Assembly (NCBI RefSeq): GCF_003725795.1
Contig: NZ_RBEE01000012.1
Span: 1 to 64,000 of the forward strand
From: Pedobacter jejuensis
GTDB lineage: Bacteria; Bacteroidota; Bacteroidia; Sphingobacteriales; Sphingobacteriaceae
Length of the DNA: 64,000 nt
Direction: 5' to 3'
Below are positions 1-64,000 of the stretch, one piece after another (positions within the stretch are counted from its first letter, which is position 1; each line of letters opens with the position of its first letter). Position numbers and translations under genes: made by a program. The notes beneath the pieces were generated by a model, which saw only the letters and a list, made by a program, of their open reading frames with translations, ran no database searches and was not told where the DNA came from.

Positions 1-1
1 T

Positions 2-187
2 AGGCAACCGAAGCGTTCAACAAAAATTAACTCAAAAATACCAGTGAAGGAATGGTATGATATAATTGGTGAGAAAACAATAGCAGATGCGGTTCTTGAT
101 CGTATCGTTCATCACTCAATAAGAGTTGAATTATTTGGTGAATCTATGAGAAGGAGAAACTCTAAGATTGAAAACGTATTTTTGTAA
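2..187 (+). CDS. istB: IstB-like ATP-binding protein, C-terminal end (IS21 family), partial
   Basis: The frame is open from the window edge to TAA at 185-187. It encodes about 61 residues including EWYDIIGEKTIADAVLDRIV and RVELFGESMRR, the typical C-terminus of IstB, the AAA+ helper ATPase that assists the IstA transposase of IS21 elements. The Walker motifs and IstA would lie left of the window. Element end repeats follow at 271-317, so this is the right-hand end of an insertion sequence. The family call rests on the conserved C-terminal motif only. Confidence 0.85.
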   Translation, partial: RQPKRSTKINSKIPVKEWYDIIGEKTIADAVLDRIVHHSIRVELFGESMRRRNSKIENVFL

Positions 188-270
188 AATAACAGTTGTT
201 AAACAGGACTTAAAAGATCGATTCTAAAAAGCCTTTTTCCACAACAACTTCTGCTTTTTTCAAGCAACAA

Positions 271-317
271 CTCTGGGGGTCAATTTAAAATTGGCGAAAG
301 GGGGTCAAATTTATTGG
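271..317. repeat. IS21-type terminal repeats (right end of element)
   Basis: Two tandem copies of a GGGGTCAA(A)TTTA-type unit are separated by TTGGCGAAAG: one at about 276-293, the other at 301-317. Multiple short tandem repeats at the ends are typical of IS21 elements, and the istB end lies 84 bases to the left. The exact terminal base is not resolved. Uninterrupted kinase homology begins around 320, so the insertion boundary should lie close to 317-322. Single copies of related sequence recur elsewhere in the window (34222, 38950, 51876, 54392, 58693). Confidence 0.65.
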
Positions 318-877
318 TATATGCACTTACCTTTATAAAAAATGCGACCCGGCATAATCCTGAGCAAGCTGATGATGCAATATTGCGTCTTTCGGATATT
401 ATGAGTTATGCAATGGAGCGAGATATTGAAGGTCTGGCTCCGTTGAGCAAAGAACTCTTTCAGATGGAAAATATTATTCAGCTGAACCAGCTTAGATATG
501 CAAACAGATTACATATCCGAAAGCAAATAAATATCCACGTTGAAGCGGTTTTAACACTGCCAATCATTTTACTTACCATGATTGAAAATATTTTTAAGCA
601 TGGTAACTTGTTGGTTGAAGAACATCCTGCAATAATTGAAATAATTACTAATAAGGATAAAATAAGCTACTACACCCGTAATCTAATTGGGAACCAGGCG
701 CCACCTCAAAGAAACGCTGAAGGATGTGGACTGACGAATGTTAAACAACGGCTGGAAAGCCAATTTCCTGAACATGTTTTCGAGCACAATTCAGATGGAT
801 TATTTTTCGAATTAAAAATCGAATTTCCCACTCCATTAGCTGAACAAAGGTATGAATTTGAGAATTATAATTCATAA
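314..877 (+). pseudogene. LytS-type sensor histidine kinase, 5'-truncated by the IS21 end
   Basis: About 185 residues of the catalytic half of a YesM/LytS-family kinase remain. The stretch TFIKNATRHNPEQADDAILR normally follows the phospho-acceptor His box. The ATPase N-box (ENIFKHGNL) and G-box (GCGLTNVKQRL) are present. The His-containing PHFL motif and the membrane domain are missing. The only initiator here, TTG at 314, lies inside the IS end sequence, so it is unlikely to be a true start. This is a gene remnant created by the insertion. No partner LytTR regulator lies next to it. Confidence 0.8.
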
Positions 878-1182
878 ACAGGACGAGTCAGATTACTGTG
901 GCTGGAATAGCGACTAATGTTGCTATTTCTTATTTTATTTTTCTGATGTGGGGTTTTGGCGAAGGAGTACACTATTTTCCTTCTTTCAACATTCTCGCTT
1001 GAGGCGGATTTGGTGAAGTGGCAAAAAAAAATTACTATCAAAAATCAAACAATTGCATTCGCTACTAATATATGGTCACCAGCGGCAGCCAGCTAAAATA
1101 CGATGCATTTCCTGATATTGTGAAAGGCATTGATACCCCTCTGCTAGATTTAGCAAGAAGCCTACAACCTTTTATTAACCTA
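878..1182. other. Intergenic stretch with decayed coding fragments
   Basis: No intact gene is seen. Two short open stretches on the plus strand look protein-like but are not recognised. One starts at GTG 898, is hydrophobic (ISYFIFLMWGFGEGVHYF) and stops near 1002. The other starts at ATG 1072 (SGSQLKYDAFPDIVKGIDTP) and runs on antisense into the HxlR gene. They may be remains of genes lost after the IS insertion. Confidence that they are coding is low. Confidence 0.3.
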
Positions 1183-1539
1183 CTAAGTCTTTTTTTCTGT
1201 TATCATCGCTTTATGGTTCCGGCCCCAGTTTTTCATCTCTTCGATTAAAGGCGCTAATGTTTGACTATACGCAGTAAGCTTATACGTTATAAGGATTGAT
1301 GAATCTTCAGAAACAGTGCGGGTAATAAGCTTGTTTATTTCCAGTTCTTTTAACTCTTTAGAAAGCATTCTTAAAGTAATTTTAGGAATACTGCGGGAAA
1401 TTTCTCTAAAACGGTTATTCCCATTATTAATCGACATGATAATGGGAAGCTTCCATTTACCGCTTATCACATACAATGTATCTTGAATATGCCGCATATC
1501 CCGTAAACATTCTTCGTCACTTAGTTTTTTATCATTCAT
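1183..1539 (-). CDS. HxlR-family winged-helix transcriptional regulator
   Basis: A 118-residue cytoplasmic DNA-binding protein of normal family length. It has the HxlR signature GKWKLPIIMSINNGNNRFRE followed by a wing helix (PKITLRMLSKELKELE) and the C-terminal segment with LAPLIEEMKNWG. HxlR proteins usually act as dimeric regulators of neighbouring redox or detoxification genes. The gene is divergent from the SDR gene at 1618, with 78 bases between the two starts. That gap holds a 12-base perfect inverted repeat (1545-1583), the likely operator. The usual N-terminal redox cysteine may be Cys11 (EECLRDM). Confidence 0.92.
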   Translation of the reverse strand: MNDKKLSDEECLRDMRHIQDTLYVISGKWKLPIIMSINNGNNRFREISRSIPKITLRMLSKELKELEINKLITRTVSEDSSILITYKLTAYSQTLAPLIEEMKNWGRNHKAMITEKKT

Positions 1540-1544
1540 CTTTA

Positions 1545-1583
1545 TTGATATACTTTAGTATACTGATTGTAAAAGTATATCAA
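1545..1583. promoter_or_regulatory. Probable HxlR operator in divergent promoter
   Basis: TTGATATACTTT (1545-1556) and its exact reverse complement AAAGTATATCAA (1572-1583) are 15 bases apart, with an inner AGTATACT palindrome at 1557-1564. The sites sit between the divergent starts of the HxlR gene (1539) and the SDR gene (1618), the usual place for HxlR-type autoregulation and control of the adjacent oxidoreductase. The arms are seen directly; regulator binding is inferred. Confidence 0.6.
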
Positions 1584-1617
1584 TATAATGATAGTTTTGG
1601 AAAATAAATAAATAGAA

Positions 1618-2481
1618 ATGGAAAACGAATTTACATTAAAGGATACGATTGTATTAGTAACCGGCGGTAGCAGAGGGATTGGGAGGGGTATTGCGATTGC
1701 GCTGGGTAAATTTGGTGCTACGGTTTATATTACCGGCAGACCCCAAAACGCTCCAAATAAATTATCGGGTTCAATTGAAGAGACCGCTAAGGCGGTCACA
1801 AATGCCGGAGGAATCGGACACGCTATTTATTGTGATCATGCTATTGACGATGATGTAGCAGCTGTTTTCGAAAGAATAGAGCAAGAAGTGGGTCATATTG
1901 ATATTCTCGTTAATAACGTCACTAGTTTAGCCAGTGATATTCTTTCGCCGCCGCCGTTTTGGACCAAAAGCATCCAGCTGGCTGACCAAATTACAGTGGG
2001 CTTACGTTCCGCCTATATAAGCAGCTTCTATGCAGCCCCATTATTGCTGAAATCAAAAAAGGCTTTGATTGCAAATATATCTTACTATGGAGCGGTATCC
2101 TATCATCTTGACCCAGCTTATGGAGCTACAAAAGCTGGTTTAGATAAAATGACCTGGGATATGGCTATTGATTTTAAGCCTTATGGTGTTTCAGTAATTT
2201 CTATCTGGCCCGGCCCTACTGCTACTGAATTTGCAGTATCTTTACTTTCTCAAATTGAAGGCGGCGAAAAGATAATGAAAAATTTTGAAACGCCGGAGTT
2301 TACTGGCTTGGTGATTAAGCACGTTTATTTGGACCCAGATGTATTAGCGAAATCAGGCTCCGTACTTATTGGTGCTGAAGCCGCTATCAAATATGGATTT
2401 AAAGATATCAACGGTAAGTTACCACAAGTATTGAAGTTAGGATTGGGATCTCCGGTAGTTTATTTTGAAGTGAACCATTGA
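1618..2481 (+). CDS. Short-chain dehydrogenase/reductase (SDR), DHRS1-like
   Basis: A 287-residue NAD(P)-dependent oxidoreductase. The Rossmann nucleotide-binding motif TGGSRGIG is at residues 15-22, the structural NN at 99-100, and the catalytic triad is about Ser155, Tyr168 and Lys172 (YGATK). The long insertion before the active site (PPPFWTKSIQLADQITVGLR) and overall layout resemble the DHRS1-like SDR subgroup. The substrate is unknown. It is divergent from the HxlR regulator and probably under its control. It starts at ATG 1618. Confidence 0.88.
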   Translation: MENEFTLKDTIVLVTGGSRGIGRGIAIALGKFGATVYITGRPQNAPNKLSGSIEETAKAVTNAGGIGHAIYCDHAIDDDVAAVFERIEQEVGHIDILVNNVTSLASDILSPPPFWTKSIQLADQITVGLRSAYISSFYAAPLLLKSKKALIANISYYGAVSYHLDPAYGATKAGLDKMTWDMAIDFKPYGVSVISIWPGPTATEFAVSLLSQIEGGEKIMKNFETPEFTGLVIKHVYLDPDVLAKSGSVLIGAEAAIKYGFKDINGKLPQVLKLGLGSPVVYFEVNH

Positions 2482-2511
2482 CCTAGGGCACAACCATTTG
2501 CGGCACCATTA

Positions 2512-2670
2512 AACCTGAAAATTAGAATTCATTTAAAACTTAGTGACGTAGGTCTAAAGGTTGGTTTTGCTGATTTATTTCATTTTTCATTAGTTTTTAA
2601 GAACAAGTTTGGAAAAAGACCAAGTGAAGTGATGGGACTTCACTTGCTGTTAGTTTTTCAAACATTGTAG
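2512..2670 (+). pseudogene. AraC-family regulator, C-terminal helix-turn-helix remnant
   Basis: The frame reading KLSDVGLKVGFADLFHFSLV and then FKNKFGKRPSEVMG from 2536 to TAG 2668-2670 matches the second helix-turn-helix of AraC/XylS regulators. The first helix-turn-helix and any sensor domain are absent, and no start codon gives a plausible protein. It is a gene remnant just downstream of the SDR gene. Nothing else is recognisable from 2671 to 2941. Confidence 0.65.
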
Positions 2671-2941
2671 TCCCCAGATGCTAACAATACTCCTGAAGTA
2701 TTCTCTTTGAAACCAATAGCATCACAAAAGCTGGGTGTGTTTAAGACATCCATTTTTAACCAGATAATCTATTTCTTAAAGCCCTCTGAATTTTCACATA
2801 TTAATCTATCAATTGCTACCATGTTGCGATATAGATATACGTAATGCTAGGTTCTAGGTACATAATGTATATTATCTTGATACCACTAGCTAGCATAAGG
2901 AAAACGAAGTGAAAATCCAATAATGTGATCAGATGCCCTGA

Positions 2942-4027
2942 TTATAAAAATCTTCTCTTTAACCAATTTCTCAACGGGATATCATAAATAATCAAAACTA
3001 AATAGGAGAACGCTATTAAAATAATCACGCCAAGTATTATAATGAGATTAATATATGCAACGGGTTTATTTTGGTTATAAAAATTTAAAAATATCCAGAT
3101 AACAGAATAGTGCGCCATGTACAGCGGATAAGAGATTTTTCCGGAAAAGTTACATAGCTTTTTTAAATTGGGTGCCAATGATGCCCCCGCACCCAATGCC
3201 ACCAGTAACGGAAAATAAAACAAAACTACGATCGGTTCAGAAATCCAGTTCCATTCAGAGAATGGCATTATAAAAGCTAAAACAAGTAATGCTGTAATGC
3301 CAATAAATCCTAATTTGTTTTTTATGATCCAATTGAAGCGATAGACTAAAATTCCTGCCAGAAAGGAATAGCTGACCCGTATTCCGCCATCCCAAAACGT
3401 TTTATTATTCCATCCGCCTGTCAATGAGCCAGATTTATATATCAGCCATCCAATTAAAACTGCTGAAATACCGACCATTGCAATCAAAACGTTCCGTTTG
3501 AGCCTGTAAAATATTAATGCATAAAAAAAATTAGCAACGTACTCCCAGAAGAGGGACCATGCAGGTGCATTGAGCGCAAAAAGAGCGAATCCCCTTTCGG
3601 CAAGCACCGGAAAAGGAATGAGCAAAATTGAACTAATCACCATGGGTATAATTTCGCCATAGCCTGGCAATTTCCCATGAGCGGTAAATGGGTCAAGCAG
3701 CATCCCCAACAATCCCAATAAAGTACCCAAAACGACCAACGGATGCAACCTTATTAACCTTAATTTAAAAAATTGCACCCTACCCAGCTTCTTGATACGT
3801 CCGTCATAGCTATAAGCGATTACAAATCCCGATAAACAGAAAAAAAAGTCTACTGCAAGAAAACTATGCCCAATCAGAATTTTACTGTAATCCGAAATCG
3901 TCATCTCTATAAAATGAAATGCGACCACAAATACTGCAGCTATACCTCTCAATCCATCCAGGATTTCAAAATGCTGCTTAGAACCTTCATTATTCATTAC
4001 CATTGATTGTTTAGTGTGCTGATCCAT
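2942..4027 (-). CDS. Acyltransferase 3 family membrane protein (OafA/YrhL-like)
   Basis: A 361-residue integral membrane protein with about ten hydrophobic segments. The family's N-terminal motif ILDGLRGIAAVFVVAFHF is at residues 22-39, and FFCLSGFVIAYSY follows. These enzymes O-acetylate or O-acylate sugars and glycolipids on the cytoplasmic membrane. It stands alone, 475 bases from the SGNH-type gene at 4503. Acyltransferase-3 and SGNH proteins often work together on polysaccharide acylation, so it could modify the product of the downstream glycosyltransferase locus. That link is an inference. Confidence 0.85.
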   Translation of the reverse strand: MDQHTKQSMVMNNEGSKQHFEILDGLRGIAAVFVVAFHFIEMTISDYSKILIGHSFLAVDFFFCLSGFVIAYSYDGRIKKLGRVQFFKLRLIRLHPLVVLGTLLGLLGMLLDPFTAHGKLPGYGEIIPMVISSILLIPFPVLAERGFALFALNAPAWSLFWEYVANFFYALIFYRLKRNVLIAMVGISAVLIGWLIYKSGSLTGGWNNKTFWDGGIRVSYSFLAGILVYRFNWIIKNKLGFIGITALLVLAFIMPFSEWNWISEPIVVLFYFPLLVALGAGASLAPNLKKLCNFSGKISYPLYMAHYSVIWIFLNFYNQNKPVAYINLIIILGVIILIAFSYLVLIIYDIPLRNWLKRRFL

Positions 4028-4502
4028 TCTTTATGTTGATATTAAAGATATTGTGTGTACAACTGGATGTCTAATGTTATTGAGTTTACAAATCAATTGA
4101 TAAAAGATTGTTAGGGTATTTCCATTGATGTGAAAGCTTTCGCATCAGTTTTAGATTTCTGCTTGCGATGCCAGAGAATGGTCCGAGCCTCCTCATAAGC
4201 ATTATCAATCTTTTAAAAAAAAGGTCATTTGAATCCACGCAATTATTATTTGGTTAGTAATAGCCGACTTGGCCGCCTATTAATATAAAATTAGAAAATC
4301 TATTGTTCCGGAAAATGTACAATTTGACAAATCTGATATACTTTATGACTTTTCTACATTAAATTCTAAATTATGTAAAATCAATTCTGTTAATTTTTAC
4401 CTTAAATCCTGTATAAGTATTAACCGTCTCGAAAGCATTTGGAGGCATGCGTAACCGGGTAATGGTATTTTTAAATTTAATTCCATTTTTTAAGTTATAG
4501 AT
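4028..4502. other. Intergenic region with one small unassigned ORF
   Basis: This is a 475-base gap. A minus-strand frame from ATG 4202 to TAA 4086-4088 encodes 38 basic residues (RRLGPFSGIASRNLKLMRKL); the frame is open further upstream but lacks a good start. It may be a gene remnant and is not recognised. The rest is AT-rich with no clear promoter or terminator that I can support. Confidence 0.25.
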
Positions 4503-5600
4503 CTATTTTTTTTCTATATCCACGCTATCCCTAATGCTTTTAAATAATGCATCTGCAAACGCCTTATGTCCCTGTTGGCTGGCATGCCCATCAAGTGTCC
4601 CGAAATCAAATTCTGTTTTAAAGGCTATTTGCGGCTCAAAATAGGTAAGGTGATTGGCCTCAAATATTTTCTTTATCCTGCCGTCCGTGGGCGCATACTC
4701 AAAGGAGTAATAATAAATCTTTGCTTTGTGCGCTGCAAGGCTGTTGGTCAAATCCTTCAACATTTTTATCGTTTCTTCTTCGGTATATTGTACTGGCTGA
4801 ATATTACAGTCGACATTTCCCTTACACCAGAAAATCTGTTTTCGGGCGTAACCTTGTGCTTTATTTCTGCTTTTGACAATTGGGGTTCCAATTATATCCA
4901 GCCAACGCTGGGATTGGTATTTTTTAATGTAATAGTTAACAAAGTATCTGTAGAGGTAAGAGTGATTAAATAAAAAATTACGAAAATCTGTTTTCAAAAG
5001 TTCCTGATCTATAAATTTCTTCGCCTGGCTCAGGTCAAGTCTATAATCCTCAAAGTAATTAATCTGAATGTCTTTATAAGTGGTCCGGAACTTTTTCCCA
5101 TCACTAAAAGGGAACTCTGAGCGGAAAAGAATCAGATCAGGATTTAAACGAAGACATTCGGTATTAATCAATCTTACATTTCTGATTCCGAAGTTCTTCC
5201 CGTCAATAGCCATATTGATGACTTCTACAGCGCGCCCCTCGTCTCTGAACTTTTTTTCCAGCAGGCCAACATAATTGAGCGGACCATTGGTGTTTATCCC
5301 ATTCTCATCTGATGCCCCTACCACAATAATCCGGAAGGTGCCGGGCCGCTTGATGACTTGAAACGGTTTGCCGGTAAACCCGAATCCGTTAATTTGATAC
5401 CTGTTGCTGAACCCCGCTGTCCTTAGAATACCACTTGAATTGGGTTTATAACGGTAACCTAATATGGAATCGGCCTGGTAGTTACACTGGGACCATATTT
5501 GAAGTTTTTCGGTACCCCGTAATCTGATAACAGACTCTCCTATTAATAAAAGAGCTGCAATAACTAGTAATGTCTTAAGTGTTATTTTAAAAATTTTCAT
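4503..5600 (-). CDS. SGNH/GDSL-type hydrolase-like protein, membrane-anchored
   Basis: 365 residues. One N-terminal hydrophobic segment (about 8-22, TLKTLLVIAALLLIG) suggests an inner-membrane anchor with an extracytoplasmic body. Block I appears as VVGASDENG with Ser97 as candidate nucleophile, and the C-terminal block as DGHAS with Asp337 and His339. The order fits the SGNH fold used by carbohydrate esterases and O-acyltransferase partners, but the GDS core is degenerate, so the activity is uncertain. It lies at the downstream end of the glycosyltransferase gene run, interrupted by the opposite-strand PPTase gene. A role in acyl trimming or transfer on the glycan is a guess. Confidence 0.65.
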   Translation of the reverse strand: MKIFKITLKTLLVIAALLLIGESVIRLRGTEKLQIWSQCNYQADSILGYRYKPNSSGILRTAGFSNRYQINGFGFTGKPFQVIKRPGTFRIIVVGASDENGINTNGPLNYVGLLEKKFRDEGRAVEVINMAIDGKNFGIRNVRLINTECLRLNPDLILFRSEFPFSDGKKFRTTYKDIQINYFEDYRLDLSQAKKFIDQELLKTDFRNFLFNHSYLYRYFVNYYIKKYQSQRWLDIIGTPIVKSRNKAQGYARKQIFWCKGNVDCNIQPVQYTEEETIKMLKDLTNSLAAHKAKIYYYSFEYAPTDGRIKKIFEANHLTYFEPQIAFKTEFDFGTLDGHASQQGHKAFADALFKSIRDSVDIEKK

Positions 5601-5790
5601 ATAAATTATTGATGTGGAATTTGTTAAAAATGCTTATCGGTTTTACAAATTAATTAGCTGATAGATAGTGGAGGTTATTACAAATACCACTATTTTCAGG
5701 GGCTAAAACTTTATTGTTAAGGTAACGTGTCTGTCGGTTAAAAAAGTTTCATAAAATTAGCACATAGGCTTTCATAAACTTCGTATTACA

Positions 5791-6423
5791 ATGATCAAAA
5801 TTTACTACTCCTGCTTCACAAAGCAATTTACAGATGAAAAGCTACATCATCTGCTCAGTCTTTTGCCCGTAGAAATCACGGAAAGAATCCTCAAGTTCCG
5901 AAAGTGGCAAGATATCCAACGCGCACTTTTGGGTAAACTACTGCTAAAAAAAGCCCTACTTGATTTTCAATCTAACAGTATATTGTCTGCTATAACCTAT
6001 AATGCCTATGGCCGGCCAAACCTTACGGATCTGGATTTCAACATTAGCCACTCTGGCAATTACGCCATTTGTGCTGTATCTACTCAAGGACAGGTGGGTA
6101 TCGACCTAGAGATGGTCAGGCCAATTGACCTGGCACATTTTAAATCACAGTTTTCCCTTATCGAATGGCAGGATATAATTAAAGCAGAAGATGCCATTTC
6201 AAAATTTTTTTTCTACTGGACCTTAAAGGAGGCAGTGATCAAAGCGGATGGCCGTGGCCTTTCCCTGCCTTTGGATTCTTTCCGCATCAAAGCAACCCAT
6301 GTAAACATACTGAACGATACCTGGTATTATAAATCCCTGAACTTCTTGGATGGCTACCAGGCCCATATTGCTTTCTCGTCTCCACCTCCAGATGGTATTC
6401 TAATAGAACTTGAAACATTTTAG
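5791..6423 (+). CDS. 4'-phosphopantetheinyl transferase (Sfp/Gsp type)
   Basis: 210 residues, of normal Sfp-type length. The family motifs are in order: GRPN (74-77), NISHS (84-88), the Mg-binding GIDLE (103-107) and WTLKEAVIKADGRG (143-156). The enzyme moves the phosphopantetheine arm of CoA onto carrier-protein serines. In this window the targets would be the two PCP domains of the NRPS (Ser1003 and Ser2057) and the free carrier protein at 28972-29217. It is the only plus-strand gene inside the biosynthetic locus and is convergent with the methyltransferase gene, 9 bases away. Confidence 0.93.
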   Translation: MIKIYYSCFTKQFTDEKLHHLLSLLPVEITERILKFRKWQDIQRALLGKLLLKKALLDFQSNSILSAITYNAYGRPNLTDLDFNISHSGNYAICAVSTQGQVGIDLEMVRPIDLAHFKSQFSLIEWQDIIKAEDAISKFFFYWTLKEAVIKADGRGLSLPLDSFRIKATHVNILNDTWYYKSLNFLDGYQAHIAFSSPPPDGILIELETF

Positions 6424-6432
6424 GATCTAAAT

Positions 6433-7041
6433 CTATACTATAATCCCAAGGCCAAGAAACTTTTCGTAATTATAAAATTTCTTATGGGTTTCTTCTGCAA
6501 GATGATAACACGCCTTGTTTACTTCCGGATAGCTTTGTGTATCATGAAACACTGTACATTGGCTATGTTTGGATGCCCATATATCACAATCGTAAGTATC
6601 GGTGAAATTGTGCACAATATCTATGTAGATCAAGTCGTATTCAGAATCGTTACCAGCTATTAAATACCGGAAATCTGATTTAATAAGCTGAATATTTTCC
6701 CAGACGGAAAGGCCTTCCGCGAGCTCATTATAGTTATTGGTGTGTTTACCAGCGTTAACATCACGCTCAAAAGTATCTACGCAGGTTACGCTATAGAAAT
6801 AATTGGAAAGCGCTACTGCCGAATACCCATATTCAGTCCCGAATTCGAGGCAGTTGTTTCGCGGCACTTCGAAGCGGATCAAAATATTAAGTATGATGGA
6901 TTCCAGCCCACCCCAGTGTGAATCATAACGAAGTAGGTTCTTAGGATAATTAAGCTGAGCGAGCTGATATGGAAGAGCAGGATATCTCCTGTTTATTTTC
7001 TCCTCTACGGATTTGTAATAAATGTTTAAAATATCTCTCAT
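6433..7041 (-). CDS. Class I SAM-dependent methyltransferase-like protein
   Basis: 202 residues. The region FGTEYGYSAVALSNYF followed by VTCVDTFERD matches motif I and the acidic end of strand 2 in class I (Rossmann) methyltransferases, and YDLIYIDIVHNF fits the motif IV area. The family is close to the Methyltransf_24 type often found in polysaccharide and natural-product loci. It is the last minus-strand gene of the glycosyltransferase run, 67 bases after the gene at 7109, so it may methylate a sugar or peptide in that pathway. The acceptor is unknown. Confidence 0.7.
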   Translation of the reverse strand: MRDILNIYYKSVEEKINRRYPALPYQLAQLNYPKNLLRYDSHWGGLESIILNILIRFEVPRNNCLEFGTEYGYSAVALSNYFYSVTCVDTFERDVNAGKHTNNYNELAEGLSVWENIQLIKSDFRYLIAGNDSEYDLIYIDIVHNFTDTYDCDIWASKHSQCTVFHDTQSYPEVNKACYHLAEETHKKFYNYEKFLGLGIIV

Positions 7042-7108
7042 ATATATTAATTTAAATGCTATTTATTTCGATTGAGTGCTTGTGGATCCATTTCTATTCA
7101 TTAGGTGA

Positions 7109-8242
7109 TTATTCTCTAGAAATTGACTGATATATATTCAAAGTTTTTGTTGCAGCAAGCGCCCAGGTAAATTGCCCGCTCCACTTCAATCCATTAGCGA
7201 TAAGCATATCTCTTACCTGTCCATTAGATAGGATATTTGTCATGGATTCGGCCAATTCGCTAATATCTGAAGGGTCTACTATTAGACAGTTTTTACCTGT
7301 AATTTCGGGGAGTGCTCCCCTATTGGAAATAATTACCGGACAACCGCATGCCATTGCTTCAAGAGCTGGCATTCCAAACCCTTCATACCAAGAGGGAAAC
7401 AGAAAGACCTCACTCATGGAATATAATGCGGGGATGTCGGCATCTCTGACGTAACCAGTAAATATAATATCATCCTTGTGGCTGGTTTTATCTAAAAAAT
7501 CAAAAACCTCTGAATATTTCCATCCTTTCTTGCCGGCAATAACCAGTTTACAGGGAATGGAAGAACGATTTTTGAAGACATCAAATGCCCGAAAAATTGA
7601 GATCAGATTTTTTCTGGGCTCGATATTACCCAAAAAAAGCATATACTTCTCAGGCAGGTGGTATCTTTCCCTAACATTTTCAAGAGTTTCTATATTGGAT
7701 ACCCTCAAAAATTTGCTATGGATTCCATGGTGGACGACGTGAATCTTACTTGCCAAAATATCTGGAAATTTTCTCATGATATCATCTTTTACACAATTGG
7801 AAACTGCAATTATTCCGGATGCGGCCTTCAATGAACTGCGGAGGAATAGCTTGTAATATATCACTGTTTCATCCTTACTAAACCTAGGAAAATCAAGCGG
7901 GATGATATCATGAACGGTTACAATCGCCGGGATTTTTAGAAGCGGAAGCACATAACCAGGAGAATGGTAAAAACGAAACCCACCTCTTCTGAAATAAATT
8001 GGAAGGAACACGTTTTCATAAAAAATTCTTTTCATCCTGCCTGAAGTGTTAAATGAGATTCTTTTCAATGTTAGGTTAGTCCTTTCTTTCAGGCTTCCGG
8101 AATAATTATGAGACAATAAAACTGTAAAATGATAGTTCTTTGAATTCTGCGCGCCTAGTGCTTCTATAAAATATTCTATTGAATATTGTACACCGGAGTA
8201 ATCCTGGTTGAGCAATAGCCCATTTATCAGTACCTTAGTCAT
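7109..8242 (-). CDS. Glycosyltransferase family 4 (GT-B)
   Basis: 377 residues. The N-terminal acceptor half includes VTVHDIIPLDFP and the donor half begins with MLFLGNIEPRKNL. The retaining-GT4 EX7E motif is at Glu287-Glu295 (EGFGMPALE), followed by GCPVIISNRGALPEI. GT4 enzymes transfer hexoses from nucleotide or lipid donors at the cytoplasmic face of the membrane. The gene overlaps the upstream glycosyltransferase gene by 8 bases, indicating one operon. The sugar cannot be told from sequence alone; the pattern resembles mannosyl- or rhamnosyltransferases of polysaccharide loci. Confidence 0.9.
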   Translation of the reverse strand: MTKVLINGLLLNQDYSGVQYSIEYFIEALGAQNSKNYHFTVLLSHNYSGSLKERTNLTLKRISFNTSGRMKRIFYENVFLPIYFRRGGFRFYHSPGYVLPLLKIPAIVTVHDIIPLDFPRFSKDETVIYYKLFLRSSLKAASGIIAVSNCVKDDIMRKFPDILASKIHVVHHGIHSKFLRVSNIETLENVRERYHLPEKYMLFLGNIEPRKNLISIFRAFDVFKNRSSIPCKLVIAGKKGWKYSEVFDFLDKTSHKDDIIFTGYVRDADIPALYSMSEVFLFPSWYEGFGMPALEAMACGCPVIISNRGALPEITGKNCLIVDPSDISELAESMTNILSNGQVRDMLIANGLKWSGQFTWALAATKTLNIYQSISRE

Positions 8243-9365
8243 TTAATGAAAAAATTATGTCCCGGATTTTCTCCAGGCTGTTCAAATTAAACTTGTCTTC
8301 TACCAACCTTCGCGCTTCTTTTCCGAACTTTTCGCGTAAAGAAGGACTGTTCAGCAATAAGCAGATTTTTTTTGCTATATCCTGCGGTTTACTATTGTCC
8401 ATCAAAAATCCAGATTGCCCTTCAATGACAACTTCTGCAGGGCCGCCACTATTCATCGCAACTATTGGTATTTCCAATGACATGGCTTCAACCAGAATTC
8501 TGCCAAAGGGTTCCTGCTCCGCAAGATGCACCAGAACATCAACATCTGCCAGCTTGCACAGGATATTTTCCCGGTGATTCATCATCGTGAGGTGGTTAGT
8601 TAAATCAAGTGACTTTATTTTTTTGACCAGTAAAGCCTTATAGCTGGTAGAATCATTAAAGAGATCACTACCAATAATGACACAATGCACATTTGAATTG
8701 TGATTGAGAATCTTGCTTGCTACTTCTATAAACAATTCATGCCGTTTCCAAGGAATGAGCTGTCCGATGTGGGCAATAATCAATTTTTTTCTGTCCAGCC
8801 CTAATTCTGTTCTAAGTCCTCCTTCAGACCGGACAGGCCTACGCCAGTTCCGGGTATCTATTCCATTATAAACGAGGTAGGCTTTATCCTTGTGGGGAAG
8901 TTGCTGCAGGAGATGATCGGATACACATATGATTTTGTCGGCAAAAAAACTTAAAAGCCATGTGAGCCTTGCTCCCGGCAGATTATCCCTCAAGTGCCAG
9001 ATTAAAGGCCTTCCGGTAATTAGTTTAACAGGTAGAGCATATAAATATGCCTGTGTCGTATTGGCATATATGCATCCAACTTTTTCAGAAACTACAATCC
9101 TAGAAATCCGGATGACACCTTTAAAAAGTTGCCACAGTTGAGGTGCAAGGCCAAAAGCCCCATTTCTTTTGAAACGGATTAGTTTTACAAAATACAGTGC
9201 TGCCATCATTTGCAGCTTCTGCGCTAATCTTCCATTTCCAGGAAGCGCAACAATGGCCTGAAATGAACCAGTGAGTATACTGACAACATCCAGCAGGCTA
9301 CTTTCAGCTCCCCCCAAATGTGCTGTATTACTGATGAATAATATTTTGCTGTCTTTAGTCAACAT
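8235..9365 (-). CDS. Glycosyltransferase family 4 (GT-B)
   Basis: 376 residues. The N-terminal glycine-rich loop NTAHLGGAESSLLDV is typical of GT4 enzymes. The donor domain has IGQLIPWKRHELFIE, and the EX7E motif at about Glu285-Glu293 (EPFGRILVE) is followed by GGPAEVVIEGQSGFL. It overlaps the next gene (7109-8242) by 8 bases and starts 9 bases after the glycosyltransferase gene upstream, so the four glycosyltransferases are transcribed together. Likely one step in building the glycan part of the locus product; donor and acceptor unknown. Confidence 0.9.
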   Translation of the reverse strand: MLTKDSKILFISNTAHLGGAESSLLDVVSILTGSFQAIVALPGNGRLAQKLQMMAALYFVKLIRFKRNGAFGLAPQLWQLFKGVIRISRIVVSEKVGCIYANTTQAYLYALPVKLITGRPLIWHLRDNLPGARLTWLLSFFADKIICVSDHLLQQLPHKDKAYLVYNGIDTRNWRRPVRSEGGLRTELGLDRKKLIIAHIGQLIPWKRHELFIEVASKILNHNSNVHCVIIGSDLFNDSTSYKALLVKKIKSLDLTNHLTMMNHRENILCKLADVDVLVHLAEQEPFGRILVEAMSLEIPIVAMNSGGPAEVVIEGQSGFLMDNSKPQDIAKKICLLLNSPSLREKFGKEARRLVEDKFNLNSLEKIRDIIFSLND

Positions 9366-9374
9366 AATTTTAAT

Positions 9375-10532
9375 TTAATACTGTTTTTTTCTACTTGCCG
9401 TAACTCCGCTATAAATTGCGGTGTGTTTTTCGATAAAAATATTAAATGAGGCATGCGATGATAAAAATGAATGGCCGTGGGCGCCCATTTTCAGGCTTAA
9501 GCATGGATCCGATCGAAGCAGTTTAATTTTTTTGGCTATTAGGCGGTGATCCTTTACGGGAACCAGAAAGGCATTAGCATTTTCGAACAGGAATTCATAT
9601 CCCAGGTTAGTCGCTATAATGGGTTTTTCAAACCTCAGTGCTTCTAAAATAACATAAGGAAGGCCTTCCCAAAGGGAAGTACTGATGTATATATCGGTTA
9701 TAGAATAAATTTGCTCTATGCAATGATGCTGACCAACAAATATAATTTTGTGTTGTAAATTGAGCTGTGCCACAAGTTGCTGAAGCTCGGTTGAGAGCTC
9801 ACCTTCTCCAACGATAAGAAACTGTATTTCTGTGTCTGTTTTAAGGATTTCATTGGCTGCAAAAATATAGGTTAACCAGTCTTTTTGTGCCGTAAGCCTT
9901 CCAATCGAAACAACCACTGTGGAATTTTCTGCTATTCCCAGTCTTGCTTTGGCGGGTGCTTTATCTACAGTGTTGTACTCGTGGTATTTAATGGCATTAT
10001 TGATGTGCAACAGCTTTTTCGATGGAACGATTTCATTCATTAAGGCATTAATTTTTTCAATATTAGAGACGATTATTTGAGAAGTGATCCTACCCATTAT
10101 CTTCTCAATGAAAACAAAGAATGACTTTTTAATGCCAGATTTTCCCTGGAAATAAAAACAGTGTGGGGTATAAAGAATGAGGGGTACAGTCCAGATCCAG
10201 GCCGCAATCCGGAACAGCACACCGGCTTTGGAACTATGCGCATGCACAACATGGTATGGTAAATTATTTCTGAGATGCTTACATATGTGATAAAGAGCAA
10301 TCCCATCATACCAGGGATTGATCTCTCTTCTCATAGGTATATCTATAACCTCGACGCCCGCTTGCTTCATTTTGATCACGGCATTATTTGCATCCCGGGA
10401 ACGCTGGGTTGAAAGAATTACTGTAATATCAAAAAGTTCTTTATTAAGGTCTGTGACCAGATATAACAGGTGTTTTAGCGTACCTGAACCTGCCGCTTCC
10501 AGCCCAAATAATATTCTAATTCTTTTGTCCAT
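9375..10532 (-). CDS. Glycosyltransferase family 4 (GT-B)
   Basis: 385 residues from ATG at 10532 (MDKRIRILFG). A longer frame exists from TTG 10550, but the ATG gives the normal GT4 N-terminus. Motifs are FGLEAAGSGTLKHLLYL, VVHAHSSKAGVLFRIAA, the donor-domain VVSIGRLTAQKDW, and EX7E in WEGLPYVILEAL. It is closest to GT4 enzymes of capsule and O-antigen loci. It overlaps the upstream glycosyltransferase gene by 17 bases, so the two are probably translationally coupled. Confidence 0.88.
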   Translation of the reverse strand: MDKRIRILFGLEAAGSGTLKHLLYLVTDLNKELFDITVILSTQRSRDANNAVIKMKQAGVEVIDIPMRREINPWYDGIALYHICKHLRNNLPYHVVHAHSSKAGVLFRIAAWIWTVPLILYTPHCFYFQGKSGIKKSFFVFIEKIMGRITSQIIVSNIEKINALMNEIVPSKKLLHINNAIKYHEYNTVDKAPAKARLGIAENSTVVVSIGRLTAQKDWLTYIFAANEILKTDTEIQFLIVGEGELSTELQQLVAQLNLQHKIIFVGQHHCIEQIYSITDIYISTSLWEGLPYVILEALRFEKPIIATNLGYEFLFENANAFLVPVKDHRLIAKKIKLLRSDPCLSLKMGAHGHSFLSSHASFNIFIEKHTAIYSGVTASRKKQY

Positions 10533-11736
10533 AACTTTTAAAGAGCGCAACGATTTGATCCGTGCTTCTTGCGATATTAAATTCCTTGATTTTATTGAGT
10601 CCGTTAGTTATTAGTTGCTCGCAGCAAACCGGATCATTAATCAACCTTTCTACAGCAGCAACGATGCCCATCGTGCTTCTTTCATCGACCAACAATCCTG
10701 TTTTTTCATGGTTTATGAGTTCAGGAATTGCAGAAACTGGCGTAGCAATTACCGGAACTCCTGCCGCAAGCGCTTCCAGAAGCACATTAGGCAAACCATC
10801 CCTATCCCCATCAGAACATATTACAGAAGGCAGAACGAAAAGATCTGCATTGAGTAAAAAGCCTTTAACCATTTTGCTTTCCATTGCTCCATGTAAACGG
10901 ATTTCATCATTTAAGTGATAGTCGGTTATATATCTGGCATATTTATCATAATATGGTCCGTCTCCAATGATGTCACAACAAATCCTATAGCCCTTTTGCT
11001 TAAGAAAGTACATGGCCTCCAGCAGGTAATAAATACCCTTTTTTTCGACAAGACGCCCAATTGTCAATATTTTAGTAATTTCTGTTATTTTTTTGTGGGC
11101 CGTGGGCTTTACTGTCCATTTTTCTAGTTCTATACCGTGGTAAATCTGTACGATTTTAGCTGTTCGATGTCCTTTATACAGATTCCGCAGGAAAGTTTCA
11201 TTATATTTTGTACAGGTGATCACAAATGTTGCCTGATTAAGCTTTTCTTTTAGTTCCAGAGGTTGTGTCGTATAAATATCATTTGCATGGGCAGTGCAGC
11301 TGAACCTCAGGCTTGAGAGTGCTGACATGATAGAGGCGATGGTGCACGGATGGGAAATAAAGTGGGCATGTATGTAATCGGGTGAAAAGCTTCTTAGCCT
11401 GTAAAGAAAATATACAGCAGTCGAAAAGTTTTTCAACTGCCTGAGCAGTTGCCATGGAGCAAATAAGGAAACTTTCAAATTTTCCAGAAGCACCTGCAGG
11501 TACCTATTTCCATCCTTTTTGATGAGGTAACAGTGCGCATTCAATTTTCCGAATGATAAGGGAGGGCTATCATAAATATCCGCGGTCTCACCGGTGTATG
11601 CTCCATTGGTTTGAGTTACGTTTATGAGGGATAGGATTACAATCTTAAAACCCACTTTTCTCAAGTTCTCTATTTCGTTGGAGATAAATGTTTCAGAATA
11701 AGAAGGAAACTGACCGAGTATATAGGCTATAATCAT
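10516..11736 (-). CDS. Glycosyltransferase family 4, WcaL/colanic-acid type
   Basis: 406 residues. The N-terminus AYILGQFPSYSETFISNEIE is characteristic of the WcaL-like group of GT4 enzymes that act in exopolysaccharide assembly. Further motifs are IHAHFISHPCTIASI, ILTIGRLVEKKGIYYLLEA and the donor site DGLPNVLLEALAAGVPVIAT with the EX7E pattern shifted as in that group. It is the first of four glycosyltransferases downstream of the flippase gene (7-base gap). The donor sugar is unknown. Confidence 0.9.
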   Translation of the reverse strand: MIIAYILGQFPSYSETFISNEIENLRKVGFKIVILSLINVTQTNGAYTGETADIYDSPPLSFGKLNAHCYLIKKDGNRYLQVLLENLKVSLFAPWQLLRQLKNFSTAVYFLYRLRSFSPDYIHAHFISHPCTIASIMSALSSLRFSCTAHANDIYTTQPLELKEKLNQATFVITCTKYNETFLRNLYKGHRTAKIVQIYHGIELEKWTVKPTAHKKITEITKILTIGRLVEKKGIYYLLEAMYFLKQKGYRICCDIIGDGPYYDKYARYITDYHLNDEIRLHGAMESKMVKGFLLNADLFVLPSVICSDGDRDGLPNVLLEALAAGVPVIATPVSAIPELINHEKTGLLVDERSTMGIVAAVERLINDPVCCEQLITNGLNKIKEFNIARSTDQIVALFKSYGQKN

Positions 11737-11743
11737 AGACAGG

Positions 11744-13282
11744 CTATAGGATTAAGAGATTATTTTTTCTGATGCCCAATAACCTTAAAATCAAAATATA
11801 GGTGATCGCACCAGTTAAGAAAGTTACTGCTATAAATGTTATACGTTGGAAAAAAGTAGGATCGCAAATGTTATTGAAAGCGGATCTTGAAAGGAAGATA
11901 ACTGCTGCGGTCAATACACAGGCCAGAGATACCTTACTGATGAATGATAAAATCGGCTTATATGGGAAGGTAAATTTTCTTTTAAGCAATAGCAGTAGGA
12001 TGATTGTCTTGGTCGCTTTTGAAATGCTCAGGGCTAGAGCAATACCTGTGTATCCCATGACTTTGATGAGCATAAATGTCAGGAAAATATTTTCTACAGC
12101 ACAGATTATTCCGATAAAAATCGGCGTTTTGGTATCAGAATCTGCAAAATAGAAAATAACGAGAATGGTTTCAATTGCAAAAAATACCATTCCAAACCCG
12201 TAAAGCTTTAAAGGGGCAGAAGTAAGCATAGTGGAATTATGATCAAAGGCGCCTCTTTGAAATACCAGTGCGACAATATCGAATGAACACATATAGTAAA
12301 AAAGTGCCAGCGGTAAAAACAGCAGAAAGATCCAGGATAATGAGTTAAAAAGTAAAGATTTTAGTTCCTCCGTTTTTTTTGCAATCGAAAATTCGGTAAA
12401 GTAAGGGAATAGGATTACGCTTATGATATAGGGACAAATGGCAATGGGAAATTCAATAAGTTTTTTAGCATAGCCCAGAGCAGAGAGCGAACCATCTGGT
12501 AAATAAGATGCGAGCGCATTATCGATCAAGCTGCTAAGCTGGGAAAAAAGCATACCAATCATTAGCGGCCAGGTCAGTTTCCAGATTTGTGAAGTATAAG
12601 GAGATCTAAGCGTAACTTTTCCGAATGAGACATGCCTAATCAGAATTATCCCATGCGACAACAGTTTCAAAAATGAGCCGAGGATAATTCCTGCCGCTAT
12701 CGCATAGATACCTAATGAGCTGAAGAAAAAAACAATCGATAGCATGATTGAGACCTTATAAAATAACTCTCCCACGGTTGAAACCGCAAATTTCTTCATT
12801 CCATTCAGTGCTATCCCAGTTAATGCAGACAAAGCCAGAAATATGATTGCGGGAAATGTAAACCGCAGTAGCTGGGTGGAAAGCATTTTTTTATAGGTGG
12901 AGAATCCAGGTGCGAAAAGATCCGCAAGTAGTCCAGGTTTTATGTAAATCAGGGCAACCAACAGTAGCATTACAAAAAAAATTAACCTGGCAAATAGATT
13001 AAAAAGGTTCCATGCTCCTTTACTATCCTTCAGGTGCATAGCGCTTAAGAAGCCGCTTAAAAACCCAGGCTCGATGATTTCCCTCACCAGGACAAAGATA
13101 CTCAGCAAAATACCCACAACGACATTATAAATATCGGTCATACCACTGGTTCCCCAATAATAAGCTACAAGAATCTTTTCAAGGTATCCAAATAGCTTTA
13201 TTGCCATCGATATGGCAAACACAGCGAATGATGACCGGATAACGGGATTACTCCACGACTGTTTCAGATATTGTGTTAACAT
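11744..13282 (-). CDS. MurJ/Wzx-like lipid-linked product flippase (MOP superfamily)
   Basis: 512 residues with about 13-14 hydrophobic segments across the whole length, as in MurJ and MviN proteins. The N-terminus has KILVAYYWGTSGMTDIYNV and the middle PFAIICPYIISVILFPYF-like segment (VILFPYFTEFS) is typical. MOP-family flippases turn lipid-linked glycans or peptidoglycan precursors across the inner membrane. A second chromosomal murJ would normally exist elsewhere, so this copy is probably dedicated to this locus. It lies between an ABC exporter and four glycosyltransferases, which suggests that an undecaprenyl-linked or other lipid-linked glycan intermediate is flipped. Confidence 0.8.
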   Translation of the reverse strand: MLTQYLKQSWSNPVIRSSFAVFAISMAIKLFGYLEKILVAYYWGTSGMTDIYNVVVGILLSIFVLVREIIEPGFLSGFLSAMHLKDSKGAWNLFNLFARLIFFVMLLLVALIYIKPGLLADLFAPGFSTYKKMLSTQLLRFTFPAIIFLALSALTGIALNGMKKFAVSTVGELFYKVSIMLSIVFFFSSLGIYAIAAGIILGSFLKLLSHGIILIRHVSFGKVTLRSPYTSQIWKLTWPLMIGMLFSQLSSLIDNALASYLPDGSLSALGYAKKLIEFPIAICPYIISVILFPYFTEFSIAKKTEELKSLLFNSLSWIFLLFLPLALFYYMCSFDIVALVFQRGAFDHNSTMLTSAPLKLYGFGMVFFAIETILVIFYFADSDTKTPIFIGIICAVENIFLTFMLIKVMGYTGIALALSISKATKTIILLLLLKRKFTFPYKPILSFISKVSLACVLTAAVIFLSRSAFNNICDPTFFQRITFIAVTFLTGAITYILILRLLGIRKNNLLIL

Positions 13283-13307
13283 TTATCGTTTTCTCAAATA
13301 TTCATGG

Positions 13308-14117
13308 TTAATATTGCATAAGGGTACCATCTTGCTTTCCCTTTTCAATTGCCCATTTGAATACCCAAAGGCTTACAGGGAAAAGTGCAAATGCGATGGT
13401 TGATATAATAACGAGCTGCCTTGATATCATCAGTATGGACTGATCCTTAAGTAGTGCCAATCTAAGTGCATCCAGAGAATAAGTAAGCGGAAACACTGCG
13501 GCGATATCTTTAAGCCAGTCTGGCATAACCGACACGGGAAACATTGCCCCACTAAGAAGTGCGCTAACCACTCCAAACATCCAGCCGATGGGTTCGCCCT
13601 GTTTAAAGATAACTGTTCCCGCCGCAGAGAGGATGCCCAAGCTGATAAACATTATGAGCGAAACCAATAGAGTGACCAAAGTGGCAGGGACATTGGTATT
13701 AGAGAACTCAAATCCAAGAAAAAGAAAAGCAACTACGAACATTACGATTAACTGGAAACCCGCAGAAATAAAGCTGTAAAATGAGGACATCACCACCATG
13801 GATCTTGGGTCGGTCTGTGAACTTAAAATTGCTTCGAGGCAACCTGCCATCTGTGCCCGCTTGATACTACCGGAAAAGGTGTCGACTGCAAGTTGAAAAT
13901 ACCTGACAAAAGCAATCCCGATCAATGCAAATGGAAAATACTTACCACCGTAGTTATCAAGGGCGACAGAGCTGGTTCCTTCTAAGAGTTTACCGATAAA
14001 AAAGAAGGAGATAATGGGAAATATGGAGGTGAGCATGGATTGGACGAAACTTAACTTATAGCTCGATTCGATGATAAAGTCTTTTTTTATAAAAATAAAT
14101 ATCTTCCTAAAATTCAT
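13308..14117 (-). CDS. ABC-2 type transporter permease
   Basis: 269 residues with six hydrophobic segments. The pattern AAGTVIFKQGEPIGWMFGV and GAMFPVSVMPDWLKDIAAV is typical of ABC-2 permeases (antibiotic, lipid or polysaccharide exporters). It overlaps the ATPase gene by 11 bases, so the two form an exporter of two TMD and two NBD subunits. Its position directly after the NRPS and hydrolase genes suggests export of the assembled product or a lipid-linked intermediate across the inner membrane. Confidence 0.88.
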   Translation of the reverse strand: MNFRKIFIFIKKDFIIESSYKLSFVQSMLTSIFPIISFFFIGKLLEGTSSVALDNYGGKYFPFALIGIAFVRYFQLAVDTFSGSIKRAQMAGCLEAILSSQTDPRSMVVMSSFYSFISAGFQLIVMFVVAFLFLGFEFSNTNVPATLVTLLVSLIMFISLGILSAAGTVIFKQGEPIGWMFGVVSALLSGAMFPVSVMPDWLKDIAAVFPLTYSLDALRLALLKDQSILMISRQLVIISTIAFALFPVSLWVFKWAIEKGKQDGTLMQY

Positions 14118-14895
14118 CTTGTTCCTCCTTCTTTATAATATGATGATAATATTCCTGTATGGTTCGGTATTCAGATCGTAACTCCACAATAGATCTGTAA
14201 TCTATCACGCTTCCGTTTTTGACGATACACACTTTATTACACAGTTCTTCTACCTCGTCAAATCTGTGGGTGGCAATGAGCAGGGTTCTTTTCGTTTGGT
14301 CATGTATTTTCCCAGATATGAGTGTTTTGATTTCCTCAACTGCTTTTGGATCCAAAGCCCTAGTGGGCTCATCTAAGATTAGTATACGGGGATCGGCTAA
14401 CAGGCCACGCGCTATAGCGAGCCTTTGCTTCATTCCCGAAGAATATCCGGCGACAAGCCTGTCTCCTGATTCGGTCAGGCCAACCAGTTTTATCAACTCT
14501 TTTATACGGTAATGTAGCGCATCGTTTTGCAAGTTGTCGAGGACACCGAAAAACTCCAGGTTTTGTATGCCTGTAAGCCGCCAGAAGAAACTGCGTTCCT
14601 CGTTAAGGACGAAGCCAACATCCCTTCTGGCCTTCAGATTTTGCATGCATGTATGGAACCCGTTTACATAAATCGCTCCTTCGCTGGGATATAACAATCC
14701 TCCAATAAGTTTCAATAACGTGGTTTTACCCGCTCCATTTACGCCAAGAAAGCCCACACGATCACCCTCATTTATGGACATATTAACCTGTTTCAGAACT
14801 GGATAGTATTTTCGTGTTTTTAAGGGCCACATCATATAATCGATATACCGTCTGGGAACAGGGAATTGCATGGATACATTACTAAGTTCTATCAT
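14107..14895 (-). CDS. ABC transporter ATP-binding protein (ABC-2 exporter)
   Basis: 262 residues with all catalytic motifs: Walker A GVNGAGKTT, signature YSSGMKQRLAIARGL, Walker B ILILDEPTRALDP and an H-loop in IATHRFDE. The N-terminal stretch MQFPVPRRYIDYMMWPLKTR resembles ATPases of drug and polysaccharide ABC-2 exporters. The gene overlaps its permease by 11 bases and the upstream hydrolase gene by 14 bases, so they are co-transcribed. It powers the membrane pair encoded at 13308-14117. Confidence 0.92.
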   Translation of the reverse strand: MIELSNVSMQFPVPRRYIDYMMWPLKTRKYYPVLKQVNMSINEGDRVGFLGVNGAGKTTLLKLIGGLLYPSEGAIYVNGFHTCMQNLKARRDVGFVLNEERSFFWRLTGIQNLEFFGVLDNLQNDALHYRIKELIKLVGLTESGDRLVAGYSSGMKQRLAIARGLLADPRILILDEPTRALDPKAVEEIKTLISGKIHDQTKRTLLIATHRFDEVEELCNKVCIVKNGSVIDYRSIVELRSEYRTIQEYYHHIIKKEEQDEF

Positions 14896-15742
14896 GTTGC
14901 ATATGAGTTAGGTTTTTTGGTTTGAATATATTGCTAAGCCAAGCTGTAATGTGAATTTTTAATTCTTCCTGGGCCCATAGAGGCGTTATGGTGTGATCTA
15001 CACCTTTAAGAAAAATATAGTCATTTTTCTTAAAATCGACCCCTGAAAGTGAAAGGATATCATGTACAATACTACCCTCTGAAATGATTAATAGTATTCT
15101 TACTTTGTTCTTTGAAAGTTCGGTAAATGGATCAGCGATTTCGGAACTTGGATCAGTTGCCACATGTTTATAAGATTTTACGAATAGCCTGGCTAGAATA
15201 CCAACAATCTTTTTGAAACTCGGGGTTATTTGGCGCAAAGAAATAAGCTTCAGCCATTTTCGGGGTTGGTATATCGCATTCAGATAGTACCTGCGTCTAA
15301 TCATATCTTCTGAATGCGGGTAAAGGCTTGATATTTTACCTTTGGAAAGACCAGCCCCGTTGATCATGACTATGCCCCGTATCCGGGTATCATTTAAGGC
15401 TGCCTTACAAGCCAGCTCGGCACCTGAGCACATGCCCAGAATAACAAATTCACTGTGCTGCAGTTTTTTCTCTAGATGATCCATCACCTTTTTCATGCAC
15501 TCCATTTCTGTATCGGCCCCGGTTTTAGTACTGTCTCCGTTTGCTCCTGAATCATACCGGAAAACCCGAAATCCGCAAGATGCAAGTGAACGGGCAAGTT
15601 TTACGTATATTCTATTAGGGCCAATTCTATGAATCAGGCCAGCATTCACCATTACAATGGTGGGCAAAGTTTCATGTGGACCGTTGGAAGTTAAAATGCC
15701 CACAACTGAATGTTGACCAATGGTAATTATTTCTTCCCTCAT
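14882..15742 (-). CDS. Alpha/beta hydrolase-fold protein, Cys at nucleophile position
   Basis: 286 residues. The fold is shown by FRYDSGANGDS (residues 61-71), the nucleophile elbow ILGMCSGAEL with Cys105 where Ser is usual, and a C-terminal GVDHTITPLW with the candidate catalytic His. Proteins of this kind occur in pairs in exopolysaccharide loci, where they are named exosortase A system-associated hydrolases 1 and 2, and also occur in NRPS loci. The gene overlaps the second hydrolase gene by 4 bases (ATGA type). Because the NRPS has no thioesterase domain, this is the best candidate for product release or editing. That role is an inference. Confidence 0.75.
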   Translation of the reverse strand: MREEIITIGQHSVVGILTSNGPHETLPTIVMVNAGLIHRIGPNRIYVKLARSLASCGFRVFRYDSGANGDSTKTGADTEMECMKKVMDHLEKKLQHSEFVILGMCSGAELACKAALNDTRIRGIVMINGAGLSKGKISSLYPHSEDMIRRRYYLNAIYQPRKWLKLISLRQITPSFKKIVGILARLFVKSYKHVATDPSSEIADPFTELSKNKVRILLIISEGSIVHDILSLSGVDFKKNDYIFLKGVDHTITPLWAQEELKIHITAWLSNIFKPKNLTHMQHDRT

Positions 15743-16521
15743 TGGATTTTGATTAACCAGTCTATTATTTTATTAATGTCAATTATTGGAACCAATAGTT
15801 TATTTTCATCTTCTTCCTGCTTAAGGAAGAATTTCGAGATACGGTTCACATTGAGTTGTGGCGTTTTACCCGAAAATAGCTCAGCAATTTTTTTGTTATT
15901 TTTTTCCAGCCAGGATTCATCTGCTGATATTAAGATATCTATAGCTTCTTGAGATCCCATGGGTTGAGGCTGACACTCAGATACTGACTTTACAAACTGG
16001 GTAGCGTAAGAAAAGCCAAGACTTTCGAAGCGCGTGGAATGACGTTTTAAGGCAAATGAACCTGACAAAAATGATTCATGTAATTGCGCTATTTCGAGAA
16101 TATACTCTTTACCGCACAAAACCGGATTCCAGAGAACAAGCGCACTTGGTTTTATTTTATCAAAGGCAGCCAGGCTCAAAAAACTACCATATCTAACACC
16201 CAGTAAACAGATCTTTTCAATCTCTGTTCCTTCTCTCATCTCATTTATTACGAGCTGCAGGTCTTCTGTTGTCGAATCCATGTTGAGTTCATCTTCATCC
16301 CCGAAAGAATCCCCGGATCCCCAATAATCAAAACGGAATGTCGGAAATCCCATTTTTGATAATTCTGTGGCCAACACTGCCAGAGCCTTGTAAAACCTTA
16401 CATATTCCTGCCCCAGAGGATTACATATGACGACACCCATTTTTTTTAGGCAGGCTTCATTACCGGGGTAAAAAATGGACAACAGTTTTCGATCGGGCGT
16501 ACCTATATGAAAAATCTCCAT
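15739..16521 (-). CDS. Alpha/beta hydrolase-fold protein, Arg at nucleophile position
   Basis: 260 residues. CNPLGQEYVRFYKALAVLA and FRFDYWGSGDSFGD are hallmarks of the exosortase-associated hydrolase 2 group. The elbow reads LLGVRYGS, so Arg110 replaces the usual Ser nucleophile and a classical hydrolase mechanism seems impossible. Family members with Arg here are known, so this is probably not random decay. It lies 3 bases after the NRPS stop and overlaps the Cys-type hydrolase gene by 4 bases. It may be a non-catalytic partner of the Cys-type protein or an acyl-binding protein. Confidence 0.72.
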   Translation of the reverse strand: MEIFHIGTPDRKLLSIFYPGNEACLKKMGVVICNPLGQEYVRFYKALAVLATELSKMGFPTFRFDYWGSGDSFGDEDELNMDSTTEDLQLVINEMREGTEIEKICLLGVRYGSFLSLAAFDKIKPSALVLWNPVLCGKEYILEIAQLHESFLSGSFALKRHSTRFESLGFSYATQFVKSVSECQPQPMGSQEAIDILISADESWLEKNNKKIAELFSGKTPQLNVNRISKFFLKQEEDENKLLVPIIDINKIIDWLIKIQ

Positions 16522-16524
16522 GCT

Positions 16525-19500
16525 TTAAGGGTTGTTTAAGGAAATTATTTGATTGCATTCTGCGGCAATATCTGCCAGGTTCTTTGTAAAAAAATCGGCA
16601 ATAGCCACGTGCACACCGATTTCCTGACGCATCTGCGCGATAACTCTGATTACCAGGAGCGAACTGCCTCCGATATTGAAAAAAAGATCTGTCGAACTTA
16701 TCCTATCGATAGATAGGAATTCTTTCCAAATGGCGGCAATTTTTATCTCAAGCTCCGTACTGGGTTCTCGGTATTCATCTCCCACCAGGGCATGCATTGA
16801 AAGTTGTGCCAGGTAGTTTCGGTCGATCTTACCTGAACTTGTTAGTGGAATTTCTGGCAGGTTTATAAATGCAGAAGGCATGTAATATGCAGGTAAGCAT
16901 TTACTGATGACCTTTCTCAATTTTAAAGTCGATACCGCATCAGCAGCCGTAAAGTAGGCAATGAGCTTATTTCCATAAACGTCTTCACGAACGATTACTA
17001 CAACTTCGTTGACCAGTTTGCTTTCTATTAGCACACTCTCAATTTCTCCGGTTTCGATGCGGTATCCCCGTATCTTGACCTGATTATCGTTTCTGCCTAA
17101 ATATTCTATACTGCCATCCGGCAACCATTTGCCGATGTCTCCAGACTTATACATTTTACTTCCTGGGCCCGGTCTGAAAGGATCCGCTAAGAATTTACTG
17201 TCTGTCATTTCAGGAAGGTTTAGATATCCTCTGGCCAAACCAGAACCTATGATATAAAGTTCGCCTGGCACTCCGATTGGAACAGGTAGCTGATGTTGGT
17301 CCAGGATATATACCCCCAAAGTCGGGATTGGTTTACCTATTATACTTTTTGAACTATTAAGATGAGTAATGGAAATCTCCTGAAAAGTTACGTGTACAGT
17401 CGTCTCAGTAATCCCATACATATTTATGAGCCTTGCATAACCAATTGTCTGATGTAATGGTTTTAATTTTACTGGGTTAAGTGCCTCTCCTCCAAAGATT
17501 ACGTATCTTAATGAAAGCTGCTCAACAATTTCGCCAAGGAAATCCTGTAATAAATAAAAAGCTGAAGGTGTCTGATTCAGAACTGTTACACCCTGCTGAA
17601 CCAATAATGCAGAAAATCGCGAAACATCTTTCACTATCTCCTCTTCAACGATAACCAACTTGGAACCATTAAACAATGCACCATACATTTCCCACACAGA
17701 AAAATCGAACCAAAAAGAATGGAACAGCGTCCAGACATCCTGACCGTTGAAATTAAATAATGATTTATCGTTGCAGAACAGTCCTACAACATTAAAATGT
17801 TCAATCATCACGCCTTTTGGTTTCCCGGTTGAACCTGAGGTATAGATCACATAGGCTAGATCAGCTGGCGTGCATTCCGAGGTTAATTTTGAATCTGGTT
17901 CCAAACTGATTTCAGCCCAGTCAACATCTAGTTCTATTCGTAATAGATCTTTTCTGGCAGCACATACTTCACGAGAGTTTGAGTGGGTCAATAGCATATT
18001 TCCCTGAGCATCCTCGATAAGGTAATCGATCCGCTCTTTAGGATATTGCGGATCAATTGGTAAATAGGCTGCTCCTGCTTTAAGTATCCCGATCATGCCC
18101 ACAACCATCTCACAACAGCGGGGCATACAGATTGGAATGATTGCTCCTCTTTTTACACCTTTTTTACGGAGGTAATTACCCAACCTGTTTGAGCGCTCGT
18201 TAAGTACTTTATAGCTGAGCCGGGTTTCGCCGCATATGAGCGCAATAGCATCAGCAGAGCGGATCACTTGCTGCTCAAAAATATCTACGATGGTTTTTTC
18301 TGAGGCGTAAGGAACTTCTACATTATTGATTAATTTAAGTTGCTCCTCATCTGTTAATAATGGAAAACTATTGATCGAACCTGACGGGTTTTTTAACAGA
18401 TTAGCGATAATACTTTTGTAATGGCCAGCCATTCGGCTGATGGATTCTTGCTGAAAAAGCGCAGTGCTATATTCGATGTTTACTTCGAGTCCCGTTTTGG
18501 TTTCTTCTACAAAAAAAGAAAGGTCGAACTTGCAAGTAGGCTGAAAAGTCCTTTCAAATGAAACATCAAGATCTGCCATACTGAGCAATAGGTTGCTGTC
18601 TTCCTTGTAGACCATCGAAAACATCACCTGGAAAAGAGGGTTCGTCCCACGCTGACGGTCTTTGCTTAAGGATTCAACAACCTTGTCGAAAGGAACTTCT
18701 TCGTTTTCGGAGGCCTCTAATACGGTGTTTTTTATCTGCTGTAAAAGAGTATCAAAAGATGGATCCTGCTCTAGGTTACTGCGGATAACCACTGTATTGA
18801 CAAAAAAACCGATTAGCCCCTCGGTATCAGCAGGAATTCTGCCTGCAACCGGGGTACCCACGCTAATATCTTCCTGACCGCTGTAACGTGATAACAGTAC
18901 GTTAAATGCAGTGAGCAATGTAATATATAAGGTTGTTTGCCGATTCATGCAATATGACTGCAAATCTTCATATACCTTTCCGCTTATTGGGAATAGAAAC
19001 GTTGCTCCGGCCCTACTATGAACTTTAGGTTTATTAAAATCGAAAGGCATATTTAATTGGGCTGAGCCTGAAAGTCTTCCTTTCCAATATTCAAGCTTAC
19101 CTGATAACCTTTCGGGGGTTAAATATTTCCGCTGCCAGATGGCATAATCAGCATATTGGGCAGCCAGTGTTTCCAGCATCGAACCAACTCCAGAATGATG
19201 GCTATTGTACAGAGAACCGATTTCCCTGAGCAGAATGGGGATTGACCACCCATCAAAACCAATATGGTGGAAATTCATGATTAGAATGGACTCATGCTCC
19301 CCAACCAGCATAAGTTCAGCCCTAAGGTTATAATCAGATAATAGGTTAAAGGGCTTGTTGATGAACTGGTTTATAACCGAACGGACCTCATCTTCGGTTT
19401 CATTGCCTGAAAATACAATCTTGGTGAGTTTCCAAAGTGAGGATGGCAAAATGGACTGAAACCCCTGTCCGTTTTCATAATCTATCACCGTGCGCAATAT

Positions 19501-22500
19501 TTCATGACGCTCAACTAAAAATTGAAGTGCTGAATAGAGAGCTTGCTGATCGAGCAAACCTTTTATACGTAAAACAACGGATATGTGGTAGGCGATACTG
19601 CCTTCTGACTGGTCAATGAACCACATCCGTTCCTGCCCAAAAGATAAAGGTATCTTAGTCGGCCTTTCTATAGCGGTTATTTTTCCCTGGCTGCCTACTT
19701 TATCGGCACTTTCCAAATACATGGCCAAATCATGCAAAACTGGATAGCTGAAAATATCCTTGGGAAATAAATTTAGCCCTATGGTTCTGCGAATTTGGGA
19801 ACAGAGCCTGATGGCAGATAGAGAATGGCCACCCAGATGAAAAAAATTATCCTTTACACTAATCCGATCTATATTAAGTACAGCTTTCCAGATTTCCGCC
19901 AAATTTATTTCCATACTGCTACAGGGCATCATAAAATCACGGTCTTCTATGTAAGTTTCTGCAAAACCAAGAAGTGTTTTTTTATCTATCTTGCCATTAG
20001 AAGTCAAAGGGATTTCTGGTACTTCAATCAATAGCCCTGGAATCATATAGTGAGGCAATACATTGTTGAGATATGATAAAATACCATATCTGTCAAATCG
20101 TTTGCTTGGCACGACATAAGCCGCGATTCTGAGTTCATTGGACTTATTTCCGGTTACCAATACAACTGTTTTTTTGACCAGCGGGCATTTTGCGATTACC
20201 ATTTCTATTTCAGCTGGCTCTATCCTGTACCCCCGTATTTTGACCTGATCATCATTTCGACCTAAATATTCAATATTCCCGTCAGGCAACCATTTACCTA
20301 TATCTCCGGTTTTATACATCCTCTCTCCTGGATGCTGGCTAAATGGGTCGTTCAAAAATCTAGTTTTAGTTAGCTCGGGAAGATTTAAATATCCTCTGGC
20401 CAAACCAGGACCTGAAACATAAATTTCACCAGGTTTACCAATTGGAACCAAATGCTGGTGCTGGTCAAGTATATAAACATTCAGCGTAGGAATTGCCTTG
20501 CCAATCATGCTTCTTGAACTGGACAAATCTGAATTTGAAACTTGGTAGAAGGTTACGTGAACTGTGGTTTCAGTTATTCCGTACATATTAATTACCCTAG
20601 CTGCACCGACAGTTTGGTCAAACGACCTTAACTTCACTGGATTTAGTACTTCCCCGCCAAATATTAGATATTTCAGTGACAGATGATGAACATTATCTAC
20701 AAGAAAATCCTGGAGGACATAAAAAGAAGAGGGCGTTTGATTCAGTATCGTTACGTCTTGCTGAACTAAAAAATCAGCAAATCGTTCGCTATCCTTTGCT
20801 ACCTCATCTTTAACAATAATTAAACGCCCCCCGTAAAACAATGCCCCATACATTTCCCATACCGAAAAATCAAAGCAAAAGGAATGAAACAGCGGCCATA
20901 CATCTTCAGCGCTGAAATCAAACAACGGATTTTCATGATAAAATAGTCTCACTACATTGATATTTTCTACCATTACCCCCTTTGGTCTTCCTGTTGAGCC
21001 AGAGGTATAAATGACATATGCAAGGCTGGATGACTGATATTGAACAGTGGGGTTAAGGTCTGACTGCAGATTTATTTCCTGCCAATCTGCATCAATTATT
21101 ATCCAAAGAAGCGCTTCGCTATAGATTACGTTTGCAAAGCAATCCGAACTGGTCAATGCAATATGAGCATTGGCGTCAGCTATCATAAAATCTATCCTCT
21201 CCTGAGGGTATTGCGGGTCCATTGGAAGATAAGCCCCGCCTGCCTTTAATATACCCAATACACATACGATCATCTCCCAGCTGCGGTACATCAAGATGGG
21301 TACTATAGTTTCGGGTTTTACCCCCTTGGATTTAAGATAGTACCCCAGCTTGTTTGATCGTTCATTTAGTTCCCGATAGGTAAGAATGGTTGCTCCGTCT
21401 ATCAGGGCAACAGCATTAGGTGATTTAACAACTTGCTCCTGGAACAAATCAATTATGGTTTTATCTTTAGGATATTGAACTTCTTGCCTAAAACTTTCTA
21501 TCACCAGGCGCTCATCTGAACTGAGCACTGAAATATTTTCAAGGGATTGTTCAGGTTTTTTTAAAACAGCATCAAGTATTAGATTTATATAAGAGATAAA
21601 CCGGTCTATAGATTCTTCCTGAAATAATTCTGTTCTGTAGCGTAGGCTCAAATTAAGTTCATCCTGATCGACAATTGCCTCGAAAGTAAGATCAAACTGG
21701 CAGGTTTTCGATTCAAACTCACAATAATCAACCTTCAAATCTCCAAACTGGAAGGAGCGCAGGTTCTCATGAAGTACCATGATGACGTTAAATAGCTGAT
21801 TTACATAAAAATCAGTTTTGATTTCAGGACTATCAAACAGCTGATCAAGAGAAAAATACTGATTTTTATAGCCTTGGATTACATTTCTAGTTAAAACTCT
21901 TAAATACTGCCTAAACGTATCCGTTTCCTGAACTATACTTTTTATCGCAACCGTATTTACAAACATTCCGATATGATCATTCGTAGAATTGTTACGACCT
22001 GAAAATGGAACACCAACAACAATATCCTGTTGTTGTGTGATCTTGTAAAGAAAAACTTTAAAAACACCAAGTAAAAAAACAAGCATTGTTGTTTTTTCAG
22101 AAGCGACAAACTGCACTATCTCGGTAGTTCTTTCTTTTGAAAGTTTAAAAACTTTACTCCTCCCCTTAAAATCCTGAGCATTAGGTTTACGGAAATCATA
22201 TGGCAGATTTAAAACAGATGGCTTTGTACCGAGATGCTGAAGCCAAAAATTCTTTTTTTCCAGTAGATATTCGTTGGAATACATCAATTGGGAATCTTCC
22301 ACAAACTTTTTAAATGACAATTCAGGTAAAATGCGCTTTTGACTATAGCAAGCAAAAAGATCTTTAATGAATATCCCAAATGAATACCCATCGGCCGCTA
22401 CGTGATGGGCAACAACAACCAATCTTAATTCGTTATCTGTTATACTTATTATTTTCGTTCTAATTAAAACGCCACTGCTTAGATCAAATTCCTTTAAACA

Positions 22501-22830
22501 GGCGCTATCAATTAAACTTTCCATAACAGCTGCCTGGTTATCAACATTTTTAATATCAATATATTCGTAGTCAGTAGATGTTTCCTTGATAGGCATGATC
22601 TGCTGTTTCAGCTCATCTAGATCGAAGGAAAATGTCAATCTTAAACTTTGGTGCCTATCAATAACCTGTTTGATCGCAGATTTCAACAGCTCAATTTCCA
22701 TATACCCTTTAATTGAATATACTCCGGTGATATTATAGGCTATAGATCTTTCCTGCGTTTGACTGGCCAGCCAAATGCCTCTTTGTGATGGTAATAAACT
22801 AAATTTTTGGTGATAATCCATTGACCTCAT
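16525..22830 (-). CDS. Two-module NRPS, C-A(Thr)-PCP-C-A(Thr)-PCP, no thioesterase
   Basis: 2101 residues. Condensation domain 1 spans about 8-440 (active site HHVAADG, 142-148). Adenylation domain 1 is about 460-955 (YTSGSTGRPKG 608-618; Lys947) and carrier 1 about 965-1045 (Ser1003 in LGGHS). Condensation domain 2 is about 1058-1500 (HHIGFDG 1188-1194), adenylation domain 2 about 1515-2010 (Lys2001) and carrier 2 about 2020-2095 (Ser2057). Aligned to GrsA, both A domains give the ten-residue code DFWNIGMVHK, the known L-threonine code: D654 F655 W658 N697 I723 G725 M749 V757 H758 K947, and D1709 F1710 W1713 N1752 I1778 G1780 M1804 V1812 H1813 K2001. There is no epimerase, thioesterase or reductase domain. 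Domain 1 is a C domain with no loading module, so an acyl or aminoacyl donor must arrive in trans. Ends 3 bases before the hydrolase genes. Confidence 0.95.
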   Translation of the reverse strand: MRSMDYHQKFSLLPSQRGIWLASQTQERSIAYNITGVYSIKGYMEIELLKSAIKQVIDRHQSLRLTFSFDLDELKQQIMPIKETSTDYEYIDIKNVDNQAAVMESLIDSACLKEFDLSSGVLIRTKIISITDNELRLVVVAHHVAADGYSFGIFIKDLFACYSQKRILPELSFKKFVEDSQLMYSNEYLLEKKNFWLQHLGTKPSVLNLPYDFRKPNAQDFKGRSKVFKLSKERTTEIVQFVASEKTTMLVFLLGVFKVFLYKITQQQDIVVGVPFSGRNNSTNDHIGMFVNTVAIKSIVQETDTFRQYLRVLTRNVIQGYKNQYFSLDQLFDSPEIKTDFYVNQLFNVIMVLHENLRSFQFGDLKVDYCEFESKTCQFDLTFEAIVDQDELNLSLRYRTELFQEESIDRFISYINLILDAVLKKPEQSLENISVLSSDERLVIESFRQEVQYPKDKTIIDLFQEQVVKSPNAVALIDGATILTYRELNERSNKLGYYLKSKGVKPETIVPILMYRSWEMIVCVLGILKAGGAYLPMDPQYPQERIDFMIADANAHIALTSSDCFANVIYSEALLWIIIDADWQEINLQSDLNPTVQYQSSSLAYVIYTSGSTGRPKGVMVENINVVRLFYHENPLFDFSAEDVWPLFHSFCFDFSVWEMYGALFYGGRLIIVKDEVAKDSERFADFLVQQDVTILNQTPSSFYVLQDFLVDNVHHLSLKYLIFGGEVLNPVKLRSFDQTVGAARVINMYGITETTVHVTFYQVSNSDLSSSRSMIGKAIPTLNVYILDQHQHLVPIGKPGEIYVSGPGLARGYLNLPELTKTRFLNDPFSQHPGERMYKTGDIGKWLPDGNIEYLGRNDDQVKIRGYRIEPAEIEMVIAKCPLVKKTVVLVTGNKSNELRIAAYVVPSKRFDRYGILSYLNNVLPHYMIPGLLIEVPEIPLTSNGKIDKKTLLGFAETYIEDRDFMMPCSSMEINLAEIWKAVLNIDRISVKDNFFHLGGHSLSAIRLCSQIRRTIGLNLFPKDIFSYPVLHDLAMYLESADKVGSQGKITAIERPTKIPLSFGQERMWFIDQSEGSIAYHISVVLRIKGLLDQQALYSALQFLVERHEILRTVIDYENGQGFQSILPSSLWKLTKIVFSGNETEDEVRSVINQFINKPFNLLSDYNLRAELMLVGEHESILIMNFHHIGFDGWSIPILLREIGSLYNSHHSGVGSMLETLAAQYADYAIWQRKYLTPERLSGKLEYWKGRLSGSAQLNMPFDFNKPKVHSRAGATFLFPISGKVYEDLQSYCMNRQTTLYITLLTAFNVLLSRYSGQEDISVGTPVAGRIPADTEGLIGFFVNTVVIRSNLEQDPSFDTLLQQIKNTVLEASENEEVPFDKVVESLSKDRQRGTNPLFQVMFSMVYKEDSNLLLSMADLDVSFERTFQPTCKFDLSFFVEETKTGLEVNIEYSTALFQQESISRMAGHYKSIIANLLKNPSGSINSFPLLTDEEQLKLINNVEVPYASEKTIVDIFEQQVIRSADAIALICGETRLSYKVLNERSNRLGNYLRKKGVKRGAIIPICMPRCCEMVVGMIGILKAGAAYLPIDPQYPKERIDYLIEDAQGNMLLTHSNSREVCAARKDLLRIELDVDWAEISLEPDSKLTSECTPADLAYVIYTSGSTGKPKGVMIEHFNVVGLFCNDKSLFNFNGQDVWTLFHSFWFDFSVWEMYGALFNGSKLVIVEEEIVKDVSRFSALLVQQGVTVLNQTPSAFYLLQDFLGEIVEQLSLRYVIFGGEALNPVKLKPLHQTIGYARLINMYGITETTVHVTFQEISITHLNSSKSIIGKPIPTLGVYILDQHQLPVPIGVPGELYIIGSGLARGYLNLPEMTDSKFLADPFRPGPGSKMYKSGDIGKWLPDGSIEYLGRNDNQVKIRGYRIETGEIESVLIESKLVNEVVVIVREDVYGNKLIAYFTAADAVSTLKLRKVISKCLPAYYMPSAFINLPEIPLTSSGKIDRNYLAQLSMHALVGDEYREPSTELEIKIAAIWKEFLSIDRISSTDLFFNIGGSSLLVIRVIAQMRQEIGVHVAIADFFTKNLADIAAECNQIISLNNP

Positions 22831-22862
22831 GAGTTACATTTAAAATAAAAAAATCAAAAGAT

Positions 22863-25283
22863 TCAGAGTTCACTAGGGTCTCCTTTTTTCTTTTCCTGAT
22901 CATCATTCTTTACGTTCCGCTTATTTTTAACCACTTTTTCTTTCAACTGACCGATATTATAATAAATGTTGAGGTAAAACCCCCTTGCCAGTTTTTTGGT
23001 TCTGACATCCTGATAAAAATCTGGCGTAATCAGCGTAGATGTTCTTATCCTGTAAGCGGGAAAAATGCTATAGGCATTGAAGATGATGCCCAGCTTATTT
23101 TTGAAAAACTCTTTATTCAGACGGAAGGTTGAATTTACAAAGCTATTGGTCTTTCCCTGAAGGGTAATTACTGGGCCATAATTCTTTACAACTAATCCCA
23201 GCTGCCAATCATTTTTCAGGTTATAGGAAAGGTCTGCATTGGTATTATACTGCAATCCACTGTTGCTGCTATTATTTCCATTCACTGTACCTTTGAGCCA
23301 TACCTGCTGTACCAGTCCGTTTACATTTATCCTAAGGCGTTTAACGATGGGGTAATTGATGCTGATGTTGGCTCCAAGTATATTGCTGCTACCAGTATTT
23401 TCATAGTTAAACCGTGTAATTTGGTCATTACCCAATAGCGATACCTCTTGGATAGTATTATTGGATCTGGCATAACTCAGGCTAATATTGAGATTACCTT
23501 TCGACGACCGATTGTAGGCGAGGTCAAAATTATGACTGATTACTGGTTGAAGCCTGGGGTTACCAGAAGTATAGATAAGTGGATTAGAACGGTTTTCAAA
23601 TGGGTTTAACTGTAAGATTCCAGGACGCAATACCCGCTGGGTATATCCTATGTTTATACCTGAGGCACCGTTAAGTCTTCTCTGCACTGAAAGCGATGGA
23701 ACTAAATTAGCATATTTAACATTTAGATCGGCGTTGGCTGTTATAAATGTTGCATTTACCAGCGTACTCTCCAGCCGGATACCTGCTTTTACAGTCCAGT
23801 TTTCCTGCTTCAGTTGATAGGAGTTATAGATACTATAAACATCCTGATCGTAATTAAACTCATCGGAACTTAAAAACGAAATACTTCCCAAATTTCTTTC
23901 TGTATTAAAGTCACTGTAGCTGCTTCGGGCAATCAGTTTTATCCCACCCTCGATACTAAGTTTTTTTGAAGGTTTAATATAATCCAATTGCGCAGTTTGC
24001 TCAACCAAGCCAGAGTTGTTTCGCTGATTAACTATGTCAGCGGAATAATTGAATACCTGGCCAGTAGAGTTGGTGTTATCATAATCCGAGCTGGTTTTGG
24101 AATATCGGTATGATGCTGTCAGCAGCATATCTTTATGCTTCTTGAAACCCAATTGGTAATTCAGCCCAAAATCATCTACTTTATCGTCTGTAAGTGTCGT
24201 ATTTTGAACGTTATAAGCATAGCTGAGGTTACCTGTTTCAGCGTAGCTTCTTAAAAACTGTTCTCCATCATATTTCCGTTTTTCAAGCGAGAGTAATACC
24301 GAACCTGTTAGGAGGTTAAGCGAATCGATCTCATAACTTAGGTCAGCGTTGAAAGGGGTGGAAGTTCCAGTGGGTTTCGAATCTGCATCCTGTTCCACCC
24401 TTGACATGGAGCCTAGCATAGGAGCCCTGTAACTGGTGGTCATTGTATTGGGATAATCCCTGAACCAACGACCTATATAACCCGTAGCGCCAAGTTTGTT
24501 CTTTTTTACTGTAAATGCGGCACCGACACCTGAAGCGATTATTGTATTATCAAAGGCTTCTAAAATCAGGTTATACCCTTCCAGGTCAGTATTGGTGATA
24601 ATGTTGATAATTCCTGCAGTTCCTTCACTATCATATTTAGCCGAGGGAGTGGTAATAACCTCGATCTTCTTCACATTTTTCGCCCTCATTGCACGCAGCG
24701 CCATTGTGGGATTCTTAGCCATAACGCCAGAGGGTCTTCCATTTACAAATATCTTGAAGTCAGTGCCACCCTTTAATTTAACATTATCCTCATCATCCAG
24801 CGATAAAAGGGGAACCTTGCGGAGCACCTCGAGCATATTTTCACGTTTGCTATCTGGGTCGGCCGTCAAATCATAGCTAATACGATCTACCTCCTGGGTA
24901 ACTAACGGCCTGTTTCCTGAAATCACTACTTCCTGAAGCTGGTTATCTTTGGTACTAAAAGGAATATTTCCAAGGTCAGTCACAGTTTTTGAAACATCGG
25001 TTAAAGCTATTGCGACCGTTTTCAGATGATATCCTAAAGCCAGAATGTTGAGCGAGTAATTGTCATTTTTTATATTTACCAACTCGAAACTGCCATCTTC
25101 TTTGGTGAGGGTACTTTTGATCGCGGTTCCGCTATGGCTTTTTAAGGCTACAGTCACGAAACTGACAGGTAGTTTAGATGCCGAATCTATAACCTTGCCC
25201 TTAACCGTAACCAGTTTCTGCGCAGAAGCATATGAGGAAAATAGGCAAAGCGCAACTATTGAGAGGTAAAATTTGTAGATCAT
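22863..25283 (-). CDS. TonB-dependent outer-membrane receptor (CarboxypepD_reg-like, OMP_b-brl)
   Basis: 806 residues. A signal peptide (MIYKFYLSIVALCLFSSYASAQ) is followed by a CarboxypepD_reg-like beta-sandwich (about 26-100), a plug domain (LQEVVISGNRPLVTQEVDRI, then IEVITTPSAKYDSEGTAGII), and a beta-barrel to the C-terminus. There is no sigma/anti-sigma pair next to it. It sits between the third radical SAM gene and the NRPS in one operon-like run (32 bases before the NRPS), so it is probably dedicated to the product: uptake of the product or its metal complex, or passage of it through the outer membrane. The ligand is unknown. Confidence 0.88.
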   Translation of the reverse strand: MIYKFYLSIVALCLFSSYASAQKLVTVKGKVIDSASKLPVSFVTVALKSHSGTAIKSTLTKEDGSFELVNIKNDNYSLNILALGYHLKTVAIALTDVSKTVTDLGNIPFSTKDNQLQEVVISGNRPLVTQEVDRISYDLTADPDSKRENMLEVLRKVPLLSLDDEDNVKLKGGTDFKIFVNGRPSGVMAKNPTMALRAMRAKNVKKIEVITTPSAKYDSEGTAGIINIITNTDLEGYNLILEAFDNTIIASGVGAAFTVKKNKLGATGYIGRWFRDYPNTMTTSYRAPMLGSMSRVEQDADSKPTGTSTPFNADLSYEIDSLNLLTGSVLLSLEKRKYDGEQFLRSYAETGNLSYAYNVQNTTLTDDKVDDFGLNYQLGFKKHKDMLLTASYRYSKTSSDYDNTNSTGQVFNYSADIVNQRNNSGLVEQTAQLDYIKPSKKLSIEGGIKLIARSSYSDFNTERNLGSISFLSSDEFNYDQDVYSIYNSYQLKQENWTVKAGIRLESTLVNATFITANADLNVKYANLVPSLSVQRRLNGASGINIGYTQRVLRPGILQLNPFENRSNPLIYTSGNPRLQPVISHNFDLAYNRSSKGNLNISLSYARSNNTIQEVSLLGNDQITRFNYENTGSSNILGANISINYPIVKRLRINVNGLVQQVWLKGTVNGNNSSNSGLQYNTNADLSYNLKNDWQLGLVVKNYGPVITLQGKTNSFVNSTFRLNKEFFKNKLGIIFNAYSIFPAYRIRTSTLITPDFYQDVRTKKLARGFYLNIYYNIGQLKEKVVKNKRNVKNDDQEKKKGDPSEL

Positions 25284-25347
25284 TAAATATTTAATATGTT
25301 TTAGATAGGGAGTAGTTATTTATATTCAGTTTGAGAAAATTATAGGA

Positions 25348-26514
25348 TTATATTCCATTACGGTATAATAAAACGCATTTGGAACATACTGGCATCAGGC
25401 CTTTGCTTAAAATATTTCGCAGGTAATTAAACTTACCACTGTTCCAGATTTCGAGTAAGCTATGCGAATTTAGATCCCCGATAGAAAGTTCCGGGAAAAA
25501 TTTACTACATGTTCCAACCTTTCCATCAGCAAGGACTTCAATCCGGTTGGAAAGTGCATAACATTTCTTTTTGGGAACATAGGTGTCTAGTATGAAATCA
25601 TTAATTTCATTTGCTTCGAGTTGTTGCTGAAATCTAACCCGCAATTTCCAAACCCTGGAGTTTAGCTTGAAGATTTGTTCATTTAAAACTTCAGCTGATT
25701 GAGGACTAAGTTTAAAAGAATATGAATGCCAACTGGCAACGCTGTGGGATGGGGTACTGTCGTGGTGGGCAAAATTTTCAGCATAAAACCGGTCCATTAA
25801 TTCCGCTCTTTCAGTTGAGATAAACCATGGATAATTAAAATAAATGGAATCAATTCCCAAATCTTCAAAATACTCGACAAACTCGTAAAGATGTGGAACT
25901 AATTCATCATTTAAAACAACATTTACAGAAACCGTACCTTTATAGTTCCCGTTCTTTTGCTCTTCAAGGACCAGTTTCACTTGTTTGATCAGTTTTTCAA
26001 AAGTTTTTTTCCCCCTTAATGCATCATTTACTTCGCCAAGCCCATCGATACTAACCAGTAAGGCTAAGTTATCAGATATTTTCAGCAAAGACTCCATACG
26101 CTTCTCGAGCAGGATGCCATTGGTACACATTACGGTGTATCTTTTATCTTTTTCTAAGAGGTCAGCAATTTCATCCCATTTGGTATGGTATAGCGGCTCG
26201 CCTCCCCATAGGTAGAGCCTTGATTTTGCGGGATGGGTTTCCTGTAAAATTTTTTGGAAAATATCAACAGCAATTTCCTTGTTCTGAATTTCTTTGTTAT
26301 AACTATGGAAATAGCCGTCATCATTCCACTGATAACACATTTTGCACCGCAGGTTACAAGCGTAGGTCAGTTGAATATCCACTTCGGTTGGAATGGGTGA
26401 TGCATAAGTCGGATTTGTGAAAAGCGCCTTTTTGGTTGTGGATAAATCTTTGATTCTTTTTTGCAGCCGATCAAAGGTTTCCGGGTCAAATTTTACAGAT
26501 GATTTAAGTTCCAT
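25348..26514 (-). CDS. Radical SAM/SPASM domain enzyme (third in cluster)
   Basis: 388 residues from ATG 26514 (MELKSSVKFD). The frame is open further upstream, but that part lies inside the neighbouring gene. The radical SAM CX3CX2C cluster motif is at Cys53, Cys57 and Cys60 (ACNLRCKMCYQW), followed by WGGEPLYH and, at the C-terminus, a SPASM-type cysteine region (CYALSNR ... GTCSKFF ... CSKCVLLYRNG) for auxiliary Fe-S clusters. Such enzymes make radical-based changes to peptides or amino acids. It diverges clearly from the two related enzymes at 29239 and 31127. The start overlaps the stop of the GT-like gene upstream, a sign of coupling. The substrate is not known. Confidence 0.88.
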   Translation of the reverse strand: MELKSSVKFDPETFDRLQKRIKDLSTTKKALFTNPTYASPIPTEVDIQLTYACNLRCKMCYQWNDDGYFHSYNKEIQNKEIAVDIFQKILQETHPAKSRLYLWGGEPLYHTKWDEIADLLEKDKRYTVMCTNGILLEKRMESLLKISDNLALLVSIDGLGEVNDALRGKKTFEKLIKQVKLVLEEQKNGNYKGTVSVNVVLNDELVPHLYEFVEYFEDLGIDSIYFNYPWFISTERAELMDRFYAENFAHHDSTPSHSVASWHSYSFKLSPQSAEVLNEQIFKLNSRVWKLRVRFQQQLEANEINDFILDTYVPKKKCYALSNRIEVLADGKVGTCSKFFPELSIGDLNSHSLLEIWNSGKFNYLRNILSKGLMPVCSKCVLLYRNGI

Positions 26515-27610
26515 AGATAAAGTTGTTGATATAGGTTTTGATGTAATCTTTGGCGGAGGCGCGCATTTCCACAAGGTTTTTGTGCATCTCGCTGAGTAGT
26601 TTTTCGGAAAAACCCGAGGCTTCCCAATTTTCGAATGAAGTCCCCAATCCGAAGTGCTCCCACAATAGCGCATTTTTATTTTCATAACCCCCAAATGGTT
26701 TAAGGGATACTAAAGGTGTAGCGGAGGACAAGGAATCCAAAAGCGTACCGGCGCCCGGTTTACTTATAATCGCCATACTATTTCGTATAATGTTATAAAT
26801 CTCTGGATAATGAAAATTTTCTTTAAAGCTGACCTTTCCTGAAAAATCTGCCTGGCCAAATGGGGGGAACTGATGCAGACCGTTTTGATCAAGATCCCAT
26901 GTATTCCACTGTGGATCTATCATATAATAATTATTTAACTCATGCCGCTGGTCGAGGTCACCATATTCATAGGCGATAACATCGAGCATTAGCTTAGATC
27001 GGTTCAGTTCATTCAGCTTTTCTTTATAAGTGCCCATGCCCCATCCTCCACCATGAATCACAAAAGATTTTCCACGTTTTTCATATGGGATCACCGGTGC
27101 GCCTGATACATCGATGTAATAGGAAACCTTTTTATTTTCCCAATTATTAAACCATACGTGGTTATACTCGGCCGAAGCGGTATCAAACAAGCTCCATGAG
27201 GTTGAAGGAGCAGAATCAACATGGCACAAATCGATAAACAATTCCGCTATACCAACACGATCGCCATAGCGTCGTAAAAGGGGAATCCAAAAGCCGGAAA
27301 ATACCATAAAATGCCTGCGCTCTTCCTTCTGCCAAAGCGATAACAATTGTTCGACCTGGTATTCATCCAGGTGTGAGCTGGGATCTTTCGCGAGATTCTG
27401 ACCCATCAGCGCAAAAGAAAAATTTCTGTGAAAATTAATTTTCGCTTTTGGAACATTTTGCTTTTTGTGCTCAACCAAAAAATCTTCGAAAACATGGACA
27501 ACAGCAGCTAAGCCAGCTTGATTTAATTGCCTGTGAGCAAGGATGCCGGGAATATAGAACCCCAGTCCAGGACCTGCGCATAGAATTGAAATCGGGCTAG
27601 TTTTCGACAT
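26504..27610 (-). CDS. GT-B fold glycosyltransferase-like protein (MurG/UGT type)
   Basis: 368 residues. The N-terminus ISILCAGPGLGFYIPGIL resembles the glycine-rich start of GT-B enzymes, and near the C-terminus SKPGAGTLLDSLSSATPLV matches the donor-site region of MurG/UGT-like transferases. A glycosyltransferase role is likely but not certain, because the central part has no motif I can place. The start overlaps the stop of the ATP-grasp gene by one base and its end overlaps the third radical SAM start by 11 bases, so it is part of the same tightly coupled set. It may glycosylate the carrier-bound or released small molecule. Confidence 0.65.
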   Translation of the reverse strand: MSKTSPISILCAGPGLGFYIPGILAHRQLNQAGLAAVVHVFEDFLVEHKKQNVPKAKINFHRNFSFALMGQNLAKDPSSHLDEYQVEQLLSLWQKEERRHFMVFSGFWIPLLRRYGDRVGIAELFIDLCHVDSAPSTSWSLFDTASAEYNHVWFNNWENKKVSYYIDVSGAPVIPYEKRGKSFVIHGGGWGMGTYKEKLNELNRSKLMLDVIAYEYGDLDQRHELNNYYMIDPQWNTWDLDQNGLHQFPPFGQADFSGKVSFKENFHYPEIYNIIRNSMAIISKPGAGTLLDSLSSATPLVSLKPFGGYENKNALLWEHFGLGTSFENWEASGFSEKLLSEMHKNLVEMRASAKDYIKTYINNFIYGT

Positions 27611-28956
27611 TATAACAATCTTAGATTCAAGTTTTCAAACAGATTTAAGAGCCTGGTGTAGAGTTCGTCCATTTGCTTATGGTTTTTATAGATTAGACAT
27701 GCATAAAGCCTCCCCTTTACCATTCCTTTCACCATTTCACGACTTAGTTTGCTGTTGATGTCAAAAGTATTGGCAGATAAGGGAAGCAAGCCAGAAAGGT
27801 TATTCAAGTTAAACAAAAGATTATTTTCTTCAAGATTACGATACAGTTCCTCAAACGTTACCTCACCCGATGAACTAAAAGAAAATGTAATAAGGTTATT
27901 AAAGACTTGATAAGGAGCTAGATACTGGGTAACCCGAAGATTTAAGAAACTCATTGATTTGCGGGCATTGATTTCTACTATAGGCACCATAGCGCCGTCT
28001 TCCAGGATCATAGAATCAAGACATACCGGACCAAAATATCCTTCATTAAATAATTTGCCGGCTACCTTTTCTACTATACCGAAGTATCCTTTTTTTTCCA
28101 GCATTTCATAGAAGGATGGCAATATGCCTTGGATTCCCGAGAAGCTAAAACCTTTATTGTTCATTTGCTGGACCGCCATCAAATCATAACTTCCGTCTTC
28201 ATTAATGGTAAATTGTGAAGAAAAATCAACTTTTCTTGCGACAAACGGTTCGATTAAAAATTGGGTTTCCTTACCCGTTAGTTCTTGTTTATTTAAATAT
28301 TTGCAGATGTGGTTTAACGTATGTTCTTTTTCAATCAGGATATTTCCCTTTCCAGATACGCCAAAAGGGTCTTTTATTAAGAAGGGCATCCGCTCCAGCA
28401 GCTCCAGCCCCAAAGTCCTTAAATCTTCGGAGGAATTAATGATGTGCCCACCCAAATCTGAATGACAATCCTGCGCAACAACTGTAGAAAAGATTTTGGA
28501 ATTGACTTTTTTAGTTACCTCAAGAGATGGGATTCTTGTATTTACGGCAAAATGTCCACATAATTCTGCGGCAAAAGGAATAATTGCAAATGGGGAAAGG
28601 CAATCAACACTTTCAAGTAACCCATTAAAGTAAAACTTATCTCTATGGTTATATATCAACTCACACATCCCTTGAGAAAAATCAGGAATTTGTAAATCTA
28701 TATTTTCCAGTGGTTGTTCATTATTTTTAAATTTGAAACCCAATTCCCAGAGATATTCCCGATGGAGCTTATTCATGGGATACCTTGTGCATACAACATC
28801 ATCGGCATGATTCGAAAACAAAAACTGGGTTTCATCCATGGCTTCAATTATGGTATCGGCCTGTTTATCGACAAACGAGGGCAAATTACTCATGGAATCT
28901 TTCCGCCAGAAGCGCTCGGCATTAAATGATGCAAGATATAGGGTATTTTTTGCCAT
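27610..28956 (-). CDS. ATP-grasp domain carboxylate-amine/thiol ligase
   Basis: 448 residues. The ATP-grasp core is visible: Lys195 in FLIKDPFGV, the flexible glycine loop GVSGKGN (199-205), an adenine-contact region LIEPFVARKVDF (234-245), and the metal ligands Asp314 (CLDSM), Glu328 and Asn330 (EINARKS). These enzymes activate a carboxylate as acyl phosphate and join it to an amine or thiol. The neighbouring gene, 15 bases upstream, is a free carrier protein, so loading a carboxylic or amino acid onto that carrier, or extending what it holds, is the attractive reading. That is inference. The pre-ATP-grasp N-terminal domain is unassigned. Confidence 0.82.
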   Translation of the reverse strand: MAKNTLYLASFNAERFWRKDSMSNLPSFVDKQADTIIEAMDETQFLFSNHADDVVCTRYPMNKLHREYLWELGFKFKNNEQPLENIDLQIPDFSQGMCELIYNHRDKFYFNGLLESVDCLSPFAIIPFAAELCGHFAVNTRIPSLEVTKKVNSKIFSTVVAQDCHSDLGGHIINSSEDLRTLGLELLERMPFLIKDPFGVSGKGNILIEKEHTLNHICKYLNKQELTGKETQFLIEPFVARKVDFSSQFTINEDGSYDLMAVQQMNNKGFSFSGIQGILPSFYEMLEKKGYFGIVEKVAGKLFNEGYFGPVCLDSMILEDGAMVPIVEINARKSMSFLNLRVTQYLAPYQVFNNLITFSFSSSGEVTFEELYRNLEENNLLFNLNNLSGLLPLSANTFDINSKLSREMVKGMVKGRLYACLIYKNHKQMDELYTRLLNLFENLNLRLL

Positions 28957-28971
28957 CGTTTATTAAAAAGA

Positions 28972-29217
28972 CTAGTTGTTATTCTGATGGCTGGAAAGAA
29001 AAGCTGCAAATGACTTAATCGAATGCAGGTGTGAGATATCGATCTTATCAAAATCTAGTTCGATATCGAGCTCTTCTTCAATTTGTAGCATAAAATCTAT
29101 CATCTGCAATGAGTCTAATCCCACCTCATTTATAATATCAGAATCTTCGGAGAGTGTTGAAACCAAAACTGGATCATCTGTTACCTTCGCGATAACTTTT
29201 TTTATTGTTTCTATCAT
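28972..29217 (-). CDS. Free-standing acyl/peptidyl carrier protein
   Basis: 81 residues, the normal size of a discrete carrier domain. The phosphopantetheine site is Ser36 in EVGLDSLQMIDF, and the acidic helix 2 (LQIEEELDIELDF) is typical. It would be made active by the Sfp-type transferase at 5791-6423. It lies between a radical SAM gene and the ATP-grasp gene. It is not the housekeeping fatty-acid ACP: the core GLDSL and its position point to a pathway-specific carrier. It may hand its cargo to the first condensation domain of the NRPS, or hold the substrate of the radical SAM enzymes. Confidence 0.92.
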   Translation of the reverse strand: MIETIKKVIAKVTDDPVLVSTLSEDSDIINEVGLDSLQMIDFMLQIEEELDIELDFDKIDISHLHSIKSFAAFLSSHQNNN

Positions 29218-29238
29218 TTTCTTATTTTTAGATTTATT

Positions 29239-30327
29239 TTAATTTGTACCTGAAGCCGGGTTATAATAATACCTGCAACATGCAGTACAGATTGGGAGAA
29301 GTTGCTTGCGCAGATAAGACCTTAATTTTTTTAATTTTTCACCATTCCAGATAGCATTGAATCCAGTTTCGTAGACATTGCCCAAAATATGATCATAAAA
29401 TGTGTGACAGACTACAACATCTCCTTTGGCCGTTATTTCTGCGTAAGTTAAAGGAAAGGAACAATGGTGCTTTTTATCTCCCATTTCATTCCAATTTCCT
29501 TCGAAATAGCTCTTAAAGTTGCTTGGCTCCAATGTTTTCAGCGAACTATTAAAATTTATCCCCCTTTCAATGCACGCTTCTTTCAGGCGAACCAGCTGGC
29601 TTGTAATTAAAACAGTATCCATTTCTGAAAATATTGCCGGATCCTGAACAAGGCCTTTAGCGATCGGAGCTGTTGTATTGAGCTCAAATTCTTCATTCAG
29701 TATTTTTGCATACTCGGAATGCTCTTCGGCTGTAGCGAAATTCTGCAACTCGATGCTAATGCTGCCAATCTGCGATAAATCCAGGTTATCGAAAAACAGT
29801 TCGTTGATGTATGCATAGTTAAGTGGTGTCACGGTTAATGAAATACCAAGCTTAGGCGTTGTTACATTCCTCTGGTTTTTTAAATAAGAAATCCTGTCAA
29901 TCCCTTTGATTACCCGTTTATATACACCATTGCCCCTCTGTCGGTCATTTATATCGGGTGGCCCATCTAGTGAAATCCATAGCAAATCCACCTTGCTATC
30001 AATTAATTTTTCCGCATTTTTTTCATTCAATGTTCCATTGGTATCTATGTAAGTCTTAATTTCTTTTTCTTTCAGAAATCTAAGAATTTCGAATATCTCC
30101 GGGTGCATTAAGGGTTCTCCTCCATAAAGACCGATATAGGGTTTAGTATCCCCGCAATCGTTAATTATATCTTTGATAACTTCAAAACTAAGAAGCTTTA
30201 AATTTTCCTTTCCAAAATCGAGGTAAGAGCCTGTTTCTCCCCATTGGTAGCACATTTTGCAGCGCAGGTTACATTTTTCGACAAGCTGAAGTACAATCCA
30301 CTTTGGTGCTTTATTATCGTTGAACAT
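29239..30327 (-). CDS. Radical SAM/SPASM domain enzyme (paralogue of 31127-32212)
   Basis: 362 residues from ATG 30327 (MFNDNKAPKW). A TTG 30 bases upstream overlaps the previous gene and is less likely. The 4Fe-4S motif is at Cys19, Cys23 and Cys26 (KCNLRCKMCYQWGETGSY), followed by LYGGEPLMHPE and DTNGTLNE. The C-terminal SPASM-like region has HCSFPLTYAEITAKGDVVVC and CTACCRYYYNP. The protein is alike over its full length to the enzyme at 31127-32212, so the two arose by duplication. It starts 10 bases after the methyltransferase stop and ends 21 bases before the carrier-protein start. Confidence 0.88.
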   Translation of the reverse strand: MFNDNKAPKWIVLQLVEKCNLRCKMCYQWGETGSYLDFGKENLKLLSFEVIKDIINDCGDTKPYIGLYGGEPLMHPEIFEILRFLKEKEIKTYIDTNGTLNEKNAEKLIDSKVDLLWISLDGPPDINDRQRGNGVYKRVIKGIDRISYLKNQRNVTTPKLGISLTVTPLNYAYINELFFDNLDLSQIGSISIELQNFATAEEHSEYAKILNEEFELNTTAPIAKGLVQDPAIFSEMDTVLITSQLVRLKEACIERGINFNSSLKTLEPSNFKSYFEGNWNEMGDKKHHCSFPLTYAEITAKGDVVVCHTFYDHILGNVYETGFNAIWNGEKLKKLRSYLRKQLLPICTACCRYYYNPASGTN

Positions 30328-30337
30328 GGCGTAGCGG

Positions 30338-31123
30338 TTAATTATTAAGTTTTTCAATTACAACCAATCCATCGGCATTTGGAAAAAACGAGTTATAGTT
30401 CGTGATGCATTTTTGACGAACTGCCTTTAGAGATTTAATTTTTAAATTATCGGGCAGGTTTTTTTCGAGGTGCGATTTTAGTCCTTTTTCGTTGTATCTC
30501 CAGATTACGCCATCTATATTTGAATTCATCATATAACTGTGGTCAGGAGAATTTGGCAATAAATCAATATGATCGCTAATGATAATTGTGCCATTATCAG
30601 CCAAGAGGCGTTCGCATTCTTTAAACACTTTTTTATGGTTTTTGATATGATGAAGGCATCTTGCAAAAACAATGGTTTTAAAGAAGCCATCCTCAAAAGG
30701 TGCGTTTTTAATATCTGAATGTATAAAGCTGGTAAAAGCTTTCCGTTTGATGCCGAAATTGATGCTATTTATATTGGTATCCAGATTGTATAGCTCTAGA
30801 TTTTCAGCTTTTCCTTTCCTTTTAAGGTAGATATTTAATGCTCCTGTACCGCAGCCAACCTGGAGTACTTTTTCGGATAAGGGAGGAAGCACATTGTAAA
30901 CGTTGTAAAATAAAGGAAAATTCATAACTAATATATAAGCCTCATAGGCTAAAGGATAGCGCTCATAAAGCCTTACTATATAACTTTTATAGAATGGATC
31001 CTTCTTTATCTGTCTTTTATGAACAACTGTATTTATAAAAAGAAGCGGAAATAAAATAATACAGAATATGATAAAAGAAAACCTTATCAGACCAATTTCG
31101 ATGTTTTCGAGCGTTTTTTTCAT
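30338..31123 (-). CDS. Membrane-anchored class I SAM-dependent methyltransferase
   Basis: 261 residues. One hydrophobic N-terminal segment (FSFIIFCIILFPLLFINTV, about 15-33) suggests a membrane anchor. The methyltransferase core starts with VLQVGCGTGALNIYL (motif I) and continues with FARCLHHIKNHKKVFKECER and GTIIISDH. It sits between the two related radical SAM genes: 3 bases after the first and 10 bases before the second. It may methylate the product of those enzymes, or a lipid or sugar attached to it. The acceptor is not known. Confidence 0.8.
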   Translation of the reverse strand: MKKTLENIEIGLIRFSFIIFCIILFPLLFINTVVHKRQIKKDPFYKSYIVRLYERYPLAYEAYILVMNFPLFYNVYNVLPPLSEKVLQVGCGTGALNIYLKRKGKAENLELYNLDTNINSINFGIKRKAFTSFIHSDIKNAPFEDGFFKTIVFARCLHHIKNHKKVFKECERLLADNGTIIISDHIDLLPNSPDHSYMMNSNIDGVIWRYNEKGLKSHLEKNLPDNLKIKSLKAVRQKCITNYNSFFPNADGLVVIEKLNN

Positions 31124-31126
31124 ATT

Positions 31127-32212
31127 TTAGTAGTTAGAACTTGGATTATAATAATAGCTACAGCAGGAAGTGCAAATGGAGAAAAGTTCTTTTCTTATAA
31201 ATTTCCTCAGGTTCTGCCAGCGTTCTCCGTTCCATATATCCAAAAAGTCTGTGTTATAGATGTTACCCATTGGCAGGTCATAAAAAGTATGGCACCCTAC
31301 TACATCACCCGTTGCGGTAACTTCTGCCTGAATAAATGGGAATACACAATGGCTCTTTCTATCCTCCATTTTATCCCATTGTGCAGAAAAATAGTTTTTA
31401 TAGTTGTCGGTGCTTACCGTTTTGGGTGAGGTATTGAGAATAATTTGTTTCGAATCACACAAGATTTTAACCTTATGAATTTGTTCGGTAATGCGATCAA
31501 TATCAAGCGAAGCAAAAATAGAAGGGTCTTGAACCAGCCCACTTGCAATCGGGGCCATGGTTTTTAACTTGAATTCGGAATTCAAGACCTCAATATAATC
31601 AAGATGGTTGTCAACGGTTGCGAAATTCTGCATTTCGATACTTACACCTGCAAAATCATCGAGATTGATATGGTTGAAGAAAAAATCCTCAATATGTTCA
31701 GCATTATTTGGTGTAACGATGTAGGTAATCCCCAATTCAGGATTTTTGCTACCAGTAGCCTTTTTTAGCTTGGTAAGCTTATCAATCCCCTTCATTACCC
31801 TCTTGTATACGCCGTTACCACGTTGAAGGTCATTTATTTCCTGCGGACCATCTATGGATACCCACAAACGGTTTATTTTTGAATCGACCAGTTCTTGTGC
31901 ATACTTTTCAATTAGCGTTCCATTTGTGGCCGCATATAAGTAACACCCCTGGTCGATAATTAATTCTATGATTTCAAATACATTGGGATGCAGGAATGGT
32001 TCTCCCCCAAATAAACCAAAAGTTGGTTTTGTGCCTGCGCAATCTTTAATAATTTTCTTTACGTGCTTAAATGATAAGGTCGTTAATTTTTCTTTTTCAT
32101 GATAAGATCCCGTATCACCCCATTGATAACACATTTTACATCGTAAATTGCATTTTTCAATAAGTTGAAAAACGATCCAATTTGGACTACTTAATTTGTC
32201 GGATATATTCAT
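31127..32212 (-). CDS. Radical SAM/SPASM domain enzyme (first gene of the run)
   Basis: 361 residues. The radical SAM motif is at Cys21, Cys25 and Cys28 (KCNLRCKMCYQWGDTGSY), followed by LFGGEPFLHPN and ATNGTLIE. The C-terminal SPASM-like part has HCVFPFIQAEVTATGDVVGC and CTSCCSYYYNP. It is the closest relative of the enzyme at 29239-30327; the shared blocks run over the entire length. It is the first gene of the minus-strand run, with 417 bases of non-coding DNA upstream that should hold its promoter. No precursor-peptide gene lies next to it, unlike most SPASM enzymes of RiPP pathways. Confidence 0.88.
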   Translation of the reverse strand: MNISDKLSSPNWIVFQLIEKCNLRCKMCYQWGDTGSYHEKEKLTTLSFKHVKKIIKDCAGTKPTFGLFGGEPFLHPNVFEIIELIIDQGCYLYAATNGTLIEKYAQELVDSKINRLWVSIDGPQEINDLQRGNGVYKRVMKGIDKLTKLKKATGSKNPELGITYIVTPNNAEHIEDFFFNHINLDDFAGVSIEMQNFATVDNHLDYIEVLNSEFKLKTMAPIASGLVQDPSIFASLDIDRITEQIHKVKILCDSKQIILNTSPKTVSTDNYKNYFSAQWDKMEDRKSHCVFPFIQAEVTATGDVVGCHTFYDLPMGNIYNTDFLDIWNGERWQNLRKFIRKELFSICTSCCSYYYNPSSNY

Positions 32213-32629
32213 GAATTAAGAGCTATTTGGTTTTTAAATATTCATTATCAACTGTTATAATGATTTTAGTTCTTATTTAAGAAGTGGAACATTGCGAACC
32301 AATACTCCTTATCCATAAGAAACTAAACCAATCAGTTGATCTAATTTGCTTATCTGGTTAGTGAACAACCAAAGGTGTGGTTATTCAATACCTAAAATTA
32401 GTCATTAACAATTTTGAGAAAATATACAAAGTGACTATTCGAATACAAAATTTGACTTTCTTAAGATTTTTTTTTCAATCGAGTGACACTATCGAAGCTA
32501 TTGAAAGTCTCTGCTTAAAATTTATGGTGGAATTGGCAGGCTTGGAATATTTGAATCCTGGACATGCTACAGTCATCAGGTGTGAAAAACTGTTCAAAAA
32601 ATGAATTGTAAAATATTTTAGATGTTCAT
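32213..32629. other. Leader region of the radical SAM/carrier/NRPS gene run
   Basis: No gene is supported in these 417 bases. The region must carry the promoter for the minus-strand run starting at 32212. A small palindrome TTCTTATTTAAGAA lies at 32270-32283, about 60 bases upstream of the start; it could be an operator but is AT-rich and short. I see no convincing -33/-7 pair. Confidence 0.35.
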
Positions 32630-33574
32630 TTATTGTAATTTAAGCCAATCGTTATACTTTGTCAGCCCATCTAAAAGCGTATTTTTAGGATTATAATTTA
32701 GTAATTGTTTGGCTTTAGAAATAGCCGCACAAGTTATTCGAACATCCCCAGCCTGTCTTTCAGTAAATTTCAGGGTTATTTTTTTCCCAGATATTGATTC
32801 AGCAATCTTAATAACTTCATTTAGCCTGACAGCCTTTCCGCTCCCAACATTAATTATCTCAAAATTGGACTTTTGATAGAAAATGGCAGAGACAAAAGCG
32901 TCTGTTACGTCGTCTACATAAGTGTAATCTCTCGAGTCATTTCCATCACCATAAACACTGAATTCTTTATTGTGGTCTAATGCGTCAAATAATTTGCATA
33001 TCGCCAAATCAGCTCGTTGTAAAGGGCCATACACGGTAAATAACCTTAAAGCAATAAACCTAATCCCGTAAAGGTGGCTATATACCCGGCCCAACGATTC
33101 TCCGGAAATCTTAGTTGAAGCATAGGGACTAATAGGCTTAAGTTCGTTATTTTCCATCCATGGCAATTCACTATTTTCACCATAAACGCTGCTGGAAGAG
33201 GCAAAAACAAACTGCGTTATATGTTGATTTTTAGCAAAAGCCAAGAGACGTTGTGTTCCTACAATGTTATTTTCAACATAGTGTTCAGGGATGTCCAGGC
33301 TCGAACGTACACCAGTCTCGGCAGCCAGATGTACAATAATGTCGATACCTTTAATATTTTCGAGAAGATGAGCATCTCTGATGTCCCCTTCTAAATATTG
33401 AAAATTCGGATTTTCGATATTTAGAACGTACTTCTTATTCCCGCTAACACCTTGCGGATTTTCTTTATTATAATTATCAAGGCATACGACGCTATTTTCG
33501 GGATGCCGAAGTAGTTTCAGAATTAAGTTGCTACCGATGAATCCTGCACCGCCGGTAACGAGTATTTTTTTCAT
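32630..33574 (-). CDS. NAD-dependent nucleotide-sugar epimerase (UDP-hexose/uronate 4-epimerase type)
   Basis: 314 residues of the extended SDR family. The NAD-binding TGGAGFIGSN is at residues 7-16, and the catalytic Tyr-Lys pair lies in SPYASTKISGESLGRVY, with Ser in FASSSSVYGE. The ending and overall length fit UDP-glucuronate or UDP-N-acetylglucosamine 4-epimerases and GDP/UDP-sugar dehydratases; the exact reaction is not fixed by sequence. It lies upstream of the radical SAM run on the same strand but 417 bases away, so it may have its own promoter. It probably supplies a nucleotide sugar to the glycosyltransferases. Confidence 0.85.
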   Translation of the reverse strand: MKKILVTGGAGFIGSNLILKLLRHPENSVVCLDNYNKENPQGVSGNKKYVLNIENPNFQYLEGDIRDAHLLENIKGIDIIVHLAAETGVRSSLDIPEHYVENNIVGTQRLLAFAKNQHITQFVFASSSSVYGENSELPWMENNELKPISPYASTKISGESLGRVYSHLYGIRFIALRLFTVYGPLQRADLAICKLFDALDHNKEFSVYGDGNDSRDYTYVDDVTDAFVSAIFYQKSNFEIINVGSGKAVRLNEVIKIAESISGKKITLKFTERQAGDVRITCAAISKAKQLLNYNPKNTLLDGLTKYNDWLKLQ

Positions 33575-33789
33575 ATCGCTTTAAAATACATTAATGTCTT
33601 GTAATCTTATATACCTTGGTTTGATAGCTATATAGATTATTTCACCCTTTCCTGACAGGCGTTAAACGTTCACTAAACTCATGAAGTTTGTATCCTTTTA
33701 CATACCCACAAGTGAAGTTGAAAACCAAAGTTTTATTATGAATGCATTACAAATATGCTCTATTTTTTTATTAGTGTACTGATAGGTCT

Positions 33790-34059
33790 TTAAAGATAAT
33801 AATTATTAGCATCTTCTTTGTTTGGAGATGTTTCACAAAAATACCCAGGTAAAATCCCTTCACCTATTTTAACTTTTGGTCTCCTTCTACCCGTAAAATT
33901 TCCCTTAGAGGGTTTTCTTCTTCTACCCGTAATATTTATATTATACCAAACCAAATGTAAGTGATAAGGTGCGTCTATCGACATTCGCTTGCAACGAACA
34001 CAAGAAATTTTATCTGTAGGAAATAGCAAGAAACTTTTGCATTTAGTTTGGTATAACAT
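33790..34059 (-). CDS. Hypothetical small basic protein
   Basis: 89 residues; not recognised. It has a CVRC pair (residues 20-23), which could bind a metal, and two copies of an arginine-rich FTGRRRP-like unit. The second feature reflects a DNA repeat (CTTCTACCCGTAA twice, near 33884 and 33920). Its start lies within one arm of an inverted repeat. It could be a real small gene or chance coding across a repeat. Treat with caution. Confidence 0.3.
   Translation of the reverse strand: MLYQTKCKSFLLFPTDKISCVRCKRMSIDAPYHLHLVWYNINITGRRRKPSKGNFTGRRRPKVKIGEGILPGYFCETSPNKEDANNYYL
33952..34057. repeat. Imperfect inverted repeat, possible small mobile or structured element
   Basis: TATACCAAACCAAATG (from 33952) pairs with CATTTAGTTTGGTATA (ending near 34055): 15 of 16 bases match. 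About 75 bases lie between. This could be a MITE-like element or the basis of a stem in RNA. No flanking target duplication was confirmed. Confidence 0.4.
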
Positions 34060-34221
34060 ATGATAAATCAGAAAAATATAGGGCGGTGAACCACAGCTGC
34101 AAGTTTCTAAAATATAAAACTTTGCATGGTATGAATTTGTAAAGCACTACTTATTGACAGAAGATACTGCGATTCCGTGATACAAAATACATCTGTATTC
34201 TGTCTACAATCAGTTAGAAGA

Positions 34222-34237
34222 GGGTCAAATTAATTGG
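34222..34237 (+). repeat. IS21-end-like solo sequence
   Basis: GGGTCAAATTAATTGG matches the terminal repeat unit seen at 301-317 beside istB, with 14 of 17 bases alike. No transposase is nearby. It lies 19 bases past the stop of the TonB receptor gene at 34256-36952. It may be a relic of an excised or decayed element. Confidence 0.45.
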
Positions 34238-34255
34238 TTTATCCAGTCAACAATT

Positions 34256-36952
34256 TTATAATCTTTTCAACGCATCTTCATTACCCAGTTTAATATCCGA
34301 TTTTTGTATTTTTGATTTACCAAATTTATAAGTGAACCCTACAAAAACACGTTTGCTATCGTTGCTAACACGTTCTGCCGAATTAAAAGTGCCATAACCA
34401 CGTTCCACAAGGTAATCGTTACGCTTAAAAACCAGTTCATTTCCACCTACGCGGAGCTGTCCTTTACCTTCCCAAAGGCTAAGCAAAAAGGACACATCGA
34501 TATTTTTATAACCACTATTTTTCGAAAGATCCTGCACATAGTTGGTCCAGTAATAGGCATCCACCTGTAGCTTCAGGTCTTTTGAAATTTTAAAAACCTG
34601 CGAACTTTTAAAGTCAGAATGAAAAGCAGCCAGTTTGTAGTTGTCACCTAAGACTTGCCCTTCTGCGGTATTATAGCCAATGGGTGTACCGCTATTGAGG
34701 GTTTCCCACCAATTGTTGATTTTGATTGGATAAAACAAATAAAGCGAAAAGTCCGATGCCCGGTTAAGATTCCGCCGCGTAAAATAAGTAACTTTTGTTG
34801 TAAGGTCCTGTTTGTAAGGGAATAGTCCGATAGTACCTTTTGTATGGGTGTAACTTAGCGAAAAATTAAGCTTATGTATATTCGTACTTAAAGTGTAGGT
34901 ATAATCAAACTGTGGCGTAAGAGATGGGTTACCTTGCTCAATGGTATAGCGATTAAGCAGTACGGTGTAGGGTACAAGTTCGTAATAAGGCGCACGGTTT
35001 ATGGTTGGCTTATAGGAAATGGAAATATTATTATCCTGGTTAAAATCATGCTTGTAAAGAAATGTCGGGAAGAAATTACTGTAATTCTGTTTAAAGTTGC
35101 CCACAAAATCAGCTCGGGTATTTTCAATCCTTAAACCAAGCTGTAACTTATCTTTCTTCCAATCTTTGCTCAATATTCCATAAACTGAAGCAATGGATTC
35201 TTTTAAGTTACTTTGGTTGGAAAATATTGGGTTGGGTTCAAACTTACCGTTGCGGTTGTCCTGATAATCTACGCTTGTATTGGAATTGGTGTACTGAAAT
35301 TTAAATCCGGTTTCAAGCTTCCATTGCTTTTTCAACTCATGTGTGTAATCAGCCTGACCGATATAAACATCAATAGCAGCCTTATTCCTATTCTGGTAGT
35401 GGGTCGGAATCCTGATGATATTGCCTGCTCCATCATAGAGCACTGAAGGAAAATCCTGGAAGAGATTACGTTTCCATGGCGTAAAGGTCGCGAGTACCAC
35501 AAGATCATTTTTTCCTGAATCGGACAAAAGATGATAGTTGAAGTTATAGGTATAAGAACTGGCACGTTGGTTAAAGATAGCATCAGTATACGATACCGAA
35601 TCGATACGGATGTTTTTCCGGCCAAAATCATTCGTTGTTGCCCATGGTCCTTGAAAATAAAAGATGCCCCCATTTGCAAAAAGTCCGATGCTTTGATGTT
35701 TATCGAGCTGGAGTTCGGTGCTTGCCTGGAAATTATAAAGATTATCGTGCGATATCCGTGACCAGTTATTGGTTAAATAGTATAAAGGATCGGCAGGATC
35801 CTGGAACCTTTCCGAACTTATACTAAAAATATTGGTTCCTTTGGTAATACCGCCACTAGCATTGAGGGTAAGACTTTTGCGTTTGTAAGTAGCGGAGGTG
35901 TTCAAGTTAGCACTAGCATATTTTCCCATTGAGCCATCAGCACGGACATCGCCCGTGAAACCTTCAATCTGACTTTTTTTCGTGATGATATTAATCACAG
36001 CGCCAAAGGAGGCATCATATTTAGCAGAAGGTTGTGTAATTAATTCAATTTTAAGGATGTTTCCTGCCGGCAAGGTTTGCAGGATATTTTCCAATGCCGC
36101 ATCCGGCACAGGTTTACCGTCAATTAAAATCATGGTCCGTTTTCCCTGTAAACTCACCGAGTTATCTGCAGAGATCCGCACAAAAGGTGCCGATTTTAAT
36201 ACCTGCAGCGAATTGCCAACTGCCATGGCGCTATTGTCTACGTTAAAAACCAACCTATCACTTTTAGCTTCTACCAGGGGTTTGCTGGCCGTAATTTTAA
36301 CTTCCTTTAAATTTTCTCCTGAAGACTGCATCGCAATTGGAGCAATACTAACCGATGCATCACCGCCAACTTTAAACGGCTTAGTGGTATGAGGACTATA
36401 GCCTATGGGAGAAATTTTAATTTTGTAAACGCCCGGTTTAACCGACGGAAAGGTAAACTTCCCATCAGGATCCGTTAACGTGTTAACGACAAAAGAGGAG
36501 TCGGAGGCTACAAGCAAAGTAACGGTGGTATAGTCCAATGGTTTGGCATATTCATCCAGCAAACGGCCGCTTACCTGTTCTTTTGAAATAGAATCTGCGG
36601 TATCAGGGGTTATCTTCTGCTCCACAGGTGCTGCGATTTTAGAGACCGTGGGAAAAACAGAATAGTTTTTATCATCTACCTTATACCACGATAAATTAAG
36701 GGGTAAAACAACGGCATCTAAAATCTTTTTTAAAGGTTTGCCAGTAAAATTACTAGCCTGATAACCAATCTGTTTTTGCTTAAGCTGACTTTCCTCGTAT
36801 AAAAAATTGACTTTAAATTGTAGGCTCAAATTAAGGAGAATCTGCGTTAAAGCCTGTTTCTCATCCTGTTTTGACTGTTGGCCAAATGTAAATTGATTAA
36901 AAAATAGTGTACACATCAAGGCAATGAAGCTAACTTTTAAGTTCTTTCTCAT
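34256..36952 (-). CDS. TonB-dependent outer-membrane receptor with STN signalling domain
   Basis: 898 residues from ATG 36952 (MRKNLKVSFI), which lies 11 bases after the anti-sigma stop and has an AAGG-like ribosome site; a longer frame starts inside the preceding gene. A signal peptide is followed by a secretin/TonB short N-terminal domain (about 30-100, LNLSLQFKVNFLYEESQLK), a CarboxypepD_reg-like domain (VSGRLLDEYAKPLDYTTVTL), a plug (IELITQPSAKYDASFGAVIN) and a beta-barrel. The STN domain senses ligand and signals through the FecR protein to the sigma factor encoded just upstream. The ligand is unknown: iron-siderophore or glycan uptake are both possible. Confidence 0.9.
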   Translation of the reverse strand: MRKNLKVSFIALMCTLFFNQFTFGQQSKQDEKQALTQILLNLSLQFKVNFLYEESQLKQKQIGYQASNFTGKPLKKILDAVVLPLNLSWYKVDDKNYSVFPTVSKIAAPVEQKITPDTADSISKEQVSGRLLDEYAKPLDYTTVTLLVASDSSFVVNTLTDPDGKFTFPSVKPGVYKIKISPIGYSPHTTKPFKVGGDASVSIAPIAMQSSGENLKEVKITASKPLVEAKSDRLVFNVDNSAMAVGNSLQVLKSAPFVRISADNSVSLQGKRTMILIDGKPVPDAALENILQTLPAGNILKIELITQPSAKYDASFGAVINIITKKSQIEGFTGDVRADGSMGKYASANLNTSATYKRKSLTLNASGGITKGTNIFSISSERFQDPADPLYYLTNNWSRISHDNLYNFQASTELQLDKHQSIGLFANGGIFYFQGPWATTNDFGRKNIRIDSVSYTDAIFNQRASSYTYNFNYHLLSDSGKNDLVVLATFTPWKRNLFQDFPSVLYDGAGNIIRIPTHYQNRNKAAIDVYIGQADYTHELKKQWKLETGFKFQYTNSNTSVDYQDNRNGKFEPNPIFSNQSNLKESIASVYGILSKDWKKDKLQLGLRIENTRADFVGNFKQNYSNFFPTFLYKHDFNQDNNISISYKPTINRAPYYELVPYTVLLNRYTIEQGNPSLTPQFDYTYTLSTNIHKLNFSLSYTHTKGTIGLFPYKQDLTTKVTYFTRRNLNRASDFSLYLFYPIKINNWWETLNSGTPIGYNTAEGQVLGDNYKLAAFHSDFKSSQVFKISKDLKLQVDAYYWTNYVQDLSKNSGYKNIDVSFLLSLWEGKGQLRVGGNELVFKRNDYLVERGYGTFNSAERVSNDSKRVFVGFTYKFGKSKIQKSDIKLGNEDALKRL

Positions 36953-36962
36953 GATCTCTGCC

Positions 36963-37988
36963 TTATTTAGATGTAACAAACAGTTCATTCGTATCCGCTT
37001 TCGGGATAATACTGATGTTCAGGGTAACGCCAATGGCCTTAAACAACACATCACGATCCCTGGCACTTAAGTTACCCGATAATCTTTTCTCCAGAATCTT
37101 CGGATCGTCTACCACCACCTTATATCCGTAAATATCTTCGAAATAATCGAATATCTTAGCCACCCGAACATTGCGGAAATATAGTTTTCCATCTTTCCAA
37201 GATGCATATTCTGCTACGTTAATCGGTTTTTTGAGCAGTTTACCGTTTGTATATTCGGCGATATCACCGGGCGCCAGAATAAGTGGTTTTATTCCACCGG
37301 TTTTTAAATCCAGACTGATTTTACCTTCTAAAAGGGCAACTTCAGTGCGGCCCCTTCTGTCGTTTACGTTGAAGGAAGTTCCCAAAACTTCTACATTAAC
37401 CGCTCCGGTATGCACAATGAAACGTTCGTAATTTTTTATTTTCCCTGTCTGATGCAGGTGATTTACTTTTAAAAACGCTTCGCCCGAGATCCAAACCTCA
37501 CGTATATCATTCTTACTCCAGGTTTTATCGTATTTAATCCTCGAGTTGGCATTCAGGGTTACTATTGATCCATCAGGTAAAGTGATATCCTTCAATTGGC
37601 CAAAAGGTGTTTCGATATCTACCTTATAGTTAACAGAATATAAAATGCCAATGCAGAACAGGATACCAACCACAACCGCTGCTGCTGCATACCGATACCA
37701 CATTTTGAAGATTCTGCCTGTTTTTTCTACTAAAACAGTACTGGCAGCAATGTTTTGCCAAAGTTGTTTTTGCTCAGCTATATCGAAAGCATCGGTCTCG
37801 AAGTGCATCGACAATACGATTTCCCTTGCATGCGCAAATGTCGGGCGCAGGATAGGATAAGTATCCAAAACATCCTGCCAAAATATTTCAGCTGTTCTAT
37901 CAGGCTGAAGTACCCATAGGATAAAGCTTTCATCATTGATCAGGTCTGCTAAAGTATAAGCTTTGTAATCACTTAGCTGTTTCTTCAT
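36963..37988 (-). CDS. FecR-family anti-sigma factor
   Basis: 341 residues. The cytoplasmic N-terminal part is followed by one transmembrane segment (AAAAVVVGILFCIGILYSV, about 102-120) and a periplasmic FecR domain beginning IETPFGQLKDITLPDGSIVT. It holds the ECF sigma factor (38081-38695) until the STN domain of the outer-membrane receptor signals ligand binding. It lies between those two genes in the standard order of Bacteroidota sigma-FecR-TonB operons: 92 bases after the sigma gene and 10 bases before the receptor start. Confidence 0.94.
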   Translation of the reverse strand: MKKQLSDYKAYTLADLINDESFILWVLQPDRTAEIFWQDVLDTYPILRPTFAHAREIVLSMHFETDAFDIAEQKQLWQNIAASTVLVEKTGRIFKMWYRYAAAAVVVGILFCIGILYSVNYKVDIETPFGQLKDITLPDGSIVTLNANSRIKYDKTWSKNDIREVWISGEAFLKVNHLHQTGKIKNYERFIVHTGAVNVEVLGTSFNVNDRRGRTEVALLEGKISLDLKTGGIKPLILAPGDIAEYTNGKLLKKPINVAEYASWKDGKLYFRNVRVAKIFDYFEDIYGYKVVVDDPKILEKRLSGNLSARDRDVLFKAIGVTLNISIIPKADTNELFVTSK

Positions 37989-38080
37989 TGTTCTTTATTT
38001 TGACCTTATTAGCAACAGCAGCCGTTTTTTACCCCACAGAAATCATTAAAAAAATAAAATTTGTTATATCTATATGATTA

Positions 38081-38695
38081 TCAGTTAATTAATTTTAAAT
38101 GAAGTAGGAGGTAAAGCAACAATAAATCATCTTTAGAAAGGTTATTACGTAGATAATCTAAGGAACGGGCCATGATTTTATACCCCGCCTTTACCGAAAT
38201 CCCCATTATTTGGGAGATTTCTTCGTAACTCAATTGCTCATGAAATTTAAGAAAAATAGCTTCTCTTTGCCTCGCTGTAAGTTTAGCCATTGCATTTTGA
38301 AGCTGCTCATTCACCTGTAACTGCCGTTCATTATCGATGATGGTTTCCTCTATATTTAAAACCGCATGAAACTGATAGTTTTCCGTTTCCTCGTAAGTTT
38401 CATTTTTGCTTAGCTGAAAGATTTTTTTGAAAATGGCATGCCTAAAGGATTTATAGAGATAATTTTTTATATGCCCGGGATTTCCAACCGAATGTCTCCT
38501 CGTCCAAAGTCCGACGAAAAGGTCCTGTATACATTCTTTGATGAGGTCTTTATCTTTGGTAAACTTCGAGCCATAATTATACAAACCTGCCGAATGGGTT
38601 TTGTAGAGGTATTCGAAAGCAGCTGCGTTACCATTCTTGAAATTTTTCCATTGTATGAATTCATTATCTGGATTATGGCTTTTTTTAATCTGCAA
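38081..38695 (-). CDS. RNA polymerase ECF-type sigma factor
   Basis: 204 residues. Region 2 covers YNYGSKFTKDKDLIKECIQD and LFVGLWTRRHSVGN. Region 4 contains the helix-turn-helix LTARQREAIFLKFHEQLSYE and IMGISVKAGYKIMARSL. The start is uncertain: no ATG is present in frame, and TTG at 38695 gives the best N-terminus. It heads the operon with the FecR anti-sigma and STN receptor genes and probably drives their transcription in response to the receptor's ligand. Confidence 0.92.
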   Translation of the reverse strand: MQIKKSHNPDNEFIQWKNFKNGNAAAFEYLYKTHSAGLYNYGSKFTKDKDLIKECIQDLFVGLWTRRHSVGNPGHIKNYLYKSFRHAIFKKIFQLSKNETYEETENYQFHAVLNIEETIIDNERQLQVNEQLQNAMAKLTARQREAIFLKFHEQLSYEEISQIMGISVKAGYKIMARSLDYLRNNLSKDDLLLLYLLLHLKLIN

Positions 38696-39367
38696 AATAT
38701 CGGTCTGAATAGGTTTAAGATCTAAGAATCAACAATTTTCCCATGCACCACAAATTGCTGACAGCCAAACATAAGTAAATTCTTTTAAACGTATATTCTA
38801 GTGAAATAATCTTTGTTAGATTTACAAACCTTTTTTATCAATCTGTTCCTTAACCAATAAACCTCGCTCAATCAACCCTATTTTGCGGAAAATATATTTT
38901 TAATATGCTATTGATAAATGACTTGCAGATAATTAAAAATTAACAAAACGGGCTCAAATTAATTTGGTTTGTACATTATGAGAGAAAATCAAATAAATCC
39001 CAGACTATAAGATTATCAATTATTGATTACTATTAAGACAGCAAACTCTGGAACAAATCTCATCATCACTCAAATCGATAGTACTTGCCAAGATTATGTC
39101 TCCTTAGTCGCTCACGCTATAATCCTCACAAATACATATCTAGCGAAGCATTTTACAATTATTTCCTAGGATCAAATTTTTATTTCGTTACTTGCGTGTT
39201 AAGGCTTACCGTATCCTTTACAATCGAATTTTAATCCAATCATACATTTTAAATGCTTGATACAGCTATGCGTATTAAACAGTCTCACAAAACGAATAAA
39301 TAAAGATAATTCATCCTGCTATTCAGTCAGAAGGTTTGAGGTTGTTTAATTCTTTTTGCTCCAAAAT
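38696..39367. other. Intergenic region upstream of the ECF operon, with repeats
   Basis: No gene is supported in these 672 bases. It holds an IS21-end-like sequence GGGCTCAAATTAATTTGG at 38950-38967 and one copy of a recurrent 15-mer GTCTCACAAAACGAA at 39282-39296. The sigma-factor promoter should lie next to 38700. AT-rich, otherwise featureless. Confidence 0.4.
38950..38967 (+). repeat. IS21-end-like solo sequence
   Basis: GGGCTCAAATTAATTTGG is close to the unit at 34222-34237. Its first 15 bases are repeated exactly, in inverted orientation, at 58693-58708. No transposase is nearby. Confidence 0.4.
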
Positions 39368-40540
39368 TTATTGGTTTTTTAGTTTTCTAATTTTTTCAGT
39401 GTATTTATCTATTGAAGATTTAGACTGCGCCTTCTCCAAACATATAATTGCACTTTTTATATCCCCTTTCTTAGTTAGCACTTCTGCCATTAGGCTGTAA
39501 ACGCCTTCATCATCAGGATACAGATTAAGAAGCTGTCTGGTCAATTCTTCAGCCTCGATAACTTTTCCATTTGTTAAATAATAGTCCGCAAACTGGTAGT
39601 ATGAATTATACGGTAGTGCGATATCAGTACCAAAAGATTTGATTATAGCTTTTGTTTTTGACTTTAAAACTTTCAATGGATCATTTTTATGATACAGTAA
39701 TACATCCATCGCTAAACTATCCGAAAAATGCCAGTCGTTAAATATGAATGTCAAACCTGATGGAAGACTTGTTAGCGGAGTAGTCATATGATTTAATCCC
39801 TTAAAGAAGTCGAAACGCCAGTTTTTCGAATTTGGTTTGTTCGCCTTGAGTAAACTATCTACTTTTAATGCACCTAACTTAAAGCCACTTTCCTGAAACC
39901 CATCGTCTCCTGTCGAAAAATAATACTTTTGTCGAGAAAACATACTATCTGGTGTATTGGCTATATAATCGTTTAGTTTGCTGATTATTTTTGAATTAAC
40001 CAGGTTATCTTTATTCGGATAATTTAATGCACCACTAATGCTAATTACAGATTTGAAGGTTTCTGGATAGGTTAACATCGCATTGGTTACAAATTGCCCA
40101 CCTAAAGAATGGCCTATGAGCGTGTAGAATCCGTTTAATAGGTATTTTTCGCTCAAATAATTAATCAGATCATTTTTTATAAAATCCAAAAATCGCAAAG
40201 ACGATGTTTCATTTTTCTCAAAATTCAGTTCTTTACTTCTGTCATCCTGAACTATACCAATGAAAATTGCTTCAGGAATATCATTAGTCCATGTCAGCCT
40301 ATCGATTGTGGAGGAAGTATAGTTATAAAGGCTTTGATCCTGCGCATCAAATAAAATTATTAGGGGATAATGTTTATTCACTCTCCCATAATCCTTTGGC
40401 AATTGAATATAGATTGTGTGATCTAAATTTTCAGATTTTGAATAGATAGTAAACTTATTTTTATCACCCAGCTTAATCTGTTGGGCCGATAACGTTCCAT
40501 AGATGAATACTAATAATAAGGCAGTAAAAAATTTTCTCAT
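39368..40540 (-). CDS. Secreted alpha/beta-hydrolase esterase (Fes/IroE-like) with TPR-like tail
   Basis: 390 residues. A signal peptide (MRKFFTALLLVFIYGTLSAQ) indicates export. The central esterase-D-like domain has the nucleophile elbow LIGHSLGGQF and an acidic/His part with FKGLNHMTTPLTSL. The C-terminal 80 residues look like two TPR helices (AEELTRQLLNLYPDDEGVYS, then KSAIICLEKAQ). Family members cleave siderophore or acyl-sugar esters in the periplasm. It lies 673 bases upstream of the ECF operon start on the same strand; help in using the ligand of that receptor is possible but not shown. Confidence 0.82.
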   Translation of the reverse strand: MRKFFTALLLVFIYGTLSAQQIKLGDKNKFTIYSKSENLDHTIYIQLPKDYGRVNKHYPLIILFDAQDQSLYNYTSSTIDRLTWTNDIPEAIFIGIVQDDRSKELNFEKNETSSLRFLDFIKNDLINYLSEKYLLNGFYTLIGHSLGGQFVTNAMLTYPETFKSVISISGALNYPNKDNLVNSKIISKLNDYIANTPDSMFSRQKYYFSTGDDGFQESGFKLGALKVDSLLKANKPNSKNWRFDFFKGLNHMTTPLTSLPSGLTFIFNDWHFSDSLAMDVLLYHKNDPLKVLKSKTKAIIKSFGTDIALPYNSYYQFADYYLTNGKVIEAEELTRQLLNLYPDDEGVYSLMAEVLTKKGDIKSAIICLEKAQSKSSIDKYTEKIRKLKNQ

Positions 40541-40848
40541 TTTAATTTTGATAAAGATTATGAAGATAAAATTAGCTCCAAAAAAATGTATCTTTTGAAA
40601 AATGTGACGGAGAGGCTGAAAAATGTGGTGAAAGATGGATTTGTGTAAATCAGACTAATCTGTAGTTGACTATCCAATTAAGTCTAATTTTTCATTGGAC
40701 AAAAAAATTTTCTTATAAGATCATCCCAAATAAGGAAAGTATTCATCCCCTAATGTATATCTTGCTTTCATCTGTAAGTTTACTTGCACCAATTACGGCA
40801 AAGAGATAAAATGTTTCACAAAACTAAGGGATTATCAAAGCTATTAAC
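40541..40848. other. Intergenic region
   Basis: 308 bases between two minus-strand genes. No ORF, RNA gene, repeat or terminator that I can support. It should contain the promoter of the esterase gene near 40560. Confidence 0.4.
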
Positions 40849-41547
40849 CTATGAGCTATATACGTTGTTTTTGTTAGGGGGGGGGTATGCCACTATTTTT
40901 TTATTCTTTTTAAATTTTCTGATGTAAAATACAATGAATCCAATTTGTAAAACCGTTCCAAAAACTGAGGGCAAAAATTGGCTGTATGGTTGGTAATTGT
41001 ATAAAACAGTTCCTGAAAAAGCAGATAATAAAGCCGTAAAAGCTCCAATCATTTTAAAAATGTGTTCGTAGATCCACATATTTCGATAAGCCTTTTCTGG
41101 AATTAAATACCTTACGAAATCATAGGTGATTATAAACAACAAAGCTCCAACTGTACTATAAATTATGATTGGCGACCAATACATTCCCATTGATTTGAAG
41201 TAGTATAAAAAATAGGAAACCGATGTTAGTGAGATGATAGCAACCAAGATATCAATAAATTTCGGTTTATTAGTTTTGGTTTTTAAAATTCTATATCCTG
41301 AAAAACCATAATAAGCACTCAAAACTGTGATTATTAACAGGAAGGTATTGCGTTTGAAGATAAATACTCCGATTAATCCTGTCAGAACTACAATTACCAA
41401 AAGGATTAGAAAATAATTTCCACTTTTCTTATGCCACTTCCCACCTTTTATCGAAGTCAAGGCTAATATTCCGAGTAATAGAGCGATTGAACCAGCAATT
41501 ACATGAATTAAGATATTTGAGTTATGTAGAAAGGAATAATTGGTCAT
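40849..41547 (-). CDS. DUF2306-like multi-pass membrane protein
   Basis: 232 residues with about seven transmembrane segments. The start ILIHVIAGSIALLLGILALT followed by KGGKWHKKSGNYFLILL is typical of the DUF2306 group, whose function is unknown; the conserved histidines could bind haem or metal. Codons for PPP near the C-terminus lie on a run of nine G at 40877-40885 on the plus strand, so slippage would alter the last ten residues. It is not clearly linked to the neighbours. Confidence 0.7.
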   Translation of the reverse strand: MTNYSFLHNSNILIHVIAGSIALLLGILALTSIKGGKWHKKSGNYFLILLVIVVLTGLIGVFIFKRNTFLLIITVLSAYYGFSGYRILKTKTNKPKFIDILVAIISLTSVSYFLYYFKSMGMYWSPIIIYSTVGALLFIITYDFVRYLIPEKAYRNMWIYEHIFKMIGAFTALLSAFSGTVLYNYQPYSQFLPSVFGTVLQIGFIVFYIRKFKKNKKIVAYPPPNKNNVYSS

Positions 41548-41894
41548 CTTTTAATTCACTTGCTCTTAATATTCTCATTTTTTTTAAATGCATACAACAT
41601 TTATAAAGGTATGATTAAATAAGTTTGATTATAAATCTAAAAATAAATCTTTTAAAATTAACAGGAGAAGCTTTTCCCCTCTTAAACAAAAGATTGAAGA
41701 TAGATTAAAGGGTGCATCTTATTATAAACTGTAATTCTCAAAAAACAAAAATTTTTTTAAATTTAAGATCGCTTTTGCGAGGGCATGGTATAGTATCGCC
41801 AATTTTGCAATATGTTGACAGACTGTATCTTTTATTCGTACCTTATCTTGCCAGATAGGGGCAATCTTTATCGGTTTATCCAAGTAATATTTTT
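41548..41894. other. Intergenic region
   Basis: 347 AT-rich bases between two minus-strand genes, with no coding or structured feature I can support. Confidence 0.4.
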
Positions 41895-42581
41895 TTATTT
41901 ATTTAGCACATTTATTAATGATTCACGATAGGAAGGAGAAAGAGGTATCTTTATTCCTGCAATAAATAATTGGTGCCTTTCTATTTTATCGATTTTCGAA
42001 ATCGCGACTACATAAGATTTATGAACCCGCACAAATTCTTCAGCGGGCAATTTGGAAAAAAACTCACTAAGTGTACTGCGGGTCATGGTATGCTTTTGGC
42101 TTTCATAAAGACTAACATAATTGTCCTGACCTTCCACATACAATAACTCATCAATGCTGATTCGAACCCATTGATAGCCATCTTTTACAAACAATTCATT
42201 ATTACGTATTGGTGTTTCGTTCAAGGGCTTAGTCAATCTGTTGTTTGCGAGGTTACAAGCTTGAAGAAAACGGTTAAAATTAATCGGCTTTAGTAAATAA
42301 TCTGTGGCAGCAAGCTCAAACCCGCTTATTGCATGTTCGGAATAGGCAGTAGTAAAAACAATTTGTACACGATGATCAACTAATTTCGCAAATTCCAACC
42401 CTGATAAGTCTGGCATCTCAATATCCAGAAAAACAAGCTGTATTTGCTCATCAACTACATACTTTAAGGCCTCACTCGCACTAAGAAACGTGCCCTTAAA
42501 TTCAACAAATGGGATTTTTTTAGCATGATTACTTATAATTTCTAGAGCGACCGGCTCGTCATCAACTGCAATTGTCTTCAT
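41895..42581 (-). CDS. LytTR-family response regulator
   Basis: 228 residues. The receiver domain has the acidic pocket VDDEP (6-10) and phospho-acceptor Asp in LVFLDIEMPDLSG; it ends with the switch Lys in DYLLKPINF. A C-terminal LytTR DNA-binding domain follows (about 130-225, ELLYVEGQDNYVSLYES and FVRVHKSYVVAISKI). It lies 63 bases after the LytS-type kinase gene (42645-43682) and forms a two-component pair with it. Targets are unknown. Confidence 0.95.
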   Translation of the reverse strand: MKTIAVDDEPVALEIISNHAKKIPFVEFKGTFLSASEALKYVVDEQIQLVFLDIEMPDLSGLEFAKLVDHRVQIVFTTAYSEHAISGFELAATDYLLKPINFNRFLQACNLANNRLTKPLNETPIRNNELFVKDGYQWVRISIDELLYVEGQDNYVSLYESQKHTMTRSTLSEFFSKLPAEEFVRVHKSYVVAISKIDKIERHQLFIAGIKIPLSPSYRESLINVLNK

Positions 42582-42644
42582 TTTTGCTAAGAATTTTCCG
42601 GACTAATAAATTTGTTATCAATCGCCTCAAGTAGTAAATAAAAT

Positions 42645-43682
42645 CTAATTTAATTTGATATTTAGGTTTACTTCATATATATCATTGTTTTGTGCACACA
42701 CTAATGAATATTTACCTTCATAAAGCAAATCTAAGCGCCTTTTAGCATTAGCAATACCTGTATTATTTCCTTTAATTTCCAAATTTTCTTTTCTGATTGT
42801 GTTTTTAACTGACATCTTCAATTCATCACCAATAATTTTAATAAGGATTTTAATGGAATAAGAATTATCTACGCTGATTCCATATTTAAATGCATTCTCT
42901 ATAAAAGGCAGAATTAATAGAGGTGGTATTTTATAATAATTTTCTGTATTGCCGGTTTCTATATCCATCTCAATAGCATTCATTTCGGGCAGTCTTACCT
43001 GCTGAAGATAAGTATAGTTTTTTATGAACTTGAGCTCATTTTTTAATTCAACAAAATTTTCTTTCGCAGATGATATTGTATAGCGCATCATTTCCGAAAG
43101 TATCTCAACCGACTTGGAGGTTTTCTCAGCTTTTTCAGAAATTGCTGTACCATAAAGATAATTAAGCGTGTTAAATAAAAAATGGGGATTAATTTGCGCT
43201 TTCAGGGCGCTGAGTTCACTTTCTGATTTGCCAAGTTGTATATCTTTTTTTAGAAGGCGTTTATATATATAAAGCCGTGCTGTCGAGTATATAATAAAAT
43301 AGCATGCTACATAAAAAACAGATACTAAACCATTTATTGAATAATTGTAGAAGTCCCAACTTGGGGAAATTACTAACGCTAAAATAAAGGCAAATAGGAA
43401 GGACGCAACTATTGATAAAAGAAGTGAATATTTTCTAAAAACAAACCAATAGGTAAATTCAACAGCAGGAGCATAAACAAATACACAAATAATTATATGA
43501 TAAATGTTTGGTACAGAGAAATTGAATCTAATAAAATTATTCCAGCCAGACATTAAAATGCCATTTACAACAGTAGTTTCTCCGTGATAGCTCATTAAAT
43601 ATGGCATCATGTGGTTTATATTCAAAATAAGCCACATCATAAACATGTGAATAAGTAATGGTGCAAATAGTTCTTTTCTCAT
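42645..43682 (-). CDS. LytS/YesM-type sensor histidine kinase
   Basis: 345 residues from ATG 43682 (MRKELFAPLL); a TTG 27 bases upstream is less likely. Four to five transmembrane helices fill the first 160 residues, with no separate sensor domain. The His box is INPHFLFNTLNYLYG, the N-box FIENAFKYGISV and the G-box TGIANAKRRLDLLYE. It should phosphorylate the LytTR regulator encoded immediately downstream. Confidence 0.92.
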   Translation of the reverse strand: MRKELFAPLLIHMFMMWLILNINHMMPYLMSYHGETTVVNGILMSGWNNFIRFNFSVPNIYHIIICVFVYAPAVEFTYWFVFRKYSLLLSIVASFLFAFILALVISPSWDFYNYSINGLVSVFYVACYFIIYSTARLYIYKRLLKKDIQLGKSESELSALKAQINPHFLFNTLNYLYGTAISEKAEKTSKSVEILSEMMRYTISSAKENFVELKNELKFIKNYTYLQQVRLPEMNAIEMDIETGNTENYYKIPPLLILPFIENAFKYGISVDNSYSIKILIKIIGDELKMSVKNTIRKENLEIKGNNTGIANAKRRLDLLYEGKYSLVCAQNNDIYEVNLNIKLN

Positions 43683-44303
43683 TTTTTTTAAATTTATCAA
43701 ATGAAACAATTAGCAACAATATGATAAATTAAAAGTGGTAAACATGCAGAACAGTGTGGCGAAATTTCCAATTTTAACTGTCTAGCAGTTTATTTAATAC
43801 AAAAACAAAAAAATTCCAGAATTGCAGCATAGAAACTTTCAGGATTTTAAATCTGCTAAAGATATGCGCTTATGATGACTTGTTTGATCTACTGTAGGAA
43901 ATTGGTTTATTTTTTATATATGCCCCGATCAGCATAAAAAGAGAAATATGTGTCTTAAAACGAAGGGAAATGGTTAAAGAGATACTCATACTACGATTCT
44001 CCAAATAACACTAAAAATGCTCCCAAAATAAACAAAATTGGCATATTTTGTTTTAAATTCTTTTTGATCAGTACTGCATTAATGATCCAGCCTATGAAAG
44101 CAATAAATATAAGGGAACAGCAAATAATAGCATAATTAAATTCAGTTTAATTGAAAATCCTCGATACTAAAGAATTTTAAATCTCTAAGTTACCAAGTGG
44201 AGCTTGTCTCAAAAAACGAATATTCCACTTGATGATCTTTATCAAAAACTCAGACAACCTTAGTTTAATACTAGATAGTTGCGAACACAAAATTAATTTT
44301 AAC
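43683..44303. other. Intergenic region with a small membrane-protein-like remnant
   Basis: 621 bases. A minus-strand frame ending at TAG 43991-43993 encodes about 50 residues of membrane character (SLIFIAFIGWIINAVLIKKN, then LFILGAFLVLFGES) but has no usable start after the stop upstream near 44150, so it looks like a gene remnant. A 15-mer GTCTCAAAAAACGAA at 44206-44220 sits inside an 8-base inverted repeat (CAAGTGGA 44194 / TCCACTTG 44224). Confidence 0.35.
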
Positions 44304-45722
44304 TTATTTTACTTTATTCTCTAATTGCGCTCTTGACCAATGAATCATTTCAGGATAGAGTTGAGATAGAAGCTTCGTTGGATTGTCTTTTTTGAATTTT
44401 AGCAAGGCATTGGTAAATTTATCAAACATAATAAATCCTCTTCTTTCACGATTCATTTTGACTCTTTCCTGGATAACAAATTCACTTGTCTTTTGATCAA
44501 AACTATCCTGAGCCCATACGCAAAATGCAGCATGGGTCATGTATTCATTAAAGACTGACATCGGATTCTTATAGAAGCTGTTTTTTTCATCAGTCCATAT
44601 TTCGGAATTATAGATTTCGGATATTTCCTTGCTATATTTAGAGCTGACCGGATTTACATAGTTATGGTCGATTTCGGTGAATACTATACCGGACATCAGA
44701 CCTTTTTTCTCTGTTTCGGATAATTCCTTTCTAATATCATATCGATTTGCATCACAGATAAACATGACGGTTTCACTGAACCATTTATTGGTTTTCTCGT
44801 TCATGCCATAATATTTTTGCGTGCTGTGTGAGCCGCCAATCAACGGTGAAAAGGTAATTTTATATGCATTATGCCTTGCCGGAAATTCTTTTTCAAGCCA
44901 GTTCCACATACTTCTAACTGGTAAAAGCTCTTCAACCCGCTTTAAATCATCATCATAAAACTTCTTATTTGAAACATAAAATTTTCTGAAATTAGATTGA
45001 TCAGCAAAATCCTTTACCAAGGGTAGTAAATCCGTGAACAGATTGGTAAAGCCATCCCAATCAGATCCAAAAACATAGTTATGAACACCTCCGTTTACAA
45101 TCGTATTGCCCTCAAATTTATAAATGAAGCTGTTTTCTCTGAACTCGTAGTACTTATTTGCAATTTCATTCTTCTGAAATTGAAGTTTTTTAAACACAGG
45201 ATGGTCTAAATAAGGACTGAAGTATCTTTCTACTCTTTTATAATAATCGGTATTCTTCTGTAAATCGGTTGCGGTTTTTCCGCTCGGTGATAAAGTCCAA
45301 ATGATATTAGCCAATTCATATACTTCAGGAATTTCATAGGAAATTTTCCCCTCATTCTCATCAATGTAATGCTGAGAGAAGCTGGCGGAAACTGCATTAT
45401 ACCTGAAAATGACTACGGTCTTTTTTCTTGGCGTCTGTACATTTACATATGTTCTCCTTCCGTAGGGAAAATTATCGCCATTGATCCGTAATGTATCCTT
45501 TCCTATAAAAGCAGTCATTATTATTCCTTTGGATACGTCCGTTCCGGGACTTGTGGTATCCACTTTCCCTATAGCTAGTTTAAAAGTGTCTGGATAAGCT
45601 GAATATTTGTATTTTATGGTATCGGAATCCGAGTGATAAATTTTGCTCAACTTTTCTTCGACTTTCTGTGCGAATGAGAAATAGCTTAAGCAAACAAACA
45701 GAGCGGATATAATGGTCTTCAT
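44304..45722 (-). CDS. DUF4932-like secreted protein (zincin-like, degenerate motif)
   Basis: 472 residues from ATG 45722 (MKTIISALFVCLSYFSFAQ), a clear signal peptide; a TTG 24 bases upstream is unlikely. The part VFTEIDHNYVNPVSSKYS aligns with the zinc-binding region of DUF4932 proteins, which normally read HExxH there. Here Thr replaces the first His, leaving ExxH. The first third may bind carbohydrate or peptide. It may be a non-catalytic peptidase homologue. Neighbours are a LytTR kinase/regulator pair and split S41 peptidase genes, so this region may hold secreted proteolytic functions. Confidence 0.65.
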   Translation of the reverse strand: MKTIISALFVCLSYFSFAQKVEEKLSKIYHSDSDTIKYKYSAYPDTFKLAIGKVDTTSPGTDVSKGIIMTAFIGKDTLRINGDNFPYGRRTYVNVQTPRKKTVVIFRYNAVSASFSQHYIDENEGKISYEIPEVYELANIIWTLSPSGKTATDLQKNTDYYKRVERYFSPYLDHPVFKKLQFQKNEIANKYYEFRENSFIYKFEGNTIVNGGVHNYVFGSDWDGFTNLFTDLLPLVKDFADQSNFRKFYVSNKKFYDDDLKRVEELLPVRSMWNWLEKEFPARHNAYKITFSPLIGGSHSTQKYYGMNEKTNKWFSETVMFICDANRYDIRKELSETEKKGLMSGIVFTEIDHNYVNPVSSKYSKEISEIYNSEIWTDEKNSFYKNPMSVFNEYMTHAAFCVWAQDSFDQKTSEFVIQERVKMNRERRGFIMFDKFTNALLKFKKDNPTKLLSQLYPEMIHWSRAQLENKVK

Positions 45723-46002
45723 GAGCGTCAATCTTAGTTTATTCAAACGTTAAGTTAAAGAATTAAATTTGAATGATAAAAATTAAAATATTATCAAAAA
45801 CGGTGGCTTTGTGATAGGCCAAAAAATATTTAGCATAAATTTCGTCTCAGAAAACGAAGGTATTAAAATATCTTATTTATAATTCATTCGACATTAGGTA
45901 ACTCAATGAACGAATTGAGAGACTAATGATTTGATTACCTTAAAAAGTGTTCCAACAACATCCCTAACCAATAGAATGAAAGATTTTTAGAATACCAAAA
46001 TT

Positions 46003-46171
46003 TTAGTTTTTCTTAAGATTTTCAACGTCTTCTTGCAACTTATTTTCTCCAAAATCCTTTCTAACACCTCTAAAAAACCAGAAAGGTGCTCTAAGTATTA
46101 AACATTCTGTGTAGCGAAAGTAACGCGCTAGTGATACATACTTGAAGCAGCTTAATTTTACATAGACCGTC
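46003..46171 (-). pseudogene. Unrecognised coding remnant behind the S41 gene
   Basis: Directly after the S41 stop (46183), an in-frame open stretch reads KYVSLARYFRYTECLILRAP and continues with FWFFRGVRKDFGENKLQED to TAA 46003-46005. It has no ATG. A diverged copy of its DNA (about 50088-50190) lies behind the other broken S41 gene. It looks like the C-terminus of a protein that I do not recognise, so it is probably a gene relic carried with the peptidase genes. Confidence 0.35.
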
Positions 46172-46182
46172 AAATTAAATGC

Positions 46183-47409
46183 TTATTTCCCTTCTCTGAT
46201 GTACTTCAATGCTCTTTGTAGATGTGCATCTTCAACTCCACTCAAATCTTTGGCAGATACTTTAAAATAAATATCTGGTTTGATACCAACACGCTGAGTT
46301 TCTCGTCCATCGGGATAGAAGATACCATTACCAGTAAAACTGAAACGATAACCTCCAGGCAGGTTCAATCTTTTTACATCACCATCAGCACCCGCTGTTT
46401 GACTACCGATAATGGTGGCATTGGTATTGAACTGACGTAACATCATAGAAAACCACTCACCCATACTTTGGGCATTTTCATCGGTCAAAATTACGATTTT
46501 GCCTGTATACAATTCTCCCATGGGTTTTGTGCCGTCCTTAGACACATACATATAGTTTTCAATATCTTCCCTATGTATAAATGCGCCAGGGTCTTTTAGG
46601 TCTGCAGCATAATAACGGGCAAAAGCAAATGGTGCTTTACCTAATACCAATGGCAAATAGTAACCAAATAGACCCGGTGCCTGAGGATATTTTCTCATGT
46701 CAAAAACGAGGGCCTTTTTACTTTTCAGTTCAGTTGATAATTTTGCAAGGTCTTTGTCTTTTGGCAGATCCTTATCAAAGATATTACCAGCCCTGAACAA
46801 AGTAATATCGTCACCAATATATTCTATACCTTTGATTTTTTTCTCTTTAGCCCTTTTTTGCAGAATATCATCTTCAATAATTTTGACACTTTTTCTGTTA
46901 TGACGATCTAGCATCACCAGCTTTAGATTTAGATAGGCTCTATCTCTTCTCACCTTTACATTTACAGTTTCACCCTTTAAATTGCTAAATGCAAAAGTAT
47001 CGCCCCTGTCATTATTAGCTGTACTCAATTGCCTGTATTTAACGGCATTATTGGAGGCAGGGAGCAATGTTCCTCTTTCTTTAAGCCAATCCTCCATTTT
47101 TATTCCATTTATGGCGACAATCTCATCACCTGCTTTCAACGAGCTACTTTTTGCCAAAGAATCGTTTAAGAATTTTTTAACGATAATACCTTTGGCCTCT
47201 GCTTTATAATCAAAGGGTGGGTAATATCTAACTTTGAAAATATCACTGGTCATTTTCAAATTACCGTTTTCCATAAACTCTCCTCCATGGGTATCATTAA
47301 TTGCAACCTCTAACATCAAAACACTCTTCTCATAGCTGGTCCTGTCCTTGATCTCCCTGAAGATAGGTATCATTGCCGTCAGAACCTTTTTCCAGTCCTT
47401 GTCCATCAT
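46183..47409 (-). CDS. S41 family peptidase, C-terminal (PDZ and catalytic) part of a split gene
   Basis: 408 residues. The PDZ domain (GIIVKKFLNDSLAKSSSLKA, about 70-130) is followed by the S41 core with the catalytic Ser in TDENAQSMGEWF and GSQTAGADGDV. It lacks a signal peptide, which is on the preceding frame (47406-47990). The start MMDKDWKKVL overlaps the previous stop within ATATATATGATGG. Removing one TA from that repeat joins FPYKY directly to MMDKDW, as in intact S41 proteins of this family. Thus the gene is frameshifted or phase-variable. If translated alone, the peptidase would remain cytoplasmic. Confidence 0.75.
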   Translation of the reverse strand: MMDKDWKKVLTAMIPIFREIKDRTSYEKSVLMLEVAINDTHGGEFMENGNLKMTSDIFKVRYYPPFDYKAEAKGIIVKKFLNDSLAKSSSLKAGDEIVAINGIKMEDWLKERGTLLPASNNAVKYRQLSTANNDRGDTFAFSNLKGETVNVKVRRDRAYLNLKLVMLDRHNRKSVKIIEDDILQKRAKEKKIKGIEYIGDDITLFRAGNIFDKDLPKDKDLAKLSTELKSKKALVFDMRKYPQAPGLFGYYLPLVLGKAPFAFARYYAADLKDPGAFIHREDIENYMYVSKDGTKPMGELYTGKIVILTDENAQSMGEWFSMMLRQFNTNATIIGSQTAGADGDVKRLNLPGGYRFSFTGNGIFYPDGRETQRVGIKPDIYFKVSAKDLSGVEDAHLQRALKYIREGK

Positions 47410-47990
47410 ATATATTTATAGGGGAAGAGATATTCAATGGCATTCCAAACCTTTGCCAGGGTCAGCAAATTCATTCTCTCTTCGTTAAAAGTATAATCGG
47501 TATAAGCAGCCTCATTTGGCAGATCACTTTCATACCAAACTGCAGGAATATATTGATGGTTGCCGCTCAGATTAACCTGGTTGGACAATGCAGTTAATTG
47601 TTTTCTTACAGCGATCGTATACTTCTTGTCTTTAATCCAATTGTAGTCAACATTTTTAAGCAAATGCTGGTAGCTGCTTAATGTATCATGGTCGTAGCTG
47701 TGGGCTTTTGCCGTGAACGCAGGATCAACTGGTCCTATCATCGTTGATACCAATTGGTTTAATTGCTTTTGATCAGCATTTTTAACCGACTCAATCAGTG
47801 ATAGAAACACTTTATCTGCATCAAATTTACCAACAATGCTTTTTTGAGATTTGTACTTAACAAGCCCCCATATCTGGATGAATTGCTTTATATTCTGATT
47901 TTGAGTCATTATGTTTTTCCCTTGTGCCTGTACATTAACTATTTGGAACAATAAGGCAACTAATAGGAAGTAATATTTAATAGTTTTCAT
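47406..47990 (-). CDS. S41 family peptidase, N-terminal part of a split gene
   Basis: 194 residues. A signal peptide (MKTIKYYFLLVALLFQIVNV) is followed by the helical N-terminal domain of long Bacteroidota S41 peptidases, ending with VWNAIEYLFPYKYI, just where the family continues with a conserved DW motif. The stop TGA lies in a TA repeat and overlaps the start of the C-terminal frame. With the C-terminal part the original protein had about 602 residues. A palindromic control region and a LytS kinase gene are divergent on its 5' side. Confidence 0.75.
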   Translation of the reverse strand: MKTIKYYFLLVALLFQIVNVQAQGKNIMTQNQNIKQFIQIWGLVKYKSQKSIVGKFDADKVFLSLIESVKNADQKQLNQLVSTMIGPVDPAFTAKAHSYDHDTLSSYQHLLKNVDYNWIKDKKYTIAVRKQLTALSNQVNLSGNHQYIPAVWYESDLPNEAAYTDYTFNEERMNLLTLAKVWNAIEYLFPYKYI

Positions 47991-48069
47991 GTAATCTATT
48001 TTTTGGTTTGATTCCTCAAATGTTCATATCTGAGATTACAAGAAGAAAAGCGATTGACCAATGCCACAT

Positions 48070-48139
48070 TTTTATTGACAAGCAAGGAATTATGAGCAAA
48101 TCAATCTTGTGTATTTGTTGACCCATCTTGTCAATAAAA
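48070..48139. promoter_or_regulatory. Inverted-repeat control site between S41 and kinase genes
   Basis: TTTTATTGACAAG (48070-48082) and its exact inverse CTTGTCAATAAAA (48127-48139) flank 44 bases in the divergent gap between the S41 gene (start 47990) and the LytS kinase gene (start 48197). Extra TTGAC half-sites lie nearby (48055 and 48118). It could bind the LytTR regulator encoded at 49233 or form a transcript stem. Function inferred. Confidence 0.4.
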
Positions 48140-48196
48140 TTGACCGTTTAGTGTATTTATTTTCCTGCCAATATTAATTTAACATACTTTTAAACC

Positions 48197-49240
48197 ATGA
48201 ACAAACGACTATTTTTCTACCTACATATCGGTTATTGGTTATTGGTACTGATGCAGGTGTTGTTGGTGGCCCTGGGTACCGGGGTTCTGGGTACACATTT
48301 CGATTGGCGGTTATTTCTCTCCATTGTACTTCCGGTTAAGGCTTTACAGATTGCATGTTCTGCTATGTTCTTTTATATAAACTACCTTTTTCTGATTCCA
48401 TATGTACTAAAAAAAGGAACAATCCTTAAATATATACTTTCACTGGTAGGCGGTATCATTGTATTCAGCCCGCTATACTACTTAATGGAACAGATTGTGT
48501 ATCCTTTAATCGGCTGGAAAAGCTATGACATGGATCTCGACTTGTTTTTCGCTTTCATCGTTGCCTTAGGTGCTAATTTTCTGAATATCTTTTTAGGTCT
48601 GCTGTTGAGTTACCTAATGGATTGGCGAACCATCCGTGCCGAAAAGGAAGTAGTAGAGAAGGAGCATCTAAAAACCGAACTGGCCTTTTTAAAATCACAG
48701 GTAAATCCACACTATCTGTTCAACACCATTAATGATATCTATTCGCTTACCCAACAACAATCTGAAGAAGCACCGGAAGCCCTACTTAAGCTTTCTGAGG
48801 TGTTGCGTTATATGTTGAGAGAAAGTGATGATCCTTATGTGCCATTGGCAAATGAAATAGATTACCTGAACAATGTGATCGACCTACAAAAAATTGGACA
48901 AAAAGGCAATTCACATATCGATTTCAAATTGGTGGGCAAAATAGAACATCAAAAGATTGCGCCAGTGATTCTAATCAATTTTATAGAGAATGCATTTAAA
49001 CATGGAATTTTTAAAAATAGTGAAGAACCCATTCAAATTTTAGTTACTATTGATAAGCAGGCTTTTCATTTGCATCTTCGCAATAAGATAAATGTTGCCA
49101 AAAAAGACAGAACTGGCGGAATTGGTTTGGTCAATGTCCAAAGGCGCCTGGCATTGATCTATCCAAACCGCCATAAGCTTTTAATTAATCCACAAACTGA
49201 TACTTTTGTTGTTGATTTAAAAATTGACCTTTATGATTAG
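48197..49240 (+). CDS. LytS/YesM-type sensor histidine kinase
   Basis: 347 residues. Four transmembrane helices occupy about residues 1-140. A short coiled linker (AEKEVVEKEHLKTELAFLKS) leads to the His box VNPHYLFNTINDIYS, the N-box FIENAFKHGIF and the G-box GGIGLVNVQRRLALIYP. It overlaps the response-regulator gene by 8 bases (ATGATTAG), so the pair is translationally coupled. It is divergent from the split S41 gene, which it may regulate. Confidence 0.94.
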   Translation: MNKRLFFYLHIGYWLLVLMQVLLVALGTGVLGTHFDWRLFLSIVLPVKALQIACSAMFFYINYLFLIPYVLKKGTILKYILSLVGGIIVFSPLYYLMEQIVYPLIGWKSYDMDLDLFFAFIVALGANFLNIFLGLLLSYLMDWRTIRAEKEVVEKEHLKTELAFLKSQVNPHYLFNTINDIYSLTQQQSEEAPEALLKLSEVLRYMLRESDDPYVPLANEIDYLNNVIDLQKIGQKGNSHIDFKLVGKIEHQKIAPVILINFIENAFKHGIFKNSEEPIQILVTIDKQAFHLHLRNKINVAKKDRTGGIGLVNVQRRLALIYPNRHKLLINPQTDTFVVDLKIDLYD

Positions 49241-49952
49241 ATGCATTATTGTAGATGACAAACCCTTAGCCATTGATGTTTTAGAACATTATATTTCTAA
49301 AGTTCCATTTCTGAGTTTAACCTTTACTACTATCAACCCTTTAGATGCATTAAATAAGGTAATTGAAGGTGAAGTAGACCTGGTTTTTCTCGACATACAG
49401 ATGCCCGAGCTCAGCGGACTACAGTTCATGAAGATCATAAAAGGGAAATGTTTGGTGATCTTAACTACCGCTTATGCCGAGTATGCCATGGAAGGTTTTG
49501 ATAATGATGCTGTTGATTATTTATTAAAGCCCGTCTCATTTGAACGTTTTTATAAAGCTGTAGAAAAAGCCCAGCTTATCTTGAAAGGGTTGGAGAAGAT
49601 AGCCAAACCAAGCACCTCATTCCTTGTAAAGGAAAAAGAAGCTAGCCAAATCTTTGTAAAAACCGAATACAAACTGGTTAGGGTTAATGTAGCTGATATT
49701 CTATATATTGAGGGTTTACAGAACTATGTAATGATTTATACTGCAAAAGAAAAGATCACCAGTCTGCAAACCATGAAAAAAACCGAAGAGCAGTTACCTG
49801 TCAGTCAGTTTATCCGGATTCATAAGTCATTTATTGTAGCCATTAATAAGATCACTAGTATCGAAAGAAACCGCATATGCATTGGCGAGAAAACAATTGC
49901 ATTAGGCGAGGTTTATCGTGAAGCATTTTACAAAGCGATAGCGAATAATTAG
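49233..49952 (+). CDS. LytTR-family response regulator
   Basis: 239 residues from ATG 49233 (MIRCIIVDDKPLA); a TTG 9 bases earlier gives only three more residues. The receiver domain has phospho-acceptor Asp in LVFLDIQMPELSG and switch Lys in DYLLKPVSF. Lys follows the two acidic residues (VDDKP), where Glu is usual, which may alter metal binding but need not abolish activity. The LytTR domain covers about 135-235 (ILYIEGLQNYVMIYT, FIRIHKSFIVAINKI). It pairs with the kinase encoded upstream. Confidence 0.95.
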   Translation: MIRCIIVDDKPLAIDVLEHYISKVPFLSLTFTTINPLDALNKVIEGEVDLVFLDIQMPELSGLQFMKIIKGKCLVILTTAYAEYAMEGFDNDAVDYLLKPVSFERFYKAVEKAQLILKGLEKIAKPSTSFLVKEKEASQIFVKTEYKLVRVNVADILYIEGLQNYVMIYTAKEKITSLQTMKKTEEQLPVSQFIRIHKSFIVAINKITSIERNRICIGEKTIALGEVYREAFYKAIANN

Positions 49953-50487
49953 CATTTGATAAATATTATTATTTACTCAGGCGGAATTAAAGAAATTCAA
50001 TAAGACAAATCATGTTATAAATTGTATAGGGGTATTTCTAGTACTCCGAAATTCTATTGTCTTTATAGATTTCCCACCTATTCTTGCAACTTTTCTTTTC
50101 TCTAAAGTCCTTTCTACCCTTAAGAAACAAAATAGATATTTTAAGGACTCAACATTCCCCGTAGTGTGGAGATTTCGGAAACGTTGATCATTTAAGTATA
50201 AAATCTTAACTCAATGCATTTTGGACAAAATTGAACTACAATATTGGTTGCTAAGATATTCGAAGTCGGCAGCCCAATTTTAAAACTGGTCAACCCGCTA
50301 CTACATGGACTTGGCGTGACGTCGTAATCTCCATGTAATATTCATTATTTTCATCCTGCGAGGTTTGCAAAGGACTTATTAGATTTATTGGATAAATTTA
50401 TATAGTTCTCATTAAAAGTAGATTTAAGGTGTCAAAAGATTTTCCAATATATTTTGTGCCGAAAAATGAACATTTATTACAACAACT
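49953..50487. other. Intergenic region with diverged repeat
   Basis: 535 bases. No gene is supported. The part 50088-50190 resembles 46025-46130 on the same strand (TTCTTGCAACTT, TCCTTTCTA and AACATTC blocks in the same order), that is, the remnant behind the other S41 gene; here its frame is broken by stops. The rest is without recognisable features. Confidence 0.45.
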
Positions 50488-51669
50488 TCACTTGAAATCA
50501 ACTGGATTAAACTTATCTTTAATATACTTTAAAGTCTGAGTTATCCAGTCATCTCCGAAAGGATCAAGGAGGATGTCTGGTTTTATCCCTATACCCTCGT
50601 AGGCTAAATCCTTTGACCGGCCTCTCATGTCGGTCGGGTAAAATATAAAACGTTTACTTGGCAAAATCATGGTTTTACCATAATTGCTACCATAGGTTAT
50701 CGTTCCCCGGGTTGTCTCACCTAAAGTTGTTAAGCCGCTTTTATCCTTGATATCAAGGATAAATTGCTCAGCATTACTCATTGTGTTGTTGTTCTGCAAA
50801 AGGTAAATTCTGCCATGATATTTTTTCAAAAAAGTTAAAAACTGTTTTGAAGTTCGATATCCCCCTCCCAAGTTATTTCTTAAATCAACAATGAGACATT
50901 CAGGGATGATCTTCGCCCTTATAGTGTCAAAAGATGATTTGGCCATAGTGTGATTATCATTGCTCGAACTGAAACTACTCAGTCTAAGATATCCAACCTT
51001 ATTTGTAAGTTCTCTATACTCGAACTTTTCCTTGCCAAACTTCATTGGAGCATACTTACCAGGCTGGAATTTCTGGAAGTTCATGTTACCAAGTTTGCCA
51101 TTAACTAATCTAACATTTCTATAAAGAACGTAAGGAACAGGTGGCCCCACGAAACTTATAGCATCGAAACTTTTGTTTCTGGCATTATTTAAAATTACTT
51201 CAACTATCCCTGTCCGGAAATTCTGGAGATAATAGACATTTTCTCTTTCTCCAAACATTACATATTTAGCACCGTCAGCTCTGACGTATATCCCTTCGAT
51301 ACTATCCCTTGGATATAAGGTATATCTCGATTTAATCTAAATAGTATCTATTTCCAATTTCAAATATTTAAGCCTAAATGTAGAATCAGGCTTTCGCCAT
51401 AAACCCAGGTGGTTATCTTTGATAGGATAAATTAGTTTTAGCAATTTCTGATAAATTTCAAATTCATCTGAGGATTTCAAATCTTCACGTAAGCCTTCGT
51501 AAAGTTTCTGATAAGATTTGTTGTCTTTTAGCTGATCTTTATAAGCGTGAAGTTCCTTAATCTTATTATATAGAAAATCAAGGTCTTCTATGTTCTGGGC
51601 TTCTTGTGCCACGAGGGTTGAAGAAAAAACTAAAGACAATAGAATAATCAGTAAATATTTGTTTATCAT
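50488..51669 (-). pseudogene. S41 family peptidase interrupted by in-frame TAG
   Basis: Two open stretches in one frame (51669-51340 and 51336-50488, the second with a possible restart at ATG 51258) are divided only by TAG at 51337-51339 (LEIDTI-stop-IKSRYTLYPRDSIEG). The first has a signal peptide (MINKYLLIILLSLVFSSTLV) and a helical N-terminal part. The second carries the S41 core: LIVDLRNNLGGGYRT, the catalytic Ser in NNTMSNAEQF, and LGETTRGTITYG. The original protein had 393 residues. Nonsense mutation is the simplest explanation; readthrough cannot be excluded from sequence. Confidence 0.8.
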
Positions 51670-52162
51670 AGAATTACGGCATTTATTGCTGCATGAAAAT
51701 AGTCATGGTAGTAAGTTATCATATATTAGGCTAAAGCTAAATATGTTGGTTCTAGGCCAAAACTCTATTATCCCAACCCCTGATAATTTTATCCTAACAC
51801 GAATCTCGGATGGTGTAAAAAAAACTGTTTCAGTATACAAATGTTTTTTTTCCAAACTTATGTAATCTGCAAAAACCAATTTAATTGACCCCTCTTCGCC
51901 AAAACACTAAAACAAAGACAAGCAATAATTTAAAATAAATATATTTCTGGTGGAATGAGGTCAATCTATTCTGATTTATTCACAAGAGTGTAGGTTTGGC
52001 TAATAAGCATGCCCAGTTAATGGATAAAGGCATACGATAGTCCATTTCTACAGCAAATACTCTAGCGTTTATTAGCAGATGTTCCCATTATAAACCAAAG
52101 TCGCCAGAAGTCTAGATATTATTCATGGGATTAAAACAATTCCTTTTTGTTGTACTTATAAC
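51670..52162. other. Intergenic region with IS21-end-like sequence
   Basis: 493 bases with no supported gene. It holds the IS21-end-like unit at 51876-51900. Otherwise AT-rich with no recognisable feature. Confidence 0.4.
51876..51900 (-). repeat. IS21-end-like solo sequence
   Basis: On the minus strand it reads GGCGAAGAG then GGGTCAATTAAATTGG, the best match in the window to the repeat beside istB (GGCGAAAG then GGGGTCAAATTTATTGG, 293-317). No transposase lies nearby, so it is a solo copy. Its orientation is opposite to the copy at 34222. Confidence 0.5.
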
Positions 52163-52591
52163 TTATTCATTAGAATTTTCGATCTTTATCCACCATGTAC
52201 TTCTTTTTATTTCAAAAGAAATTTGCTTTTTCTTTTTGTAAATAATTGTCCCACCTATTGCCAGGAATATTGTTAAGAATCTGAACATATTTGCGTAAGT
52301 GACTCCCAAAGCATTTTTATCTACGTCAAAAATCAGCCAATACAAATTCATCAGACTATGTAGAGAAATGGCTGTCCAAAGGTTAAATTTCCACTCTGAA
52401 TAAATCCATGCAAATATGATTGAGCCAACAAATGTGAGTAAAAATATTCCAATAACTTCATCGCTATCAGTACTTTGATATAAATGTGCCATACCAAATA
52501 ACAAGGAACCAAAAAAAACGGATGGTAAAAATCCCAGTCTGGCATACCTGTAAAGCATCCCAAAAAGAATAGTTAAAGCTAATTCGCTCAT
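52163..52591 (-). CDS. CPBP-family intramembrane protease-like protein, N-terminally short
   Basis: 142 residues with four hydrophobic segments. FGMLYRYARLGFLPSVFFGS and LLFGMAHL, then ISLHSLMNLYW, follow the order of motifs 1-3 of CPBP (CAAX-like, bacteriocin-processing) proteases. The EExxxR motif that should precede the first is missing: the N-terminus reads SELALTILFG, and a TAG stands directly before the ATG. Family members are usually over 200 residues. It is therefore probably a truncated and inactive gene. Confidence 0.55.
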   Translation of the reverse strand: MSELALTILFGMLYRYARLGFLPSVFFGSLLFGMAHLYQSTDSDEVIGIFLLTFVGSIIFAWIYSEWKFNLWTAISLHSLMNLYWLIFDVDKNALGVTYANMFRFLTIFLAIGGTIIYKKKKQISFEIKRSTWWIKIENSNE

Positions 52592-52630
52592 CTAGATACA
52601 TTCTGCTTTTTACAGATTTTAAGAGGATAT

Positions 52631-53485
52631 CTACTGGAATTTTAATTTCTCCACCAGGTCATTAAAGTACTGTTCTCCCCAAATTTCAAGCACCGCATCA
52701 TCTTTTATAAAGGGTATAACATCTTCCTTTACATTGTCAAAGGAAACAGCCTTAATTTTCTCGCGGAGTGAGTCAATGACATCATTTCGACTTAATTCTT
52801 CTTTGCTCCAATCCCCGGTATCTTTTGCTCTTAACTCAAAATGGTGCAGGTCAAGTGGTATCCCTTTTTTTATATACCATTCCAGGTCATACCAATCCCT
52901 TCCTTTGACCCGGTTTTTCCACTTTCTGAATAGCAATGCATGCATTTTTCCAGCAAAGAGACTAGGTTTGTCAAAACATTTTACATAAAAGGAAAAAGGA
53001 CGTGTGAGCAGTTTCATTTCTGTTTTAAATCCCAGTGGTGGCCGGCGGTCCACTTCTATCTTAATTTTCATGGATCTGTTTGTCGATTTTATGCCGGCCT
53101 GCTTTACAATATCTTCCAGTACCAATTCTTTCCATTCGGTTTCGGATTTAAGGAAAGCTGAATAAATATTTGTTTTTTCTTTCTTCTCCTTCTCACGGAT
53201 GCTAACTTTCATACCTATGGATTCAAATTCGGCCACAATAGCATCGAAGTAAGGGTCAAGAGAAAAATCAGGATCGGCTTTTACTAATGAAAAGTCCAGG
53301 TCTTCAGAGAATCGATCTAACCCATAAAATATACGCAAGGCAGTTCCACCATAAAAGGCTGCCTTTTCAAAGAAATTGGTTCTTGAAAGGCCGGCCAGTG
53401 CAACTTCCTGCATAATTTCTCTCAAAGCTGAGCGTACATCTTCTGTATTTTTTGGGTCATATTCCCCAATCCATTCTTTAATCAT
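52631..53485 (-). CDS. AbiEii/AbiGii-family nucleotidyltransferase toxin (type IV TA)
   Basis: 284 residues. The nucleotidyltransferase motif is at residues 46-65 (GGTALRIFYGLDRFSEDLDF) with Asp62 and Asp64 as likely metal ligands; KIKIEVDRRPP follows, and WYDLEWYI contains another family motif. In AbiE systems the toxin transfers nucleotides to target RNA, such as tRNA ends, and causes growth arrest on phage infection; the antitoxin acts by repression of the operon. The start overlaps the antitoxin stop by 4 bases. Located next to a serine recombinase, as is common for defence cargo. Confidence 0.92.
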   Translation of the reverse strand: MIKEWIGEYDPKNTEDVRSALREIMQEVALAGLSRTNFFEKAAFYGGTALRIFYGLDRFSEDLDFSLVKADPDFSLDPYFDAIVAEFESIGMKVSIREKEKKEKTNIYSAFLKSETEWKELVLEDIVKQAGIKSTNRSMKIKIEVDRRPPLGFKTEMKLLTRPFSFYVKCFDKPSLFAGKMHALLFRKWKNRVKGRDWYDLEWYIKKGIPLDLHHFELRAKDTGDWSKEELSRNDVIDSLREKIKAVSFDNVKEDVIPFIKDDAVLEIWGEQYFNDLVEKLKFQ

Positions 53486-54120
53486 AATTTCTCAAGTGTT
53501 TTGACGAGCATTTTCAAACTGTCCTTTTTCGGTGCGTCCTCAATCCAGGAGCGCATCTCTTTAAGATTAAGCTTGTGAAGCCATTCCGGATCTATCCGCA
53601 GATCGTCCAGTAAAAAATTACGTGTTTGAACCGGACTTCTTAAGACAAGTCCGGCCGTGGCAATTATTTTATCACACAATGCTTTTTCAGGCATTGCCAC
53701 AAGGGCAACCTGTCCTGGAGACAATTCTATACTTCTTATTCCAAAGCTGTAATAGGGTGATGGCATAAACCGGTAGCTAAACCTATCTTTTGGAGTTTTG
53801 AATTTTTTGGAAAGTTTTATTGTAATCGACTTAACTTCATAAACCCGTTCAGGAATTAAGCCCCAGTAAGACATGGCTGATTCTAGCGATACATAGCTCG
53901 GCCCCCATAAATGATTTGCGATCAGGAAAGTTTCGGGGCCGGTCAAATCTGTGTTTATACCGGGAATATAAATCCCTTTCTTTAATGAGATCAGCTCACC
54001 GCTTTTTATCAATTCACTTATCTTGTCATTTGGTCTTTTATAATCTTTGAGCATATAAAGAATGACCTGTCTTGTGATGGGGGCATTGTTGTACTGCTTG
54101 ATTAGATGTTTAAAATCCAT
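53482..54120 (-). CDS. AbiEi-like antitoxin/transcriptional regulator (type IV TA)
   Basis: 212 residues. The N-terminal winged-helix domain (about 1-55, with ITRQVILYMLKDYKRPNDKI and LKKGIYIPG) is that of AbiEi antitoxins. The C-terminal part includes GPSYVSLESAMSYWGLIPE and MPEKALCDKI, typical of the group. It lies first in the operon and is translationally coupled to the toxin (4-base overlap). Two 19-base palindromes upstream (54142-54226) are the probable sites for autorepression. Confidence 0.92.
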   Translation of the reverse strand: MDFKHLIKQYNNAPITRQVILYMLKDYKRPNDKISELIKSGELISLKKGIYIPGINTDLTGPETFLIANHLWGPSYVSLESAMSYWGLIPERVYEVKSITIKLSKKFKTPKDRFSYRFMPSPYYSFGIRSIELSPGQVALVAMPEKALCDKIIATAGLVLRSPVQTRNFLLDDLRIDPEWLHKLNLKEMRSWIEDAPKKDSLKMLVKTLEKL

Positions 54121-54141
54121 TCTGTCAAATTATTGTACTAA

Positions 54142-54226
54142 AATCGGAATATTTCCGATTAAAAGCAAATTTTATAGCATTATTTTAATGTACCTATATG
54201 AATCGATAATCGGATTATTTCCGATT
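54142..54226. promoter_or_regulatory. Twin palindromic operators of the AbiE operon
   Basis: AATCGGAATATTTCCGATT (54142-54160) has perfect 8-base arms. AATCGGATTATTTCCGATT (54208-54226) has perfect 7-base arms and the same consensus. Their centres are 66 bases apart; the first lies 22 bases upstream of the antitoxin ATG. In studied AbiE systems the antitoxin binds paired inverted repeats in its promoter and represses it cooperatively. The sites are seen; binding is inferred. Confidence 0.8.
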
Positions 54227-54643
54227 TTTGTAACATATTCTCACATTATATCAATGTGTATCGCATTAAAAGTATTAGTATAATAAGGATTACATTGATC
54301 CGAGGCCATTTCTCCGCATACTGAAAAAACATATAACCTGAAATCACAATATGAACTTGGATTCCGGTTTTGTGGATAAGCTGCAGGCGATTGACCCCGT
54401 TTCGCCGAAAACTAAATTTATATTAATTATTTAATTACCATACCGTTATGAATTTGGCAATATGGGGTCACTTAGATAGGTTTTTGCATTCATTAACTAT
54501 TAAAGAACAAGACTAATGTTTCACCTCTAAAATCCCAAAGATCTTTTAATTAATCGACTGTGATTGTTTTACTCCCAGACTTTTTTCTAGGTATTACGTT
54601 AAGTAGGTAGTCTTCAATATCATTATTGATAGTAAAATTGTTA
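54227..54643. other. Intergenic region between AbiE operon and recombinase
   Basis: 417 bases with no supported gene. On the minus strand, 54392-54406 reads GGCGAAACGGGGTCA, an IS21-end-like unit; GGGGTCA recurs on the plus strand at 54464-54470. The promoter for the small ORF and recombinase must lie at the right end of this stretch. Confidence 0.4.
54392..54406 (-). repeat. IS21-end-like solo sequence
   Basis: GGCGAAACGGGGTCA on the minus strand matches the GGCGAA-plus-GGGGTCA core seen at 293-307 beside istB and at 51888-51900. No transposase lies nearby. Confidence 0.4.
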
Positions 54644-54847
54644 ATGAAATCTGAAAATACTAAGGATAAACATAACCTACTTAGGGTTAAGCCACTATTA
54701 ATAGTTGACAACGTAGATAAGAATTTTGGTTCGAATTTCGATAACAGTTCTAATATAATTCACGAAAACATTTCCAATGAAGAAAAGATATTACTAACTT
54801 TAATAGCAAACATCATTGTAGAAATTGCTTTAAAGGAAACACTATGA
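54644..54847 (+). CDS. Small ORF coupled to the serine recombinase
   Basis: 67 residues from ATG 54644 (MKSENTKDKHN). There is no known domain; the C-terminus (ISNEEKILLTLIANIIVEIA) is helical. It overlaps the recombinase start by 4 bases (ATGA type), strongly suggesting translational coupling. Small accessory ORFs occur upstream of similar recombinases in Bacteroidota. It may help to control or direct recombination; function unknown. Confidence 0.65.
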   Translation: MKSENTKDKHNLLRVKPLLIVDNVDKNFGSNFDNSSNIIHENISNEEKILLTLIANIIVEIALKETL

Positions 54848-56442
54848 ATGCTATTGGTTACATGAGATTGAGTAGTAAGGACCAATCAAAATCCTTAGAA
54901 TATCAGGAATCCTCAATAAAAGAATATTGTAAGAGGAATAATTTAAGCCTTATTGGTCTGTTTAAAGATAATGGTGAATCAAGCTTCACATTTGATAGGC
55001 CGGACTACAAAGCATTGGAACTCTATTTAAAAAACTATAAGGGACAATGTAATTATCTCATTGTTCTTGATCACGATAGATTTAGTAGGAATCTTCCTGA
55101 AGCACTGATGAAGATTGGGGAGTTGGAGTCCAAATATGGAGTAAAAGTCCTTTCTACCAATGAAAGAATTGATTTGGATACTTCAGATCCAGATGTATTT
55201 ATAAAGAGGGCTTTTGAATATATGATGGCCAACAAAGAGCTTTTTAACATCAGAAAACGAACCAAGCAAGGAATACGGAATGCAAAGGAAAGTGGAAGAT
55301 ATTTAGGAAGAGCGCCATATGGATATCGGAATATCGTCGATGGCACGAAAAAAAACTTAATAGAAATCCATAAAGGAGAGGCCTTAATTGTTGAGCGCAT
55401 CTTTCGTGAATTAATTATGGGTATCCCTCAATATATCATTTATAAAAATGTAAAAGCTTTAGGCTTTACCAGAACAAGTAAATCTGCAATTCAGGAAATA
55501 CTTACGAATTGTGTATATGCAGGTTTAATAAGAGTACCTCCTCTCCAGGAACTCCCAGAAAAATTTGTTAAATCCATTCATTCGCCTATTATCTCAGATG
55601 CAGAATATTGGCTGGTGCAGAATATTCTGAACAAAACGAAAAAAAAAACACGTATTCAGCCTGCAGAGGATTTCCCTTTGAGGGGAATTTTGAAGTGTTG
55701 GTGTGGAAAAGGAATGACTGCAGGATATACTAAGGGACGTAAAAATTACTATCTATATTACCGCTGCACGGAACACACAAATTATAACATTCCCGGTAAT
55801 ACGCTACATGATGCACTTGAAGCTGTTCTTAGGGGCTTGAGTTTTACCTGCCATCAAGTGAAATTCATTAAGGAAACCGCTAAGGCTCTATTGATAGAGC
55901 CACTTAAATTGAAAAAAGAACAACACCAAATTAAAATTAAAGAACTCAATGAGCTAAATGAAAAAATTTTTAAGCTTGAAGAGCGGCTTATGAATAATGA
56001 GATAGAAAGCTCTACGTATCTAACTTGGTTCCAAAAATTTAAAGAAGAGAAGGCGATGTTGGAGTATTCCTTGAAAGGAAATCAGCCATCAAAAATTAGA
56101 AATGAAGATGACCTGATTGAACGAATTTTACCTGATTTAACAACCTTATATGAAATCTATGAAAAAGGGAACATTACTCAAAAGCATACGCTACTTAGAG
56201 GGGTGTTCAAAGATAATCTGGTATGGGGTGAGGGTATGTTTAGAACCGCTTTTATCGATCCGACTTTCAATGATAACATACTGAAAGTCAAGCAAAAAGG
56301 GTTGCTTTTCAATGAGCAACCCTTCAAGATTTTGGGCTTAACCCCGGTAAGTACCCAGCGCCGGAATCGAACCGGCACAGTTTCCTATCGGTGTTTGAGA
56401 CCGACGCGTCTACCAATTCCGCCAGCTGGGCATTTGTATTAG
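54844..56442 (+). CDS. Large serine recombinase (site-specific integrase)
   Basis: 532 residues. The resolvase catalytic domain (about 1-150) has YMRLSSKDQS with Arg8 and catalytic Ser10, and VLDHDRFSRN. Next come a recombinase domain (GRAPYGYRNIVDG to about 270), a zinc-ribbon (LKCWCGKGMT and YYRCTEH) and a coiled coil (about 350-410, KIKELNELNEKIFKLEERL). The last 45 or so residues are not family sequence: from about 56290 the frame runs across the tRNA-Leu terminator and the antisense tRNA gene to TAG 56440-56442. This suggests that integration fused the original 3' end to chromosomal DNA. Confidence 0.92.
   Translation: MNAIGYMRLSSKDQSKSLEYQESSIKEYCKRNNLSLIGLFKDNGESSFTFDRPDYKALELYLKNYKGQCNYLIVLDHDRFSRNLPEALMKIGELESKYGVKVLSTNERIDLDTSDPDVFIKRAFEYMMANKELFNIRKRTKQGIRNAKESGRYLGRAPYGYRNIVDGTKKNLIEIHKGEALIVERIFRELIMGIPQYIIYKNVKALGFTRTSKSAIQEILTNCVYAGLIRVPPLQELPEKFVKSIHSPIISDAEYWLVQNILNKTKKKTRIQPAEDFPLRGILKCWCGKGMTAGYTKGRKNYYLYYRCTEHTNYNIPGNTLHDALEAVLRGLSFTCHQVKFIKETAKALLIEPLKLKKEQHQIKIKELNELNEKIFKLEERLMNNEIESSTYLTWFQKFKEEKAMLEYSLKGNQPSKIRNEDDLIERILPDLTTLYEIYEKGNITQKHTLLRGVFKDNLVWGEGMFRTAFIDPTFNDNILKVKQKGLLFNEQPFKILGLTPVSTQRRNRTGTVSYRCLRPTRLPIPPAGHLY
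56293..56324 (-). terminator. Rho-independent terminator of tRNA-Leu
   Basis: On the minus strand, AAGGGTTGCT and AGCAACCCTT form a perfect 10-base stem around an 8-base loop, followed by a run of five T. It lies 28 bases downstream of the tRNA 3' end and within the reading frame of the recombinase on the other strand. Confidence 0.85.
56352..56431 (-). tRNA. tRNA-Leu (anticodon CAA)
   Basis: 80 bases on the minus strand. The acceptor stem GCCCAGC / GCTGGGT has one G-U pair, and the D arm contains AATTGGTAGACGCG. The anticodon stem TCGGT / ACCGA encloses CTCAAAC (anticodon CAA), followed by an 11-base variable loop and the T arm GCCGG-TTCGATT-CCGGC. The discriminator base is A. CCA is not encoded. 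The gene is overlapped by the antisense end of the serine recombinase. Confidence 0.95.
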
Positions 56443-56544
56443 GCGGGGCTGCAAATGTATGTAACGAAAGGCTAAATCACAAAATTATTTTAAAATAGAT
56501 TTTAACCATTGATTTTCAATATATAACAATCTTCATCTTTCTTT

Positions 56545-57897
56545 TCAAGCAGGGATATACACATAAAAATTTGACCCATTCTCTAAATTGCTTTCAAATT
56601 CTATTTTACCACCCACTTTTTCTATAAATTCTTTGCATAACACAAGACCTAAGCCAACACCTTTTTCATTATTGGTGCCATAAGTAGATTCTGCATTAAT
56701 AGAAAAGATTTTTTCTTGTTTGTCTGGTGCGATTCCTTTACCATTATCACTTATGGTAATTTTACATTCGTTTGGAACCAGCTCGGCATTTACTTGAATT
56801 TTTCCACCCTGCGGTGTAAATTTTATAGCATTGGTAATTATATTCCGTACCACTAGCTGTAAAACATCAATATCGGCTGTTACATTAATAGCTGGTGAAA
56901 TATGATTAACAAACAAGATTTCTTTTTTTGATGCCAATAATTGGCCCATATCCAAGGTACTTTGCAAAGCCACTAATAAATTAATTTCTTGCAAGCTGAT
57001 ATCAAGCCCTTCCATTTGTGTTTTAGACCAATGCAATAAGTTAGATAGCATTTCTACCGCACCATTAGTAGATTGTAATAACGACGTTTCAAACATTAGT
57101 CTGTGCTTATCATCAATCTTCCTACTGTTTAACATCCCTAAGTAAGATTGGATATTTATTAAAGGTGATCTTAAATCATGAGAAATGATAGCCATTAACT
57201 TATCCTTTTCAATATTGCTTTGCTCCAACTGCTCCTTTTGTGCCAAAATCTGTACTTTACTCTCCTCCACAGCTAAAGCCTTTTCTGCTGCAGCTTGCCT
57301 TTCACTATCATAACTCCTTCTTATAAATCTGATGGTAATATAAATGACTAAAACTGGTAACGGAAAGGCCGTAATCCTATCTATGAACTGGCCTTGACCA
57401 GCTGTAAAAGGATTTTGCACAAGATTTGGATAATAAAACTCCAATAAATGAAGGAATAAAAAATAGGTGATATAGATAGCAAGCCACCTTAAATGTTCTT
57501 GGTATGGAGAAATGGCCAACAACAATAGCAGATAAGCTGGCCATATTAAATCAGTTGAACCGTTTATACCTGAGTTTGTGAAGTAATTGACTCCAAAAAT
57601 TAAAATGCCGATAACAGCAAACAAAATGGTGCTATGCGGTTTTGCTTTAAATCTCGAGTAATAGTATTGTTGGATGAAAAATGCACATAAAAACAATGCA
57701 GATAAAGAGCCTACATACAAACCTGCATATAAATTGTAAGGGAAGTAAATGGCTGAAAGAAAAATTAATCCTGCACTAATGGAATGGAAAATTCGGCTTT
57801 CTAATGGAAATGAATCTCTGCTGCCGATTAGATCGCTCCAAATGGTTTTATTATTTACAGACTTGAAACCGAGTACAATTGGAATAGATTTAAACAT
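56545..57897 (-). CDS. Membrane sensor histidine kinase (HisKA type)
   Basis: 450 residues. Six hydrophobic helices fill residues about 35-195, followed by a coiled linker (EKALAVEESKVQILAQKEQL), then the HisKA box MAIISHDLRSPLINIQSYLG, and an HATPase_c domain with N-box NIITNAIKFTP, G1 ISDNGKGIAP and G2 GVGLGLVLCKEFIEKVGG. No receiver domain or adjacent regulator gene is present, so it is an orphan kinase. The first gene to the right of the tRNA, 113 bases from it. Confidence 0.92.
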   Translation of the reverse strand: MFKSIPIVLGFKSVNNKTIWSDLIGSRDSFPLESRIFHSISAGLIFLSAIYFPYNLYAGLYVGSLSALFLCAFFIQQYYYSRFKAKPHSTILFAVIGILIFGVNYFTNSGINGSTDLIWPAYLLLLLAISPYQEHLRWLAIYITYFLFLHLLEFYYPNLVQNPFTAGQGQFIDRITAFPLPVLVIYITIRFIRRSYDSERQAAAEKALAVEESKVQILAQKEQLEQSNIEKDKLMAIISHDLRSPLINIQSYLGMLNSRKIDDKHRLMFETSLLQSTNGAVEMLSNLLHWSKTQMEGLDISLQEINLLVALQSTLDMGQLLASKKEILFVNHISPAINVTADIDVLQLVVRNIITNAIKFTPQGGKIQVNAELVPNECKITISDNGKGIAPDKQEKIFSINAESTYGTNNEKGVGLGLVLCKEFIEKVGGKIEFESNLENGSNFYVYIPA

Positions 57898-58190
57898 GGT
57901 TATTCTTCAAAGCCCCAACGAATTGGTGGTGGTGTAAAAATAGCTTTCTCTTTTAATACACTGCCATAAATAGAGAAAATAAATATATACAATTGTTTAG
58001 TAAATTAATTGAAAACCTTTCTTATTATTTCAACAGGTGCTATACCGAAAAATGAAACTGTTCACTCCTCCCCAAGTTTTTTAGAACAGCACGGTTTTAA
58101 GAAATATATCAGACAGATTTACATTAACCCTAACCGAAGAGATAGATCACAAAAGTATTTTAAAATAGATTTCAACCCGTTGTGATTGAG

Positions 58191-58481
58191 TTATAAGGAA
58201 CGCTCATCTTTAAGTTTTCTATCTACAACGAAAGGCATAAATGGTAATAAGGAAGCCAAAAAGATTAAAACAGCTTTACCAAATTTCCATTTTTGCTCCT
58301 GCCATGCCATGATTAAAAACATCCCATACAATACAAAGAGTAGTCCGTGCGCCCAACCAGTATATTTAACATATAATGGTAAACCAGCCCAATATTTTAA
58401 AGGCATGGCCACAAATAATAAAAGCAGGTAGGATATACCTTCGGCAACGGCAACCTTGCGAAAAATAGAAAGAGAACTCAT
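58191..58481 (-). CDS. DUF3817 membrane protein
   Basis: 96 residues from ATG 58481 (MSSLSIFRKVAVAEG); an earlier ATG at 58526 adds 15 basic residues and is possible. The family pattern is clear: FRKVAVAEGISYLLLLFVA, then GWAHGLLFVLYGMFL and SLLPFMPFVVDRKLK, with three transmembrane helices. Function unknown; often encoded as a single gene in Bacteroidota. Confidence 0.85.
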   Translation of the reverse strand: MSSLSIFRKVAVAEGISYLLLLFVAMPLKYWAGLPLYVKYTGWAHGLLFVLYGMFLIMAWQEQKWKFGKAVLIFLASLLPFMPFVVDRKLKDERSL

Positions 58482-58692
58482 GTATCTGATTGTTTGTTTC
58501 GAAAGTACCTTTAACAAGCGACTCATCAAAAACTAAAAAATGATTTGACAATTGGCTGTTGGAGGATAGCGAATAAGCCAAAAATTATGGATAAACCATA
58601 GCATCCTTAGCTATAGTTGCGCCCAGTCCTAAGGCATGATGATCGCCTTTTAAGGGCTATGTTATGCTAGCATAGCTTTTAATGTAAACCTA

Positions 58693-58708
58693 CAATTAAT
58701 TTGAGCCC
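58693..58708 (-). repeat. IS21-end-like solo sequence
   Basis: On the minus strand it reads GGGCTCAAATTAATTG, sharing its first 15 bases exactly with 38950-38964. It lies just downstream of hscB. No transposase is nearby. Confidence 0.35.
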
Positions 58709-58720
58709 GAAGACATAAAG

Positions 58721-59260
58721 CTAAACCTTTGGAAGTCGCTCTCTAATTCTGTTAATATATTTCTGACGATAGAAAATGTCTTTAATAGAGCCAAGCAAAC
58801 TTTCAGATTCAGCAGGATTTTCATCAAACTGCTTAGTAAGTTCATTTAGTTCATCATTCAATTGCTGCTCTATACCATTCACATCTTCTTTCACCTTTGC
58901 TAGTTTCTCGGCATCAGGCTCAAACTCCAAATCCATAAGTGCCTCATTTACATCCATCATCTCCATTAAAAAGGATTGAGGTAATTGATAACCTTCATCA
59001 GTTTCTACGATGCCTTTCAATTCTAAAACGTACTTTAATCTTTTTGTAGGATGGCTTAGAACCTGGTAAGCTTTATTATTTAAGGTTGATAAATCTAAAA
59101 CCTCCTGTTGCTTATCATCACTTTCATTTGCATAAAAATCGGGGTGAAACTTTTTACTTAAAGCATAAAACTTTGCTTTAACCGCATTCAAATCTGGATG
59201 AAATTGAACAGGCAATTCGTAAAACTCAAAATAATCAGGAAATGATTTTTGATCAGGCAT
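58721..59260 (-). CDS. hscB: Fe-S cluster co-chaperone HscB
   Basis: 179 residues. The J domain covers about 10-80, with the essential HPD at 39-41 (KKFHPDFYANE) and LSTLNNKAYQVLSHPTKRLK. The C-terminal helical bundle carries the scaffold-binding part (FLMEMMDVNEALMDLEFEPD). HscB delivers the IscU-type scaffold to its Hsp70 partner in iron-sulphur cluster assembly. Length matches E. coli HscB (171). It lies downstream of rseP on the same strand, separated by a terminator. Confidence 0.92.
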   Translation of the reverse strand: MPDQKSFPDYFEFYELPVQFHPDLNAVKAKFYALSKKFHPDFYANESDDKQQEVLDLSTLNNKAYQVLSHPTKRLKYVLELKGIVETDEGYQLPQSFLMEMMDVNEALMDLEFEPDAEKLAKVKEDVNGIEQQLNDELNELTKQFDENPAESESLLGSIKDIFYRQKYINRIRERLPKV

Positions 59261-59270
59261 GGTGCATAAA

Positions 59271-59315
59271 TTAAAAAGCCGCAGATGGTAGAAAGTTTAT
59301 TCCATCATCTACGGC
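59271..59315 (-). terminator. Rho-independent terminator of rseP
   Basis: On the minus strand, a stem of about 10-14 bases with GCCGTAGATG pairing to CATCTGCGGC is followed by TTTTTAA at 59271-59277. It lies 20 bases downstream of the rseP stop (59335), between rseP and hscB. Confidence 0.7.
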
Positions 59316-59334
59316 AATACTATAAAATTGATTT

Positions 59335-60651
59335 CTACTTACCGAATATTTTTAAAATATCGTTACCGAAAGCAAATACCATCAAGCTGATTAAAATAAC
59401 AAAGCCAGCTATTTGTGCTTTTTCTAATACTTTTTCGCTTACAGGCTTACGTTGTACCATTTCAATTAAAAGGAACACCACATGTCCGCCATCTAAACCT
59501 GGTATAGGTAATAAATTCATAAAAGCTAAAGCCATAGAAATTAGTCCGGTTAAAGTCCAGAATTTAACCCAGTCAAATGTACTACCATAAACTTTTGCAA
59601 TACCAATCGGACTGCTGATGTTACGGGCACTCACTTTACCGGTAATCATTTTACCAATGCCTTTCGCATTATCCATAAAAGTGCTCCAGGCCATGTTTGC
59701 ACCAATTGGCAATGCAGCAAAAAATCCATAATTAATGGTTTTGCGTTTCACTTCATCAAAGTTTGGATAGTAGCCAATTGCACCAGTGGTATCAACTTGA
59801 ACATTTATTAGAAGTGGTTTGCCAGCCCTTTCGATTGATAAGGCTACCATTTTACCTTTCTTTTTCATTACTAAAGGCTTAGCTTCATCTTGAAAATTAA
59901 CAGGTACACCATCTATGGCTTTAATTTTATCGCCAGGTTTTACACCTGCCTTAATAGCGCCATAACCCTCCATTAAACTATCGGCAGTTGCAGTATATCT
60001 TGGCTCTACAAAAAGGCTTTTACCATCTGCAACCTTATTTAAAAAATCATCAGGTACCCTTATTTCAATGGTTTTATCTCCACGGATAACCGTTAACAAA
60101 GAATTACCCATTAAAACTTTAGAGCTTTTTAACTCTTCGAAACGAATAACCTTATTACCATTAATCGCTAAAATTTTATCACCGTTTTTTAAACCGATAT
60201 CCGAAGCAACTTTACCAACCTGAATACCGTTTACCACAGCACTATTTGGGGTAAAGGTTTCGCCATATTTAAACGTTAATATCCAGAAAATGAAAATACC
60301 AACAATTATGTTCACGATAATACCACCTAACATGACGATTAAACGTTGCCAAGCTGGTTTAGAGCGGAATTCCCAAGGTTGCGCAGGCTGAGCCAATTGC
60401 TCCGTATCCATGCTCTCATCAATCATTCCGGCAATTTTAACATAGCCACCCAATGGTAACCAACCTACACCATATTCAACATCACCTTTCTTAAAACTAA
60501 AAAGTTTAAAACCCCACGCATCAAAAAACAAATAAAATTTTTCTACTTTAATTCCAAATGCCCTGGCTGCCAAAAAATGCCCCAATTCGTGTAAAATCAC
60601 CAATAAAGACAATCCAAGCAGCAGTTGCCCCGCCATAATCAAACCATTCAT
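59335..60651 (-). CDS. rseP: Site-2 protease RseP
   Basis: 438 residues. The zinc motif HELGH is at residues 21-25 in the first transmembrane helix, and the second metal-binding motif near the C-terminus is NLLPIPGLDGGHV. Two PDZ-like domains lie between (VGKVASDIGLKNGDKILAIN and AIKAGVKPGDKIKAIDGVP). The enzyme cuts anti-sigma factors within the membrane, and clears signal peptides. Gene order dxr-rseP on one strand is conserved in many bacteria. Confidence 0.95.
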   Translation of the reverse strand: MNGLIMAGQLLLGLSLLVILHELGHFLAARAFGIKVEKFYLFFDAWGFKLFSFKKGDVEYGVGWLPLGGYVKIAGMIDESMDTEQLAQPAQPWEFRSKPAWQRLIVMLGGIIVNIIVGIFIFWILTFKYGETFTPNSAVVNGIQVGKVASDIGLKNGDKILAINGNKVIRFEELKSSKVLMGNSLLTVIRGDKTIEIRVPDDFLNKVADGKSLFVEPRYTATADSLMEGYGAIKAGVKPGDKIKAIDGVPVNFQDEAKPLVMKKKGKMVALSIERAGKPLLINVQVDTTGAIGYYPNFDEVKRKTINYGFFAALPIGANMAWSTFMDNAKGIGKMITGKVSARNISSPIGIAKVYGSTFDWVKFWTLTGLISMALAFMNLLPIPGLDGGHVVFLLIEMVQRKPVSEKVLEKAQIAGFVILISLMVFAFGNDILKIFGK

Positions 60652-60681
60652 ACGCTATTATTAATATTTTTATGTTAGATG

Positions 60682-61869
60682 TTAAATTTTATTTTTTGTT
60701 ACTAATTCGGCCGCTAAGATACGGGTATGTTTGTCAGTTTCTAAATAATCAGACAATTGTGGTTTTTCTATGAATTTAATTTCCTCCATACATTGTTCAA
60801 TTACTTCACTCATTTGCAAGAAACCGATTTCATCTTTCAAAAACGATTCTACTACAATTTCATTGGCCGCATTTAAAATACAGGGCATGTTTCCACCCTT
60901 TTTTAAGGATGTAAACGCCAAATCTAAATTTCTGAAAGTTTCTAAATCTGCCTTTTGAAAGCTAAAACTTGGGTATTCCAGAAAGTTAAAACGCTTAAAA
61001 TTGTTTTTTAGCCTATCGGGATAATTCAAAGCATACTGAATAGGCAATTTCATATCCGGAACACCCATTTGCGCTTTCATAGAGCCATCTGTAAACTGCA
61101 CTATGGAATGAATTATAGATTGTGGGTGAACGATGACATCAATCTGATCTACAGATAAATTGAACAACCATTTTGCTTCGATAACCTCCAAACCTTTGTT
61201 CATTAAAGAAGCCGAATCAATGGTAATTTTGGCACCCATAACCCAATTTGGATGCTTTAATGCTTGTTCTTTTTTAACGTTTGCCAAGAAATTTTTATCC
61301 TTTCCAAGAAATGGTCCGCCCGAGGCCGTAAGATAAATCTTTTCAATTTCATTCTGCTCCTCGCCCACCAAACATTGAAAAATTGCAGAATGTTCAGAAT
61401 CTACAGGTAAAATTTTAACCTGATGTTCTTTAGCCAACTGAGTAACCAGTTCGCCGGCCACTACCAATGTTTCTTTATTTGCCAGGGCAATATCTTTACC
61501 TGCCTTTATTGCAGCAATTGTTGGTTTTAAACCTACCGAACCCATTATAGCCGTTAAAACTATATCAATTTCTGGGTAAGCTGCAACTTCTGCTAAGGCA
61601 TCTTCTCCGGCTAAAACTTTAATATTTAAGTTTGATAGCGATTCTTTAACGTATAAATATCGCGTTTCATCGCAAATCACTACATATTCAGGCTTAAATT
61701 CTTTAGCTTGTTTGATTAGTAAATCAGAATTTTTTAACGCAGATAAAACAAAAACTTTAAAAATTGATGGATTATCTCGAATTACCTCCAGTGCCTGCGT
61801 ACCTATACTTCCGGTAGAACCTAAAATGGTTATGTTTTTTATAGACTGCTTTATTAATATATTGTTCAA
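60682..61869 (-). CDS. dxr: 1-deoxy-D-xylulose-5-phosphate reductoisomerase
   Basis: 395 residues from TTG 61869; no in-frame ATG stands before the NADPH-binding motif ITILGSTGSIGTQALEVI, so the start codon is TTG here or at 61914. The substrate and metal residues are seen in PVDSEHSAIFQCL and LTASGGPFLG, and NKGLEVIEAKWLF is typical. This is the second step of the MEP isoprenoid pathway, which also supplies undecaprenyl phosphate. E. coli Dxr has 398 residues. The gene lies 30 bases upstream of rseP. Confidence 0.94.
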   Translation of the reverse strand: MNNILIKQSIKNITILGSTGSIGTQALEVIRDNPSIFKVFVLSALKNSDLLIKQAKEFKPEYVVICDETRYLYVKESLSNLNIKVLAGEDALAEVAAYPEIDIVLTAIMGSVGLKPTIAAIKAGKDIALANKETLVVAGELVTQLAKEHQVKILPVDSEHSAIFQCLVGEEQNEIEKIYLTASGGPFLGKDKNFLANVKKEQALKHPNWVMGAKITIDSASLMNKGLEVIEAKWLFNLSVDQIDVIVHPQSIIHSIVQFTDGSMKAQMGVPDMKLPIQYALNYPDRLKNNFKRFNFLEYPSFSFQKADLETFRNLDLAFTSLKKGGNMPCILNAANEIVVESFLKDEIGFLQMSEVIEQCMEEIKFIEKPQLSDYLETDKHTRILAAELVTKNKI

Positions 61870-62103
61870 TTGATGTTCTTCCTCTCCTATTAAAAGAATT
61901 GTTAAATTGAACAATTCTATGTTATGTTTTTTTTGACTTGGCGCTATTTGATATTTATTTAACCCAGATTTCGATAGAATTCAAATGTTAAATTTTGCAT
62001 TTATGTTTTACAGAAGCCATTCAGCCTCAACCTTACCAAACCAATATTTGCAGATAGCGTTTTATATTTTATTTATTAATCGTATATCTATTAATCTATT
62101 CCT

Positions 62104-62490
62104 TTAAATCCCTAAAGCATTTGAAACTTTAGTAAGAAGTTCAATTGCTGGTGAGTTAGAAAAGCATTGTTTACAACTAGTAAACATCATCATACAGTCT
62201 GTAAAATCTGTAAGCATGTGAAATAAAAGTCCTGCACCAATAATATTGAACGGTTTACGAAAAAACAGCAATATCACATAAATAATCATTGCATAGCATG
62301 TATGTAAAGGATGAAAATTTATACTGCATCTATTTGCTTGGAAAACTGAATTTGAAACCAGATGGTCTAAATCAACCAACATGGTAGCAATTAGTATTAA
62401 ATAAACTTTCTTCCAATCCTTTCTAAAAAACCCATAAGCGATAAAAAATGGAAATCCAAAATGCAAAAAATAGTGTATAAATGTTTGCAT
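62104..62490 (-). CDS. DUF6122 family membrane protein
   Basis: 128 residues from ATG 62490 (MQTFIHYFLHFGFPF); a TTG 15 bases upstream is less likely. The family motif is MLVDLDHLVSN followed by FQANRCSINFHPLHT, with conserved Asp and His residues that recall metal-dependent membrane hydrolases of the YdjM type. Four hydrophobic helices. Function unknown. Confidence 0.8.
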   Translation of the reverse strand: MQTFIHYFLHFGFPFFIAYGFFRKDWKKVYLILIATMLVDLDHLVSNSVFQANRCSINFHPLHTCYAMIIYVILLFFRKPFNIIGAGLLFHMLTDFTDCMMMFTSCKQCFSNSPAIELLTKVSNALGI

Positions 62491-62593
62491 ATTATTTATT
62501 CTCAAATATTTTCCAAATCGTTTATATGCTGCGATTAATTATCGTTTTTAAGTTGCTTCAGGGAATCATGCAAACAATATAACAATAAATCAA

Positions 62594-64000
62594 TCAAACA
62601 ATATAATCTCCTAACCTATCTGCCAATTTCCTATCATTACTTAACCTTGGCACCTTATTTTGCCCACCTAGTTTCCCCTCACTTTTCATGTAATTAACAA
62701 AAGCATCTTTTTGCAAAGTACGGATAATAAGCGGTTGTAAAATGCCACCTTTTATCAAATCAAAATAGTAAATATTCTTCTTTTGCAATGCTAAATCAAC
62801 CTTTTTGCTAAATGCATCCATATCTTCAGGTGGCGATGAAAATTCTACAAACCATTCATGGTAAGGTAATTTTTCTTGAAGCGGATTAACCTGAGGTGCA
62901 ACTGTAAATTCCGTAATCTTTACACCTTCTTCATTAGCAACAGTTAGAAGTGCGTGCTCCACTTCTTCTCCAATAACATGTTCTCCAAAAGCAGAAATAA
63001 AGTGTTTAATTCTGCCGGTTACTACAATTTTATACGGATTTTTTGAGGTGAATTTTATGGTATCGCCAATGCTGTAACCCCATAGGCCTGCATTAGTGTT
63101 TAGTATCAGTACGTAATTCACATTTAATTCTACCTCTGCTAATGATAACCGAATAGGGTTTTCATTGTGGTATTCATCAGCCGGAATGAACTCGTAAAAA
63201 ATCCCCGCATTTGCCAGTAGCAAAAGTCCTTTATCTTTTTGTGAATCCTGATAAGCAATGAATCCTTCTGAAGCGGGATAAGTCTCAATAGAATCGATTT
63301 TCTTGCCAATACTTTGCTCAATTTTCGCCCTGTATGGTTCAAAATTTACACCACCGTAAATAAATAAATTAAAGTTTTTAAAGATTTCGGCAATCTTCTT
63401 TCCTCCAGATTTTTCTGATAGTTTATCAAAATACATCTGCACCCAGGGTGGAATACCAGAAATTAATGTCATGTCTTGATGAATCGTTTCCTCAACTATT
63501 GCATCAACTTTTTCTTCCCAATCATCAATAATGTTTGTTTGGTAAGATGGCAATCTATTTTTTTGAAGATAGTTGGGTACGTGGTGTGCAACAATGCCAG
63601 ACAACCGCCCTACATTAATTCCATTTTTAGTATTTAAAACTGGGCTTCCCTGTAAAAAAATCATTTTCCCGTTTACGAAATCGGCTTTACCGGTTTCGTT
63701 TATATAAGTTAAGATTGCATTTCGGGCAGCTTTAATATGCTCTGGCATCGATTCTTTCGAGAGTGGAATGTATTTTACACCCGACGTTGTACCAGAGGTT
63801 TTAGCAAAATACAACGGTTTTCCTTTCCAAAGTACATCAGCCTCGCCTGCAACAACTCTATCTACATAAGGCTTTAATCCTTCGTAATCCTGAACAGGAA
63901 CATGCTTTTTAAAATCCGAATAATTTCTTATCTCTGAAAAATGATGGTCTTTTCCAAATGCGGTTTGCGCTGCATCATTAACAAGTTTTAAAAGAATTTT
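62594..64000 (-). CDS. GH3 auxin-responsive promoter family protein, partial
   Basis: 469 residues are visible; the start lies beyond the right edge. FAKTSGTTSGVKYIPLS is the ATP/AMP-binding motif of GH3 acyl-acid amido synthetases (firefly-luciferase superfamily), and ETYPASEGFIAYQD with NAGLWGYSIGDTIKF are the other adenylation motifs. Bacterial GH3 proteins are widespread in Bacteroidota; their substrate is not known. No internal start near 63814 is needed, since the frame is open to base 64000. Confidence 0.9.
   Translation of the reverse strand, partial: KILLKLVNDAAQTAFGKDHHFSEIRNYSDFKKHVPVQDYEGLKPYVDRVVAGEADVLWKGKPLYFAKTSGTTSGVKYIPLSKESMPEHIKAARNAILTYINETGKADFVNGKMIFLQGSPVLNTKNGINVGRLSGIVAHHVPNYLQKNRLPSYQTNIIDDWEEKVDAIVEETIHQDMTLISGIPPWVQMYFDKLSEKSGGKKIAEIFKNFNLFIYGGVNFEPYRAKIEQSIGKKIDSIETYPASEGFIAYQDSQKDKGLLLLANAGIFYEFIPADEYHNENPIRLSLAEVELNVNYVLILNTNAGLWGYSIGDTIKFTSKNPYKIVVTGRIKHFISAFGEHVIGEEVEHALLTVANEEGVKITEFTVAPQVNPLQEKLPYHEWFVEFSSPPEDMDAFSKKVDLALQKKNIYYFDLIKGGILQPLIIRTLQKDAFVNYMKSEGKLGGQNKVPRLSNDRKLADRLGDYIV

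Follow-up and report, generated by a model that had tools for sequence, protein, structure and literature searches.

What does a group of radical SAM (rSAM) genes build when it surrounds a free-standing carrier protein and no gene for a precursor peptide lies among them? The question is raised by a locus of Pedobacter jejuensis within the window analysed here, a stretch of 64,000 nucleotides (contig NZ_RBEE01000012.1, positions 1 to 64,000), whose relevant features are collected in Table 1. The gene order rSAM, methyltransferase, rSAM, carrier, ATP-grasp, GT-like, rSAM, which had been predicted together with a tight spacing, is confirmed on the minus strand by the coordinates and gaps: from rSAM1 to the glycosyltransferase (GT) gene, the spacings are 3, −20, 21, 15, and −1 bases, with rSAM2 counted from its TTG start, and rSAM3, when read from the ATG at 26514, shares 11 bases with the GT gene. 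This ATG matches the start of the relatives, and the TTG at 26694, from which the gene was listed, gives an over-long protein. An 89-aa open reading frame without a Pfam match lies at 33790–34059, upstream of the epimerase gene.

Table 1. Features of the window that bear on the cassette and its surroundings
Feature	Position	Strand	Basis or remark
rSAM1, radical SAM enzyme, accessory type B, twitch domain	31127..32212	-	Pfam and Cys motif
SAM-dependent methyltransferase, hydrophobic N-terminal stretch	30338..31123	-	PF08241 (Methyltransf_11), E 1e-15
rSAM2, radical SAM enzyme, accessory type B, twitch domain	29239..30357	-	TTG start as listed
Free-standing acyl/aminoacyl carrier protein (ACP), 81 aa, GLDSL serine	28972..29217	-	PF00550 (PP-binding), E 9.6e-9
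ATP-grasp ligase, predicted carrier loader	27610..28956	-	Family profiles and structure model
GT-B glycosyltransferase, core member	26504..27610	-	Family profiles and structure model
rSAM3, radical SAM enzyme, core type A, twitch domain	25348..26514	-	PF04055, PF13186; CX3CX2C and CX17C...CX2C
NDP-sugar epimerase/dehydratase 417 bases upstream, possibly for sugar supply	32630..33574	-	PF01370, E 2.3e-54
Outer-membrane beta-barrel, TonB-receptor type, between cassette and NRPS	22863..25283	-	PF14905, E 5.6e-76
Two-module NRPS, C-A-T-C-A-T, condensation domain first; predicted acceptor of carrier-bound unit	16525..22830	-	Pfam
Two alpha/beta hydrolases, candidate release enzymes	14882..16521	-	PF00561, PF12146
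ABC-2 type exporter, ATPase and permease	13308..14895	-	PF00005, PF01061
4'-phosphopantetheinyl transferase, could activate carrier	5791..6423	+	PF01648 above cut-off at 6091-6306

A conserved four-gene unit

The ACP, the ATP-grasp ligase, the GT-B glycosyltransferase, and the twitch rSAM enzyme form one conserved four-gene unit that is jointly inherited. A scan of genome contigs with the single ATP-grasp sequence found no relatives, and an alignment-based search of the same contigs returned 132; the best 80 of these 132 were retained as loci (58 of them from Paenibacillus). ACP, GT, and rSAM genes all lie within 10 kb of the ATP-grasp gene in 76 of the best 80 loci, which belong to Bacillota, Bacteroidota, Cyanobacteria, Gammaproteobacteria, and others, and three of the exceptions are truncated contigs. 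Counting against the model, a 12.7-kb locus (L007) has the ATP-grasp and an rSAM with no ACP or GT detected, and L003 and L043 have their rSAM gene about 8 kb away on the opposite strand. In 28 whole genomes, each of 35 GT matches could be paired by hand, from match tables, with one of 35 type A rSAM matches at a distance of up to about 8.2 kb, and a strong ATP-grasp match accompanies 33 of these pairs. As two of the 35 clusters lack the ATP-grasp, its function may be replaceable, or the two clusters may be undergoing decay; in the Paenibacillus sister clusters L091 and L092, the ATP-grasp is absent, whereas an intact ACP is kept with the GT and the rSAMs, which speaks for the model. The identity matrices of the four core proteins correlate across 76 cassettes with r values of 0.82–0.91, uncorrected for species phylogeny, which none of 500 permutations reached. 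The carrier-centred module of the original prediction is thus upheld for carrier, ATP-grasp, and rSAM genes, with the glycosyltransferase added (76/80 loci; 35 pairs).

The role of the gene formerly termed GT-like had been missed: it encodes a GT-B glycosyltransferase and is a core member of the cassette, and therefore sugar chemistry belongs in the model. The fold was assigned by family profiles and a structure model. MurG/GT28 and GT1 glycosyltransferases share the GT-B fold and a glycine-rich C-terminal motif with the window GT, whereas the identities are about 8–14% among the matches listed, and the window GT, as well as the window ATP-grasp, has no Pfam match at E 1e-3.

Twitch-type radical enzymes and the search for a precursor

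All three window rSAMs have Radical_SAM and SPASM Pfam domains, and they had been taken for SPASM enzymes of the RiPP type. This premise is not supported: the single-cluster (twitch) cysteine pattern is present in all 96 complete rSAM sequences and the SPASM motif CX2CX5C in none of them (0/96), and the four auxiliary cysteines CX17C...CX2C are found in rSAM1, rSAM2, and rSAM3. A full SPASM reading of the C-termini was rejected in favor of a twitch-type auxiliary domain like that of butirosin BtrN. RiPP SPASM maturases have the radical SAM core and the first half of the SPASM domain in common with the cassette rSAMs, whereas the cysteines of the second auxiliary cluster are missing in 96 of 96 sequences, and neither an RRE nor a precursor gene was found. 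A profile of 21 cassette rSAMs matched BtrN with a whole-sequence E of 1.6e-12, mostly in the auxiliary region, and the core domain scored higher against 5wgg (CteB) and against SkfB; RiPP enzymes are the best matches of the core domains in the PDB. NCBIfam listed many peptide maturases for the rSAMs, all below the cut-off, and a Pfam search of the three window rSAMs for PqqD/RRE gave no match. PMC6231123, from which the definition of the seven-cysteine SPASM motif was also taken, describes SkfB as a twitch enzyme with a peptide substrate, which counts against using the twitch domain to exclude peptides. BtrN, which the cassette enzymes resemble by their auxiliary domain, uses a free aminocyclitol that is not carrier-bound (PMC9012708), and this counts against editing on the carrier.

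The rSAMs were split by motif into types A and B, with the CQGC rows (L029, L062, L064, and L074) put in type B by hand. A type B gene is present in 18 of 81 loci, and methyltransferase relatives above 100 bits occur in 10 of these 18 compared with none of the 63 others; in the window, rSAM2 is 54% identical to rSAM1.

That no precursor-like small gene lies between the genes had been noted before and still stands: the window gaps are clear, and no conserved precursor-like gene was found among 526 small ORFs in the gaps and 1.5-kb flanks of the best 80 of 132 loci, a run from which the window was kept out, its gaps being examined separately. ORFs of at least 20 codons outside called genes were collected from gaps of at least 60 bases and from the flanks, and grouped into families by blastp at E 1e-4, limits under which a precursor that is short, divergent, or overlapping may have gone unseen. 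The largest multi-locus family is another carrier-like protein in five of these 80 loci, and the remaining families, among those listed, are common to two or three close relatives.

Predicted carrier loading and hand-over of the unit

The phosphopantetheine serine motif is retained in all 81 cassette ACPs found, including that of the window, and in 64 of the best 80 of 132 loci, fewer than 50 bases separate the ACP and ATP-grasp genes. The ATP-grasp fold was assigned by family profiles and a structure model, and the nearest solved relatives of this model are amino-acid/peptide ligases with 13–16% identity (PGM1, BesA, and LdmS; 3wvq, 8yi6, and 7r8p). These ligases join amino acids or peptides, whereas the predicted partner of the window enzyme is the carrier thiol. 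The ATP-grasp enzyme would likely load an amino acid onto the free carrier protein.

In the reading that we tentatively prefer, the cassette would produce an amino-acid unit that is glycosylated and edited by radical chemistry, likely while bound to the free carrier as a thioester, and would then pass this unit to the adjacent NRPS. The phosphopantetheinyl transferase would generate holo-ACP, and the ATP-grasp would activate an amino-acid carboxylate as acyl phosphate for joining to the carrier thiol. The GT-B enzyme would transfer a sugar from a nucleotide donor onto the tethered unit, and rSAM3, aided by the two type B rSAMs and the methyltransferase, would oxidise, epimerise, or otherwise edit the sugar or its link; this radical editing is inferred to take place on the carrier-tethered unit. 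The condensation domain at the start of the NRPS would accept the unit, two residues, probably threonine, would be added, and the product would be released by a hydrolase and exported by the ABC system. In relatives, the transfer may be carried out by a BtrH-like, a KASIII-like, or a stand-alone condensation protein.

Both NRPS adenylation domains read D-F-W-N-I-G-M-V-H, presumably a threonine code, and the condensation motifs are HHVAADG and HHIGFDG. Among five other Bacteroidota loci (a count that leaves out the Chlorobiaceae locus L002), four have a stand-alone condensation protein beside the ACP (L008, L016, L055, and L086, not L006), and this, together with the window NRPS, fits the hand-over that the original prediction had proposed. 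In a condensation-domain comparison, the first domain of the window NRPS was not shown to be closest to these stand-alone proteins. Candidate acyl-transfer enzymes that differ by locus were found in 51 of 81 loci, in favor of the preferred reading, and, against it, none was recognised within the flanks of the other 30. Two BtrH-like profiles matched in 23 and 17 of the 81 loci. In 14, all Paenibacillus, a PLP decarboxylase of the Orn/DAP/Arg type lies by the cassette; the BtrH-like and decarboxylase profiles, derived from Paenibacillus relatives, gave no match above 30 bits in the window. GFO/IDH-type oxidoreductases are present in 45 of the 81 loci and genes similar to the NDP-sugar epimerase in 15. 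Two pairs of Paenibacillus loci (L020/L022 and L091/L092) have a separate AMP-ligase and a second carrier, and the Pfam-scanned window genes show no AMP-ligase beyond the NRPS domains.

Known systems and alternative pathways

In butirosin biosynthesis, the carrier is loaded by the ATP-grasp ligase BtrJ; a name check found no protein called BtrJ among the 120 matches listed in each of two protein searches, one of which started from a second Paenibacillus ATP-grasp. "BtrJ-like" is a named ATP-grasp clade (PMC4431377), glutamate bound to the carrier is the substrate that BtrK decarboxylates (PMC7857480), and BtrH works as an ACP:aminoglycoside acyltransferase (PMC10318531). The butirosin system (BtrI/BtrJ/BtrK/BtrH and BtrN) shares a small free carrier, an ATP-grasp ligase, and a twitch rSAM with the cassette, and a BtrH-like transferase and a PLP decarboxylase occur in Paenibacillus relatives. 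In contrast to it, the cassette core includes a GT-B glycosyltransferase as well as an rSAM of larger size, the window lacks a BtrH- or BtrK-like profile match, and BtrN works on a free cyclitol (PMC9012708). The closthioamide system (CtaD, CtaE, CtaC, and CtaG) has in common an NRPS-independent thiotemplated logic, in which carrier loading is predicted for the ATP-grasp CtaD and an Fe-S enzyme is active only on the carrier-bound substrate, whereas CtaC is a thioamide synthetase of the adenine-nucleotide hydrolase type and not a radical SAM enzyme, and, unlike in the cassette, no glycosyltransferase is named (sections of PMC6772006). Joint encoding of ATP-grasp and carrier, a closthioamide-type feature, is found in the cassette. 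As ATP-grasp loading and editing on the carrier have these precedents, the logic is not wholly new. The supposed unusual type of pathway is overstated as regards its loading step; on the four-part combination, we found no paper in the openly licensed literature, in a search partly aimed at butirosin, BtrN, and closthioamide.

The main rival, which we regard as somewhat unlikely, consists of parallel routes as in butirosin, with GT and rSAM making and oxidising a free glycoside, ACP and ATP-grasp making an aminoacyl unit separately, and the two being joined last. The likeness of the rSAM auxiliary domain to BtrN, an oxidiser of a free aminocyclitol (PMC9012708), agrees with such routes, as do the BtrH-like proteins and PLP decarboxylases beside cassettes, and the two clusters that retain GT and rSAM without the ATP-grasp; however, the ACP persists where the ATP-grasp is lost, no free-aglycone or cyclitol gene was seen among the core families, and neither the BtrH-like nor the decarboxylase profiles match in the window.

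We consider it improbable that the ATP-grasp is an ordinary peptide ligase for free or carrier-bound amines, with a different enzyme, for example an AMP-forming ligase, loading the ACP. Its closest folds and the AMP-ligases with second carriers in L020/L022 and L091/L092, the latter pair keeping the ACP without an ATP-grasp, would suit this role, but the short distance between ACP and ATP-grasp genes and the lack of an AMP-ligase besides the NRPS domains among the scanned window genes argue against it. A RiPP pathway with a precursor encoded elsewhere, a graspetide-type or peptide-ligase ATP-grasp, and an unrelated ACP appears very improbable: the core-domain matches to RiPP enzymes and the sub-threshold NCBIfam maturases point its way, and it is disfavoured by the missing conserved precursor, PqqD/RRE, and full SPASM motifs in the samples described above, and by GT and ACP belonging to the cassette core.

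Beyond the preferred reading of assembly on the carrier for the window NRPS, the cassette could, as a more speculative proposal, be a portable thiotemplated machine for glyco-amino acids that had gone unrecognised, in which an ATP-grasp would charge a free carrier, a GT-B enzyme would glycosylate the tethered residue, a twitch rSAM would rewrite the sugar on the carrier, and transferases that can replace one another (a condensation domain, a BtrH-like or KASIII-like protein, or an NRPS) would feed the unit into different products in several phyla. If true, this would be a widespread way of making building blocks that are glycosylated and radical-modified, and a natural case of one building-block module served by various acyl-transfer enzymes, it would define a group of candidate carrier-dependent radical SAM enzymes, and the ACP, ATP-grasp, GT-B, and twitch rSAM combination would offer a genome-mining handle that precursor-peptide searches miss. 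In the Clostridium loci L019, L023, and L025, the operon order is ACP, ATP-grasp, GT, rSAM, GFO/IDH, and KASIII, which reads like the order of the pathway steps.

Gene content and inheritance of the cassette

The original prediction described seven genes, and these are present in the described order on the minus strand, from 32212 to 25348, with spacings of 3, −20, 21, 15 and −1 bases. For rSAM3, the last radical SAM enzyme of the run, the ATG at 26514 is a likelier start than the TTG of the listed ORF, as most relatives of its type have the same kind of start. Pfam confirmed the three radical SAM proteins, the methyltransferase and the carrier protein (ACP); the ATP-grasp and the glycosyltransferase-like protein (GT) had no match of their own at E 1e-3, and independent proof was therefore needed for both.

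Features of the window and adjoining observations
Feature	Coordinates	Strand	Observation
Phosphopantetheinyl transferase	5791-6423		one of four matches in the genome
Four GT4-type glycosyltransferases, MurJ-like flippase	7109-13282		co-directional run downstream of the NRPS
NRPS, two modules	16525-22830	-	C-A-T-C-A-T
rSAM3 (type A)	25348-26514	-	core cassette
GT (GT-B)	26504-27610	-	core cassette
ATP-grasp	27610-28956	-	core cassette
ACP	28972-29217	-	core cassette
rSAM2 (type B)	29239-30357	-	accessory
Methyltransferase	30338-31123	-	N-terminal hydrophobic stretch resembling a membrane anchor
rSAM1 (type B)	31127-32212	-	accessory
NDP-sugar epimerase	32630-33574	-	possible sugar supply
89-aa ORF	33790-34059		upstream of the epimerase gene; no Pfam match
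Outer-membrane receptor, FecR, ECF sigma factor	34256-38695		upstream of the cluster

The gene content, folds, linkage and co-inheritance of the cassette are shown by the analysis. A scan of the ATP-grasp alignment against GTDB species genomes gave 132 relatives, of which the best 80 loci were kept; 58 of these 80 belong to Paenibacillus, and the counts are therefore not independent. The other loci come from Clostridium, Lachnospiraceae, Cellulosilyticum, Pedobacter, Niastella, Cyclobacteriaceae, Bacteroidales, Chlorobiaceae, Nostoc, Prochloron, Methylococcaceae, Chromatiaceae, Margulisbacteria, and unclassified Bacillota. Within 10 kb of the ATP-grasp, the best 80 loci contain an ACP (79), a GT (77), a radical SAM enzyme (77), and all three partners in 76 cases; among the exceptions, L024, L037 and L066 are contig ends, and in L007 neither ACP nor GT was detected. 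A profile census of 81 loci (the 80 and L086) found ACP in 80, GT in 78 and radical SAM enzymes in 78, and the serine motif is retained in all 81 ACPs found, the window ACP included.

Whole-genome searches of 28 genomes from among these loci yielded 35 GT matches, all at E <1e-100 though the limit was 1e-20, together with 35 type A and 8 type B radical SAM matches at E 1e-60 or better. Each of the 35 GTs has a type A enzyme no more than about 8.2 kb away on its contig (tables paired by hand), and a strong ATP-grasp match accompanies 33 of these 35 pairs. Weaker ATP-grasp matches are also present; for one, G405:C13, the contig has no GT match. Over 76 cassettes, the identity matrices of ATP-grasp, GT, radical SAM enzyme and ACP are correlated (r 0.82-0.91; 0 of 500 permutations; not corrected for species phylogeny). 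Three cassettes within P. tritici share only 36-38% ATP-grasp identity with each other, versus 77-90% with cassettes of other species, and judged by these identities, these cassettes therefore look inherited as units. Of 399 genomes drawn from the window's own family, only 3, including the window's own, have the ATP-grasp at E 1e-30, a patchy spread that is typical of biosynthetic clusters.

No precursor-looking family was recognized among 526 small ORFs (20 codons or more) from the intergenic gaps of the 80 loci and the 1.5 kb on either side, a search that short, divergent or overlapping precursors could escape. Within the window, the gaps are too short for such a gene, with one exception: the 417-base gap upstream of rSAM1 contains a 40-aa TTG ORF and, on the opposite strand, a 75-aa ORF.

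Radical SAM enzymes of two types

The radical SAM enzymes had been assigned to the SPASM group, and this must be replaced by twitch. All 97 proteins (3 from the window, 94 from the loci) contain CX3CX2C, and the 96 complete ones show C-X14-21-C, then CX2C and a short tail of 6-17 residues, while the CX2CX5C of the SPASM motif (PMC6231123, excerpt) occurs in 0 of these 96. Twitch domains are truncated SPASM domains with one auxiliary cluster, and the aminocyclitol-oxidizing BtrN is described in the same source (PMC9012708, excerpt). A profile of 21 of the enzymes matched BtrN with a whole-sequence E of 1.6e-12, and most of the score, 39 of 50 bits, came from the auxiliary domain. For the core domain, scores are higher with 5wgg and SkfB. 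SkfB is a twitch enzyme with a peptide substrate (PMC6231123, excerpt), so a twitch domain is not by itself enough to assign the substrate.

Type A, with a CSKC or similar end, is found in nearly every cassette. Type B, whose two window members are 54% identical, occurs in 18 of 81 loci, and the methyltransferase (>100 bits) occurs in 10 of these 18 and in 0 of the 63 others (with four rows reassigned by hand).

A proposed carrier-tethered assembly and its main rival

We tentatively propose, at slightly less than an even chance, that a glycosylated amino-acid unit is assembled while tethered to the carrier, edited by radical chemistry and passed on to the NRPS. The carrier would be loaded, glycosylation and radical editing would take place on it, and the carrier-bound unit would then be transferred to the NRPS. 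Such carrier chemistry has precedents: glutamate bound to BtrI is a substrate of BtrK (PMC7857480, excerpt), CtaD is predicted to load CtaE, and CtaC was active only when its substrate was attached to CtaE (PMC6772006, excerpt). Given these precedents for ATP-grasp loading and for Fe-S chemistry with a carrier-bound substrate, the proposed route is a variant within the NRPS-independent, carrier-templated type of pathway. Its apparently new features are the invariable association with a GT-B enzyme and a twitch radical SAM enzyme and the spread over several phyla; the papers listed by searches of an openly licensed library included no description of this four-part cassette.

The main rival, by analogy to butirosin, is that sugar chemistry and acyl chemistry may be kept apart. 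Two sister clusters in the genomes of P. silagei (L091) and P. tritici (L092) bear on this, as they lack the ATP-grasp and retain the GT, both radical SAM types, a BtrH-like protein, the epimerase and an intact ACP. Retention of the ACP fits the tethered model, in which GT and radical SAM enzymes need the carrier. These clusters also contain an AMP-forming ligase and a second carrier, and both genomes have other cassettes with an ATP-grasp; loading in trans and cluster decay are both possible, and the two absences probably represent one evolutionary event.

BtrH itself is an ACP:aminoglycoside acyltransferase (PMC10318531, excerpt). Neighbors were typed with Pfam (ten family representatives and ten genes from Pedobacter, Niastella and Nostoc loci) and counted over the 81 loci at >30 bits. 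Two BtrH-like families occur in 23 and 17 loci, KASIII-like proteins in 10 and condensation domains in 6. Of the 58 Paenibacillus loci, 37 have a candidate enzyme for acyl transfer, as do 14 of the 23 other loci; this profile census recognized none in 30 of the 81. Further neighbors are ABC ATPases (53), GFO/IDH oxidoreductases (45), ABC-2 permeases (44), sugar epimerases (15) and Orn/DAP/Arg-type PLP decarboxylases (14). At L018:4653-6295 and in comparable loci of Paenibacillus, the cassette is joined by another ATP-grasp, related to PGM1, together with a second carrier, a BtrH-like gene and a PLP decarboxylase; this group resembles a butirosin-type side-chain set. Near 5 Paenibacillus cassettes (among the sites L037:2237, L050:8577 and L080:8544) there is a small carrier-like protein in which ESIQ/ESVQ replaces the DSL motif.

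The NRPS and its surroundings

In four Bacteroidota loci (L008, L016, L055, L086), a stand-alone condensation protein adjoins the ACP; none was detected in the Bacteroidales locus L006, and the window has the NRPS in its place. The NRPS begins with a condensation domain (HHVAADG), and an upstream donor is therefore to be expected. Both A domains carry DFWNIGMVH, which we take to be a threonine code. The glycosyltransferase and flippase run may serve further glycosylation of the product or mark the start of a cell-surface locus, and the receptor, FecR and ECF sigma factor are likely a cell-surface signaling trio.
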